In this document: piece by piece, positions 1 to 64,000 of the stretch
Layout: the number at the start of each line of letters is the position of its first letter
Position numbering within the stretch: the first letter of the stretch is position 1
DNA from: Isoetes taiwanensis
Taxonomy: Eukaryota; Streptophyta; Lycopodiopsida; Isoetales; Isoetaceae
NCBI GenBank assembly: GCA_021234155.1
Contig: JAJEKV010000046.1
Span: forward strand, 10,740,818-10,804,817
Direction: 5' to 3'
DNA length: 64,000 nt
Program-made: the position numbers and the translations under genes
The notes under the pieces: generated by a model
Told to the model about the DNA's origin: nothing
Database searches by the model: none
What the model saw: only the letters and a program-made list of their open reading frames with translations

Positions 1-115
1 CCCTTCAATTAGATCTGAACTTCTTGCATTTGTCCCTAAATCTCCTTTCTTGATCGCCACTCGTGTTCTTAGGTAACTCATTGCTTTCCAAATAGTTTCG
101 ATGTCAAATTGCCAA

Positions 116-1480
116 TCAATGTTTTTCGTGATCAACAGAGATCAAGTTTGTTAGATTGTCATCAACACACAAACCATCTTGATCTTCATGCTCAAACAAC
201 ACAAGTGGAAGGTAGGAGCTGGGATTCTCAATCAACTTTACCACCTTTGGTAATATCATAAGCTTGGATCTTACAAGCCCATCTGCACAATTTGGCCTTT
301 TGCTGCTTTTTTTTGCAAATAGGAGTGAAAAAGGATTTTGCCTCATGAGCACTTGCACTGATTGTTTTGCGGAAGATGTCCTTGCCTTTCTATCAAAAAC
401 ATCAGGGCTGCTTTGCACTCTTCTCCAACTTTGGGATACCTAATCTCAAAGATCGCACCACATCTTGCTTGCAAAAGTAATCACATGATCCCCTTGTAAC
501 AGTGCCACACCAATTGCTTTCTTTGTCACACTGATGTAAGCTTTGAAGGGCTTCTCTAGATCAGGAGGTTTCAGCAGGATAGATTTGCAAATGGCATCAA
601 TGATTTTGTCAAAAGAATTTTGGCATTGCTCATCCCAATCTACTAGGATGTGTTTGCTTTCACTTTTGGAGAACTTCCCAACCTTTGTGAGACTGGAGAT
701 TGGGCTTATGGTGTGGGAAAAATGAGGGACATACATTCTCAAGAAGCTGGTCATCCCTATGAAGCTCTTAACCTGTTTGAGGGTTTTTGGAGGTGTCAAT
801 TTCCTTAGGGCTTCAATCTTCGCCGATATTTGAATTCCTGCTGTAGACACTACATGCCCTAGCAATTCCCCTTTTGATGATAAAAAAACACACTTTTTGG
901 GGTTCAAACTCACTCCCCCCTTTCTACACAAGTCAAACAACATGGTTAGCATATCAAAATGTCTTTCCAGAGAAGTTCCCAAACAAAGATCATCCAAAAA
1001 AACACGAAAAATGTTAGCTGGCATTTCTTTAAAAATTGCATCCATGGCTCTTTGGAATGTTGCAGAAGCATTCATCAATCCAAATGGCATTCTTTTCATG
1101 GCAAATGTTCCCCAAGGTGTGATAAATGAAGTTTTTGGCTGATCACCTTCCTTTATGCTTATCCGATTAAAAACCCGAAAAGCCATCTAAGAATGAGTAA
1201 ATTTCTTTACCTCGCTACAAAGATGCAACACCTCCTCCGTAAAATGGCAAAGGGTAACAATCTTTGACAAGAGGCTTTGTTTAAATCTCTATAGTCTATG
1301 CAGATTCTAATGGCCTTGTTTTTCTTTTCAACAGAACAATGCAAGATAGCCACGTGGTTCACAATTTCAAGAATCACACCGCATCTTTCATTTTGTATAA
1401 TTCTTCCTTGATTAGACCTAATAGAGAAGCATTGATTCTTCTTAGCTTTTGTATGATGTGTTTCATACCCCCTTTATTTT
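116..1480 (-). pseudogene. Degenerate reverse transcriptase and RNase H of element A
   Basis: The longest open part (446-1186) encodes an RT palm and connection. It shows the family motif MPFGLMNASATF, an FLDD box in the place of the catalytic F/YxDD, and the connection segment LLGHVVSTAGI. RNase H continues as ITVKKAIGVALLQGDHVI-type sequence and then, after a frameshift, as the fragment at 116-418. Upstream (about 1200-1480) the RT N-terminus is readable only with breaks, including an RICIDYRDLNK-like motif. The enzyme would copy element RNA into DNA in cytoplasmic particles, but this copy cannot make a full protein. Direct comparison within the window with 7147-7551 supports the RNase H call. 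Confidence 0.85.
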
Positions 1481-2146
1481 AATTTCAAATTCACAAATGC
1501 TTTTGTCAATTCCCACCACTCATCATAATCCCAAGCAAAGACATCCTTCCAATCATCAAAAAATTTGGTCACCAAAGCATTATCCTCCTCTCTCGAACAA
1601 ATCTCCAACATATAACACCCTATCTAGACCCTTCTTATTGACCTTGACTTCTCTTACCCGCTTGTCTTCACTTGCATTGATTACCGGGATGGGGTATAGC
1701 TGTTGCAGATCTCTTCTCTCAAGTTCCTCCTCTTGAATTGCTCCCTCACCCAAATGTTCCAAAGAGCACACTTCTACGCACAATGAGTTCCGCTTTCACC
1801 ATTCTCGCTCCCCTTGGAACATGGCGTGAGTTCCTGTGTATCAAAATCCTTCCGGTTCCAAAGATGGCTTGACTTTTTGAGCTGCAACATGTCCTCATTC
1901 TTGGCCCGATATTCTCTCGATATTTGCCTGCAGCAGACGAGCCGAGAGTCTCCAAAGATGATCACATTCCCGATGTTTAGATTTTTTGCCTCTTGAAGAC
2001 CCTCGCAATCAATGCCTTATATTCTCGCCATATTAGAAGTGACATTAGGATAAATTCTCCCTACTTTAGCCAAAGAACTTTGTTTGAGGCATCCTTGAGA
2101 ATAGCAGCCAGAAGATGCCACATTAAGCCTTTTGGAAACACCACCA

Positions 2147-2681
2147 TCAAACCATAAATAAGCAAAATTGCTCAACCCGGGTTGAAGCCAACTCCTTTGA
2201 GATTTTTATGCTAGACCCCAACCCCATCAGATCCAGTTCAAATTCTCCACATGGATGTGATATCAACATTTCTTCTTCAATGAAATTCATGCTTTCAAAC
2301 TCTCCTAACTTATTATACAATGTTACCTTTTTCTTGCCATTTGAGATGGTACATTCTCCTTTGACCACACAGCCTAGCATCTATCAGAGAAAGCCACCTT
2401 ACGCCCAAAAGTAAGTCATAAATATCTGATTTATCCCCTATTCCTTCAAAAGCAACCACCACAAAGTTAGCTGCAACCATTACTCCTTCAACATCAATAG
2501 GCACATTGCTAACTATTCCCATCGGATTGATTTTAGAATTAGAAAAGATTTCAAGATCATTGGAGCCTTCTTGTCTACTTCTAGACCACACGGCCTCATG
2601 ACATGGTGTGGCATCACGCTCAAGGGTGATCCTCCATCTAGCGTAACTTTGGTTAATATTTTCCTTCCATTTTAGCAACAC
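2147..2681 (-). pseudogene. Protease-region remnant of element A
   Basis: Two overlapping minus-strand reading frames lie between the zinc knuckle and RT, where gypsy elements keep their aspartic protease. The readable part contains a hydrophobic stretch (VVAFEGIGDKSDIYDLLLG) followed by WLSLIDARL, resembling the distal part of a retropepsin fold in which the chain ends in LLGxxWL. I do not see an intact catalytic D-S/T-G triplet, so the call depends mainly on position in the element. No function is expected from this copy. Confidence 0.5.
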
Positions 2682-3162
2682 AGTGAAAGCTCCGGGATCA
2701 TTATCTTCCGGGTGAGCATGTGCTCATCAATGTGATTTGTCGTGGCAAACTCATCTTCCTTAGTAAGATTGAGCACCTTTCTTCTCGTAAGAAGGGGCTA
2801 TCTTGAGCAGTGGTCAGCAAATCTACATGCATTTTAGAATTCTTCAATAAATATTCAAAATCCTCACGGTCTTTTTCCTTCTTGACAAATTTTTGAGCGG
2901 AGGAGGAGGAGGCATGCCTTAATCGCTTGCTCAAGATCTTTATGTTTCAAAATCTCAACTTCTTGGCTTGTCGGTTCTTTCTCTTTGGCATTATTCATCC
3001 TTCCGTGTGGATGTACCATAATCTCCTCTTGCTCTTCAACTTCCTCAGACAAACCTTATAGATGCACTTGGTTCACCAATTTTAGATTTTTCTTGTCCGG
3101 CAAAATATTCCTTGACACTTTGATCTATCCTCGTAATGTCCTACTGACTTTACAAAATTCAC

Positions 3163-3218
3163 ATATTGGGGCATTCTTTACCAAAATGACCTCTCTTTTT
3201 TCCACACTTAGTGCATGG
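3163..3218 (-). other. Zinc-knuckle remnant at the end of gag (element A)
   Basis: The minus strand encodes CTKCGKKRGHFGKEC, a CCHC-like nucleic-acid-binding knuckle. The spacing is C-x2-C-x5-H-x4-C, one residue longer than the standard C-x2-C-x4-H-x4-C. It lies between gag and protease, as expected for genome packaging in a retrotransposon. It sits in a short open stretch with stops on both sides. Confidence 0.7.
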
Positions 3219-3476
3219 CCTATACCAAAGAATAATCGGAAGAATGAGTATCTCTAAAGCAAAGGCACACATGGGGGGTAAGTTTCTTTTCAAATTTTGA
3301 ATTCTTCAACTCTTGCGCTTGTTTAGTTACCTCAACCAAAGCCTCGAGATACCTTGGTGATCTCTCGCTCTTACATCCGGCCGCAGAGCCTCATCATCTT
3401 CCACCTTAACCTTTTTCTTTTCCTTTTGGATAGCATAGACAGTACACAGTGTGCTTTGATCCCATACACTCCTCGC

Positions 3477-4179
3477 TCATAATAACGGAAAAAAAGGATC
3501 ACTTGGTGAGTGCATTTCATCTGGTAAGTATGATATCATATCAGCAATTTCAGTAGCTTTGGTGAAAGCCTTGTGTATTGTATCAAATCCCTCCTGCTTT
3601 TGAATCTTCAAAAGCTTTTCAGGTATTATTTGGTCTCGCTGCTCAATCCCCGATAAAAAAGAAGCCACTAGATGCAATGTATGGTTAGGAACATGATTGA
3701 TTTGGCATTTGACAAGATAGTGATTGAATCTTTTCGACATACCGCCGCGCACACTTTCACCATGTTTGATGCTTAAAAGTTTGCAACTCAAATATTAAAT
3801 CTTGAGGGTCCAAGACTCTTCCAAATCTTGCTAGAAACTTTTTTACCAGTTCTTCCCAAGAATTGGTGCCTAAACCTATAACATACTCTAACCAAGCCCT
3901 TACCTCATCATTCTTGAAACATTTCTTAAATTCAGAAAACTTACAGCCTTTTTTGTGACCATATTCTTGATAGTATTCTTCAAAGGTCTTGAGGAAATTG
4001 TTGGCATTCATGCTTGGATCAAAAACAGGGACTGGAGTAGGCACACTTAACTCGAAGTATTGATAAGGCATGCCTGCGCAGTTGCTGTATGGTGACAAGA
4101 GGTGTAGCAAAGAGCTTCCCCGATTATCTGCGTGTCTCAAAGAGGGCTCGGATGTCTCATTAACTCTTCTTGGTGCCAT
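3477..4179 (-). pseudogene. Gag remnant of element A
   Basis: The frame opens at 4179 with MAPRRVNETSEPSLRH and continues with a retrotransposon Gag pattern: the stretch from FDPSMNANNFLKTFEEYY through KFSEFKKCFKNDEVRAWLEYV to SWEELVKKFLARFG is typical of the capsid-like domain (W and F anchors, helix-rich). Near 3780 the reading frame shifts and the protein continues to 3477. The start lies 22 nt downstream of the primer-binding site, which is close for a plant gypsy element. The product would form the virus-like particle. The frameshift makes this copy non-functional unless it is recoded. Confidence 0.8.
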
Positions 4180-4200
4180 GAGTCCAGATTCCAGGAAGAT

Positions 4201-4219
4201 GATCTCGGTAGGACCTCCA
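4201..4219 (-). other. Candidate primer-binding site of element A
   Basis: On the minus strand the LTR ends in CAACA, followed by three T and then TGGAGGTCCTACCGAGATC. The same motif with one base changed follows the 5' LTR at 8230. Position and the leading TGG fit a tRNA primer site, but I could not match it to a known tRNA 3' end, so the primer identity is open. Confidence 0.65.
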
Positions 4220-4222
4220 AAA

Positions 4223-6718
4223 TGTTGAAGGTAATCCTGGCAAAACCTTCAACCTCAGTGGTTTAGAACCTCCAGGTTGCTTAAGGCAACCACTCTGGGT
4301 GCAAAGATTCCAGAAAGAATCACAAAAGATCACTGGAAGTGTGTTTCCCTGAAGAGAAAAAAGTCTGCCTCACAAAATCTCTTGTAGAATGTGATCTATG
4401 GGGCTATGGGTGTGGATATCACTCCTTGATGTTCTCAACACTTGTCACTCACAGACTGCAAAAGCTCAGCAAGGTCAGAGTAGGCTAGATGGGCTTAGAT
4501 TCGAAGTCATCGAATCCGGTCAATTTTTGGTCAATATCCCCATGAGAGCTGATGTTTGGAACTCGATATTGATGATGAATTTTTTGGGACTATCAACTCT
4601 ATCTCTCTCAGATTTGTCTGCACAACAGGGGCCAACTATTCTTCTTGACCAGAAAGGATCCAATTTTCTCTTTTGATAATTCTTAGCCTAAGACCGTAAG
4701 AAGAAAAATGTTCTTGAGAGATAATGTTTTGTAAGGGTCAACCGCGACGCGGTATCTTATGTTATCTACTTCCACATACTTTGTTTGACAGATTGAAGTT
4801 CGAGACAGTTGGCTCTCCTATGCTCCACACCTGTTGTGCAATACCTCATGTTCTGATAATGCTATCTTTCCATTGCAATGCAGGGATTTGGCTTTTGCAC
4901 TTTCTAAGGGATTGTGATATAGGTAGACAAAACACAGCTAACAATGTGCACGGGCACTAGATATTCACGCTATGACAATAAACCTATGATAATTTTTGCT
5001 TTTTTGAAAAGGTGACGAAGTAACTCAAACAAACTGCTGCAAAGGTCGGATTTTCAATTGAATCAGCCACTCAGAAGGTACAATATAACATCCCAAGCTC
5101 AGGGCCTTGGGCACAGGATCAAATAGGTGCACATAAAAGATCCGAAGAATTGAGTCAATAATTCGGATCAAAGGTAAACATAGGAGGTCAGGATCAAGCT
5201 CAAGGTTGTCAAGCCGGTCCTTCTTCAAAGCCAAAAGATCTTCCTTTGCCTTCAAGCCCTCAAAAATCTTCTGTGCGAAAAATCCCTTTTTGTAGAATGT
5301 ACAGTTCCGTTGAAATCTTCATCATTTCTTTCAAATCTTCGTCTTTTTAGCCCGCACTAAGCATTCATGGCATTAAACATAATGATTGGCAGGTTTAGGT
5401 GCTGAATTAATGGTTTGTTAGGTCGCTCTGAACGGATCTTGGCATTTTCCAGATTTAGGTTTCTGGCAGTTCGAAGAGAAATATCCCACGTGCCCAATTC
5501 AAATTGGCGCACAAAGTATATAAGGCTCAAAAATTTGATTTCTTTCTGATTATTGCGTGCGGTGTCCACGTGGGATTCGGTATTCTCCACCTCCCCCACA
5601 CCCCGGGATGCTCCACGCAGTGGGGGATTGGCTTGGAAGAGAAATTAGGCTAAGGGGGTAGATAGGAAAATTTTTGCACCCCTTACACCTTATGGCACGA
5701 TTCCCTAGAACACATATACCATGCCTAAAATAAGGCCTTTTCTCAAAATTCTTTTTTTCTAGGGGAATCTTTTTTTGTGCCCTATCATATTCTGGGGTCT
5801 TTTTTCACCATAGAGCTTTTAGGAGTTTGGAAAAAATTTGGGGAGTGGATGAAGTGGCATTTGAAAAACATGGTATGGCTAGGTAGAATGACATGGCCAA
5901 TGGGAATGATGACGTGTCAGCCCACTTGAATTTGAAAATTCTCTCTAGTCAAAATTTTTAGAATGATGTGGAGATGATGTGTGTGAAGGATGAGTTGTCA
6001 AAGGTGATGTGGCAACAATGATATTTAGAAATGAATTTTGATTTGAATGAGAGTTTGAGATGAAAAGGATGAAATGGTGATGGGTGTGATGTGTGTAGTA
6101 AGGTGTAGGGGGACTTGGCACATCTAGTGCTCATTAGGAAGCCAAAAATTTTGTGGAGCATCTTTGAGGCATCTTCGAGGCATATTTGAATTTTTAGCAT
6201 TTTCCTTAGGGATTTTGCAAGCCTCTCTACATTTTGCTCAAGTTGCATGGAATGTTGACTTCATAAGCAGAGTTATGACTAAGTCAAGTCTCTCTTGAAC
6301 TAGTGGTTGATGAAGCAAGTGGGTGTTTTATGAAGGTGTATTTTGACTAGAAAGAACTTTCAAGGTCAAGTTTGACTTTGGAAGGTGTATGAGGAAGGAG
6401 TCAAGGTTCAATGCTATTTGGGATGGTGGAGTGGATGAGGATGGAAATCAAAAGAATGCCAAAAATGCCAAGCTCATAAATGATCACATACCATGGAATG
6501 CTCTTCAAGGGGTCTTCTTTCTCTCTTCTCTACAATTCCTATGCTTGTTTGACCTTTTGCATCTCTTGAGTGACTTGAGTCAATTGTCCTTCCTTTGCTC
6601 TTCAAACTTGAATGTATGCTAGTGAAGCATCCTCCTATTATCTTGCAAATTGAACCAAACTGATAGGATTAGTGCTAATATATGCTTGGCTCTTACATGC
6701 TGCCATAGCATGGCAGCA
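4223..6718 (-). repeat. 5' LTR of element A
   Basis: On the minus strand this 2,496-bp block begins TGCTGCCAT and ends CTTCAACA, directly before the primer site. Both ends form hairpins: at 6698-6718 a 9-bp stem with a 3-nt loop, and at 4223-4253 a 9-bp stem (GTTGAAGGT/ACCTTCAAC). The right edge falls exactly where the older pol fragment (6719-7530) starts, which fits insertion into that pol. The first 1.6 kb next to the primer site resembles 35865-37600 in the same orientation. The outer edge is inferred from the hairpin and the pol junction, because the second LTR lies outside the window. Confidence 0.65.
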
Positions 6719-7530
6719 CTATTGGACCTATAAAGTCAAGCCCCCATGTTTGAAATGGCCCTGAGAGGTTATGGCAGTGAGGGGACCTGGTTGCAACACC
6801 CTTTTGCCAAAAATTTGGCACTTATGATAACACTTAATGGCATTATAACAGTCCTTAAAAGAGTAGGCTAGAAATACCCAGACCTCAAATGTTTCTTTGT
6901 AGTTGTATCACCAGCAAAGTGTCTTCCATAGATACCTTCATGACAAGCTTGAATAATCATTTTGGCCTCCCCAGGATCCACACATCTTAGCAATACTCCT
7001 TGTCAACCTTGCACAAGACTTCTTCTATTAACTTGAATTTCTTGCACTTCTCCTTGAATCTTCTTTCTTGACTGCTACTCATGTCCTTTGGCAGCTCATT
7101 GTTCTCCAAATAGTTCCTAATATCAAACTGCCAATCCAAATCTTTTTCATGCATAATCAATTTCATTCAATCCCTCCTGATCTTCATGCTCAAACAAAGC
7201 ATAAGGTAAATAAGAGTTAGGACTTTCATCTAAATTCACCACCTTGACAGTAATATTGTAGGCTTGAATTTTGCAAGCCCACCTACACAATTTGGCCTTT
7301 GGCTGCTTTTTTGCAAACAGAAGGGACAAAGGATTCTGCTTCATATAAACTTGAGTATGGTTATTTTGCAGCAAATGACCCTGTCTATCTATTAGGAACA
7401 TTAATGTAGCTGCACTCTTCTCGAGCCTAGGGTATCTTAATTCTGTATCAGACCACATTTTGCTGGCAAAGGAGATAACATTATCATCCTGGAGTAATGC
7501 CAAGCCACTTGCATTTTTTGTGATACTAAG
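6719..7530 (-). pseudogene. Older Tat-like gypsy pol fragment (RNase H and integrase zinc region)
   Basis: From 7530 downwards the minus strand encodes RNase H (SITKNASGLALLQDDNVISFASKMW, then LRYPRLEKSAATLMFLIDR). After several stops it gives an integrase N-terminal region with GRHFAGDTTTKKHLRSGYF and a Cys-containing stretch. The latter corresponds to FKDCYTAIKSCHKCQIFGKR of the plus-strand element at 32250. The fragment is cut at 7530 by the LTR starting at 7531 and at 6719 by the LTR of element A, so two later insertions bracket it. It is a fossil of the same family as element A. Confidence 0.8.
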
Positions 7531-8226
7531 TGTTGATCGGGTTTTTGGCACCCGGTCAACATGAAAGAAGAGAAAAAAAAGAGAACCATTGGAAGGGTCG
7601 ATTATAAAGCCTAAATGTTGTAAAGGTCTAAGGCACCAAAAAATAAAAAAGGGCCTAGATCTAGTTTAAATTTAAGGGCTTCTAAGAGTTTTTAATGGTT
7701 GAAGAGGGGTACATTATCTAAGGCTAAGATGAAGAGGCAAGATCAAAGGTGGAGATTAAAAAAGGCAAAAATTAAAGGTTGAGATAAAGAGGCAAGATCA
7801 AGGGTGGAGATGAAGGGTCGAAATTAAAGGTTGAGATGAAGAGGCAAGATCAAAGGTGGAGATTAAGAGGCAAAAATGAAAGGTCAAGATGAAAAGTAAT
7901 TGTTTATAAAAGATTCTTGAGGAGCACGAGCTCCTCCTCTTGCCTTGCTCCAAATTCTTGGGGATGGTGGCAGCTCCTCCTTGAATTGGATCAATGGCCC
8001 CTCCATGGTTTAGAGACATGGAGGGACCCTTTTGTATTTGAAGTTTTGTGCTTATATGAATTTTCTTTTGGGCCCAAAGATATTCCATTCCAAGTTTTTC
8101 TTCAAATCTCTTATTCTACACTGATTTCATATTGCAAGCCTTTGATTTCATATTGCAGCATCAAAGTGATCCTGATTTCTGCCTTTGAGGCCACCTGTTG
8201 GGGATTGTGGGAAAAATCCGCCAACA
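7531..8226 (+). repeat. 5' LTR of the non-autonomous element
   Basis: It starts TGTTGATCGGG and ends CCAACA, immediately before GAA and the primer site. A hairpin opens the LTR (7531-7561, 11-bp stem with one G-T pair) and another closes it (8196-8226, TGTTGG/CCAACA plus GGAT/ATCC). A TATA-like TTTATAAAAG lies at about 7904-7914. Short purine-rich repeats (GAGGCAAGATCAA...GGTGGAGAT) fill 7720-7890. Confidence 0.7.
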
Positions 8227-8229
8227 GAA

Positions 8230-8247
8230 TGGAGGTTCTACCGAGAT
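8230..8247 (+). other. Candidate primer-binding site
   Basis: TGGAGGTTCTACCGAGAT lies three bases after the LTR end. It differs by one base from the site of element A at 4201-4219. The shared site, with otherwise different LTRs, supports a common primer. Confidence 0.65.
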
Positions 8248-9666
8248 CTGATGTTTCCCCAGATCATTTTGGTGCTGCAAATTTATTTGGAGCAGTCATT
8301 ATTTACAGATTTATTTGGAGCAGTCTTTGTTCATTTCGGGTTGCTTAATGATGCTTGAAGATGCTGCTTGTTCACTGTTTGTTGCTTGAAGATGCTGCAG
8401 AAAGAAATACTTCTTAAATATTTCGGGAGAGCCAGCAAAAGCCAGCCCTCCATAATCTATGCAGGTGGACAAAAGGGAAGAAGCGCACTTGAAAATTCTT
8501 TTGCTGCAAGCTTTCTATACCTGTTTAGCTGTTGCCCTTTTCGACTGTTATTTTTTTCATCTCTCTGCCTTGTCTTCTTTGCCCTGCACACAACAAAAGG
8601 TCGCCCTTGCATTTTGCCTATAAAGAAACCCATAGACAAGAGTTCTGCAAAAGATTTTTCATGCAAGAAAAGAAGGGCATTCGCTGCATTCTTTGTCATT
8701 ATTGCTTTGTTCCTATTTCTGAAAGAAAGAAGAGAAGAGCGAACAATATGCGTGCCATCTCTGTGCTCCAGCGCCTCCTGCAAGAAGAAGAGAAGAAATC
8801 AGAAGGAAAAGGGAAAAGAAGAACCACCAAAGCTGTGCCCTGCCGCCGAACCTGCAGATTTCTGTTTTCGCCATCTCTGCTGCTGCCTCCAGATTCTGCT
8901 TCCTTTGATATGCTTCAGCACCTCCGGCAAGATTCGTCTATAGCCAAAGGGATGCAGTCGAAAGAGAAAGAAGACATGCCTGTTCGCCATAGCCACTGTC
9001 GCCCACGTCCAAGGAAGAAAGGAAAAAATTTCCCCCTTTTTTTGTTTTTTCTGACATGTTCTTATCTTACCTAACGTCCTGCTATTTTCTTGCCTAACGT
9101 CCTGCTATTTTCCCATTCCGCCTTTTTGCCATGCTTTGCCTAACCATCTTTACATATCGTTTTCTTTTTTAGGTACCCCACGGCTATTTATTTGAAACAT
9201 TCATTCCTTATTGCTTTATTGCACCCCATTGCCACAATTTTTTGTTTGGGCGCCGCCCTCCTTCCTTATATCATTTTTTCCCAAAAAATATAGCCATCTT
9301 GCCCCAAGCATTACATGTGTCTTTCCCCAAAGCCCGAAATTACCATTGATTTTCTATTATCATGGCACTCACTATTATTATCATCATTCCATCAAGTTTA
9401 AAGTCTCGGATATCAAAATTTCGGTTATTATCATCAAATTATTATCATCATTCTATTATATCAAAACTTCAATTATGCTATGGTGTTGGAATACACCCTA
9501 AAACCTCCAAATTATTATTATCATCATTTCGAGTTCGAAGTCTCGGATATCAAAACTTCGGTTGTGTTCCTTATTGAGTCTAAGGGACCAACTATTGTAC
9601 TAAATATATGAAAAACTTTGAAGTAAGAGGGCCGAGGGGACCGACCCATTTTTTGTTTGGGCGAGA
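8248..9666 (+). other. Non-coding interior of the 7531-10018 element
   Basis: Several open frames (for example 8368-8943 and 8532-9074) overlap on the same strand and are rich in basic, Cys and Ser residues without any recognisable domain. I regard them as chance. Near 9640-9666 a purine tract is followed by TTTTTTG and GGCGAGA, the expected place for the plus-strand primer (polypurine tract). Short TATTATCATCAT repeats occur around 9365-9540. Confidence 0.5.
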
Positions 9667-10018
9667 TGTTGACCGGGTTTTTGGCACCCGGTCAACATGA
9701 AAGAAGAGAAAAAAAAAGAGAACCATTGGAGGGGGGGGGGGGTCGATTATAAAGCCTAAATGTTGTAAAGGTCTAAGGCACCAAAAAATAAAAAAGGGCC
9801 TAGATCTAGTTTAAATTTAAGGGCTTCTAAGAGTTTTTAATGGTTGAAGAGGGGTACATTATCTAAGGCTAAGATGAAGAGGCAAGATCAAAGGTGGAGA
9901 TTAAAAAAGGCAAAAATTAAAGGTTGAGATAAAGAGGCAAGATCAAGGGTGGAGATGAAGGGGTCGAAATTAAAGGTTGAGATGAAGAGGCAAGATCAAA
10001 GGTGGAGATTAAGAGGCA
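9667..10018 (+). repeat. Truncated 3' LTR
   Basis: It is nearly identical to 7531-7872, with a perfect 11-bp hairpin at 9667-9697 and a longer G run near 9732. Identity stops at 10018, about 350 bp before the LTR should end, and transporter coding sequence starts at once. Confidence 0.75.
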
Positions 10019-10325
10019 CATGTTAGCATCATTTTTTGGATTTGCATGTAGAAGGTCAATCTTTGCCACCAGTTTCACTGTCCTGGGGGTTGTGAACAAG
10101 TCGCTTACAGTGGTAACAAATCTTTTTGTGTGTAAAAGGCATGCATCTGCAGTTGGAACTATGGGGCTGCTAACATGTATAGGCATCTTATATCAGCAGT
10201 TGATGGCAAAGCCTAGCATAGTTATTTCAGACGCATCTAATGATGAGGAGAAACAGCCCTTGCAGGATGAGAAGATAGAAGTAGAGATGACAGAGGAAGG
10301 CAATCCAGTCAAGGCAGATAAGTAG
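10019..10325 (+). pseudogene. C-terminal fragment of a GONST-like nucleotide-sugar transporter
   Basis: The open frame carries LASFFGFACRR, then FATSFTVLGVVNKSLTVV and GTMGLLTCIGILYQQ, the last transmembrane helices of the TPT/nucleotide-sugar transporter family. The pattern CR-x4-AT-x-FT-x2-GVVNK is typical of plant GONST-type Golgi GDP-sugar carriers (family knowledge). It ends with an acidic cytosolic tail and a TAG at 10323-10325. The coding sequence begins abruptly at the truncated LTR, so the rest of the gene is absent. A run of 20 A at 10565-10584, about 240 bp after the stop, may be the poly(A) tail of a 5'-truncated retrocopy, but no flanking duplication is evident. Confidence 0.6.
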
Positions 10326-10564
10326 ACCATAACATGCTTGTGTTGTAAGCATGAAATCGCACAGTTGAATTGAAATGATGGTTCCTGGAATACAAATCTA
10401 GTTATAACTTGCACAAGAATGGCAGGTTCCCTTCCACATCAAGATTAGATAACTTATCTTTCTTTGCAGGTTGAAATGTCAGAACGATGCAAGAATGACA
10501 AATTAATGCTTACAGTGGTTGACCTATGTGTAGACCTTGTTATGGCAAGGCATGCTAGTTATTC

Positions 10565-10584
10565 AAAAAAAAAAAAAAAAAAAA
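10565..10584 (+). repeat. Poly(A) run
   Basis: Twenty consecutive A lie downstream of the transporter fragment. It could be a retroposition tail or a simple repeat. Confidence 0.6.
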
Positions 10585-12336
10585 CTTATTTGTATTATGT
10601 TCTGTTGTGTCCAGACCAATGTTGCTTAATATGACTTGTGGCGACAACATATGAATCTATTGAATATTTACGATTTTATTGACATATGCCATTCCACTAA
10701 AGAAGCCTAATATACAGCAACTGCAGCTCCCTCCACTAGCAACTGCATTGATAAGACTATATGACGCTGCTTCTTCTGAGCTCAAAACCATCTACAGAGC
10801 TATCTTCCCATGCTCTGGAGATCAGTGGGAGCAGGCATGTCCAGCTCGGCCACATCCTTGAATTGTTGGTAATTCTGAAAATTTGGAGATTTTTCTATGG
10901 CATAATTTCAAAGAATATAAAATAGCAGAAGGTTGAAAGTATAAGGCACATTGAATATTGGAGTAAAAATTGCCACTAATTAGAAGGAAAGTTCTTATGT
11001 TCATGGAACCCCAGAAGATTTGAATTCAAACAAGGTAGTTTTCGAGGGCTGGTTTCCCAAAGAAATCTTTAGACATTACAAGTATCCTTAACAATATTTT
11101 GTTTTTCCTTTTTTAAGTAGCATATAAAATAAATCTTTTGATATTCCTTAACATCGCATCTTCAATGCATTAACCTGTACAGACAAAGAGTATGGACATG
11201 CAAGGTGACAGGAAAGATAAATCTAACATATGAAAAGGCACTACTATCCCAAAATAAAGCAAGGGAACAAGTCCAAAATTTTCTAGAGGAGTTTATGGGG
11301 CCTATTTTGCCCATGATATTTCAAAGTTTATATCTATCACAAATGTGATATCATTAATGGATAAAACCATAAACAAAGTGCACATATCATGCATAAACAT
11401 CCAGATTGCAGATCTTTCCAACAAATAAAGCGCAGCTACTGCTTTCTTCTCTACATCCTGACCTAAAGGGTCATAGATGATCAGTTCTGAAGATCAACCT
11501 CGTACCCTTCCCGAGTTTGGCTAATGCCAAAATGGCAAGCCCAGCTTTTATTTCCCTAGTTTGGCTAGTGTCAAAATGGCAAGCCCAGCTTTTATAACCG
11601 GCCACGTACAACTCAGATGTGTGAAAAACTATTTTCTATATAGAAGATTTTCACGTTTTTACAGTGAAGTTATATTTATATATATATCGTTTATGTGGTC
11701 TACAAATGCTACAATCTTGTTGTGGACTATAGACACATTAGGAAAGTTGAAAAGTTGAAAAGTTTTCACATGGATTAAGCATGTGAGTGTCAACCACTGT
11801 GGATGTTTGGTTAATGTTTGGATTAGATTGTTTATGATGTCTCTACAATGCATCTTCTAGTTCAACCCATTCATCAGATACCTTTATCTATGACACAGAG
11901 ATTCTAGAAGTTTCCGTTTCAATCAAAATTTTAGATTAAGTTGCTAGGTTATTTCCTCAGTTTAACTGGTTACAATGTCATACCCTCTTTGCATCTAAGC
12001 TTAATGCCATTGGAAAGTGTGTTGCCATGTGACATCGTTCTACCTCCAACAAAGATGCTTTTGGGGCATTCTCCGATGACTCCAAATTTATGGTAAATAT
12101 AAAGCTTTAGAATCTTGAGTGACTCAGAGTGACCTGTTATCTATCTCAAACAAATCCTTATCTGATGTTTTAGTTTTGCAAGGGCTAAATTTATGCACTA
12201 AATATGTATTATTTCCAACATTTTTGGGCTTTCTCATAGACGATAGCTTTTTAGATAAGTATAGCTTTATATAAATAACTTATCTTTGCTCTTACGTGCC
12301 CAGTTTGAGATTATAATGCTTTTACTATTCCTGCAG
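10585..12336. other. No convincing gene; short tandem duplication at about 11513-11600
   Basis: Open frames here are short and unrecognised, including one of 60 codons at 10679-10861. A unit of about 39 bp (GTTTGGCTA...AATGGCAAGCCCAGCTTTTAT) occurs twice in tandem at 11513-11600. The remainder is AT-rich without visible structure. Confidence 0.5.
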
Positions 12337-12468
12337 ATGGATGGATGGATGGATGGATGGATGGATGGATGGATGGATGGATGGATGGATGGATGGATGG
12401 ATGGATGGATGGATGGGATGGATGGATGGATGGATGGATGGATGGATGGATGGATGGATGGATGGATG

Positions 12469-12506
<38 letters not shown>
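12337..12506. repeat. Compound microsatellite (ATGG)n then (ATAG)n
   Basis: About 33 ATGG units run from 12337 to 12470 with one inserted G near 12415, followed by about nine ATAG units to 12506. All long frames over this block are artefacts of the repeat. Confidence 0.97.
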
Positions 12507-12574
12507 AATTTTAACGTCCATTTTAACTCATATGGAAGAAATAACAAAGATTGGGTAATGTTCTACTGTGAAGA

Positions 12575-12780
12575 TTGGGTTTGAAAGGTGGTCCTTTCAC
12601 GGGTAGCACTCTAGTTGATATGTATGCCAAATGTGGCTCACTTCTAGAGTCACAACATGTATTAGACAAGCTATCAGTTCATAGTGTTGTGACTTGGAAC
12701 ACATTAGTTTTTGGATATGCTGAGAATGGATGCAGTAAGGATTCATGGAAATGCTTTCAAAAAATGCAACTTGAAGAATA
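12575..12780 (+). pseudogene. PPR protein fragment (PLS type)
   Basis: The frame shows GSTLVDMYAKCGSLLESQ, then VVTWNTLVFGYAENG and WKCFQKMQLEE, about one and a half pentatricopeptide repeats. PLS-class PPR proteins bind organellar RNA and in plants often guide C-to-U editing or splicing (family knowledge). Homology fades after about 12780, and neither a start nor further repeats are present, so this is an isolated fragment. Compare the larger PPR pseudogene at 43600-45040. Confidence 0.75.
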
Positions 12781-13740
12781 TGTCATTGAGACAATGAGAC
12801 AACTTCTCGTAGAAGGACCTATACTCCACATACTCTTTTCATGCCTTTCAGAACTCCACAATATAGAAAGATGGTGCAACTTCAAAGATGGCCAATGTTT
12901 CCAAGCAGCCGCATCTTAAACTTCTGCCTGTAAACCACAAAGCCAAGAGCATAGACCGTTGATGCTACCTTGTTACGTACAGTTATTATATATACACTTA
13001 TCATGCTTTGGTGCAGGTTCTTTTTGTTTATTTTTACTGAACAATGTTGCGAATAAGTTCAAAGAAAATTGACCTTTTCAAATTTCTTTCAATCGTTTAA
13101 TATTGTTTTAATTTGCCTGTTTGAGATAGCAATCCACATTGAGATAGCTCTTATCTTTCCATGCATTCTTGTGATAGCTCTTGTCCTTACTCATACCACA
13201 TCCTACGATTTGCTATGCAAAGTAATCAAACGTGCTTTTGACTAGTTTTTTGTGTTTAAGGTCTACATTAGGAAGTCACCAGACAATCAAGTCTAGTAGA
13301 CACCTACATATCCTATTCATATCGGGTTGCGCCGAATGGACATAGTGAACATGTATCAACAGAAAGTTCTACTACCTCGGAGTTCATCATTAATATAACC
13401 CCTAGCGACTTCCATCAAGAAATGACATCTAAGGGATGGTTTAAACCCCTCACCAAAGTGCACAAATTTTAGGCATCACTAGGTCTATATCAGCTATAAT
13501 CTTTGTGCAGTTCATCCACGCGTCATCATTTCATCTGTTAAGTGCTATATATTTGATCATTTAACAGACCTTGAACCCTTCTGCAGTGACAAGGAGGCCA
13601 GACTAGTTTGCCATTAGGGTGATGCTCAACTTTCATGCAACGTTCGCTTATTGTTGTCTGGAATGGCTGCTTGATGCATTCTTGCACTTCCTTTTTCATG
13701 CGCTATGTTGTAGTTTATTTTGCTCTTTTGGCTGTTTCAG

Positions 13741-13815
13741 GTCATATTATTGATCCTAGGAGTAAATGCTGCAGTGGGTGTTATAACTGAAACAAATGCA
13801 GAGAAGGCCCTTGAA
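13741..13815 (+). other. Isolated exon of an ECA3-like P-type Ca2+-ATPase
   Basis: The 25 codons between an AG acceptor (TGTTTCAG, ending 13740) and a GT donor (GTAAAA at 13816) contain VNAAVGVITETNAEKALE. This is the conserved stretch after the second transmembrane helix in plant ECA3-type P2A Ca2+/Mn2+ pumps. No other exon of the pump is visible within several kb. It may be one exon of a gene with very long introns running beyond the region I can recognise, or a stranded gene fragment. Intact splice sites and the lack of a stop favour a recent or live exon. Confidence 0.6.
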
Positions 13816-14310
13816 GTAAAATTGAACCTTTACAATCTCGCTGGGAAAAGAATGGCAAATTCTACTTGAAATAGAACAAGGATTTCATGGACTAAAAAAT
13901 GTCATGAATGTATCCAGCAGTTTAAATCATGGGCCGTATTGCTTCTGTAGGTCAGCATTGACCTATATATGTGATTAATAATGCTTGAAATGAGATGCAA
14001 CTGTAGAAAAAGACAACTTGTAAGTTTTTATAATGAATGAACAAGATAAATAACTTAATCTCTCATTTCTATGCTACCAAAACATGTATTTTCATTCTCT
14101 GCTCTTTACACTTGTCCTTATCCTTCTGCAATACTTCTTCCATGCCGAGCACCAAAGATTTCTTCAGGCCAATTCCCATAAAGTTATGGTATCAAGTATT
14201 TTATTTGATTATGTGATGGGGCTTTGTCCCCCGCTCTAGTTTGGGCTTATGCCCTCTCTTTTGTATTGAGTCCCATAACCCGATTGGGTTTTCGCGGACG
14301 TAAAAATTAT

Positions 14311-14340
14311 TATATTATCTTATCTTATCTTATCTTATCT
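14311..14340. repeat. (TTATC)n simple repeat
   Basis: Several units of TTATC run in tandem upstream of the PAAT-like gene. Confidence 0.8.
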
Positions 14341-14599
14341 CTATTGTCTAGAAGTACCAATTTAAATTGATTGTCAAAACATGACTTTGAACTATGATTT
14401 CAGCCACTTCACTCTCCGGCCATGGAGGGCAACCATACGTGCGCAACACCTTGTTTTTCTAAGCTTTCCTTAAAATTTTACAATGGTTGAAAAAAACCCC
14501 ACCCGAAAATCATTTGCAAATGTAATCGCAACCCTAAATTTCGATCGTCCAATGTTCCGGAAGAAAGTTCTGTAATTTGTCCATTCTTTTGGTAGTGTC

Positions 14600-16782
14600 A
14601 TGGGATCGATGCTAGAAGTGATAAAAAAGAGCAGCTGGATTACTCTTGAGGGTCGCGTGGACGATATTGTGGATGTAGTATTTACTCACAACAGAGATGC
14701 GGCAGCTCTGGCGCATCCTGGACGTTCACGTACTGTAGCACCGCTACTTCTTAAAAGACCGGAAGATGGCGGCTCTTGCGATATCTCAGGTAAATTTATA
14801 GGTCCAAATTTATGAATCGCTATATCCTGGCGATTGTTAATTGGAATCTGTCATAAAATTTCTGTTTTGCAATTTTTCAAAATCTATCCCTGGCAATATG
14901 TGCAGTTATAATGCAGAATGGACAATATTACCTTCACAGGCTTCACATAATAAGCACAGCTCGGATTTGTGAAATCTATACACAAAGAGACCATCATGGG
15001 GCTGCTGATTATGCATGTAGTGTACGAGGTGAACATCTCATGATTACCAAGGAGAACAAAGGGGATGTGCAGGAACCTCTTTCGAATGCGTTAGCAGAGG
15101 ATACAGAACACTTTCAAAGTGAGGGCCAACCTGAATGTTCTAGAGAGTTGGAAGTTAAAACTGCTGATATTGATATGTATCCCCAGACTCTTTACAAGAT
15201 GGATATAAATCTTGATGACTCGCATCCGTGTACAGTGGTAAAAGTAAAGTTTCTATCTCTGAGTGACAAGTCGTGTGCATTAGTAAAGGAGTTGTTCATA
15301 TATGGTATTGGGATTCCAGTGCCAGTACCAAATGAGAGGACTCAACATAATGAGATCAATGCAAATGGTGGCTCCTCATTGCTGACAATATTTGTTCCAA
15401 GTATGTTGCAGATGCTCCGAGGCTTGCCAAATATGCGGAGCAATGCCATAAGCACACCAGATGGAAAAAGGAAACCCGACCTTTTAATCAATGACACTCC
15501 TAGCTCATTTCTGGAAACAATGTCAGAAACTGCAGTAGGAATTGGTAGTCAGGACGTATCGTCTGATCCTGCAGTCGAGCATATAAGCATACATGAGGAT
15601 GTGGATAGCGAAAACAGTGCAATGTTCAAACGAGTTCCCACTTGTGAACTTGTGAAAGATAAATTTGTGCCGTCAAACATTGCATTATGTCCTTCTGGCC
15701 AGCATGATATGGGCAAAGCCATGGGAAATTCAAATAGCCCGCCTGAGCCATACAATTCCCATACTACAGTGCTGGTGGAAGGGAAAGTTGAATTCTCAAA
15801 CACTGTATCATGTCCCGACGCTATTCTGGAAAGTTCCAATCAGCTGCATGTACCTTGCGATTTTCACCCTGCATTGGAATCTGAAGTTGGTTTTCCTGTC
15901 CAGGTAAGAAGTGATTTTTGCAAGGACATGATGGATTGCTTAAAGAATGTGGAAACCATTTGCCACCGGATGGAGTCCTATATGCAGAAGGCATTCAACA
16001 CGTTTGAGGAGAGACTCAAGAATTTGGAAGCACAAGCTCATACTTCTGCATCATGTATGCAAGCTGTTGGTTCTTCTAGTTACTCTCACACCTCTCAAAA
16101 CATTGGTTTTGCAACATCTGTTCCTCGTGAGTCTGGCGACCTTGTTGGCTCCTTAGACCCAATAATATATTCTTCTAGTCATGTGGAAGAGTCACAAAGC
16201 TTTCCACATCTTCTCCAAGACTCTGAGAAAGAATTTCCTGCTGAAATGGTGGATTGTCCTTCACAGATGGAGCAAGTGTTAGCTGTTTGCAGCAGTGAGA
16301 TGCCTCCATCTGCTGACATGTATTCTTCGTGCAAAAAGTGCAGTCATGTTCACGCATCATTTATGGCTGTTGCATGCCAAACTGAAATATGTTGGGAGAG
16401 TATTAGGAACAGTGAACTTTCTAACAGTGCTGTTGCACCGACTGATTCAGTCGAGAGGAATTTGGCAACGGAACTTTCACCTGGTTCATTAGACCTTATA
16501 GAATGGAATCTATTAGTCAATCAGAATTCTCAAGAAATGGCCATAAGCGAGATTCCATCTCTTCTTGATATGGATGATATTGCAGTTCCTTCATTTATAA
16601 CAGATGTATTTGCATCAGATTTGTCCACGGGCAGTTCTGTTTATTCTCCCACTGACTATTCATTAGCTGTTTCACTCTTACCATCAGAAAGTGATACAAA
16701 TGGGTGCCTAATAAAGGCCGAGGAGCTGAACAATTTGGGTAGCCTTGAGGCTCAATTATGCAACGAGCCATCCCAATCTTAG
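14600..16782 (+). CDS. PAAT (C10orf88)-like protein, two exons: join(14600..14789,14906..16782)
   Basis: Exon 1 starts at the ATG at 14600 (a second in-frame ATG follows at 14609) and ends at CAG|GTAAAT. The 116-nt intron ends TGTGCAG, and the split codon restores the frame, giving about 688 residues. The N-terminal half has a beta-rich domain: QYYLHRLHIISTARICEIY, then YPQTLYKMDINLDDSHPC and VKVKFLSLSDKSCALVKELFIYG. This resembles the PAAT/C10orf88 family, whose animal member is a putative ATPase affecting mitochondrial ABC transporters (family knowledge recalled, not searched). The middle is low-complexity and Ser-rich. Around residues 410-440 is a predicted helix, MDCLKNVETICHRMESYMQKAF...FEERLKNLEAQ, matching the coiled-coil found C-terminally in the family. 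No Walker motif is obvious to me. This is the best intact host gene in the window. Confidence 0.7.
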
Positions 16783-16957
16783 CAACTATAAGTCAACGTT
16801 ATGAATGTTGTTATTTGGGGCTCTTGCTTGAAATGTCTGCATGTGTTCGAATGTAATACATTGGTGCTTTGATTTGTCTTTTAAATTACGCATTTGTGTT
16901 CCACCATATTTGATCATTCCTTCTTTTGACAAACCTAAAAGCAACTACAAACTTATC

Positions 16958-17100
16958 ATGCATGAAGATGAGTGATACATAAAGCACTGTTGTATTCTTT
17001 CTTGTTTTGAGTGGTTCAATGATTTTGCATGCATGAGTGATACATGAAGCACTGCTGTATTCTTTCTTGTCTTGAGTGGTTCAATGATTTTGCGTGCAAG
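16958..17100. repeat. Tandem duplication, unit about 70 bp
   Basis: Two adjacent copies of GCATG..GAGTGATACAT.AAGCACTG..GTATTCTTTC..., each ending TTCAATGATTTTGC, follow the 3' end of the PAAT-like gene. Confidence 0.8.
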
Positions 17101-17257
17101 TTTGGAGACAATTCATTATTTGCTCTTTTTTTAGCCATTCTAGTTTTTTTTATTGAACTTTGTTCAGTTTGACGCATGAGTTTTATTTGAATCCACTCAA
17201 ATTCTCACAATTCAACCCCACATTTGGGCGTGCCAATTCCTTTAATGTATTCAAAGA

Positions 17258-17290
17258 ATAGAATAGAATAGAATAGAATAGAATAGAATG
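17258..17290. repeat. (AATAG)n simple repeat
   Basis: About six units of AATAG. Confidence 0.85.
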
Positions 17291-17394
17291 GTTTTTATCA
17301 TCCACAGAGAACAATCGGCTTGGGACCACAACAACAAAATGGCAATTTAGTTCGGGGCACGTCTGTGCGACATCTAGCCATATCACACATACAT

Positions 17395-18141
17395 GAACCA
17401 GATGTCGTTGGGGACACGTCGCTGCGACAGGGACCAGACGTTTGCGTGCGACGTGTATAGATGTGACATAAACGTGCCTTATACGTGACACAGATGTGAG
17501 TAATGTGACTCAAATGTCACTTAGACGTAACCAAACATGATCGGACTAGAAGTCGCATGCGACGTTGACCAAACGTCGCATGAACATAACTATCATATCA
17601 TCCTCCTACTATAAGATTATTAGGTTGTGGCCACTGTTGGGCAAATTCCGGGGTAGAGAAGGGTTGTTCCGGTTGAAACTAAGAATTTCCGGTTGAGCTA
17701 GCGCATTGCAGGAAAAATTCCGGTGGATTTTTATGCATATATGTATAAGAGTAATACAAATTTCCGATTGGGAACTGAAAATATCCGGCTATTTGATGAA
17801 AGAGTAGGAAAATTTCCGATTGGGTTTAAAAACTTTGCCCAACACTGGTTGTGGCATTTCATACATACCCCCATCCATGCAAGCCCATGGATGGGCCCCT
17901 TTATCCCAACTATCCGCAAAAAGGTGTAATGTTCCTAACCGACATGCCCTTAACCAACTGGGCAAAACCGTTTAGACGTTTATGCGATGGGGACCAGACG
18001 TCTGCGACGTCTATAGATGTGACATAAACGTGCCTTATACGTGACACTGTGAGTAATGTGACTCAAATGTCACTTAGACGTAACCAAACGTGATCGGACT
18101 AGAAGTCGCATGCGACGTTGACCAAACGTCGCATGAACATA
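17395..18141 (+). repeat. Tandem repeat R (about 336-bp unit), first copy and start of the second
   Basis: Two copies share GGGACCAGACG, GATGTGACATAAACGTGCC, AAATGTCACTTAGACGTAACC and AGTCGCATGCGACGTTGACC. Their starts at about 17430 and 17990 are 560 bp apart; removing the 224 bp added by the MITE leaves a period near 336. The repeat is dense in GACGT/ACGTC and contains the palindrome GTCGCATGCGAC. Copy 1 carries the hAT MITE. Copy 2 is split by an LTR element at 18142 and by a piggyBac element at 25414. A third copy begins at about 32181 and is lost after about 25 bp. R may be part of a larger DNA transposon, but I cannot see its ends. Confidence 0.8.
17632..17847 (+). mobile_element. 216-bp hAT MITE, copy 1
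   Basis: The terminal inverted repeats are CACTGTTGGGCAAA and TTTGCCCAACACTG (one mismatch). They are flanked by an 8-bp duplication GTTGTGGC at 17624-17631 and 17848-17855. The second R copy at 25310-25330 has a single GTTGTGGC and no insert, which is the empty site. Eight-base duplications and CA(G/C)TG ends are the mark of hAT elements. Subterminal TTCCGG and TTCCGATTGGG repeats resemble transposase-binding arrays. There is no coding capacity. Confidence 0.93.
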
Positions 18142-18920
18142 TGATACGGAGTCATAGTCCGTATCATAGCACGGGGGAGTGGTCCACGGCGGCAGGGTTA
18201 TGGGGCATGGCAAAATACGGCAAAGTTGTGGAACTATGGCAAACATCATATGTTATTCCCAATCTTGTCTAGTAACATATCAAAGGCAAAAGAAATCCGT
18301 ATAATTAGGTACCTTTATTCTTATATTTGAAAGGGGCAAGTAAAAGGTAAAGGAATGCATCGATTATTATGGGAAAAAGGGTCATTGACTTCTACCAAGC
18401 TAAGGGAGCACCTTTTTATAACTATTAAAGGTGGACGTTCAAATAAAGGAGGAGTCTACGGATTATCTAAGGGTATATTTAGAAATGAGCCTTTATTATT
18501 GAAAAAGGCGAAACGTGAGCAACATATAAGAAGGAGAGCGACCTATAGTAGGGGATACACAGATGGGCGACTGGAAATAGTACTTCTGGGTCATGAACAG
18601 TGATCTTGGACAGTGAACAGGGATCTTAGACAAAACAGAGGTTCGTGGGCGACAATCCGGCGACTAGTTCACAGAGATGAGCGGTGGATCGATTGTTGGA
18701 CAGACCCATGCTCACCTTAGAAGGCTGACAGACGGAATAAGAGCAATTCCGGGTTGGTGCAGAAGTTGGTGGATCATCGGCCCAGACCTGCCGACTACAT
18801 ACCATCAAGGGACCTGTATCTTATGCTGAGGCTGGAGAAGGAGAGGCCGATTAGATCAGACAGATATCCAAATTAAGGGAGGAGCCTTCTTATCTGAAAA
18901 GCCAGAGCTACGCGGAGCAG
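18142..18920 (+). repeat. 5' LTR of element E, first part
   Basis: Collinear with 24263-25048 and nearly identical, starting with a 9-bp-stem hairpin at 18142-18166. An open frame at 18355-18603 (starting MHRLLWEKGSLTSTKLREHL) is present in both LTRs. Its differences include many amino-acid changes and a two-codon indel, so I do not treat it as a gene. The LTR is interrupted at 18921. Confidence 0.9.
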
Positions 18921-19812
18921 TTCCGTATTTCATGTGGGTGACTTCTACTTTTCTCTCTCCTTAATAGATTACGTTGCTTTTCCTCTGCCTCTTTTTCAGC
19001 ATTCTTATCTATGTCTATCCGTAGTAGTTCTAGAAATGGTGTTTTCCTTCGCTTCACCGAATAGAAGGAAAACAAAGTTCTAGAACTACGGAGGTAGTTA
19101 GCAATTAGTTATTTTGTCATTTTCCTCTCTAGCCCCCTATTTAGATTCTTTCTCATCCCGTTTCTTTCTCATCAGCTCTCGTTGCATCTCCCTTAGTTTC
19201 TCCTTTGTTGGGCCACGCGCCCCCTCCTTCTCCTCCCCCTCCTCCCCTCTCCCTCCCCCTTTCCAAATTTGAAATTATTTGTAAACTCTCATCTTGTTGA
19301 GGTCCTTGCTCCCAATTTTGAATCTTATTTGTAACTAACATCTTTGTTGAGGCCCTCGTGCCATGGTTGGAGGCCCTCGTGCCTGGATGGAGGCCCTTGT
19401 GCCTGTTTGGAGGCCCTCGTACCTAGTTGGAGGCCCGCGTGCCTGGTTAAACCAGTGGTTTTTGGTCCACTTTTTATGCAGAGAAGCAGTTGATGAGCAT
19501 AGTTTTTCGGTACTTTGCCATTTCGGACAAAGGTGCAGAAGATGAAGAACAATAGGAAAGGCGATTCACATGAGTTCATCTTTTGCTACTTCTTTGCTAT
19601 ATTGTATTCACCCAACAAGGCTAGTCAGCATGAGGGTATAGATTGTATTATGATTTGGCGCTAGCATAGGTTAGTGATCCCATTATTGTCAGGGTTTTTC
19701 CTCAAAAACCCTAAAGGGCAAGGTTTTTTAATCCCGGCCATAATGGTTTCACTAACTTGTTATCTATATGTATCTGTTTTGGTGATAAGGAGATGCCGAG
19801 CCAGAGAGCATT
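18921..19812 (+). repeat. Direct repeat D1
   Basis: Matches D2 (21646-22488) from TTCCGTATTTCATGTGGG to GAGAGCATT. It contains a near-palindrome at about 19018-19092 (TCCGTAGTAGTTCTAGAA ... TTCTAGAACTACGGA with an inner GTTTTCCTTC/GAAGGAAAAC stem). It also holds five tandem 20-bp units of GAGGCCCTCGTGCC type at 19349-19440. Confidence 0.85.
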
Positions 19813-20064
19813 CATATTCCCTTAGTTTCTCCTTTGTTGGGCATGCCTTCCTTCCTTAGTGTTGGGCGCTTGACTATCTTATCTTCCTTTTCCTTTCCAG
19901 TTTTGGTGGAAGCCCGGTATCTTATTTTCCTTTCCGGTTTGTTGAAGCCTGGTTTGTGGAAGCCTGATTTCGTGGTTTGTTTTTAGTTATGGCTTGCTTT
20001 TGTCGAGACAAACAATGTTGCATTCGCTTGTTAGCATTGCGTTTTCATTTCACCACAAATTCCT

Positions 20065-20571
20065 TTGTTGCATTCTATGGCCCCAAAACCAACTGCCGTC
20101 AAGCCTGGAAAGAGTGCATTTTCACGGGCTTCAAAATCTCTGGAGTCTTTTGGAGTTGTAAAGGTAGCAGCAAGTGCAAAGGCTCCAGCATGGCTACAAG
20201 CGTTGGAGAACCGGCTAGAGTCTGAAATTGCAAAGATAAATGGTCCTAAATTGGAGGATATCTCTGCGTTGGAGTCCAAGATCTGTTTCCTTCAAGAAGA
20301 ATTACAGAGGAAAACCAAGAAGGCAAGATCACTCATTTTGAAGTACAAAGAAAATATTAAAGAATGGGAATTCTTGAACGAGCTAGAGGATGTATTTGCA
20401 AATATGGAGAATAATTTGCAGTTGCAATCATCTTTAGAACCAACATGCAAGGCTACCATCGATAAAGATAATTTGTTGATTTCTAAAAGAAAGAATCTAA
20501 TTTTGATCAGAGACAGGGAAGGGTCAAATGTTGCAGAGTTCTATGAAATGGAAGATTTAATCCCTTTCTAA
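20065..20571 (+). CDS. Uncharacterised coiled-coil ORF between D1 and D2
   Basis: The frame gives 168 residues from 20065, or 164 from a second ATG at 20077 that begins MAPKPTAVKPGKS. The N-terminus is Ser/Lys-rich. The middle, from ALENRLESEIAKI to LESKICFLQEELQRKTKKA, has heptad spacing expected of a coiled coil. The C-terminal part, ending EFYEMEDLIPF, is charged. I do not recognise the family. Position between two direct repeats inside an LTR suggests captured host sequence or an accessory element protein; expression is unknown. The stop is followed by ordinary AT-rich DNA. Confidence 0.4.
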   Translation: MLHSMAPKPTAVKPGKSAFSRASKSLESFGVVKVAASAKAPAWLQALENRLESEIAKINGPKLEDISALESKICFLQEELQRKTKKARSLILKYKENIKEWEFLNELEDVFANMENNLQLQSSLEPTCKATIDKDNLLISKRKNLILIRDREGSNVAEFYEMEDLIPF

Positions 20572-21645
20572 TTGGCATGCCTGGAATCTGGTAATAAGAA
20601 ATGGCTGTGGCATGCTCTATGGAATAGCTCTGGCAAACAGAGATTTGTTAAGAGGCATGGGTCTCAGTTTAGCCTAAAGGACGAAATCCTTGTTATTCTG
20701 CTAGTTTGAGGAGTAAGGTCCTATTTTTTGTAGCCTTACAGCATTAATAAATATTATGTGTGGCATGTGCTTGTTCCCTGATGTCGGATGCCATTTATCT
20801 GGTCGGCAATGAACAGAGTTTCGTTCTTTGCAATAGATGCCTAAATACAGTAAAGTGTACCTGCTCCTGTTTGTTGAACTCAAAATCTAATAGATATTTA
20901 CACAGAAGACTCTAGAATTCCTTTTTTAGCATTTCAGGCCTTGCAAGAAACCACACAAAAATAGCTGGGCAAAATCGAGCATCCAAAAGTTTTATTTTTT
21001 CCTGTCCATTTCTTTACCCGTGTTTCCTTTTCCGTTTGCAAATCTACTTCATCTGTAATCAAATCACCAGACTTGATCTTCAAAGTAAGAACAGCAGCTT
21101 AAATCGCAGTTCTTCAATTAAATCGTCAGGCTAGTGGCAATCCTATCGCCAGGCTGGTCGCTATCCTTTTGCCAAGCCCTTTGAGCAGTGATCTGTATCT
21201 TAAGGCCGTTTGCAAGAATGGCAGCCTGTGAGACTTGGATTTATTTGCATTTGATTTAACCTAACATCGGAGATGACCAAGTTTGCTCTTTTAATAATTT
21301 AACGAATTTTGTATTTTTTGCTTTAGTATGTTATAGAGCCAAGGAACCCATGTAAAATCTTTTTTGTTAAAGGTCTTGCTACTAGATGCATGTGCTTGTG
21401 TATGGATAGCATTTGACATTTGTAAGGGTTTTTAGATAACTTCATTATACTAGATATTGGTTAGTGGCCTTGCTTCTGGGCACCACATACTTGAACTCTT
21501 CTTGATCATTGTGAGAGCCGTTAGCAAGTTAAGTTCTGCAGACTTTTCAGTACTAAGACGACTTGGTATGGTTTGCATATTCATTTCTTTCTTAGTCCTG
21601 ACTTTTCAGGTATGACATTTTGCTTCTAGTCCTTGAATTTTGACC

Positions 21646-22488
21646 TTCCGTATTTCATGTGGGTGACTTCTATTTTTCTCTCTCTTTAATGGATTACGTT
21701 GCTTTTCCTCTGCCTCTTTTTCAGCATTCTTGTCCGTGTCTATCCGTAGTAGTTCTAGAAATGGTGTTTTCCTTCGTTTCACCGAATAGAAGGAAAACAA
21801 AGTTCTAGAACTACGGAGGTAGTTAGCAATTAGTTATTTGTCATTTTCCTCTCTAGCCCCCTATTTAGATTCTTTCTCATCCCATTTCTTTCTCATCAGC
21901 TCTCGTTGCATCTCCCTTAGTTTCTCCTTTGTTGGGCACGCCGCCCCCCCTCCCCCCTTCCAAATTTGAAATTATTTGTAAACTCTCATCTTGTTGAGGT
22001 CCTTGCTCCCAATTTTGAACCTTATTTGTAACTAACATCTTGTTGAGGCCCTCGTGCCATGGTTGGAGGCCCTCGTGCCTGGATAGAGGCCCTCGTGCCT
22101 ATTTGGAGGCCCTCGTGCCTGGTTAAACCAGTGGTTTTTAGTCCACTTTTTATGCAGAGAAGCAGTTGGTGAGCATAGTTTTTCGGTACTTTACCATTTC
22201 GGACAAAGGTGCAGAAGACGAAGAACAATAGGAAAGGCGATTCACATGAGTTCATCTCTTGCTACTTCTTTGCTATATTGTATTCACCCAACAAGGCTAG
22301 TCAGCATGAGGGTATAGATTGTATTATGATTTGACTCTAGCATAGGTTAGTGATCCCATTATTGTCAGGGTTTTTCCTCGAAAACCCGAAAGGGCAAGGT
22401 TTTTTAATCCCGGCCATAATGGTTTCACTAACTTGTTATCTATATGTATCTGTTTTGGTAATAAGGAGATGACGAGCCTGAGAGCATT
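21646..22488 (+). repeat. Direct repeat D2
   Basis: Second copy of D1, about 50 bp shorter, with four instead of five GAGGCCCTCGTGCC units (22045-22122) and the same foldback palindrome at about 21740-21815. Confidence 0.85.
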
Positions 22489-22756
22489 ACAAGGCTGCGA
22501 AAGCAAAGACTCTTCCGACTTGGTTTCAAGCTTTAGAGAGCAACCACCCAGCAACTGTTACACAACAAATCGAGAAATAGGGCACAGCAAGACCGTAGAG
22601 AAGAAAAGGGCGAAACTAAGGTAGGAAGGGGCATGAACACGAAAGCCGTAGCAAGAAAATGAGAAAAAACTTAGGCCGCTGACATAAACAAGAAAGTAAA
22701 TAGGAAAGGAAAAAAGAATAGAGTCGGCGGGATCGCCCAACACTAGGAAGGAGAAG

Positions 22757-22911
22757 GGGAGATGCAACGAGAGCTGATGAGAAAGAAACGGGATGAGAAA
22801 GAATCTAAATAGGGGGCTAGAGAGGAAAATGACAAAATAACTAATTGCTAACTACCTCCATAGTTCTAGAACTTTGTTTTCCTTCTATTCGGCGAAACGA
22901 AGGAAAACACC
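22757..22911 (-). repeat. Inverted copy of part of D1
   Basis: The reverse complement matches 19038-19192, starting at GGTGTTTTCCTTCG. It ends exactly at the junction back into LTR sequence (ATATATATGATG). Confidence 0.85.
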
Positions 22912-23001
22912 ATATATATATGATGTTCTTGGATCTTGTTATTAAAATGAGATGCTGTTGTTCAGTTGTTTAGCTTCCCATAAGCAATGAATTGTATCAA
23001 G

Positions 23002-23013
23002 TGGTATCAGAGC
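23002..23013 (+). other. Primer-binding site, initiator tRNA-Met type (element E)
   Basis: TGGTATCAGAGC begins two bases after the LTR end at 22999. This is the canonical plant iMet primer complement. Confidence 0.93.
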
Positions 23014-24262
23014 GAAGCTGCGGTTTTCTTGGGAATCTATGGGCTATGGGAACATCAAGGCTGCGAAACACCAAGAACCCTGCAAGCTTGTGCTGCAAGT
23101 ATAGATGGGTTTAACTTCGTCAAAGAAGTGTTAAGGGCGAAGTATATGAGTAAACAGGTGAATTTTGGAGCGTGGCGTCCAAAGTGGAATTTTAGAGCTC
23201 CAAGAATTTGTGTAATTCTGGGACAAAGACTGATATATCGGAGTTAAAAGTAAGGAGGATTTGACGACTACTGCTGCAAGTGAAGCCGGAGCATCAGTAG
23301 GAGAGAAAAGAAAAGCTCGGTGCTTTCGTGGAGAATGCCCGAAGCATATAGGGACCGACTTGTTGAGAACGAGTTCGGATTATTGGGGAAATTCCTATGA
23401 TCCTTTGGGGGATTATGGAATAAATAAAAGCATCTTGCTTGGGATTGCAGAGTCAGATCGTGGTGATCTGAGAGGCCGGTTGGCCGTGATATAAATATTT
23501 GACTTAGGAAGTCATCTATACTAACACTTGATCTTAATTGCAGGTTTGCTTAGTGTTAAGCATTGGGAAGGAACTTTGCGGACAAGCTGTCAAGGGTATG
23601 GATGCTAAAATTTGGATGCGGAATCTCAAATTGTTTCCTATGGGACAGGCTTATGGGTAAAGTTCCTAAGTTGAATTTCTTTATTTGGAATAAAGGATAG
23701 ATACTATTGTTGTGTATATCCATGGAAGATTAGTGACTACGATTGCAACGTAGCCGGCTTGACATGGTATACTAGATAGGGAATGCCTCTTGGTAGATTA
23801 GTGGTTGTGTCTGCAGCACAATCGGCTTGAACAAGAGAGCATAAGATGTAAACCATTGGAAGATTAGTAATTGTGATTGCAACACAATTGGCTTGACAAA
23901 GTTACATCTGTATCTTGGAGATACTTTGTATCGTGGTGGCGATACAATCAAGTAGTACGGCGGAGGTACGAAAGATAATAACGTACCGTGGAGGTACAAG
24001 GATATATCGTACTGTGGAAGTACGCGGATATCCATAACTGCTTCTAAAGTTTTGCAGGAATTGAAAGAATGGCGACGTAGAGGTTCCAATGGGTATAAGG
24101 TACTGTGGAAGTACAATAACTTATATAACCATTCTTGAGTTCGCAGGGTCTAGGAACTCCCAGGTGTACGTTGAACATGGGACAATCACCCTGAGAAGGG
24201 ATGGACCAAACTGGAACGTACTCGGACGATCGCGAACGATCTCTTTTTGAGAAGGTATGGAC
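23014..24262 (+). other. Non-coding interior of element E with short repeats
   Basis: No gag or pol is present. About 23720-23900 carries three copies of a unit containing GGAAGATTAGT...GATTGCAACACAAT.GGCTTGA. About 23935-24115 carries at least four GTAC(C/T)GTGG(A/C)(A/G)GTAC units, each able to pair with itself. Short frames at 22987-23247 and 23261-23494 have no recognisable domain. Confidence 0.7.
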
Positions 24263-25266
24263 TGATACGGAGTCATAGTCCGTATCATAGCACGGGGGAG
24301 TGGTCCACGGCGGCAGGGTTATGGGGCATGGCAAAATACGGCAAAGTTGTGGAACTATGGCAAACATTATATGTTATTCCCAATCTTGTCTAGTAACATA
24401 TCAAAGGCAAAAGAAATCCGTATAATTAGGTACCTTTATTCTTATATTTGAAAGGGGCAAGTAAAAGGTAAAGGAATGCATCGATTATTATGGGAAAAAG
24501 GGTCATTGACTTCTACCAAGCTAAGGGAGCACCTTTTTACAACTATTAAAGGTGGATGTCCAAATAAAAGAGGAATCTACGGATTATCTAAGGGTATATT
24601 TAGAAATGAGCCTTTATTATTGAAAAAGGCGAAACGTGAGCAACATATAAGAAGGAGAGCGACCTGTAGCAGGGGATACACAGATGGGCATGGGCGACTG
24701 GAAATAGTACTTCCGGGTCATGAACAGTGATCTTGGATAGTGAACAGGGATTCTTAGACAGAACAGAGGTTCGTGGGCGACAATCCGGCGACTAGTTCAC
24801 AGAGATGAGCGGTGGATCGATTGTTGGGCAGACCCATGCTCACCTTAGAAGGCTGACAGACGGAATAAGAGCAATTCCGGGTTGATGCAGAAGTTGGTGG
24901 ATCATCGGCCCAGACCTGCCGACTACATACCATCAAGGGACCTGTATCTTATGCTGAGGCTGGAGAAGGAGAGGCCGACCAGATCAGACAGATATCCAAA
25001 TTAAGGGAGGAGCCTTCTTATCTGAAAAGCCAGAGCTACGCGGAGCAGCCAGATATTGTCTTTGCTCATGGTCTACGCGGAGTAGCCAGATATTGTTTGC
25101 CAAGCCAGTTGCCATTTGCACTGCCATAATCTTGTGGACCCGGTTGGGTGGTTAAACGTGCTCATCAACGTATTTATCTGATATATATGATGTTCTTGGA
25201 TCTTGTTCTTCAAATGAGATGCTGTTGTTCAGTTGTTTAGCTTCCCATAAGCAATGAATTGTATCA
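24263..25266 (+). repeat. 3' LTR of element E (intact, 1,004 bp)
   Basis: Runs from TGATACGGA to TTGTATCA and is followed by the ACATA duplication. The opening hairpin occupies 24263-24287. Confidence 0.93.
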
Positions 25267-25947
25267 ACATAACTATCATATCATCCTTTCTACTATAAGA
25301 TTATTAGGTTGTGGCATTTCATACATACCCCCATCCATGCAAGCCCATGGATGGGCCCCTTTATCCCAACTATCCGCAAAAAGGTGTAACGTTCCTAACC
25401 GACATGCCCTTAACACTAGAGTTGTATGATGAACCCATTCGGGTTGATCCACCCATACGGGTCCCTCAGACCCTTTTGCACTCAAACATATAATTCTCCA
25501 TGATACTTAAGAAATTTTGAACGTGGACACTTGAACTATAAAGTCAACTCTATTTTGTACCACCATATTGAAGGGCAAGCTCAAATTTGTCATGAGGTTG
25601 GCATAATTGCACCATAAACTCATTTCCGTGGTTTTGTGCGTAAGCATTGTAACACAAATATCTCTTCTAGTTTTAGTTGGTAGAGGACCTTGCCTATTAT
25701 TTTTATTACGCTCTTTGTGCCTCTAAGAACTCCATGTGGTGAGCTTTAACGTATTGGCGCTATTTTTTAAGCATTCCTAGCCATTGAATGGAATCTTCAC
25801 AAAATGTACGAACCGGATTAACAACTAATTTTGGAGGGTAATTTCGTTTAGGCGGGATTAGCAAAGAGTTAGCAAGGTCGGAATGTGTTACCGTTTCTAA
25901 ATTCTTGTGTGCATGCCTCCTCACCAATTTGCCTCATAGTTGGTGGG

Positions 25948-28801
25948 ATGGAATCCTCACTAGAGCCCCTACCGACAGATGATTTTTGCAAGAGACTTGT
26001 TGGTCGATTTGTGGTTGTACCTGCAAATGAATTTGGTCTTGATTGGGCAAAAGAGGCATTTGAAGAACTGCATGAGGACATGCTAATTACTGGCATAATT
26101 GAAGAATTTGATAAGAGACGGAAGGTTTTCCATATTTTCGTCTATTACGATGAGACTAGAACAGCAGTAAGATGGCCTTTAATTGAGAAATACATGGTAA
26201 AAAAAGGAGATAATGAATTACTCTTCAAATTAGAGAAAATAGAGGAAGAACGAAGAGGAAGCAAGCATAAACATAAATTGAGGACTGTGAATCTTGAAAG
26301 TACATGATTGATTTTGAGGAAACAAAAGAATCGAGACTTTTCTAGTGACAGTAATGAGAATTTATGTGATGAAGATGATTAAAAAGACTCAGACTACAAC
26401 CAACCAGAGACAGATAGTGAATCAATTGATTCGGATGTACCTCTTTGCAACGTGCTTCCTTTCAGTAAGCTGACATCTCTTTACTTCGTCACTCCGTATT
26501 CATACATTTTGTTCTCCTGTTTTTGGTTGCTCGTCATCATTTTATTGAGGCTTATGTTCATTGTTATTTCAGATCTTCCTGCACGAAAGGGTCTAGCTCG
26601 CATCTTAACATCTCATACAAGTATGTATCTTTCTCTTTTCATCAATGAAATATATGTGGTGCTTTACTAATAAGGACCAAAACAGAGGTATCTATGAATC
26701 TAGTATCTGATATACAACATGCTTCTACATCCATCGATGACGGAATTACTCTACAAGCAACTCCATCTGATGTGCCACTCTCCAATAGCAATTCTCCTGG
26801 TTATTTCTTAATTCCAAATTTTTTATTGTTTTCTTTGTTCAAGAAACTAATTGCTTGCATTTATTTAGATAAATGCAACCCAGAGGTGACAATGCACGTC
26901 ATCAATTTGAGTAAGTCTGAGCAGGCTCTCACCAAGCAAACAGATCTCGATCTCATATCTATGCATGGTAAATAGCATCTCCTATATTTGTCGTTCTTAT
27001 TCCATCTATGTTTCTCTTGATTCTTGGTATCTTTTTTCTATGATTAGTGTACCTGAAACTAATGGCTTGCATTTGCTATGCAGATAAATGCATCCCACAA
27101 GTAAGAAAACATAGCTGAAATTTGGTGCATCTTAGTAAGGAGCCTAGTCCTAAAAAGCTAGCACGTGAATAATGCAAGAAGACGGAAGCATATAAGGTGG
27201 CATCAATAGAGCATGGAGCTTCATGTGCTCTTTCAAGCAAAAAGGATATTGATTTCTCATTGCTACCAAATAATGATTGCTATGAAGGTGATATGATAGC
27301 CAATTCAATGAGATTAGATGGGCATGTGGATGATATTAATGAAAATAACAATTCGTTGCCTCTTGTCTCTAAGCCTCGTAGGGGTAGACCTCCAAAGAAA
27401 AGGAAGTTTGTTCCACGTAGAGAAGCATCAAGCACACGAGGAAGGCCTCGCAAGAAAAAACATTGTAAGATGTCTTTGAGAAAAGCATATCTTGATGTTG
27501 CTGATAATGCTTCACATGATTTTTGATATTGGTGAGGAGTTATTACACGTCTATTCTTCAAGTGAAGATGATTTCATAAATGCAAAGGAAGATGACGATT
27601 TGGAAATGGATGCGCCTGCATTAAAAGTGAGTGAAGATGATGATGAGACTGGCTTCAAGCCCATCGTGCCACTATGGAAATTAGATCGCAGTGTACTTCC
27701 GGGAAATGTGCTTCATGAACTACCCATCAGAGAGGACCAGCCTTGGAAGGTACAAAGAAGCTATCTCCTTTTGGTTTAATATCATTATTTCTTGAACACA
27801 ATATGGTGTCTGCAATATGTTGTGAAACAAATAGGTACACTGAAGAGCAGATTGATAAGATTTTAAGAAAGCAAAAGGCATGCAGGCCTTGGACAAATTT
27901 AGATATATCTGAATTCTACAAAATGCTTGGTCTTGTAATCGCTATGACATTGCATCCTTATCCTAGGTTAGAGCAGTTCCCGGAGAAAGGTATTGTAGGT
28001 GAAGTGGCTTCGCCAAACTTTGGTAAATTCATGCAACTAATGAGATTCCAGCAAATTAGGAGGTTTTTGCATATTAGGGACAATGTTTATAGATCTGTTC
28101 AGAGAGATACTAGAGAACACAAGCTATACCAGCTTGAAGGGATTGAGAAGGAGCTAAATAAGAAGTTTATTCAAATGTTTAGGCCTGCAAAAGAGGTGAC
28201 ACTTGATGAGAGGATTATTCCTTCAAGGAATAAGTTCAACCCTGTACGAATCTATAACCCAAAGAAACCACATAAGTTTGGAGCTCAATTCTGGATGCTA
28301 TGCGAATCTTTATCCGGTTATTTGCTTGCAATTCTCCATCTATGACAAGGTTGAGCAGAAAGAGGGTCTCGCATTTTATGTCGTGTCTCACCTTATATCC
28401 AAGTTACATTCTCGTGGGCATCATGTCTTTTTTTATCGCTTTTCACTAGCAAGAAGCTTCTTGATTGGCTTTCAGCAAGGCATCAAGGTGGCTATGGTAC
28501 AGTGAAAAGTAGATGCCATAAGATGTTCCCATTGAAAGAGCTGAAATTATCATCAAGCAAAAGGGAGAATGTTCCAAGAGGTACGTATAAACTTGCCTAT
28601 TGCGAAAAATCTGGAATTGTGGTTTGTGCATGGCAAGATAAGGATGAGATACTATTCGCATCCAATTGCATTGGTGTGGAACAAACGGTCGTGAAGAGAT
28701 TGGTCAAACCGGCAAAGAGAGAAGAAGTTTGTGCTCCTGAGATAGCAGCAGCATATAACAGGCATAAAGCTGGATGTGATGTTCATGATAGAATGTGTTA
28801 G
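25948..28801 (+). pseudogene. piggyBac transposase, N-terminal, AT-hook and DDE parts (broken)
   Basis: The first exon-like frame starts MESSLEPLPTDDFCKRLVGRF at 25948. Several short exons with GT..AG borders seem to follow between 26330 and 27110. At 27197-27526 two AT-hook motifs appear (SKPRRGRPPKKRK and STRGRPRKKK). From about 27525, after a frameshift, comes an acidic stretch and then the transposase core: ISLFLEHNMVSAICCETNRY, FYKMLGLVIAMTLHPYPRLE and VTLDERIIPSRNKFNPVR, with the first catalytic Asp at 28205-28207. The second Asp position reads Tyr next to a one-base deletion near 28440. The third Asp lies in NRHKAGCDVHDRM (28778-28780). Further shifts occur near 27748 and 28345. Coding stops at 28801, where an inversion begins. 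Confidence 0.92.
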
Positions 28802-30464
28802 GCATAGACATAACAACCTCTATTTCTTCTTTTAATATAATACATATTTATCATTCTCTCATTGTTTACTACAACTGATTCTAATCATATTAACTTTTGT
28901 CTATATGTCTAGTATACCCTCCCTTCACTTTACAATTTGTTTTATTACAGTCTGCCCTAATTAAATTTTGTATATCACGCACATCACCTTTATACCATCG
29001 TTTAATGCAATTATATATATTGCACCATGTCTCAAATTTTTACATGTTTACTTGAAGATTAATTACACACAGATGTTGTTCATCATTCGTTATTCATAAC
29101 TCTCGTTATTCGTTCAATAATTTGTATATAAGACATACATAATTATACATCTCATTATATTATATTTTACGGTGCATTCACTCTACACTTTATTATATCA
29201 ATATTTTCTTTCCACTATATTTTGAAATACTTTTCTTCTTTTGACTATCTCGCATCTTTCCTGACCCATTTTTTTTTTTTTTTTTTTCGTTAATCATACT
29301 TTACATTAACATGTGTAGAGATTCTTATATTTAGATTGCATAGATACATATAAGAAGTGGTAAGATATCTTGATTTGGGATCGATAGTCTAGAGATTTGG
29401 TATGTCGATGTTTCTTATCGCATTGAATCACTGGACCTAATAATTATGAGGATTGGCCATAGACCACGTTAGAAAGGTACCATATTAATGTGGAAACTGG
29501 ATTATAAGTACCTAGCCATCAATGGGTCCATGGTCTGCGCAATTTCCTTACCAGATATAACTGTCATGCAACCACCTCTACATGTTTTAAATTCTTCCAC
29601 AGATTTGATCCCTGATTAGCCTTGAATCACTAGACTGCATATGCTTCTACATATGCTTAGAACAGGTCTATTTGTCTATCTGTTCTTATAATAATCTGCA
29701 TGCATGGTTTAACCATTTGAACAGAGATATTAACATGTCTCTGTAGCTTTTTATTTCCTGTAGATTAGTGCTTATCGATATGTATACCTTGGAAAAAGAA
29801 CAATTGCTTCTAGCACAAAACCAATGGCCCATAGTTTCAGATAAGATTACAAGCTGTTATAAGTCTCTTCCTTCCAGCAACCCTAATAAGCTTTCTGTAA
29901 CAGAGGCAGAGAACCTGTTATTTCATGTTATCTTAAAGCATAATCCCATTTCCTTTCTTCTTTGTGATTTATATATTCTTTCTCTAAATAGTAACAAATT
30001 GCAATAATTGTATCTTAGTCCCAAATAAGCTAATGAATCGTCTAAGTACACAAATCTGCTTTGGCATTTGCATTCTACTAGACCCATTCCATCATAAGTA
30101 GCTTGTTATTATGAAAGCCCTCCCTATCATCTTTCTTTGCACCCCATTCTGGATCAAAACTTGTAGATAAATATTATATCAGACACGTTCATTGCTCTTT
30201 CCTGTAAAATGAAGTGCTATATCACAACCCCACTCTATTGCCAAACATAAAGCATGCAGCAGACCAAAGCTCAGCCCTTTGGTTACCTGCATACACTGTC
30301 ACAATAACAGCTTATATACAAGATTATATTATATAAATAACAGCTTATAAATCAAAATAAGTTTGAACCTATTATATATTCAATAGCTTATAACAAGATA
30401 CAATTTGCAGACCTGGTTGTGGAGCTTATGCATGTACTAAATCAGCATGTACCAGTGTTGGAGA
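28802..30464. other. Non-coding interior of the piggyBac element
   Basis: AT-rich, with a T run at about 29271-29288. No domain-bearing frame is visible; one 79-codon plus-strand frame at 29768-30007 has no recognisable family. Confidence 0.5.
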
Positions 30465-31016
30465 TTACATTTTTCTGTATATCACAACAAATACATGAGC
30501 TACATTAACAGAGCAAACAACAAATCTAGAAATACCATGTGCAGACCTGGTTGTAGCTTTTATATGTTTCAAAGCTCTTTTCTTATCTGATTCCCATCCC
30601 TCTGAATGTAGAAACATATCACAAACTCCAGGGCATACATAAACTTTGCAATCTTCACAGAAAAAGCGTGTTCTTACTGCTTTGGCAGAATCATGGACTA
30701 CACCATTGCATTTTTCTAATATACGCCGCGCAGCATGTACTACACAAACTCTGTGCTCTCCTTCACTTTTATAATTTGTATTGTGAATCCAACTACATGA
30801 GGCAAAGGAGTTGCGTGTCACAGGTCCACCATTCAAAGTATTCTCAACAAGTTGGCATTGCAATTGTATAACGAATTGATAATGTGAAATATCTGGATTC
30901 CAATGCTTGAATATTATGTAAGCATTGGTTAGAACAGAGTCTAGCATTCCCCAAAATAAGACATGCCACCACTTCCATTCAACCATTTCCCTCTCTAAGT
31001 TGTACCATGGACCCAT
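30465..31016 (-). pseudogene. piggyBac transposase C-terminal part, inverted
   Basis: The minus-strand frame begins GPWYNLEREMVEWKWWHVLFW, then LDSVLTNAYIIFK, the helix that follows the third catalytic Asp in piggyBac transposases. It ends in a Cys-rich zinc-binding domain, from HDSAKAVRTRFFCEDCKVYV to CPGVCDMFLH. The plus-strand part ends in DRM (ATG at 28793-28795) and this part begins with ATG GGT CCA TGG, so the two join without loss if 28796-31013 is flipped. The Cys-rich domain normally binds the transposon ends (family knowledge). Reading stops at 30465 with TGA or TAA after VIYRKM. Confidence 0.88.
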
Positions 31017-32176
31017 TGATGGTTATAGCAGGAAACATTTTGGATCAGCATCAGATATCAGAAAACATTTTGATGATGATCAGATATAGAAAGAACAAGA
31101 AGGCAGCATTGATAGATACAGGGAAAGCCGTATTGCCGGATTGAGACTCTGGTTATTGATTGTGCTTAGACAGCCTAAAGTCTTAGACCTCTATCTTGAA
31201 TATTGTCGGGATAACAAACCTTGAAATAAGGAAATTGTTGCACCTTTGCATAATCAGTTATATTGATGGTTTTGCTAGTCTCCTATAGTTGAAATTCAAG
31301 TGTAAGCCAAGTCTCCTATAGTCTCCTAACAAATATAAGGTGTCGTTCCATGCATACAAGGGAATTTTTGTTGTGCAAACAACTGGCTCGAGAATATTTC
31401 GTCTTTGGAATGGCATTTCAGGCCCAAATAAATAAGGGACCCAATTAGGTCCCAATGACCTTCATCTTTTCATGGATTTTTATTTGAAAATAATTTTCAC
31501 TTTGTGTTTTTGGGATTTAGCCAAAGTCAAGTAAATGTTCATGTTTATTTGTTTGACATTTTGTAATTCATAAAAGGTCTACAATCCACCTACACAAAGC
31601 AAGTATCTAAATTTGACGATTTTTCATTCCATGATTCTCGAAATGGAATGAAAATATCAAGGAGACATTATTTTTCCATGAACATTGATGTTACATAGCA
31701 CATATCCTTGAAGTTATGCTTGATTTCTTCAAAACCTTCAGTAGTTAGGAATAATCAAAGTTCTGGTCATTGAGAGACCCAGTTGGGTCCCTAAGAGATT
31801 TCCGGGACATAAACTTCTAGGAATTATTTCTCCATAATTACACCATAGTTTTTTCTAAGAGTTTCTTTGTTGAATTTCTCATCTTCTGTTCCACAAGATG
31901 TATGGATTGTAATTTATAGGAAAAATCATACTTGTAAACTAACATAAGAAATGTTAAACATTGTCGTAACAGGCTCGACCCCCTTGCACTCAACATATAC
32001 ATACTACTTGGTAACAAGAGCTTTACAATTTTACACAATTTTGCCTTGTATATACACTTCCAAACAATGACATAGTTGAAGGGTTTAGACAAATTCTTGA
32101 TCTTGGAACTATAATAGAATTTCAAAAGAACTATACTTAAAGACCTGTTCGGGTTCATCAACCTAAAACTCTAGTG
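31017..32176 (+). other. Right non-coding arm of the piggyBac element
   Basis: AT-rich. It contains GGGACC..AATTAGGTCCC at about 31438 and GAGACCCAGTTGGGTCCC at about 31768. GGGTCCC also occurs near the left end at about 25460, suggesting subterminal binding motifs. No gene is seen. Confidence 0.5.
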
Positions 32177-32205
32177 TTAACCATTGGGCAAAACCGTCTA
32201 GACGT

Positions 32206-33252
32206 TTAAAGACAAACTCAGGTCAGGTTATTATTGGCCTACAATATTTAAAGATTGTTATACTGCTATAAAGTCTTGCCACAAGTGTCAGATATTTGGC
32301 AAAAGGATCCTCCTTCCAGCTGCATTAAATCCTATCATTTCTCCAGGACCCTTCCAAATATGGGGATTAGATTATATTGGCCCTATTAACCCCCCTTATG
32401 CAGGACAACATCAGCACATTATTGTAGCTACAGATTATTTTACTAAGTGGGCAGAAGCTATTCCTTTAAGACAGGCCAATGCTATTACAACAGCAAAGTT
32501 TTTACATGAATATATCTATCTGTGCACGGTTTGGTATCCCTCTACAATTGCACTCTGATAGAGGTACCCCCTTTGTGAATGAAGTCATTGTTAATCTGTT
32601 GACTATCCTTAAGGTCAAACATACCAAGAGCTCCTCCTACTATCCCCAAGGTAATGGTCAAGCATAAGCTACTAATAAAGTTTTGAAAAGCATTTTGCAG
32701 AAAACAGTGGATGATAACCAAAAGGATTGGCATGTCAAATTGGTGGATGCTCTTTGGGCTTATAGAGTCACTATTAAAGCAGCAACCACTCATACACCCT
32801 TCAATTTACTTTATGGCATTGAAGCTGTGCTTCCAGTAGAGCTTGAGCTCCCATCTTTAAGGTTAGCTCACAAGCTATGTTTACCTTTTGAATATGCCTT
32901 GCAGGAAAGACTGGACACCCTTTTGCATTTAGAAGAATATAGGATGGAGGCTGAGAATGCCAATCTGCTAAAAAAAGCCAAGGATTTGGCTGCTTTCAAA
33001 GCTGCTCATAAAATACAAGGGACTTTCAAGATAGGAGAGCTAGTTCTCAAATGGAATAAATCAAAGGAAGACTCAGCTAGTAAGTTTGAGAATCTTTGGA
33101 AAGGTCCCTATGAGGTGTTGGAACCTGCAGGCACCAACTCTTATTGGTTAAGGGAATTAACTTCAGGGATGCTACTTCCAAATCCCATCAACACTATCCA
33201 CCTGAAAAGGTACTGGGATCAGCATATATGCTTGTCCCTTTTTATGCTCTAG
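32206..33252 (+). pseudogene. Integrase of a Tat-like Ty3/gypsy element B (broken)
   Basis: A zinc-binding remnant (FKDCYTAIKSCHKCQIFGKR) leads into the core IWGLDYIGPINPP, which has the first catalytic Asp. After a frameshift near 32515 comes FGIPLQLHSDRGTPF, with the second Asp. The third position, expected as Glu in GNGQAEATNK, is a TAA stop (32665-32667), and the frame reopens at once as ATNKVLKSILQKTVDD. The distal part, with WAYRVTIKAATTHTPF, LLYGIEAVLPVE and WKGPYEVLEPAG, is typical of the non-chromodomain Tat/Ogre lineage. There is no chromodomain. The 5' part of the element is missing to the left of about 32206. Confidence 0.9.
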
Positions 33253-34001
33253 AACTCAGATAAGTTAGAATTAAAGTTAAGATTAGATAGGTTAGATTTC
33301 ACTTTGTTTTGATTCTAGAATTGATGTTTTCATTGAGTTCATGTTTGCAGCTAGCCAGATTGAAGGATGAACTATCAAACAATTCCAAGACAAGGATTTC
33401 CACTAATGAATTGCCAAGTGTCATTTGCAGGAGCACCCTTCTTCCATCCACATTCATCTGCCTTATTGTGGCCCTACCCTCCATTTAGCCATATATTCTT
33501 CATTTTATTTCCCTAAACATGCACTCTGCAAATTCAGCTTCACCATCATGGCAGAGTTGCAAAGGTCAAGATTAACTTGTTTATGTGTTTCCATGACAGG
33601 TGCATCCTTTTCCCATCTATACTCATTTTTCATAAGTGGTCCGCCATTCATTTAGACTCCTCATTCTTGTCTTCATTCCCAAACAAAGCACTCTACATTT
33701 CAGCTTCACCATCATAGCAGAGTTGCAAATTTTTTGAAGAAAGGACATGCATTTTTCACCCTTATTCATCCATCACATTTTGCTCATACCATATTACTAC
33801 CATGTTCACACTCATTACACTCATTTCACCTCATTATCACCACATCACCACACTCACACTCATCTCATCAATATTTGCATCCTACCCTCTATTCCACCTT
33901 GTTCTCATTTGCACACCTTGACAAAGCTTGAAGACCCCTCTATATACTCCTTTTGGCATAATATGGCTGAGGGGACCAGCCATTTTCTTGTTTTGGCGAG
34001 A
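33253..34001 (+). other. 3' untranslated region of element B with a tandem duplication
   Basis: A unit of about 170 bp (ending CAGCTTCACCATCAT.GCAGAGTTGCAAA) occurs twice at about 33427-33570 and 33600-33735. The region ends with the purine tract GGCTGAGGGGACCAGCC and GGCGAGA at 33965-34001, like that before 9667. Confidence 0.65.
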
Positions 34002-35864
34002 TGTTGCCCCCAAGGGGCAACATACTAATTGTTGGTTTATGTGTTGAAGCTAGGAAGGCTAAGTCAAAGAAGAGCTTGGTAGTCAACATTGGTGTGGAGG
34101 TCAAAGGTTATTTATCTTCAAGGTCAACTTCCATAGGAGATACTTCATTTGAGGTCAAAGATAGTCAAAAGATGCTTATAAGATTCTTGGGTAAGAAGAT
34201 TGGAAGATACTTTCTGAAGATTGGAAGTTAGAGTTTGGAAGACCCCATGGTGATCTAGAATATTTTGTCCCAAACTATTCCCATCTCCATCCTCCTATGC
34301 TTTGTCCCATTTTTTGCTTTGATTCCTCAATTCTTCCTTTACCTTATCATAAGCTCATTTCTATCCCATATTTCCATCCCATTTTTGGCCTTTGCCTTTG
34401 AAAAACAAACCCTATTATGGAATATTAGGATCCTAGGTGGATAACTTGGGTATCATTCTAGATACCATGAAGATGCTCTATGCCACGTGGCAAGGTCAGA
34501 TATGCTCCCAAATTCTTGGAAGGCATCCTCAAAGATCCCTAGAAGATTCTCAAAACTCTAAGGTTTGATTTTCTCATTTAAACCATTGAAAATTGATTTT
34601 TTAAAAGGCCGGAATCTCAAAATATACTCGAAAGATGCTCGCGAGATTCCCTCCATGAACCCTAAACTTTAGCCTTCGAATCGGCCAGATACCTCAGTTT
34701 CTGCCTTAAATTCCTCCTGAATCTTTCTTTCCCGCCTCTTAGCTACCCAACAAACCCATAATTAATGCCTAAGATTCTGGATTCACAAAATTTTGAAAAT
34801 AATTTTGGGGTGATCGACACACAACTTTCTGAAGGCCCAGACGCATCAAACCTCAACATTGATACATGCTGAGCATGATCTGAAGACGTTCATTAAGTAT
34901 CTGAGCATTCCACAGTTTCGATTTGAGACAATTGGACTGATTATCCTACTATGATGTTATTACATGACCTTTTGAGATCTTCTGATGATTGATTTATGAT
35001 CTTATGACCTATATCCATCTTGTATTACCTTCACATCAATGAAAATTGCCTGCCAAGTGTTTAAAAATTTGACTGTCATATTCTTTTAGTATTCTTGCCA
35101 TGAAAACATTTTTTACAGTAAGATATTCCACAATCTTTTCTTGCATATGACCAGTTGCCCCTTATTTCCAATTATATTTGCACCTGGGTACACAAAAAGT
35201 TCGAGAAAAAACCACTCCAAACTCAAGTTATGATTTTTTGCATTCTGTCTAATATGATTTTAGATTGTTATCCACAAAACAGTGCCAAAAAATAGTTTTA
35301 GTGATCCAAAACAAGATTTGATTGTCTGCCCCACATCCTTGGAATCTACACTCCACCTTAGTTTTGGAATTTCTCAAAAATTCTACCTGCAAGTCAAGTT
35401 ACAAAATTCTGAGATCTGTCTGTGGCTTTGACTGGTATTGACCAAAAATTGACTCAACTTTGAGATCGAATATCTCACAGATTAGAGCTCAGACTTGGTC
35501 AAGATCTCTTCCATTGCAGGTTTATAACTTTTTTATACAAGTCACAATCATTTGACCTCAGAAATCAATTCATCTGTGTCAACTACATCGATTTGAGTGA
35601 GGGCTTCTTACTTCTTAACTGGAAAAGGTATGAGTATTTGATATTTGAGCTTTTTCTCTAAAAAAATTCTTGTATAGACTGATCACCTTAGTGATCTGGA
35701 GGTTCTAACCCCAACTTGAGCATAAATTCAAGTTGGCTTATTGTGTTTGACTCTCTAGCCAGGTTGAGGGTCAACACTAGCCCTTGATTTTTGTTAGGAA
35801 GGTGCAAGGAAGGTTTGCCAAAAGTGGATTTAGTGTAGCAAATCTCATCCGTTAGATCAAAAGG
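34002..35864 (+). repeat. 3' LTR of element B (right end unresolved)
   Basis: Starts TGTTGCCCC with a 9-bp-stem hairpin at 34002-34022, directly after the polypurine-like tract. I could not fix the end. The next distinct block begins at 35865, so the coordinate given is an upper limit. An internal palindrome CCAACTTGAGC...TTCAAGTTGG lies at about 35712. Confidence 0.55.
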
Positions 35865-37600
35865 TGTTGAAGACGTTCTTGGCAAACCTTCAACTTCAAT
35901 GGCTTAGAACCTCTATTGCTTTAGAAAACCACTCTGTGCAAGAAAATTGCAAAAAGAAAGCTCAAACAATGAATTAGCACTGCTTTCCCAAAACAAAAAA
36001 AAAGGTAGCCTTAGCAAAAATGATGCCATTTACCAGCAGATTCGAATTTTAACATGATTTCAATTCAAGAGACTGCTCTGAGACTCAAGGAATCTGAGGC
36101 CAAAAGTCAGATGCCAGTAGCTCTGCAGAGATCTCTCAAATTTGTAGTCCTGACCAAGCCAAAACTTGGTCAATATCCCTGGCAGAGAGCTAAATTTTGC
36201 AGATCAAAAAGTATGAGCCTTTTTTAACTTTTGACACTTGATCCTATCTCTGACAGATTAAGGATCAACAGGTTTTTTGGCAAAAGAAGTGCTAGAATGC
36301 CCAGAAACTTGAATTTTTTGCACACAGACTGTTGTTATCCAAAGTGAGCAAATTTTTGTAAAATTAGTTCTTGCCACCTTGTTTTAGCTTCTGACAGCTC
36401 CTGAATGCTCTGACAGGTCTGCACACAAGGTATGTTCAGCCTTTTCTCACAAGTTATGCTCAAATGTTCTAAAAGAATTGATTCTTTGCTGTAAACTTTG
36501 AGTTCTTGACAATAACAACAAGCAATTTCCCTGCAATATGAGTTGGCACAAGATTTTTGTAAACTCAACACTTTAAGGAGACTCTGAGATATCTCTGATG
36601 CAGTAGCTTACTACTTTGAGTAAATCTTCTATGAGTAGATAATTTTTTCAATGATTGTTAATGCATGCATTTGTCTCTCTACTTAGCTTCTATAATGTAA
36701 GTGATCTAATTCTAGGAAGCAATGAAGAATAATGCTACTACTCCTAATTTCTGAGAGGAGAACAAAGATAAAGCAATGTTTTTCTCAAAATACTTACTTT
36801 ACTTAGTTGTTTGTGGAGAAATATTAAGGAATAACTTCACCAAGATTCGGATTTTCATTCAATCGGACACCATTGTACAAGTTCAATAATCAAAGCCCAA
36901 GCTCACAAGTCAAGGGCACAGGATCAAGTCGGTAATCAAAGCAATTTCACGAAATTTGCCTCAACTACATTTTATTTGAGACAAGGAGGGTGAATTCAAG
37001 CATTTTATGAGAAATCCGGCAGTCTTTAGAGGTCTGCTTGTCAATTCTCGCGCCCAAAAGCCCTCAAAAAATCTGTGAACACAATTCTGCTTTCTTTATC
37101 CCCTGTTTTCGGCCTGTTCTTGGAAAATCCAGCCCAAATCCTTGTCTTTTAGCTTAGTTTTAGGTTTCTTGGCTTAGAATAGGTGCATTCGGGGGTATTT
37201 AGCTATGATTAAGCAGTTAGATCGAGACAAAAGGTCGGAACTTGGCATGACAAGATTTTAGGGTTCTTGAAGATTTTGAGCACAATATCCCACATGCATT
37301 TTTTTGGAAAAGGAGGCTCAAGTATAAAATGTGAACTCTGACATAGCTATTAACATTAGTCGTGCTGTCTCCCCGTGGTGTCTGGCCCGTTGCCAACCCA
37401 CATGCCCGGAGACACCACACGGTGGGGGGGGTGACTGGATGGGATGAGTGACCAGGCTAGGGGGGAGGTAGATAGGAAACATTTTTTTATTTTTTCAAAT
37501 TTGGCACGAATCACAAGAAGTTAAAAGTGGAGGTCTATATGGGGTCTTTTTCAAAAATTCTTTTTCCACAAGGAATCTTTTCTTGATGCTCTACAAGATG
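35865..37600 (-). repeat. Separate Tat-like LTR in inverted orientation (solo or truncated)
   Basis: From TGTTGAAG at 35865 the sequence parallels 4223 onwards: TGGCAAA.CCTTCAAC, then TTAGAACCTC and AACCACTCTG. Near 37440-37590 (GGTAGATAGGAAA, CAAAAATTC, GGAATCTTTT) it parallels about 5640-5790. On the minus strand its end CTTCAACA is followed by CCTTTTGATCTAACGG, not by the shared primer site, which suggests a solo LTR or a 3' LTR. The outer edge is approximate. Confidence 0.6.
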
Positions 37601-38576
37601 GGAGAATGTTTTTGCATATGAACATTCCAACATCAACTAGATCCTGGTCTGAAATGTCCACAACCTGTAGTTGACCACACTCCTCTGCTGAATTTGAAAT
37701 AACTTACTAGATTAGGCAAGAATATATTCATTCCTCTCAAATACGCCCTCACAAATTTGTGCATAAACGAACATACGGCAGGGCCACAAGGATGACCATC
37801 GATTTGAAGAGGCGTTCTGAAATTTTCAAAACATCTGAGGTTGTAAAGCTAAAATTATATTGTGTCCAAGCAATTCTAGGAACTTGCATTCAAAGTTTGT
37901 TGTGACTAGGTGACAACAGCAAAGTGCAATGAGCAAGCACTGAGCTCGTAATATGTCTTCTTCTGCCATGCAAGCCCATGCTATCAAAGTGATATATTCC
38001 TGGTTTATATCTCTGTGGGAGACGCGCGCGGCTTACGATAAAAATAACAGGTCCAGTGACAAGAGGAACAAACATATACTAGCACTATCTAGATTCACAT
38101 GTTCTGGATAACGTCAAGTGAAAAAGGAGGTAAAAAAAAAATGAAAGGAATGGCTCACTTCTTGGAGCATCAAATAATATTCCATGTATCTGCAAATATA
38201 TGCATATGATGGCACAACCTTGATGATCACAAATCAGATGAAAGTATCGCCTTGAAAAAAGGAGGATTAATTGATCATTGAACCACTGCGTATCATCTTC
38301 CAAAATTTTGATGTCGATGGAGCTAATCACGACAGTTTTGGTTCCACTCAACAACATTTCCAAATGTGTACATAGCTTTAGATAGACAGGGACTGTCGAA
38401 GCTCTATCATCTCTAGTTCTAAATACACACGAGAATTTTAAATTGAAAAAGTACAACATCTATCTATATCTAATACTAAAAGAAAATGAGGATAGTCTGT
38501 GCGCATTTAACATTTCACTCTATAACTTCAGAGAACGATATTGCCCATGTTTTTGATATCAAGTGGATTTGGGAAA
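37601..38576. other. No gene recognised
   Basis: Only short unsupported frames, such as 124 codons on the minus strand at 38085-38459 without a known domain. Confidence 0.4.
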
Positions 38577-38842
38577 GGCCGGATCACTGTTGGGCAAATT
38601 CCGGGGTAGAGAAGGGTTGTTCCGGTTGAAACTAAGAATTTCCGGTTGAGCTAGCGCATTGCAGGAAAAATTCCGGTGGATTTTTATGCATATCTCTAAT
38701 ATATAATTGTAATATGGAGGATAAGGGGGCAGCTTGAGATACTTATAGAAAATTGATATTTTTGCTTAGAGTTGTATACGTGTAAGCCTTTAAAATTATT
38801 AGAGAGGTGACTACACCTTTCAGAAGTTGACACATAGATATA

Positions 38843-38938
38843 TTCCAGAAGGGTGTTTCCAGAAGTTTCTTGAAGCTTCATGTAGGTGTTAGGTGTGTCG
38901 TTCCGGAAGCTTCTGGATTGTCCTGCATTATATAAAAG
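38843..38938 (+). promoter_or_regulatory. Heat-shock promoter: clustered HSEs and TATA box
   Basis: A perfect five-unit heat-shock element occupies 38857-38879 (alternating TTC and GAA blocks, each separated by two bases). It is preceded by TTCCAGAA at 38843-38850 and followed by TTCCGGAAGCTTC at 38901-38913. TATATAAAAG at 38929-38938 completes a promoter on the plus strand. Such arrays bind trimeric heat-shock factor (established knowledge). Downstream 38939-39300 looks like a leader but has no recognisable HSP coding sequence. Confidence 0.85.
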
Positions 38939-41691
38939 AAGGAGAAGTGAAAAGTTCAAACCCAGATGCAAACCTGGATAGGTCGAGATGGATTGGGCGC
39001 TGAGATGTTCGTGAGGAAAGGGTTTGTGGAGGAATCTGATCCCGGATCCTACTGATCAGTCCGAGGTTCCTATTGGTGGCGGACCCATAGATCAGTCAGG
39101 AGATCTGCGTCCTGTTTTCTAATTCCTGAAGCTGAAGATCAAGGGCAGAGCTCTGTAGTTCCTGTGTCAGATGTCGAAGAGACAAAGTTTGTAGATGCTA
39201 CTGGGAGAGCTATATAAATCGAAGCTTGGTTTTGAGTCTCGTCCTGTGGTGTAAAGCTTTTTCTCCTTTTTTTTTGTCGCGAATCTCTGTTGCAGATACT
39301 TCTAGCCTTTGACGAAGAGATGTTGCTCTGTTTTAGAGATGCTTTCTTCGTCTAGGTCTTTTTTTCCACTTGGGTTGTTGTTCCACCCCGAATTTGAGTC
39401 ATAGAGTTCCCTTCTGTTTAAATCGAACCTCAATTATCTGTTATCAGACGGGTAATTTGCATCTGATTCAAAATCCTAAGAGTATGGCCTTTGTGCTTGC
39501 AAATTACTGTTTCGGCCTGTAAGTGGCCAACATAGACCTGAAACCAGATTGGAAAGAACACTGCGGAGTCTGGGTCCCAAATCTGTCTATTTGAGTGCAG
39601 CTCATGTTTGGCAAGCATAATCTGCGTCTAGCTATTTTCTTTGTATTTCGAAATACGAACTTGCAGCGAACAGTAGGCTTAGGAATAGATTCATTGTCTT
39701 TGGACTTTGCAAGCCACGGATTTTGTAGGCAAAGTTAACCTCCCAAGCAAATTTGAATCAAAAGCAAGCGTTGGAGGGACATAAACCAAAGGCGGTCTTG
39801 GTGGTGGGACCTTTAAATAACACAGATAATTTCAGTTTGTGCTGCCAGTTACAACCAATCGGTTTCTATTTTACAATCTTCCATTTCGTTACGTTAAGAG
39901 TTACAAAGTTCTGCTTCTTTTATATCTGTCTGTCTCATCAGTTTTTACCTGCACCAATTTTATTCAAACACGTGATGCTAACAAAGTGGCATGCCGATTG
40001 TGGCTTTAGGGTTATGGCCGTCACCCGAGCATGTCAATAGTTTGGGGAAAGGGTAAATTTGAATTTTTTCGTAAAATTAGGGCTAGAATGATCTTGGCTT
40101 CCATGAATTACGCCCTACACATACTCGGAGGCCAAAAGAAAAGGGCATCAATTCAAGGGGATGCTTGCAACCTTTTGCTATGCCTTGGCACGCAACCCGA
40201 ATTCATGAGCATTTGGACCCCATAATTCTTGATCATGGTGTATTGCTAATATTGGTATCCGAATGTTGATCCTTTTGCTAATTGTCATGCCTCCAAGTTG
40301 CATATCTTTGAAAGCCTCTCTCACCAATGGGGGAGCGGTGGATAAAGCCTCGAGTGCCCTCGTTTAAGATCATCCCAAGCCGCACATGTAAAACACGTAG
40401 AGGTTTGAGTTCTTAATCCAAATTTGAATTATGCAACGTTGAAGTTGAAGCAAGGATGAGTGGAAAAAAAAATAGCCTCACCGTTTTAGATTACGCTTTC
40501 CGAGTCTCTCAGTATCCGGACAAGTATTGTTGCATAATTCTTGGACTTCGGCTCGCCTTTCTCTTGCCATTCGGATTTAGAGAAAGCAAAAGATGAGGGT
40601 CCACGTGAGGAGCACGGATGTCGTTTCTTGGCTCAGTAAAAGAAGGTTTTGCACTCTTCTACCAATTCCGAGATGCCTAATAGTGCCTTCTTCCCTTTGC
40701 ACTTCTTAAAACCGACCAAAGATTAAGTAGTTCCAAAAGATCAACGCCATGAGAGCTACAGTGCGGACTCAACCACAAAGACGCGTTTTTCTTGAATCAA
40801 ATTCTTAAGCAGCCTTTCAATTTCATCAAGAGATGTTTGTGCTTTCTACAATGCAGATTCCTTGAGAAGCTTCTACGTATGTTTTTCTCTATCTGTTTCC
40901 TGATGGAAAAAATCACGTGGTTTTTGGGCTTTAGATCTTTAATTTATGTGCAGATAAATATGCTGCTTTGTTATGGAGGCTCAAGAGCCATGTTACTCAC
41001 AATTTCAACGCGGATTTCATAAAAAACCCTACCACCTATTTCAAATGTCAATGAATTTGTTGCAGACAGGACATCAAACAAGCGCTGAGTTATGGGAGAT
41101 TCACATCATTTTGTGGTCTAATGCAACATTGAAATTTATTTCCATACTGTACATAAGATAAATTCACGGAAACAAGTTCAACCAGAATTCCTATCTCCCC
41201 TACTTACAGACAAAAGTACCTTTGAGGTCGTTCTTGATTTTTTTCTCAAAAGTACCTTTGAAGTCGTTCTTGATTTTTTTTTTCAAATTTAGGGAGGGAC
41301 ACCAGATTTCATGTATCACGCCTAATATATTAAAATATAAGATAAAGAGTTTTATAGGGTTCATGTATCCTGCCCAATATATTAAAAAGAGTTAATATAG
41401 GGTTCATATGTTATTTTGGTCCCATCGATTACTTGATTTTTGAAATGTTTGTCTACTTCATTCTTGAAGTGTTTGTCTGAAATGTTTGTCTACTTCATTC
41501 TTGAAGTGTTTGTCTACTGTGTTACGAATGGCCTCTATGTTACTAATGGCCTCTATGTTACTGATGCTTGCTTTTGTAACTATCTTGATTGTTTGTGTCC
41601 AACACATTAAGCCCATGCCCCCTCCTAATTAGTTCATAAAACTAAAATGCAACATCAAGTTGAAAAGTCATACAAAGATACAAAGGCATGT

Positions 41692-41715
41692 TTGCGGCGG
41701 CCTTGGCCGCCGCAA
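41692..41715 (+). repeat. Helitron 3'-terminal hairpin
   Basis: TTGCGGCGGCC and its complement are separated by TT. It stands out in GC content from its surroundings and ends 11 nt before the element boundary. Confidence 0.85.
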
Positions 41716-42270
41716 TAAATTTCTTGTATGTATAAGAGTAATACAAATTTCCGATTGGGAACTGAAAATATCCGGCTATTTGATGAAAGAGTAGGAAAAT
41801 TTCCGATTGGGTTTAAAAACTTTGCCCAACACTGGGCCGGATTGCCGTATTATTGAACGCCAAAAGTGTCAGAACTCGAACTCAATGACCTTAAATTTTT
41901 AGTTGTTGCGTTCAAATGACCCTAAAATTCTCTAGGGTCTAAACTTCATCGCTGGTGATTGGGATTCCTCAGGTCGGTCTTTTGTCCTTTTCAATATGAT
42001 ATTGCAGCCGTTCCATTTTTGCAGGTCAAAGCTTCTATTAAATTCTTTTTGTTCTTTGCATCGTTGATCACTGGGAAGAATCGAAGGTGGTTGTTACGGT
42101 TTATGATAAAATATAATGGAAAAGACAAAATGCCGGGGCAGATATTACAGAGCAGAAAGGGTTGCAGAAAGGATTTTAGAGCTTGCATTTGATTAAAAAG
42201 TATAGATAATTTTTGTCGATGGATGGTTGGGTATGCAATACAAGTAAAGCCAAAGTATATTGAAGTACAT

Positions 42271-42345
42271 CTTATTTTGTTTCTATCATCTGTGGTAGTA
42301 TTGCTGAAAAAATAGTGATCCTGCATTTCAAGAGCTCAGTCATGT
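42271..42345. repeat. Direct repeat left of the 5'-nucleotidase fragment
   Basis: TTTCTATCATCTGTGGTAGT...ATTTCAAGAG matches 43150-43210 with a few differences. It brackets the gene fragment. Confidence 0.7.
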
Positions 42346-42492
42346 ATCAGGACAAGCAATTCATGTAAATTCATCCACGTTTCTTCTCAGATAACGAGCT
42401 CCATCGGCATACAGAATGACGGCAGTACGATGAGCCGTCATTCTTTTGGGAGGTGCTCGGCATAGCTGGAGGCTGGAGCTTCGCTTCATCTT

Positions 42493-43169
42493 GTGGCCGA
42501 CATCCTAAATCTTGAAGATTTATGGTACAGGGCTTGCATTTTACCCGGTGGTGATTTTCTAAACCAGGGATTCTCTATATGGCGTTCATGCAATTGGGAT
42601 GGCAAAATTGACCAGAGGAAACAGATCTTTTGCAATCGATCCTTAAACATGAAAAGTGTGGTTGCTGTTGGGTTTGACATGGATTACACCCTTGCACAAT
42701 ACAAGCCCGAAACATTTGAGATACTAGCATATCAGGGTACTGTTAAGAAGCTTGTGTATGATTTGGGATATCCAGACAAGGTATGTTCTTTTATTTTGTG
42801 CTTGATTTTTTCATATGCTTTTATATGTCTAGCTGTTATCAATCTTCCAGCCTCATTCTCTATGTTGAGTAATTTGTGGCATGTGTTCAATGCTTTAAAT
42901 AAGGCAGTTGCTGGAATGGGAATTCGATTGGACGTACATGGTGAGAGGCCTTGTTCTTGACAAAAATCGTGGAAATATTTTGAAGGTATATAGTTCGGCC
43001 ATCTTGCTTACGGGATTGGTTACTAACAACATTGCGCTCTTGTGAACATCAGATGGATCATCACAAATATGTGAAAGTAGCATATCATGGTTTCCAAGAA
43101 TTATCGAGGGAAGAACGGATGGCTACATATGGGAATACAATCTCAATTCGTTTCTACCATTTGTGGTAG
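42493..43169 (+). pseudogene. Truncated HAD cytosolic 5'-nucleotidase (NT5C2-like): join(42493..42780,42908..42985,43053..43169)
   Basis: Exon 1 ends at AAG|GTATG and contains QIFCNRSLNMKSVVAVGFDMDYTLAQYKP. DMDYT is HAD motif I, whose first Asp is the nucleophile. Exon 2, between GGCAG and GTATA, reads LLEWEFDWTYMVRGLVLD followed by KNRGNILK. Exon 3 after CATCAG reads MDHHKYVKVAYHGFQELS and then ERMATYGNT. All joins are in phase 0 and follow the plant purine 5'-nucleotidase family. Homology ends at ATYGNT, the frame enters a repeat and stops at 43169, and all later HAD motifs are missing. The start codon is uncertain. The first three exons are free of stops, so the truncation may be recent. 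Confidence 0.82.
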
Positions 43170-43213
43170 TATTGCTGAAAGAAATGGTAATCTTTCATTT
43201 CAAGAGATAAATG
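43149..43213. repeat. Direct repeat right of the 5'-nucleotidase fragment
   Basis: Second copy of the 42271-42345 sequence. It starts exactly where homology to the nucleotidase stops. Confidence 0.7.
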
Positions 43214-43599
43214 GGGAGCTTGCACCAGAAGAAAGTTCAAAAGGATGATCGGATACTTCCATAAATCGATCTGTAAGTAGTATCTTCCTTACTCATTATC
43301 ATTGGACCTTTCTTATCCATCTTTCTATGTTAACATTCGCGTAGCTGCCCAAGAAAGTCAGCAGATCTCTTCCGCCAGCTTGTGCAAGCAATGATACAGA
43401 CATCCTTTCTGACAGAAATATGTATGACAGGACAATAGGAAGGCCACAATAGTAAATCTGCAGAGAGATGCAGTTGAAGCAGACCAAGAATAAAAATTTT
43501 CAAACCATGTCCAAATGAAGAATGTCATCCAACTTTGTGTTCAGCTGGATGAAGATTTTGTTAGTCAGACTTGATTTTGTTTATAAGCATTGGCTGGCT

Positions 43600-45040
43600 A
43601 TTGTTTAATGCAATGTATGTTGAAAATGTGCTCGGTGTGGAAGCACTCAGATCCTTTAGTATTGGCACCTTTTCACAGATGTCCCTAAGCCAGACCTTCC
43701 ATCCAAAGTGCTGCTTTTGCAAACTAGCAATCGTGGATTTGAGGCACAGACAATGGTGGAAAACTATGTTGTACCAATGTTTGTGGAATGTGGCAGTATT
43801 TCTGATGCACAGCAGGCTTTTAACCGGTTATTTGATCACAATGAGCACTCCTGGACTTCTCTTATTATGCTATATGCAATGTGGACATCCCCAAAAGACC
43901 CTTAACCTCTATCAAAGGATGCAAGAAGACAAGGTACATCCTAATGTCACACCCTCATAGCTTTACTGAGAGCCTGTGCAAAAGTGGACAGGGAAAGAGG
44001 TCGCCAGCTTCATTTTCAGATTGTAGGGGAATTAATGTAGATGCATTTGTTGGCAGTGCCTTGGTTGACATGTATGTTAAATGTGGCTCTGTTGAGAAGG
44101 CCTTAGAAGTGTTCAACACAGCGTCAATTCGAGTGCATCCTGGACTGCGTTAATAGCTGGTTATGTTGAAAATGGACTTGGTTTGGAAGCTCTTAAGTAC
44201 TTTGAACAAATGAAAGTGGAAGGTCTGTCCCAAATCCTATCTCCTTTGTTTGATGCTTGAAAGCTTGCAGTAGCTTAGAAAATATAAAGAAGGCACTAAA
44301 AGTACATACAGAAATTTCTCAAAATAAGTTTGAAAGGAATCCCTTTGTTTGTAGTGCATTGATAGATATGTATGTCGATTGCGGTTCACTTTTAGAGGCA
44401 CAAGCATTATTTGATAAGATGCCAATTCGTATAGTTGCCTTATGGAATGCACTTATTAGAGGGTATGCTGAGAATGGATTCGGTGAACATGCATTAAAAT
44501 ACTTTGAACAAATGCATGCAATGCATTGATAGACATGTATGTCAAATGTGGTTCATTTCTGGAGGCTCGAAATGTTTTTGAGAAGATGTTGATCAGAAAT
44601 GTCGTATCTTGGACAACTCTGATTGGAGGCTATGCAAAGCATGGGCTTGGACATGAAGCTTTGGCACTTTATCAATAGATGCAAGTGGAAGGCATCTCTC
44701 CAGATGCAACACTTGTATGCTGCCTAAAAGCTTGTGGCAGTACCGGGGCCATAGGCAAGGCTGAAGAAATACATGACAAGATATTGAATGAGCAACTTGA
44801 TAGAAATCTTCTTTTTGTTAACGATCTGATTGATATGTATTTAAAATGTTTGCTTACTTACAGAGGCGCTCAAGAAGGCTTTAATAAGCTTTTGGTACAA
44901 GATGTTGCGTCCTGGAATGCAATGATGAGAGGGGTATGGCATGAACAATGCCAGGGCTGTTCTATGTTTTAAGGACATGCAAGCTCAAGGAGTGAGGCCT
45001 GATGCAGTTACATTTTTATGTCTTCTTGCTGCCTTTTGTG
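43600..45040 (+). pseudogene. PPR (PLS-type) pseudogene
   Basis: At least six pentatricopeptide-like units in shifting frames: MVENYVVPMFVECGSISDAQ, FVGSALVDMYVKCGSVEKAL, ERNPFVCSALIDMYVDCGSL, IVALWNALIRGYAENGFGEH, ISPDATLVCCLKACG and VNDLIDMYLKC. Frames break near 43950, 44150, 44240, 44525, 44678 and 44930. Organellar RNA-binding PPR proteins of this kind are greatly expanded in ferns. No DYW or E domain is visible. The copy is dead, judging from the number of breaks. Confidence 0.88.
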
Positions 45041-47200
45041 TATAAGATAGAATGAAAAAAAAGATAGAAAGCTCCATCCATCGATTGCTGTATGACCCTG
45101 CCGAATTAGATTCCACATCTACACTATATGGTATGCATCAATTGCTGCTGTGGATTGAAGCATTTATGGATCTTTAAAAGCCCAGGACTTGGATCTTCCA
45201 GTTTCCTTATGTGTTTATTTGATATTGAATTCAAAGCCCGAGAGACGATAAGCTTTTATGCCTTGGAGCATTGGCCATTTTCTAGGATGAATCAGAGTAC
45301 TTTGCTTAAGTTCTATTGCTTCTTGAGAATGTTGCAGGAGATGTCACAAGTTCTGGATACATGCATTTTCGTATTGTGGTTGATAACGCATAGTTACATA
45401 GGAATTTTGCAGTTAATACATTCTGAGCAGCTGTAAAAATCATTTAAAAGTCTCACTTTTTTGAATAAACTTTCTTTTTCGCTGATTCTATGGCTGAAAG
45501 TGAAAAATGCAATTTTTGAAGCATGTATCTGGGATTTCAATATCTACTGTGCAAAGTTACTTATTATAATCTGTGATTTTGATACGTATTCATCATTGGT
45601 CCACTTTTTGCAGACGTTTGAGAATGGCATATCGAAATATGTCAGGACTTCTATGGAGAACTGCTATGGACAACTCAAGCTTTACGATTAATCTGTAAGG
45701 AAATTGTCTCTTGCTTCTGTTGAGCGTGCATTTGTTCTTCTCTATTTCCTATTCTGTATGGTATTCTCTAGGGTTTAGAAATTTACATTATGCTGCTCAT
45801 GTTCTGTAGTGTGGATAGATAAATATCATGATTGGAGCTATTTGGAAATTTATATTATTATGATTGCACAGACTCATCTTAGTAATGCATATTGTGCATG
45901 AGGCTGGGGGGTGGTTGCTGATGTAGACAAGTTGATCAACCACTCATGCACCACTTCCCAAGTCTATAAATTGTAGTTGCAATTGTCTTGATCCTACCTC
46001 ATTTAACTTCAAACATGTTTGAACAGAACTGAAGTGGAACTGGAATCAATCTGAAAGCATTGGGCATCTAGGATCTAGGCTTGCACCTGGAGGTAAATAT
46101 AGCATTGTTTCTGTTTCGCCAGTTCTCTGTTGATTCGTCCATTGCAGTTGTTGGACTTCGGAAGTTTTAGTAGAGTTAAGCTTTGGCAAAGATTTGCCCC
46201 ACAAAGAAATTGGGTTAAGAATTTGCCACATATCTGAATTAACTTATAAGACAGAATATTAGGTTTACGTAATATATTTTTACAGAGGAAAACATGCCGT
46301 CCTATCCTAATTTAGATGAAAATTTTCAGCCATATGACATTGTGTTGATAAATGATTGTTATTTGTTGAAGGAAACACTACCCAATCCTCAATGTAGCCT
46401 TTATCTTTGTCTACTTTCAAAGTCTAAACAAATGTAATTGTAACTCATTCTAAGTATGAGTTAGAATGATTTCAATTTCGATTTCAAAATTTAACATTTA
46501 AAAGTAACCCGTACAAATTGGGACTTAATGGCTTAAGATTTCATTGATTTTTTCAAGACGCCTTTTTGCGACTACAAGATCTTTTCCCAGCATTACATTT
46601 TCACATGCTACGAAGTACCCTAACAAAGTGTACTACATAAATGCTTTGCTTGGTATCAGACTATTGAGATTTTTTGTTAGCCACACAATGCGGATATGCC
46701 CAGAGTTGTCTTGGCTATTGTTGACAATACCTTCAAGTTTGAAAGGTGGTATTTTCTATTTCCTAACATGGCTCAAATATATGCTCAAGCTTGCACATAA
46801 GAAGGCCATTTTCTTTGTGTTAGATGATGTTCATTTCATGAAATAATAAATACGTTGACAAAATGTTGTTTGTGGAATAGCAGTTCCGTAAAGATACTCT
46901 AAGCTTTTGTCTTGGAAAACCATAAACAAAAGGATCTCCAAACAAATGCACATTATATGTGTAGAGTTAGAAGACATATCAAGTGCTCTTGCATTTCACA
47001 TAATTGAAGCTTTGAGTACAAAGGCTAATAGAAAGGCAAAAGAGAACACAAATTCTTTATTTAAGCACGCAAATGCCCCACAGATCGTTAATATGTGTCT
47101 TTCCTTTAGCTTAAATTACTTGTATGAAGCTAGCTTTGAACTTTCAAGTTTGGAGAGGCATCATCTTGGATTGGAAGGCTAAGCAATTGTGTTTGACAAG
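45041..47200. other. No gene recognised
   Basis: Frames such as 46544-46846 and 46907-47182 lack known motifs. The DNA is AT-rich and unstructured to the eye. Confidence 0.4.
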
Positions 47201-47393
47201 GATGGGTCAGTTCTAAGGGACAAAATTGTATTCATTTGGGAGTATGCTGAATTGAGGATTAAGATGTGAAGGCATCAATGGCTGGGTTTGTTCCAAGGAA
47301 GATGTCACAAAGGGAGATACAAACTAGATTTTTCATGAGTGCTCTAAGATGCACCCATGAGGACATGGGTTGAATTTTTGGAGGAGAGACTGT

Positions 47394-49090
47394 AACGGAC
47401 CTAGCAACCTAGCACCCACATTAAGATGTAAGTAACGTTGCCATTATATAAGAGTGCATTTTCAATGGTAAAATAAATGATTATGTGCTAGGAATACATG
47501 CATGCAATGTGTCCATGCATGCAGTGTGTGCATGCATGCATGCATGCATGCAAGGGCATTGCTAGGTTATATAAGCGCAACAATATTATTCTTGATTTCT
47601 GGGGAAGGAGTTTTCCATGGGAAAGAAGTCTTTTATGTGATGGTGAAGCATTCGGAAGGAGATAGATTGCAGATGGATTGCTGAAGGAGCGAGTTGCGTG
47701 CAGAGATCTGGGAGCGTTGCTGGGAGTGCAGAAGAAGCAAGCAGGATTTCCAGGTGGGGATCAAGCCTTACACCTGGGGGTTTCTGGTGTTTATGATTAC
47801 GTGATGTGTAGTTTAACAAGGTAGCTAGTTGTATATCTAAACCCTTGGAAATAACTAAATTAGCAAAGGGAAAATATATGCTAGGGGTATTACTAGCTGG
47901 GAACGGGTGCAGGAATTAATAAACTAGTTAGCAGGGTTATGGAAGCCATCGTCATTAAGGTTATAAGTAGTAATTTGAAGGAAGTTGATCTAGTTAAAAG
48001 TAATAAGATATTAGTGAAGTTTGTATTTTGCTTAAGCACCGGGCATTGCATGTTGCATGGTAGAGATAGTAATGTTTATACGAGCGTATAACTGGATTTC
48101 CTTTGTTGCATGAGGTGTAAATTATGGAATTTCTAAGGTAAATTTGATATGGAAATGTGCCTAGTTGATGTTGGGTGGAATTCATAGTATTGTGATCTAT
48201 GTGTAGTATAATTATTTGATATAGACCTCTGGGGCCGGAGTCTAGGTGCGATGGTCTAGACTCGCGGTTATTGCACAGTGCTATGTAAATGGTATTATTT
48301 GAACATCGGGCGTTGGTACCGTATGGTACAACGTCATGCACAGTTAAGTGGTCCTCCAATGCTGGACGCAGCGTGGATGGGTGTGTACACACGTGGTTAC
48401 CCCGCCTTTATGTCACTGACCTGATCAGCCGAGTTGACCTTGCTCAGACCCAGAGGAATATTGGTTGCAATGTTGATGCTATGATTGCTTGGTTATTATA
48501 TATGTGGTTTTGAATATTGGAATTAAGTTGCAATGGTCATGCTTATAATGGATATTCATGGTACAATTATGTATTGTGGGTATGCTTGTTGGACTAGTAA
48601 CTTAGATTGCAGGGGCGAGGCTACGGTGAGGCTAGGTTGTTGTTCTAGGTTAATACTTTGTATTGTTGATGCTAGACATCCTAGATCCCCGATCCCCACT
48701 TAGTCCATGTGACTAACCCCGTGGTTGATGGTGTAAGCAGAGGTGCGAGATGCTCTAGAAAGTAGTCAAGCTTCGGGAAGACGAGAGTACAAGTGTGGAT
48801 TGCCAGTTAAATAACTTGTTTACTATTATCATTATATATTGGTTTGAAGCTATAATTATTAAGAACATTCATTGTTGTGCGGGGTTATTGCTAAGCAATG
48901 GCAAGTATATCTTTGGGACCTTAGAGTATATACAAAGATTAAATTCTTTACCTAAGCATGCATGTGTTAATTTCTTAAGTTTTTAAGCTTAAGTAGATCC
49001 AATGGTCGAGATTGATGGGATTTCTAGTTACCGAGAGGTTAACTGGCCAGATGACTCGCTCTTTACAAATGTGTTAGAACATTCAACAAC
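47394..49090 (+). repeat. Probable gypsy LTR (3' LTR or remnant)
   Basis: A purine tract TTGGAGGAGAGAC immediately precedes TGTAACGGACC, a common start of plant gypsy LTRs, and a TATA-like ATTATATAAGAG lies at about 47445. The upstream 47200-47390 looks like a decayed gypsy tail. The end near 49090 (ATTCAACA) is a guess. TGCATGCA repeats occupy about 47490-47552. Confidence 0.45.
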
Positions 49091-51360
49091 GTAACATTTT
49101 GACGTATTTTGTCCTCCACTGTGTTATGATTTTATTGTGGTATATGGATAACTCACTAGGGTAACATTACCATGGAACTTGTTGAGGGGAGGAGCGTTCT
49201 GTAATGTAACATACGATTTGTCCTCTATTGTATTGTGCTTCTATCGGCGCTTAAACCATACATAATGCATATAAACACAAATACAACCATAAATGAAAAA
49301 TTAAACACTTCCATGTTTTATAATGTAAGAATGGTTCACCATCTTCAATGTGACAAGATCCTTTTAAGGCATATTAGCATAAAAATTAGGTCAAGCCAAG
49401 TGAGAACCTCCAAATAATTCTTCATTCTACACTAAAACCAGATGAATCAAGTAAAAATCCTTTATTGGCTTATGAATCTAATATAAAGGTCACATCTATG
49501 CAAGAAAATTACTATGTAGGAATATGTAATGGGGTATGCATTAGAATAGAATAGATTATTTAGAGCGTATGGAAAGGGGTTTTTATTATCAACCATGGTA
49601 GATAAGGGGTTTATGTATGAACCCAGGAATGCCCAAAAATGTAGATGCCATTTGCAAAAGAGATATAGGGGAATCCCCTGGGCAAATAGAATGATATACA
49701 TGAGCCTCTTTAAGTATAAGCTCTTTTTTAAGATCAATTGAACATGGCAAGCATCTTTGTGGGCCTTCATTATGTAATTGAAGGCTGAAAATACATTTGT
49801 TTGGAATGCTAATGTTCCATTTCAACATCATGGCTCGAAACAAAGATCTAGCTAGGGTTATTTTTGAAGCACAACAAGGACGTTTCTATGAGGGAATTTT
49901 GTGTCAGACATGCAAAAAATGTTATTTGAGTATATGTTGTGTTGTACCACAACAAAAAAATATACTTCACAATTTCATTTGATTTGGACGATAGTTATTG
50001 AGCACGATTTGGTTGGTCACTTCTATGTTAAAACATTTTATTACATTTATTTGGTGCAACAAGATTTCGAGAATCATCTTCATGGATTGTTAACCACATA
50101 AGATCATTTTTCAAGTAGTTGGTCAAGGCACAATTGAATGCATTGGGCTAAATATTTTTTGCAGGTTTTTGTAGCCCAAACTCATATGCATAATGTGCAG
50201 AAGAATTTTTTTGAAACATTAAAAGGAATTGTTGGACATTGAAGTTCGATATTGCCAGCCAAATCATTTTGCGCATGTGGAAAATGATGAGCATAGAACT
50301 CATTAAAGTGATGCAGTCATTGGCAATCACATTTCAGTATGCTTTTATTATTTGGAAAATGGTGAAAAATGTAGATTGCAAGCCTGAGACATGGAGGGAT
50401 TATAGAATTCCCTTGTGAGGGTTGTGGCTTGCAATAGAGAAGGATGGTTGCACACATGTTCTAAGTGGAAACAAATCATAAAGTACCCTGATTTGTGGCA
50501 AGTGTATAGCAATGAAAACTGTAGAAACATAGCATGATATATGTTGTGATTTATGTTGTTGGTAAAAGCAACACACAATAACATTACATGAAAGCTTAAA
50601 TTCAGAGTGCTCTTTGATGTTACACAACATCTATATCAAATGTGTAGATTATATGACCACCTTGGTTAATACATACAACACTAATGGTCAGCATGTGGAA
50701 GCACACATTCTACAGTTGCTCTGGTTATTAATTTCATAGCAACTTTCATTCTTTATTTTCCAATTGTAGTTACTTAATCTACAAAGAACATATCCAAAGC
50801 CCATATATACACATACACCTACGCTGGAAGTTATTAGCCTTACATCATATAGACATACACCTCCTATAGACATGCTCCTACTTATGTCCGACACCAATTT
50901 TGCAAGACTATTTTCATCTATCCTACATTTATTAAAATGCTAATTATAGGGAACAAACTATTGAAAGACAAAAGTTCTAAACCAAGAGAAAATATGATAG
51001 TATAACCTCGATTTCAAAAGCCAAGTTCTTATGCTATTGTTGATGATGTGAGAAGCTTCTCAACTTATGAGATTTCCACATCATCAAACATGTTCACGTC
51101 ATTGCGGTTCTAGAATTCACATGGGTTTTCTTTTAAAGCAATTCATTCATATTTTGGATTAAAGCCATTCAGACTGCAATCACAAATAGTTCTGATTCTA
51201 ATATACTTCTAGCTTTTGTTGGGTTCGACTAAAGGTCTAGAAATAAACACTAACCACAACTTTCAATTTTTATTTCCTTTTAAACTTATGCCTGATGAAA
51301 AGCCCAGCAACGCTGGGCACTTTTTCTAGTATATTATAAAAACAATTTACTTATATGGCC
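49091..51360. other. No gene recognised
   Basis: Two stretches with GTAACAT and TTTGTCCTC... at about 49090-49130 and 49210-49245 are similar to one another. Otherwise nothing is identifiable on either strand. Confidence 0.4.
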
Positions 51361-51362
51361 TT

Positions 51363-52464
51363 TCAAAGAGTTTTACAAGATTCATTTGTGAAAATACTTG
51401 TCGAGCATTTTATACAGTTGCGCGACTCTTCACAATCCCACATGTTCCACATTTGATTTTTCTTCACATAAGCAGGCACACTTTCTGCAGCCAGAAGTCC
51501 TTCCAGCCATGGTTTGAGTTGCTCCAAAAGGAAATTGGAATCTAATCTGTCAGAAGCAAAGCTATTTGGACATATCATAGTGTTTGGCTGGTTGACAGAA
51601 TCCGTATATCTGCTGTTGTCTATCAACAATGTGTTTTTCACTTGGTATTTTTAATAGTTTTGGTACACTTTGGACAGATCCTCAAGGAAAATTGGCTTAT
51701 TAACCACTTTTAACTTTGTGTTGGTGCAGTCATCCTGATTCCAAATAAAAAGAAATCTGCCCTTATATTCCTGCATCAACTTTCTCACCAACAAGTCGAC
51801 ATTACCCTTAACCATGCTGGACCATAATGCAATATGAAATTTTGAAAAACACCATTCTAAGAACTTCTGTAATCCAGGCCTGGAAACTACTGCCTTTTGA
51901 AGGTTCAACTTCTGGAGGGTCACTTCTGGCTTGGTCGATGCAAGGATTCTCTCTTTCAAGTCATAAAACTTGCCTAAAACGTTATTAAAATCCAGAACAA
52001 GGAGAATTTCAGTTAACCTCTTGGTTTTTCTTGGTTGAGGAGGTATTGGACTTGATGAGCAGGCTGCATCTTGTTCAGGATTCGTGGTTTCTTTGTCAAC
52101 TTCATCACCTGCATCCGTCTGTAACTCATGTTCAATAGCATAACTTTTGTCTGGTGCAGGATCCCGTGAAGAATAAGTCTCAGTGGAATTAATATTCCCT
52201 TCTACAACAGATGCATTAGGAATCTCTTCGTAATGGCTTGCGGTAACATTTATATCTGTAACCTAATTGAGATGAGGAAGACCAAATAGAAATGCAAAAA
52301 AATAAATCATGTCTGTGGCATTGGTACTTATTTGATACGACCACATTCAGTTCACTATCCAAATTTCTTTTTGAATTCTCGCCGCTGTCAGCAACTGGGA
52401 TTGACTTTGAAGTATCCAATGGAGTGAATTCTAGGTGCACATGGGTGGTATCTTGCAGTCTCAT
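51363..52464 (-). pseudogene. FCP1/NIF-like HAD phosphatase, with in-frame stop
   Basis: From about 52262 downwards a Ser/Glu-rich linker leads into KTKRLTEILLVLDFNNVLGK (HAD motif I in the plant form with Asn in the second position). Then come RPGLQKFLEWCFSKFHIALW (motif II region), FIWNQDDC and, after a TAA at 51651-51653 in the same frame, VKNTLLIDNSRYTDSVNQP (motif III region). NIF-type domains dephosphorylate Ser residues, classically of RNA polymerase II CTD (family knowledge). An upstream frame at 52330-52464 may be a further exon, but its GT donor does not join in phase. The premature stop makes this probably inactive. Confidence 0.72.
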
Positions 52465-52735
52465 ATTTTATCAAGGCGTCGTTATCAGTTGGATATCCTT
52501 GATCTCAAATTTTTGCAAACACTAAGTCAATAGATTTGTGACAACATGAGTAAACATTAGTTAAGTTACTTACTTATATTAATTGGGTCTTTTAGTACCG
52601 CTCGAACACAAAAACCCAAAAGCCATGTTTCAGACATGAAGTGGGCACAACTGGGGCTGCAGCAAGGTTCTAGAATGTCTGCAAAACAAATCCAATATCA
52701 ATAAAGTCTGCAAACAAGGTTATAGATGATAATGT

Positions 52736-53230
52736 TTACCTCAAATGGTATGATAAACATGGAATGTGATACTGGTGACTGCATTCTGCTATCACAATTG
52801 GCAACAATTTACCCTCCCATTTCAGACACCGTTCGCAATATGGACAACCCTCATCACTCTCTTCTTCTGCCTCAAGAAGCATTGGAACCGCGGGATCTAA
52901 AGGAGAGTCATGGCCACTACGTTCAGAAAAAAATCTCAAATTCTTGCATTCGAGGTTGCAACTCCAGCAGTAAGGCTTCACATGCCCTTAGCTTAATTTC
53001 AATTTTTGCTAGTTTCTTATTCAATTGACTTAGCCCAGGCAACACTGTACTATTTAGCTCTTCATTCTTCAGTTCACTTACAACCCGAACACCCTCTGCT
53101 GCTTTTAGATTTGCCATCATTTCTATCCTCATTTGTTTGCAATCGTTGCTTGCATCTATCAAACCTAGCTGATGTTGCAGCCAACCATTCCTTCACAAGT
53201 CTGCCATAGTCTTCAAAACAAACACTCCAT
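52736..53230 (-). pseudogene. Cys-rich and coiled-coil gene fragment (frameshifted)
   Basis: A minus-strand helix-rich part (LNKKLAKIEIKLRACEALLLE) at 52923-53162 overlaps, in another frame, a Cys/His-rich part at 52736-52981: CWSCNLECKN, then CPYCERCLKWEG and ECSHQYHIPCLSYH, resembling a treble-clef zinc site. Upstream, a third frame reads KEWLAATSARFDRCKQRLQT. The three pieces could be one protein broken by frameshifts. It may belong to the phosphatase gene that follows on the same strand, but no join can be proven. Confidence 0.4.
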
Positions 53231-54180
53231 ATATGTCAGCCTCCTAACATTACAAACCACATACTAATGGAAGACGACAATTACACACCACACAACACAA
53301 GATACTCCCAGCACATAGGGGCAACACCATTGGCAACACAACACCCTCCATGATACCACAATAGTATAACATGCACCACACACCACATGCCACTATTGTC
53401 ACCACTATTGGCAGGACAACACCCTACATCACTTTATCCAATACAAAGTGTTTTTGCAACCGGCAGCGCAACACCCTATACCACACCATAATGGTACACC
53501 CCATACACCACACACCACATGATACCATTGTCACCATAATTGACAGCACAACACGCTATACTATATCACATAGCTCAAAGTGGCAACACTACAGGCAGCC
53601 TAACACACCACAACACAAGACACCACACAACACAATACACACCACACAATACGCCGCACACACCACACAACGTAGGTTGCACTATCACCACTATTGGCGG
53701 CACAGTAACCTACACCACACCACCCAACACAGTACACACCACACTACACGCTGCATATACCACACAACATAGATTGTATTATCACTAGTATTGGCGGCAC
53801 AATAACCTACAACACTGATACAATACAGTACACACCATACAAACGCGCTGCATACACCACACAATATAAGCTGCACTATCACCACTATTGGCAGCACAAT
53901 AACCTACACCACACCACACTGGTACACCACACCTCACTTGCTACTACTGTCACCCCACATATGCCACGCACCACAATGTAGCACAACACTCCACTCCACC
54001 ACAACGGAGACATACTACACCATGAATGCTAGATCATTCTCATCACTAGACCACAAACAACATGCCAACAACTCACCACTCACCAGGCCACACATACCTC
54101 ATCTATCATTGTGGCAGCCATTGCACGAAATGCCCCATAGTAGCACATAACACATGCATAGATGACATTATAGAGGCACA
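53230..54180. repeat. CA-rich degenerate satellite
   Basis: Long ACCACAC/ACAACAC stretches contain a spaced unit CACTATCACCACTATTGGC.GCACA.TAACCTAC at about 53677, 53777 and 53873 (period near 98). Weaker versions lie at 53396 and 53528. Open frames here are composition artefacts. Confidence 0.85.
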
Positions 54181-54990
54181 ACATGACAATACAGCCAGCA
54201 TGGGAAAAAGAACCTAAACTACACTGCAAAATGGTAGTAGACATGTCTGATTCTTGAACTGGATTTGAGATTACTTTTTCTGTGTTGATAGAAACAATCT
54301 AGGTCAAGCTTCAGATGCTTTTCTAATGTAATGCAACTAATAATTAAACATACTTGCAATGGCATATTTTGGTCTTAGAACATTGCTCTGCTTTTCTGTT
54401 TTGATTTTAGTTCAGATTGAATGTGTGGTCTATAGGAATATGACTTGGTTTTTTCCCCATCATCTTCATCATCCTTGTCACTTTTACTGTTTTCTTCCTG
54501 CTCAAGTTGGATTTGCCTATGCTTTCTCTTGAGTCTACAAGAACTGGCCTCTGCTCATCGGGAGTTTTATAATAATCCAAGAAGCTCTTCCAATTAATAG
54601 CCTCCCCCCATTCCACCCCATGTATGTGGCTTCCCTGTAATTCTTTTGTAAATTTGCATGAAATCCTTATATTGTTGATTGCTCAAATTCTTCAACCTGT
54701 ATACGAAAACATATGCCTTAAGTTTTCAGTTTTAAACAAACATTTGGGGGAAAATACCTGTAACCAGATTTATTTGAAACTTTGTCACCTCAAAGCTTCT
54801 TTATTAGATCTTTATGGGACACAATCTCTTGTTTGAGGAGAGATTTCATCATGTAACTAGTGGCATTCAATTTTGACTCCATTAGGGTTCAATTGGCAAG
54901 AAGCAGCAAAAAAACAGAAAAAAGATGTGATTATTTTCTTAGTTCGAGAAGAGGGACAATGACGTGGCATAAAATTCAAAATAACCGATG
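54181..54990. other. No gene established
   Basis: A 69-codon minus-strand frame at 54407-54616 (starting MEWGEAINWKSFLDYYKTP) is unrecognised. The rest is non-coding. Confidence 0.35.
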
Positions 54991-56089
54991 CTCATCATTC
55001 AACTTGTCTTTCTCTGGGTCTGGCAGGGTCAAGACGGGGGCGGTTGTCAAAGCTTCCTTCAATAATTCAAACCCTGCTTGGGCTTTCTTGTGCCAATGAT
55101 CTGCCCAATCTTTCACCTTTTCCGCCCTCGTCAAGTCCGTTAGCGGGGCTGCTATCTTTGCGAAGTTCTTCACAAACTTCCTGTAGTACCCTGCTAGGCC
55201 AAGAAAACTTCTGACCTCATGGACATTCTTCGGTGCCGGCCACTGAATCACTGCTTCAATCTTGGCAGGGTCCGTTGAGATTCCTTCTGCTGAGATCACA
55301 TGCCCCAGGTATTCCACCTTCTCCGTTGCGCAGTGGCACTTCGACAACTTGGCGTACAACTGGTGCCTTCTCAACTTCTCGAGCACCTTCCTTAGGTGTT
55401 GTACATGCTCTTCAAGGGATCTGCTATACACCAAAATGTCATCAAAGAATACTATCACGAAGGTGTCTAAGAACTCCCTGAAGATGTCGTTCATGAGCCT
55501 CATGAACGTTGCCGGGGCATTTGATAAACCAAATGGCATTACCGTGAATTCATCCGCGTTCTGAAGGCAGTTTTATGGATGTCTTCTTCCTTTATCCTGA
55601 TCTGATGATAGCCTGACCTTAAGTCAATTTTGGAGAAGACTTTTGCCCTTTGGAGCTGATCCATCAAGTCGTCCGATCTGGGGAGCGCATACTTATTCTT
55701 GATGGTGTGCTTGTTCAACTGCCTGTAATCTATGCACATCCTCAAGCTGCCATCCTTCTTCTTCACAAAAAGAATGGGTGCCCCAAATGGTGAGACACTA
55801 GGTCTAATGAAGCCTAGGTCGAGTAACTCCTGCAATTGCTTCTTTATCTCTGTCAGCTCCTGCGTCGTCATTCTGTATGGAGCCTTGCTTGTCGGCTTCG
55901 TTCTTGGTTCGAGTGCTATCTCACACTCGACTCCCCTGTAAGGAGGGAGGTGCTCGATCTCATCTGGAAAGAGGTCGTGGAACTCCGTGATCAACTTAGC
56001 TATTTGCTTGGGCAACTTGCTGAGCACCTTATCTTCTTTGCTTTCTTCTGATTCGGGCTCTTCGATCTCAAGCTTGAAGATATATGCTA
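54991..56089 (-). pseudogene. Older chromovirus pol fragment F (RT region), target of element G
   Basis: Minus-strand RT closely similar to that of element [39 protein letters not shown] and [12 protein letters not shown] deletion of about 14 nt near 55560 removes the residues between FRTR and MPFG and shifts the frame. Homology ends near 55000, before RNase H. At 56089 it is cut by the LTR of G, and the linker frame is open up to that point, unlike in G. Confidence 0.9.
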
Positions 56090-57579
56090 TGTGACGTCCC
56101 CTACTCGTATACGATGCCCGCACCGTATACAAACAGGAGTTCATCCCCCGCACCAGCTCCACACTGATACAGGGCCCTCCACATGTCACCGTGACTGTCT
56201 AGAGTCCACAGTGGGAAGAGTGAAGGGGTCATTTTACCCCGTCTCCCTCAGGGCCTACCTAGCTGCGAAAGCGTAAACATACACGTCAGTAACATAACAT
56301 CATATATCCACCTCGAAGGGTGGCACATAAACATCTGCATAGACAAGGATCAGCACAACACAAGGAAGTTCCTACCCAAGGCTCAGACTCCAGGGGATGA
56401 CTGACTAGCTTGGGTCTCCAGAGTTCAGTGCAGACAGAATCATGACAATGGATTGGGCTGGCATAAGAACATGGCTTAGGGTTGTCCACTCCATCCGCCC
56501 CTCCTGTGCACACTTTGCAGAGTAGGTTGAAAAGTGTTGGGACCTGACTGTAGCCCGCCGGGTGCATAGCCAAAGGGGCTATTCCTGGGTTACATCTCCC
56601 CAGTCCCGATGGGGCAGGTAGGGATCGCTCCCTCCAGAGATCTACATGCTGACCCAAGGTGACTAGAGGGCCACTGCCCTTATTCGACTTAACCCACTGG
56701 AAGGTGAACACCACCCCACGGGTGTCGAGCCCATGCCTTACCCGCACTCAGTGGCAAGCCATTAGACCTAGTCACTCTGATCCCCGGTAGGCCTTACACA
56801 CCAGAGGGATCGGTCAAGGGTCAGAACACGAACCTCATTCTAAGCCAGTCTGGCCCCTTCACCCACAACCAGGTGGGCTCCTGTACACAGGCCGAAATCT
56901 AGTAATGCACTAAGAGGGACTAGCTAGGAGCATCATCTACTAAGCTTTAAGTCTCTACCCCCCTTCCCAATACAATGAGTCCACAGAATACATCCGTCCA
57001 TCATATCACATAAGTAATAAGAACTAATCTAATTCATAGAGTTAGGTTCTTTAGTTAGAGTCAATCTCAGGATCAGCTTGGCTACTAAGGGTGAATTAAT
57101 AGGCTAACCCTACTGATTCAAAGGCTGGAATAAGGTTTAGGCTATTCAATCGACCAAATACCTGATCCCTAGTTCACTCCTCTCAATCCGAAGGCGTCCA
57201 TGTCTCTGTTCTGCTTCGGGATGCAGTCGGGAGGATGATCTGACAAGCTGGGGCGCACGGGCAGATCGTGGGAGTTGGAATTGACTCCTCAGGCGCGCGA
57301 ATCGGAGCTCAGAAGGTCTGTGGGCGAAAAAGGGAATGTTAGGGTTTTGTGCCTTATGTAGGCTGTCAGTTACGTTTAGGGTTTCCATGACCCATTGGTC
57401 TACCTTTAATGGGTTAAAGGTCTAAAGGTGCGCGCTAAGTGTGCGCACCATTGCAAGTTGCCCCCTAGGGCGTCCTTGCTTGGGTACACGTCGGCGTACA
57501 CGTCGACTGGACGGCGTGTACGCGTGACGGCGCAGTACGGTATACGTCTTGAGACCGTATATTGTACTGGAACGTCACA
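56090..57579 (-). repeat. 3' LTR of element G (1,490 bp)
   Basis: On the minus strand it runs from TGTGACGTTCC to GGGGACGTCACA, so the two ends share TGTGACGT/ACGTCACA. GGTGGGGAGAA at 57590-57580 precedes it as polypurine tract. The first 65 nt can fold as an imperfect hairpin (GTGACG/CGTCAC and AGTAC..ACGGT/ACCGTACT). A GTATACG/CGTATAC hairpin lies near the other end. Confidence 0.85.
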
Positions 57580-57590
57580 TTCTCCCCACC

Positions 57591-58382
57591 TTGAATTGAT
57601 GCTGTCCGCAGCATCGTGGGTCTCCCCACCTTGGGATCTTCTTAACCTGCAATCAACCTCATGCATAGGACATACTTATTACTACAGTTATACATTTAAT
57701 GGATTACTTCAAGGTAATTATACTATTATTCAATCCAATAGTTATCACTTATGTCAATATAACAATAACTCCTAATGTTTCGGTTTTATTATTATATGTA
57801 CAATTACTCGTTATTCCTTGCAACACATTACAACAAAATTGTGTTGCAAGTCTTCGTAGTTCGACCTCCTGGCCCTCGGGAGCGCTCTATTGGCCTGCAG
57901 GTTGACACTACGTTAGTACCATTATTATTAATGAAATTTTGGTTATATGGTGACCACCCCACCTATCTACATGAATGCATGGCTAATCTCCCCGCGTAGG
58001 AAGAGGATGATTCTTCCAGCGTGGCCGAGGAGACAACGCCTATAATGCCTATATGGCGCTCATGCCTACACCTTTAGTTGCCCAGCGTGGAGGATAGGTC
58101 CTTCCCGTATATGGGGCGTGAAGGCCAGATTCCTCCTATCAAAGCATATATGGGGCTAGAGGTGCTTTTCCTATCAATGCATTCCTCAATGACCTCCTTT
58201 CTCTCGAGGTCGTCTACTTCCGTGGGACAGAAGTAGACTTTCCAAGCGGAACCGCGGTCATGCCTACATTGACATTACACCACGTCCTAGAGATCACCGT
58301 AGTAATCTCATCATCGGTAACAACGCATGCAACCCTTACCTCATAGGTTGCATGCGTAGATTATACTTAACTAGGCAAGCTA
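57591..58382 (-). other. Non-coding 3' region of element G
   Basis: Lies between the pol stop and the polypurine tract. A second TCTCCCCACCTTG occurs at about 57620. No frame of interest. Confidence 0.6.
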
Positions 58383-61319
58383 TTAATCTACACAAATCGA
58401 CATGCCTGAGCCGATTTCTTCGGAGATGACCTTGCCGTCCCATTGCTCCATAAACTGTGGGTACTGTTTTTCCAGATCTCTTTTAAGTACCCATGTGGCG
58501 TCTTCCACCGGCAAGTGTTTCCACTTGACTAAGTATTGGAGGAACTCTGATCTCCTTGTTTTCTTGAAGGCTTTATCAAGAATTAGCTCTGGAAGTATTT
58601 CCAATTGCTCTTCTGTCATTTCCAACATCGTTGGGGTGTCCAGGACTTCATCTGGATTGGGAGTGTGCTTCTTCAGCAAACTCACGTGGAAGACTTTGTG
58701 GATTTTTAGGTGCGCTGGTAAGTCTAACTTGTAGGATTGGTTACCCACTCTCTTGGTTATTCTGAAGGGTCCAGCCCACCTTGGAGCAAGCTTCTTGCAA
58801 TTTTCGATGCGGAGCTTCGCCTGCTTTATCTTGATCTTGAGCCATACATCATCTCCGACTTGGAATTCTCTTACTGTCCGGTGCTTGTCGGCAATGCCCT
58901 TCTGCCGACTCCTTGCTGCTTGAAGGTACCCTCGAACTTCTTCCACAAGCTGCTGCATGTCGCTCAACATTTGTTGCGAAACTTCCACTTTTGACACGGG
59001 ATTGTGCCAAGTGTCTGGAGTTAGGCATTGGTAGCCGTAGTTGATCATGAACGGCGACATTTGGGATGATTCCTGCTTGGTGCTATTGTATGCAAACTCC
59101 ACCAAGTGAATAAATTCTTCCCACATACCTTGCTTGTTCCAGACATAGTTTTGGAGCATGTCTTCCAATATTCTGTTGATACGCTTCGTTTGCCCATCCG
59201 TCTGTGGATGATAGGCCGTGCTCATGGAAAGCTTCGTTCCAATCGTTGTGAAGAGATCCTGCCAGAAGGCACTGATGAACTTCGGATCTCGGTCGGAGAT
59301 AATTTCCCTTGGCATGCCATGGAGTCTGAAAATCTCTTTGGTGAAGAGCTTTGCCGTATCCATAGCTGTGTCCGTGGTCCTGCAAGGCACAAAATGGGCC
59401 ATCTTCGACAATTTGTCGACCACGACCATCAAGGCATCCTTACCTCTTACTGTCCTTGGTAGTCCTGTTATAAAGTCCATGCTGACGACCTCCCACTTAG
59501 CGTTTGGCACCGCTAATGGTTCCAATGCCCCCGGTATTCGAAGTTGTTCTGCCTTCGTTTGCTGGCATAGTTGACACTCCTTGATGTGGCGAGCTATCTG
59601 CTTCTTCATTCCTGGCCAATAGTAGCTGCTACGCACTTTAAAATATGTCTTCATGAATCCTGCGTGGCCAGCTATTGGGCTGTTGTGGGTGTCGTGGAGG
59701 ATCAACTTTCTTACTTCAGATGATTCTGGCACGCACAACTTGTTCTTATGGTATAGGAGGTTACCTTCCTTCTTAAAATTTTTGAAGGTTTCCCTCTCTT
59801 TATCTGTTCTCGCTTCCTTGTACAAGCTTGCCCATACTTCCTTGAAGTCCACATCTGTTGGCAAGGTTTCTTCTATCTTCTTTCCGAAATCGCTGAAGAG
59901 TGTCGAGATTGCGTTGCAGTGCACCCTGGTTGTCAGCGGATGCCTTGAAAGCGCATCGGCTACCACATTAAGTTTCCCGGGCTTGTAGACTATATCAAAG
60001 TCGTACTCCTCGAGAAACTCCATCCACCTTCTCTGCCTCAGATTGAGATGTGGTTGCGTGAATACGTACTGGAGGCTCTGGTGATCAGTGTCCAGCTGGA
60101 ACTTCCTCCCCAAGAGGTAATGCCTCCAGATTCTCAACGCCCTGACAACTGCTAGCAGCTCTTGGTCGTGCGTCGGGTAACGCGTTTCGGCGTCGTTCAT
60201 CTTCCTTGAGTCATACGCTATTACCCGCTCCTCTTGCATGAGCACTGCACCTGTGGCTATCTTGCTTGCATCTGTCGCCACTAACTTGTCCTTTTCCGGG
60301 TCTGGCAGGGTTAAGACGGGGGCGGTTGTCAAAGCCTCCTTTAACAATTCAAATGCTTCTTGGGCTTTCTTGAGCCAATGGTCTGCCCAATTTTTCACTT
60401 TCTCCGCCTTTGTCAAGTCTGTCAGTGGGGCTGCTATCCTTGCGAAGTTCTTCACGAACTTTCTGTAATACCCTGCGAGGCCAAGGAAACTTCTGACCTC
60501 ATGGACGCTCTTTGGTGCCGGCCATTGGATTACTGCTTCAATCTTGGCGGGGTCTGTCGAGATTCCTTCTGCTGAGATCACATGACCGAGGTACTCCACC
60601 TTCTCTGTTGCGAAGTGGCACTTCGACAACTTGGCATACAACTGATGCCTCCTTAACTTCTCGAGCACCTTTCTTACGTGTTGTGCATGCTCTTCAATGG
60701 ATTTACTGTACACCAGAATGTCGTCGAAGAATACTATCACAAAGGTGTCCAAGTATTCTCTGAAGATGTCGTTCATGAGTCTCATGAACGTAGCTGGGGC
60801 GTTGGATAGCCCAAATGGCATTACGGTGAATTCGTAATGCCCATACCTGGTCCTGAAAGCCGTTTTGTGAATGTCCTCTTCTTTTATTTTGATCTGGTGA
60901 TACCCTGACCTTAGGTCGATCTTGGAGAAGACCTTTGCCCCTTGGAGCTGATCCATCAAGTCGTCCGATCTGGGGAGCGCGTACTTGTTCTTGATGGTGT
61001 GCTTGTTCAATTGTCTGTAATCTATGCACATCCTCAAGCTTCCATCCTTCTTCTTGACAAAGAGGATGGGTGCCCCAAATGGTGAGACGCTAGGCCTGAT
61101 GAAGCCTAGATCGAGCAATTCTTGTAACTGCTTCTTTAGCTCCGTGAGTTCCTGTGTGGTCATTCTATATGGGGCCTTGCTCGTTGGCTTGGTCCCTGGT
61201 TCGAGTGCTATCTCACACTCTACTCCCCTGTACGGAGGAAGCTTTTCGATCTCATCTGGAAAGAGATCGTGGAACTCCGTGATCAAGTTGGCGATTTGCT
61301 TGGGCAACTTGCTGAGCAC
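58383..61319 (-). pseudogene. Pol of element G: RT, RNase H, integrase, chromodomain (978 codons open, catalytically impaired)
   Basis: Numbering from the first in-frame ATG (61319): RT with [20 protein letters not shown] (87-106), [12 protein letters not shown] (167-178) and FFDD (197-200). RNase H follows with [12 protein letters not shown] (349-360) and [11 protein letters not shown] (410-420). The integrase zinc site lies at H552/H562/C582-C595 in approximate terms ([10 protein letters not shown] ... CQLCQQTK). The core Asp residues are D615 (SMDFITGL) and D676 (ISDRD). The third position, 712, is Lys (DGQTKRINR) where Glu is invariant, so strand transfer should fail. A GPY-like [18 protein letters not shown] (848-865) and a chromodomain at about 913-965 ([17 protein letters not shown]) complete a chromovirus pol. 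The true protein would begin upstream in the protease frame, one base shift away near 61365. Confidence 0.93.
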
Positions 61320-61324
61320 TCTGT

Positions 61325-63156
61325 CTTCTTTGCTTCCCTCCGACTCGGGTTCCTCAACCTCGAGTTTGAGATGTATGCTACCTGCTCGCTCTTTATAGAC
61401 TTGAGCAGCTTCTTAACAGACATACACTGCATGATGGGAGTAACTTCTTTACCTGTGATCTCAATGGCTTTGCCGTCGGGCGTTGGGAAGGTCACCTTCC
61501 GCTTTCCACAATCAATGATGGCCCCTGCTGGTCCAAGGTACTCCATTCCAACGATCAAGTCATACTTGCCAATGCCCATTACTTCTGCCCCCATTTGGAT
61601 ATTAATCCCTGGCAAGTCGATGTCGAAGTTGATCCTTTTTCCAGCTGTATGTCTTACTGCTCCGCTTGCCAAGATTACGGGTCTTGGTTTGGACTTTAGG
61701 GGTTTCAATTTCAACATTTCAACCATCCTCGGGGATGCAAAGTTATGGCTACTTCCCGAGTCTATCAAGACTATAAAAGACTTGGTCTTTGCCATCCCTA
61801 TTGTGGAGATTATCTTATACTGCGTCTCTGCCTGTTCTGTATCTATAGCAGCGAAGATGTGGCACTCACCCTGAATGTAATCGCGTGCTGCCTCGTCGTC
61901 CTCATCTGACGGAGTGCCCCATCCTCCCAACTCCGCTAACGCTGAGCTCATAACAAATGGGCAGTTCGCCGTTCGGTGGCCCGGCTGGAAACATCTAAAG
62001 CAGAGTTGCTTCTCTATGCATTCCTGCCTTTTCTCCTTGGGCATCGCCTGTAAGAAGGACCGTACTGCTTTCGAGTAGTTGGAACCTTCCTGTTTATCCT
62101 TGAAGGACACCTGCTTTCTTTCCTGCTGCTTCCCCTGGTTGCTATTGTATGGGGACTTTGCTGGACTTGGGCTTGCTGCCCTAGGGCTGTAGCTCCCTGT
62201 TGCTTTGCCTCTATCCTGATAGTAAGGCTGCCTCTGTGCGGTGTTCTGCAGCCCAGATCCTTGCAAACTAATTGCTTTGGATTCTGCTTCCGATACTGTT
62301 TTAGGGTCTATTGCCCTTACGAGCTTCCGGATTTCTTCGTTCAGTCCTTCTATGTAGCTTTCAACTGCGTGTTTCTCGCTCAGCTTCGGCACATACAGCC
62401 TTAGCCTCATGAATTCTTCGGTGTACTTCTGCACCGTCTTGTAACCTTGCTGCAATCTGTAGAACTGCTGCATCATTTTTGACTTGTGTTCTCGAGGAAC
62501 ATAGTGGCGCTTGAAAGCTTTTGAGAACTTCTTAAATCGGCATGCATCTCTGCTCAAACCATGGGCCTTGGCATAGCCCTTCCACCATATGCGTGCGGCC
62601 CTTTCAGGTTGGCTGTTGCCACCCTGCCTTTGTCCTTGTCCTTCATGCCGTAGGCATTGCCATACTCGCTCATTTCGTCGAGCCACGCCTCTGCCTCTAA
62701 GCCGGATCTGTTCTCGCCCGAGAACTGTTCGAGTTTCCGGGCTTTCCATACATTGCCCAGTGCTGAGTCCACCTTCTTCTGGTAGTCTAGGGCCTTAGTG
62801 TCCTTCTGTCTGCCGTCTCTACGGTCCGGCGCCTGCTCGGCTTCTTTCTCGGACTCAGAATCCGAGGTCGAGCTTGAGTCGGAGGTCTCTGTGCTAGGGG
62901 ACCTCCTTCTCTTACACCTCCTCTTGTCTTTCCCCGACTTTCGGGGTGTCGTTTGTGGCCCGGATGATGCTTGGGCTGCTAGTAGGGCCTTTATCTGGTC
63001 CAGCTCTGTTCGCATCTGCGACATCTCTTCTTCTGGGGTCATGGGACCATATCCTTCGAAGAGGTTCCTTTGAAGGGGTTGTCTGTCAGGGGTCTCTTCA
63101 TCTCTGTTGGGCCTTCTGTTTTGCTCGACCGTTCGTTGTTCCCTATGTACATACAC
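61325..63156 (-). pseudogene. Gag and protease of element G (one frameshift)
   Basis: Gag opens at 63156 with a charged, Ser-rich N-terminus (MTPEEEMSQMRTELDQIKALL) and leads into ALGNVWKARKLEQFSGENRS and AEAWLDEMS. Near 62590 the frame shifts and continues with RIWWKGYAKAHGLS, then FKRHYVPREHKSKMMQQFY (capsid-like). A standard zinc knuckle CFRCFQPGHRTANC (C-x2-C-x4-H-x4-C) follows. The protease has FIVLIDSGSSHNF with the catalytic DSG and DLIVGMEYL. A one-base loss near 61365 separates it from pol; fragment F retains the open version, so the shift is a private mutation and not programmed recoding. Confidence 0.9.
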
Positions 63157-63326
63157 AATTGGTCATGGTTGTACGGTTAGTTTTATTCGTTCTCTTGCAT
63201 TATATGTGATGTTGGTATAGTTGTGGAACAAAAATACATCAACAAAACATTTAAAGTGCAAAAGAAGTTATATTCATATTATATAATATGTTAATACAAA
63301 AAGATTTCCGGGATCAAGATTCCTAA
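63157..63326 (-). other. Spacer between upstream ORF and gag in element G
   Basis: AT-rich 170 bp with TATATAATATG, no frame. It could hold a leader or internal promoter. Confidence 0.4.
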
Positions 63327-63980
63327 CTACTCTTGATATCGCCGGTAGGATGGATTATCCTCTAGGAACTTCTTCACTTGGGCTGTTCCCACTGAATGAC
63401 CCAAGTTCCTAAGGACGTTGACTGAAGATCCACCCTGCAAAGCTCTCGCCAAATCTTCTATCCTGCGCTCGGAGGTATAGGCGGCGGTCACTGCCAGTCT
63501 TCCCTGCCGTCTGTAAGGTATGGCGAAGTCAAAAACATCGAGTGCTACCGCTCTCTTCACCAGGATGGCATACTCGGTGTTGGGAGCTAGCCGAGCATGC
63601 CGGCCAAAGCCTGAGAGCGCAATTAGCATCGATACTCCTTCCTCGCCCCTGGGGGTGAATTTGCGGTGAATTACCGCTATCCTTCCATCCATCAGTAGGG
63701 GAAGGTAATACCGCAACGACCTGTCGTTGTGTGACGGGCCCTCGCCTCCTCGGCCTCCAGATCTGTGTCTGCCGGCATAGTCATCGACCTCCACCGTGGT
63801 GACCTCCCTGTAGTCTCTGACTGTTGCTGAAGCTCTCCTGAGGTCGAACTCGCCTCTTCTCGCCCGGGGAGGTGTTGTTGAAGAACTTGCCGTTAAGATG
63901 TTCGAGGTCTTGTGGCGGATCCCCATCTGTTCCTGTAGAGCAAGGAACTCTTCCTCCATCGGTAGTTCCCGTGCCTCCAT
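63327..63980 (-). CDS. Uncharacterised ORF upstream of gag in element G (may extend past the window)
   Basis: At least 217 residues, ending YRRYQE before a TAG. The ATG at 63980 may not be the start, since the frame is open to the window edge. The N-terminal 60 residues are polar. The central part, from RSLRYYLPLLMDGRIAVIHR through GVSMLIALSGFGRH to AILVKRAVALDVFDFAIPYR, has alternating hydrophobic strands. The C-terminal part, from SERRIEDLARALQGG to NVLRNLGHSVGTAQVKKF, is helical. I recognise no family for certain. Plant chromoviruses normally start with gag; extra 5' ORFs are known in Ogre-type Tat elements. A distant likeness in pattern to 30K-type movement proteins came to mind, but the conserved Asp is not seen, so this is only a hypothesis. 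Confidence 0.6.
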   Translation of the reverse strand: MEARELPMEEEFLALQEQMGIRHKTSNILTASSSTTPPRARRGEFDLRRASATVRDYREVTTVEVDDYAGRHRSGGRGGEGPSHNDRSLRYYLPLLMDGRIAVIHRKFTPRGEEGVSMLIALSGFGRHARLAPNTEYAILVKRAVALDVFDFAIPYRRQGRLAVTAAYTSERRIEDLARALQGGSSVNVLRNLGHSVGTAQVKKFLEDNPSYRRYQE

Positions 63981-64000
63981 GATCTGCCTGATGTTGCTAT

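Follow-up and report, generated by a model that had tools for sequence, protein, structure and literature searches.

A piggyBac transposon family in the lycophyte Isoetes taiwanensis: an inactivated copy between two TTAA sites, its relatives and a conserved N-terminal domain

The locus

The window (that is, the whole stretch of 64,000 nucleotides of Isoetes taiwanensis DNA analysed here) carries PPR ORFs, a NIF phosphatase, a 5'-nucleotidase exon and chromodomain Ty3/gypsy elements, and passages of the genome paper describe many PPR genes in this species (PMC8566536). A gene at 14911-16779 has a single protein-database match, to Sinapis alba at 28% identity. The features that concern us here are as follows (window positions, strand, description).

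17847-17982, +, paralogous unoccupied site with one TTAA at 17950-17953
25410-25413, no strand, left TTAA target-site duplication
25414-32176, +, piggyBac element, inactivated copy (6,763 bp, between two TTAA)
25414-25423, +, left 10-bp terminal inverted repeat CACTAGAGTT, exact
25428-25436, +, left subterminal inverted motif GATGAACCC
25948-26304, +, N-terminal piece of the transposase with a Tudor/SH3-like domain (about 25975-26202)
27380-27460, +, two AT-hook-like motifs (RGRPPKKRK and RGRPRKKKH)
27743-28798, +, catalytic core in pieces, frame broken (DDE_Tnp_1_7 and tblastn with fern proteins)
28205-28207, +, first catalytic Asp codon (D268 of piggyBac), intact
28434-28436, +, second catalytic position (D346), Tyr here and Asp in the sibling copy
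28778-28780, +, third catalytic Asp codon (D447), intact
28800-29512, +, about 0.7 kb extra relative to the sibling copy (about 11 bp there)
29513-29534, +, left arm of a 22-bp inverted duplication, taken as an inversion breakpoint
29535-31003, no strand, segment read as inverted (reverse sibling alignment at 30378-31004; left limit inferred from the duplicated arms)
30573-31016, -, C-terminal part of the transposase (KWWHVLFWGMLD.. and the Cys-rich region), strand-flipped
31004-31025, -, right arm of the 22-bp inverted duplication
32151-32159, -, right subterminal motif GATGAACCC
32167-32176, -, right terminal inverted repeat CACTAGAGTT, exact
32177-32180, no strand, right TTAA target-site duplication

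A previous sequence-only reading of this DNA had described TTAA on both sides, 10-bp inverted ends and an inverted motif just inside them, all of which proved exact. Among the 290 TTAA of the window, paired at distances of 0.5-15 kb, the two that bound the element are the sole pair with inward exact inverted repeats of at least 8 bp, and the CACTAGAGTT-type end also bounds both sides of four further I. taiwanensis copies. The window copy combines a TTAA duplication with a short terminal inverted repeat (TIR) that has a known piggyBac 5' motif (CACTA type); CACTA is given as one of four conserved 5' TIR motifs of piggyBac, with TTAA and rarely CTAA as target, in passages of PMC10813416.

A broken and rearranged transposase gene

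The piggyBac transposase core named in the earlier reading is recovered by the Pfam piggyBac profile (DDE_Tnp_1_7) at 27743-28342 (E = 5.8e-29), and a second core piece matches the same profile with E = 0.0016 and 18.3 bits, under the cut-off of 22.4. When a profile of the window core and four cores from the fern Adiantum was searched against solved structures, piggyBat (E = 2.2e-40) and piggyBac (E = 4.3e-33) were retrieved. The gene is interrupted by stops and frameshifts. Residues 294-643 of the Adiantum protein P0001 align to 27737-28798 on the forward strand, and residue 644 onward aligns, with no gap in the protein, to 31016-30621 on the reverse strand; in sister copies, the core and the C-terminal part are collinear.

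The closest copy examined (L030/L031, the sibling, 89-98% identical in matching blocks) is also broken; it has about 11 bp in place of the roughly 0.7 kb and the inversion of the window copy, and Asp at the second catalytic place. For the window copy, an automatic alignment column gives Leu at this place because the frame is broken there. Given that the sibling has neither the insert nor the inversion nor the Tyr, all three probably arose privately in the window copy, which is, as judged from its sequence, an inactivated and internally rearranged member of the family. Both the inactivation and the rearrangement had been overlooked in the earlier reading.

Empty sites

When the flanks of the element are fused at one TTAA, they align to 17847-17982 with 97% identity over 136 columns, at the place (near 17950) where an unoccupied site with a single TTAA had been proposed. 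The match is lopsided: it extends over more than 100 bp to the left but only about 29 bp to the right, the side on which the two repeats diverge. The same test was run as a control on 17,892 other window TTAA pairs 0.5-15 kb apart, of which 18 also gave a junction-spanning non-self match, so such matches do occur in this repeat-rich window. The true pair scored E = 3e-38 against E = 3e-31 for the best control (among the 12 of 18 control matches listed) and, as its junction agrees exactly with the element ends, a chance match is unlikely. Another copy (L025) has its own empty site within the same locus, where the alignment through the junction is identical in 201 of 211 columns; no junction-spanning empty site was found for the flanks of L014 and L020 within the fetched DNA.

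The family in the genome

A search of the assembly (1,658,258,908 bp in 1,110 sequences) gave 83 DDE_Tnp_1_7 matches, some of which are pieces of one copy and 31 of which are free of stops. From the best 22 rows, 20 loci were fetched, with the window and one other left out. TTAA and a CACTAGAGTTGT TIR of 12-15 bp stand on both sides of four of these (L010, L014, L020 and L025; elements of 4,735-5,998 bp), TTAACACTAGAG occurs on one side only in six, and ten have it on neither side (two of the ten with the shorter TTAACACTA). The earlier reading had named a lack of other TTAA-flanked copies in the genome as the outcome that would speak against it, and the four copies remove that objection.

One of the four, L010 (5,998 bp), has an uninterrupted intronless ORF of 955 aa that matches DDE_Tnp_1_7 with E = 7.9e-60 and carries a DDD catalytic triad (D590, D665 and D779) and two RGRP AT-hooks. 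Among the fetched loci that align at a given catalytic position, Asp is found in 18 of 20 at the first, 19 of 20 at the second and 15 of 17 at the third.

Searches with the left and right ends of the element returned 40 scored matches each (window included) of 224 and 293 candidates, respectively. Among the matches listed are near copies (two at 94-95% identity for the left end and five at 89-97% for the right) and a large set at about 71-74%; in eight of these, left and right ends pair about 1.0 kb apart. Twenty loci of this short form were fetched, namely the eight paired ones and twelve for which the left end alone was known. Of the twenty, 15 are delimited at both ends, measure 973-1,003 bp and have a mean pairwise identity of 95.0%, and the remaining five have no exact right-end motif. 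TTAA stands on both sides of 7 of the 15, on one side of 5 and on neither side of 2, and one (L040) has CTAA on both sides. No significant transposase match was found in the single copy of about 1 kb that was checked. The I. taiwanensis family includes an intact-looking, putatively autonomous copy and a putatively non-autonomous family of about 1 kb with the same ends.

N-terminal domain, AT-hooks and Cys-rich tail

The order of parts along the transposase is N-terminal domain, AT-hooks, core and Cys-rich tail. The AT-hooks and the unusual N-terminal domain, both pointed out in the earlier reading, are real and recur across the genome, the former as AT-hook-like motifs at the same place in 18 of the 20 fetched copies and the latter in 15 of 20. 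In five of seven comparisons with L010 (L016, L011, L009, L014 and L022), dN/dS is 0.14-0.18 in the N-terminal domain versus 0.38-0.67 in the linker, and the domain is under purifying selection in most comparisons.

Four of nine members of the domain match the PTM_DIR17_Tudor profile (best E = 0.00029); Adiantum P0001 scored 16.2 bits against a cut-off of 27.2, and the match is absent from the listings for the whole proteins of L010 and L011. The nearest folds include the PHF1 Tudor, the RDM15 Tudor and the SHH1 SAWADEE domain, among mixed Tudor, PWWP-like and KOW rows, and no Foldseek row has E below 0.001; a search of the domain profile against solved structures gave one row (E = 1.6) and nothing useful. 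The domain has a conserved motif, VPAxxxGxxWA. It is best read as Tudor-like, and it probably reads chromatin.

A Cys-rich tail is present, and the piggyBat and piggyBac profile alignment extends into it. Against zf-Tnp_2, Adiantum P0002 scored 23.4 of 24 bits (just under the cut-off) and P0001 18.2; no match to this profile was found in the C-terminal piece of the window copy or in L010.

Relatives

A set of 5.8 billion proteins was searched twice by a method that detects only proteins with shared 5-residue words; this gave 9 and 10 relatives, all from Adiantum nelumboides and 38-45% identical to the window core. Three of the ten (P0001, P0002 and P0005) have the N-terminal domain, and the other seven models are without it or partial. 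Among viral contigs 46 stretches, and among prokaryote genome contigs 50, fitted the search patterns, and none in either set was confirmed as a relative. The AF2 model of a whole Adiantum protein has a poor core (mean pLDDT of 41.9), so little weight attaches to its Foldseek rows, in which piggyBat and piggyBac come first.

The tree comprised 27 rows, that is, 25 from plants and two outgroups, both animal (piggyBac and piggyBat). L020 and L023 were omitted for their short core coverage, as were the partial Adiantum models P0007, P0008, P0009 and P0011. The plant rows are split from the outgroups with support of 100/100, the six Adiantum rows fall together (100/98), the Isoetes-type rows fall weakly together (82/76) and the partner of the window copy is L021. 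On the basis of this split and of relatives found in Adiantum only, a plant-specific piggyBac lineage, as the earlier reading had surmised, is favoured but not proven, given the reliance of the search on short words and a tree with two animal outgroups only.

Proposed model and alternatives

We are highly confident that the element is a piggyBac-superfamily cut-and-paste transposon, in a full reading that takes in its insertion, its inactivation and the mechanism of its family. After a single insertion at a TTAA within a nuclear repeat of this lycophyte, the window copy was inactivated. The working form of the family may be deduced from sister copies: a transposase of about 955 aa would bind the CACTAGAGTTGT ends, cut via its DDD active site and integrate the element into TTAA, which is thereby duplicated, with the N-terminal Tudor/SH3-like domain and the AT-hooks tethering the enzyme to chromatin or A+T-rich DNA. 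The same transposase may also mobilise the derivatives of about 1 kb that share its ends.

Given that piggyBac is best known from animals (as extracts from PMC12732532 indicate), the element or its contig might be suspected to be animal or microbial DNA. The PPR, NIF phosphatase, 5'-nucleotidase and chromodomain gypsy sequences of the same window argue against this, as do the position of the insertion within a repeat present more than once in the window and the spread of the family across many scaffolds of one 1.66-Gb assembly; on these grounds we set contamination aside as having practically no probability. The two empty sites, the plant-type neighbours and the other TTAA-flanked copies instead uphold the proposal of a real transposition in a plant nuclear genome. 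Purifying selection, which acts on both the core and the N-terminal domain, and the one uninterrupted 955-aa ORF would also suit a domesticated transposase (like PiggyMac or PGBD5) whose pseudogenes are the dispersed copies. However, a domesticated gene is expected to lose its ends, yet L010 keeps TIR and TTAA on both sides, and the ends are kept by diverged subfamilies and are common to non-autonomous copies that are about 5% apart. With neither loss of TIR and TTAA nor a single copy to point to, we rejected a domesticated piggyBac gene as very improbable.

How the N-terminal domain works is a closer matter. It may be a DNA-binding or dimerisation module with a mere SH3-like barrel: the mixture of structural rows, none at E below 0.001 in Foldseek, is compatible with this, and the VPAxxxGxxWA motif is not known from Tudor readers. 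We give this option serious weight, although the matches of four of nine members to PTM_DIR17_Tudor and the nearest folds (PHF1, RDM15 and SHH1 among them) tip us towards a chromatin reader. It strikes us as unlikely that the family, instead of being an old plant lineage, was acquired recently by horizontal transfer with an animal, a protist or a fungus as donor. The patchy distribution, with A. nelumboides alone among the proteins found, would fit such a transfer, which is held likely for piggyBac generally (PMC12732532, in the passages concerned); on the other side stand the 100/100 split from piggyBac and piggyBat (two outgroups, both animal), the N-terminal domain common, where present, to lycophyte and fern copies, and the low identity of just about 40% between those copies. 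A bolder reading, which we offer tentatively and would not yet call probable, is that seed-free vascular plants (lycophyte and fern) have their own old piggyBac lineage, in which a Tudor-like histone reader and AT-hooks would steer insertion to a chromatin state. Within this old-lineage reading, the intact-looking Isoetes copy and the burst of TTAA-inserted derivatives of about 1 kb suggest that the element may still be mobile.

Significance

The superfamily is already known. A December 2025 beetle survey calls piggyBac occasional in plant genomes and names red algae (extracts from PMC12732532), and plants are listed as hosts without detail in the relevant passages of PMC10813416 and PMC8086355. 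A Ceratopteris repeat table, as excerpted from PMC6890710, counts 1,230 PiggyBac elements over 122,417 bp (about 100 bp each), so piggyBac-like fern matches are already on record. The main text of the I. taiwanensis genome paper makes no mention of piggyBac in the parts concerned (PMC8566536); among open-licence papers, no structural description of a land-plant piggyBac was found, nor any paper that brings together piggyBac and the fern Adiantum. Two things are new, namely the conserved N-terminal domain and a host range that has structural proof: piggyBac of a vascular land plant is now described down to its ends, target sites and empty sites, together with an uninterrupted transposase and putative non-autonomous derivatives. 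Should the N-terminal domain read histone marks, the family would offer a natural case of a piggyBac transposase fitted with a targeting module. L010 is a candidate plant-derived piggyBac tool, and the lycophyte and fern copies offer a testable case of vertical versus horizontal inheritance.

Comparison with known systems

Animal CACTA-type piggyBac clades share with the Isoetes family the 5' CACTA motif and TTAA, and their rare CTAA also occurs in L040; they differ from it in that its host is a plant and in that their layout is given as NTD, DDBD1, catalytic, DDBD2 and CRD, a layout for which the passages concerned name no Tudor-like part (PMC10813416). The DDE_Tnp_1_7 proteins of A. nelumboides (L7F22_026409, L7F22_001858 and others) resemble it in the core (38-45% identity), in three cases in the N-terminal domain, and in several in AT-hook-like motifs and a Cys-rich tail, whereas they belong to a different plant class, lack the N-terminal domain or are partial in 7 of 10 models, and are known here as proteins. 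Among solved structures, piggyBat (PDB 9c0f) is the best match (E = 2.2e-40, profile positions 45-514, the profile comprising the core only), but its host is an animal, a bat. With piggyBac of Trichoplusia ni (PDB 6x67), the family shares core homology, equivalents of the D268/D346/D447 triad, TTAA and a Cys-rich C terminus. In passages of PMC7351741 the N-terminal region of piggyBac is called disordered; relative to piggyBac, the Isoetes family adds an N-terminal Tudor-like domain and AT-hooks, in an element of about 6 kb with the TIR CACTAGAGTTGT.

Other piggyBac-family loci in the genome

Among the approximately 1-kb derivatives (that is, the non-autonomous family that shares its ends with the piggyBac element), L040 is bordered on both sides by CTAA and is possibly a non-TTAA insertion. 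The flanks of L047 and L051 are near-identical to each other and neither side carries TTAA; these two derivatives are probably copies of one larger repeat. The transposase-matching copy L014 spans 5,839 bp and has Tyr at the first catalytic position (D268 in the piggyBac DDD triad). Judged by eye, a flank of L014 resembles a long Ty3/gypsy-like open frame.

Other features of the window

Neighbouring elements in the window
12336-12495: long GATG/GATA simple repeat
12572-12916: PPR fragment adjoining this repeat
14911-16779 (+): 623-aa ORF; it encodes a PAAT-like ATPase domain (domain E 1.5e-6)
17632-17847: hAT-like MITE, copy 1, within the piggyBac empty-site repeat (which holds the paralogous unoccupied site)
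38585-41834: hAT-like MITE, copy 2, split by the following insert
38693-41726: Helitron-like insert, 3,034 bp
54979-56189 (-): second, broken partial copy of the Ty3/gypsy chromodomain polyprotein
58386-61319 (-): Ty3/gypsy chromodomain polyprotein, 978-aa open frame

The two Ty3/gypsy copies are 88% identical over the compared stretches, and the sole database match of the 623-aa ORF is in Sinapis alba. The hAT-like MITE (216 bp; two copies in the window) has the ends CACTGTTGGGCAAA, and its copies are flanked by the 8-bp TSDs GTTGTGGC and GGCCGGAT. The insert that interrupts the second copy starts with TC and ends with CTTG, preceded by a G+C-rich hairpin (41694-41713), and is flanked by A and T without a TSD. 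Helitrons usually end in CTRR at the 3′ side, a pattern from which the CTTG terminus of this Helitron-like insert differs.
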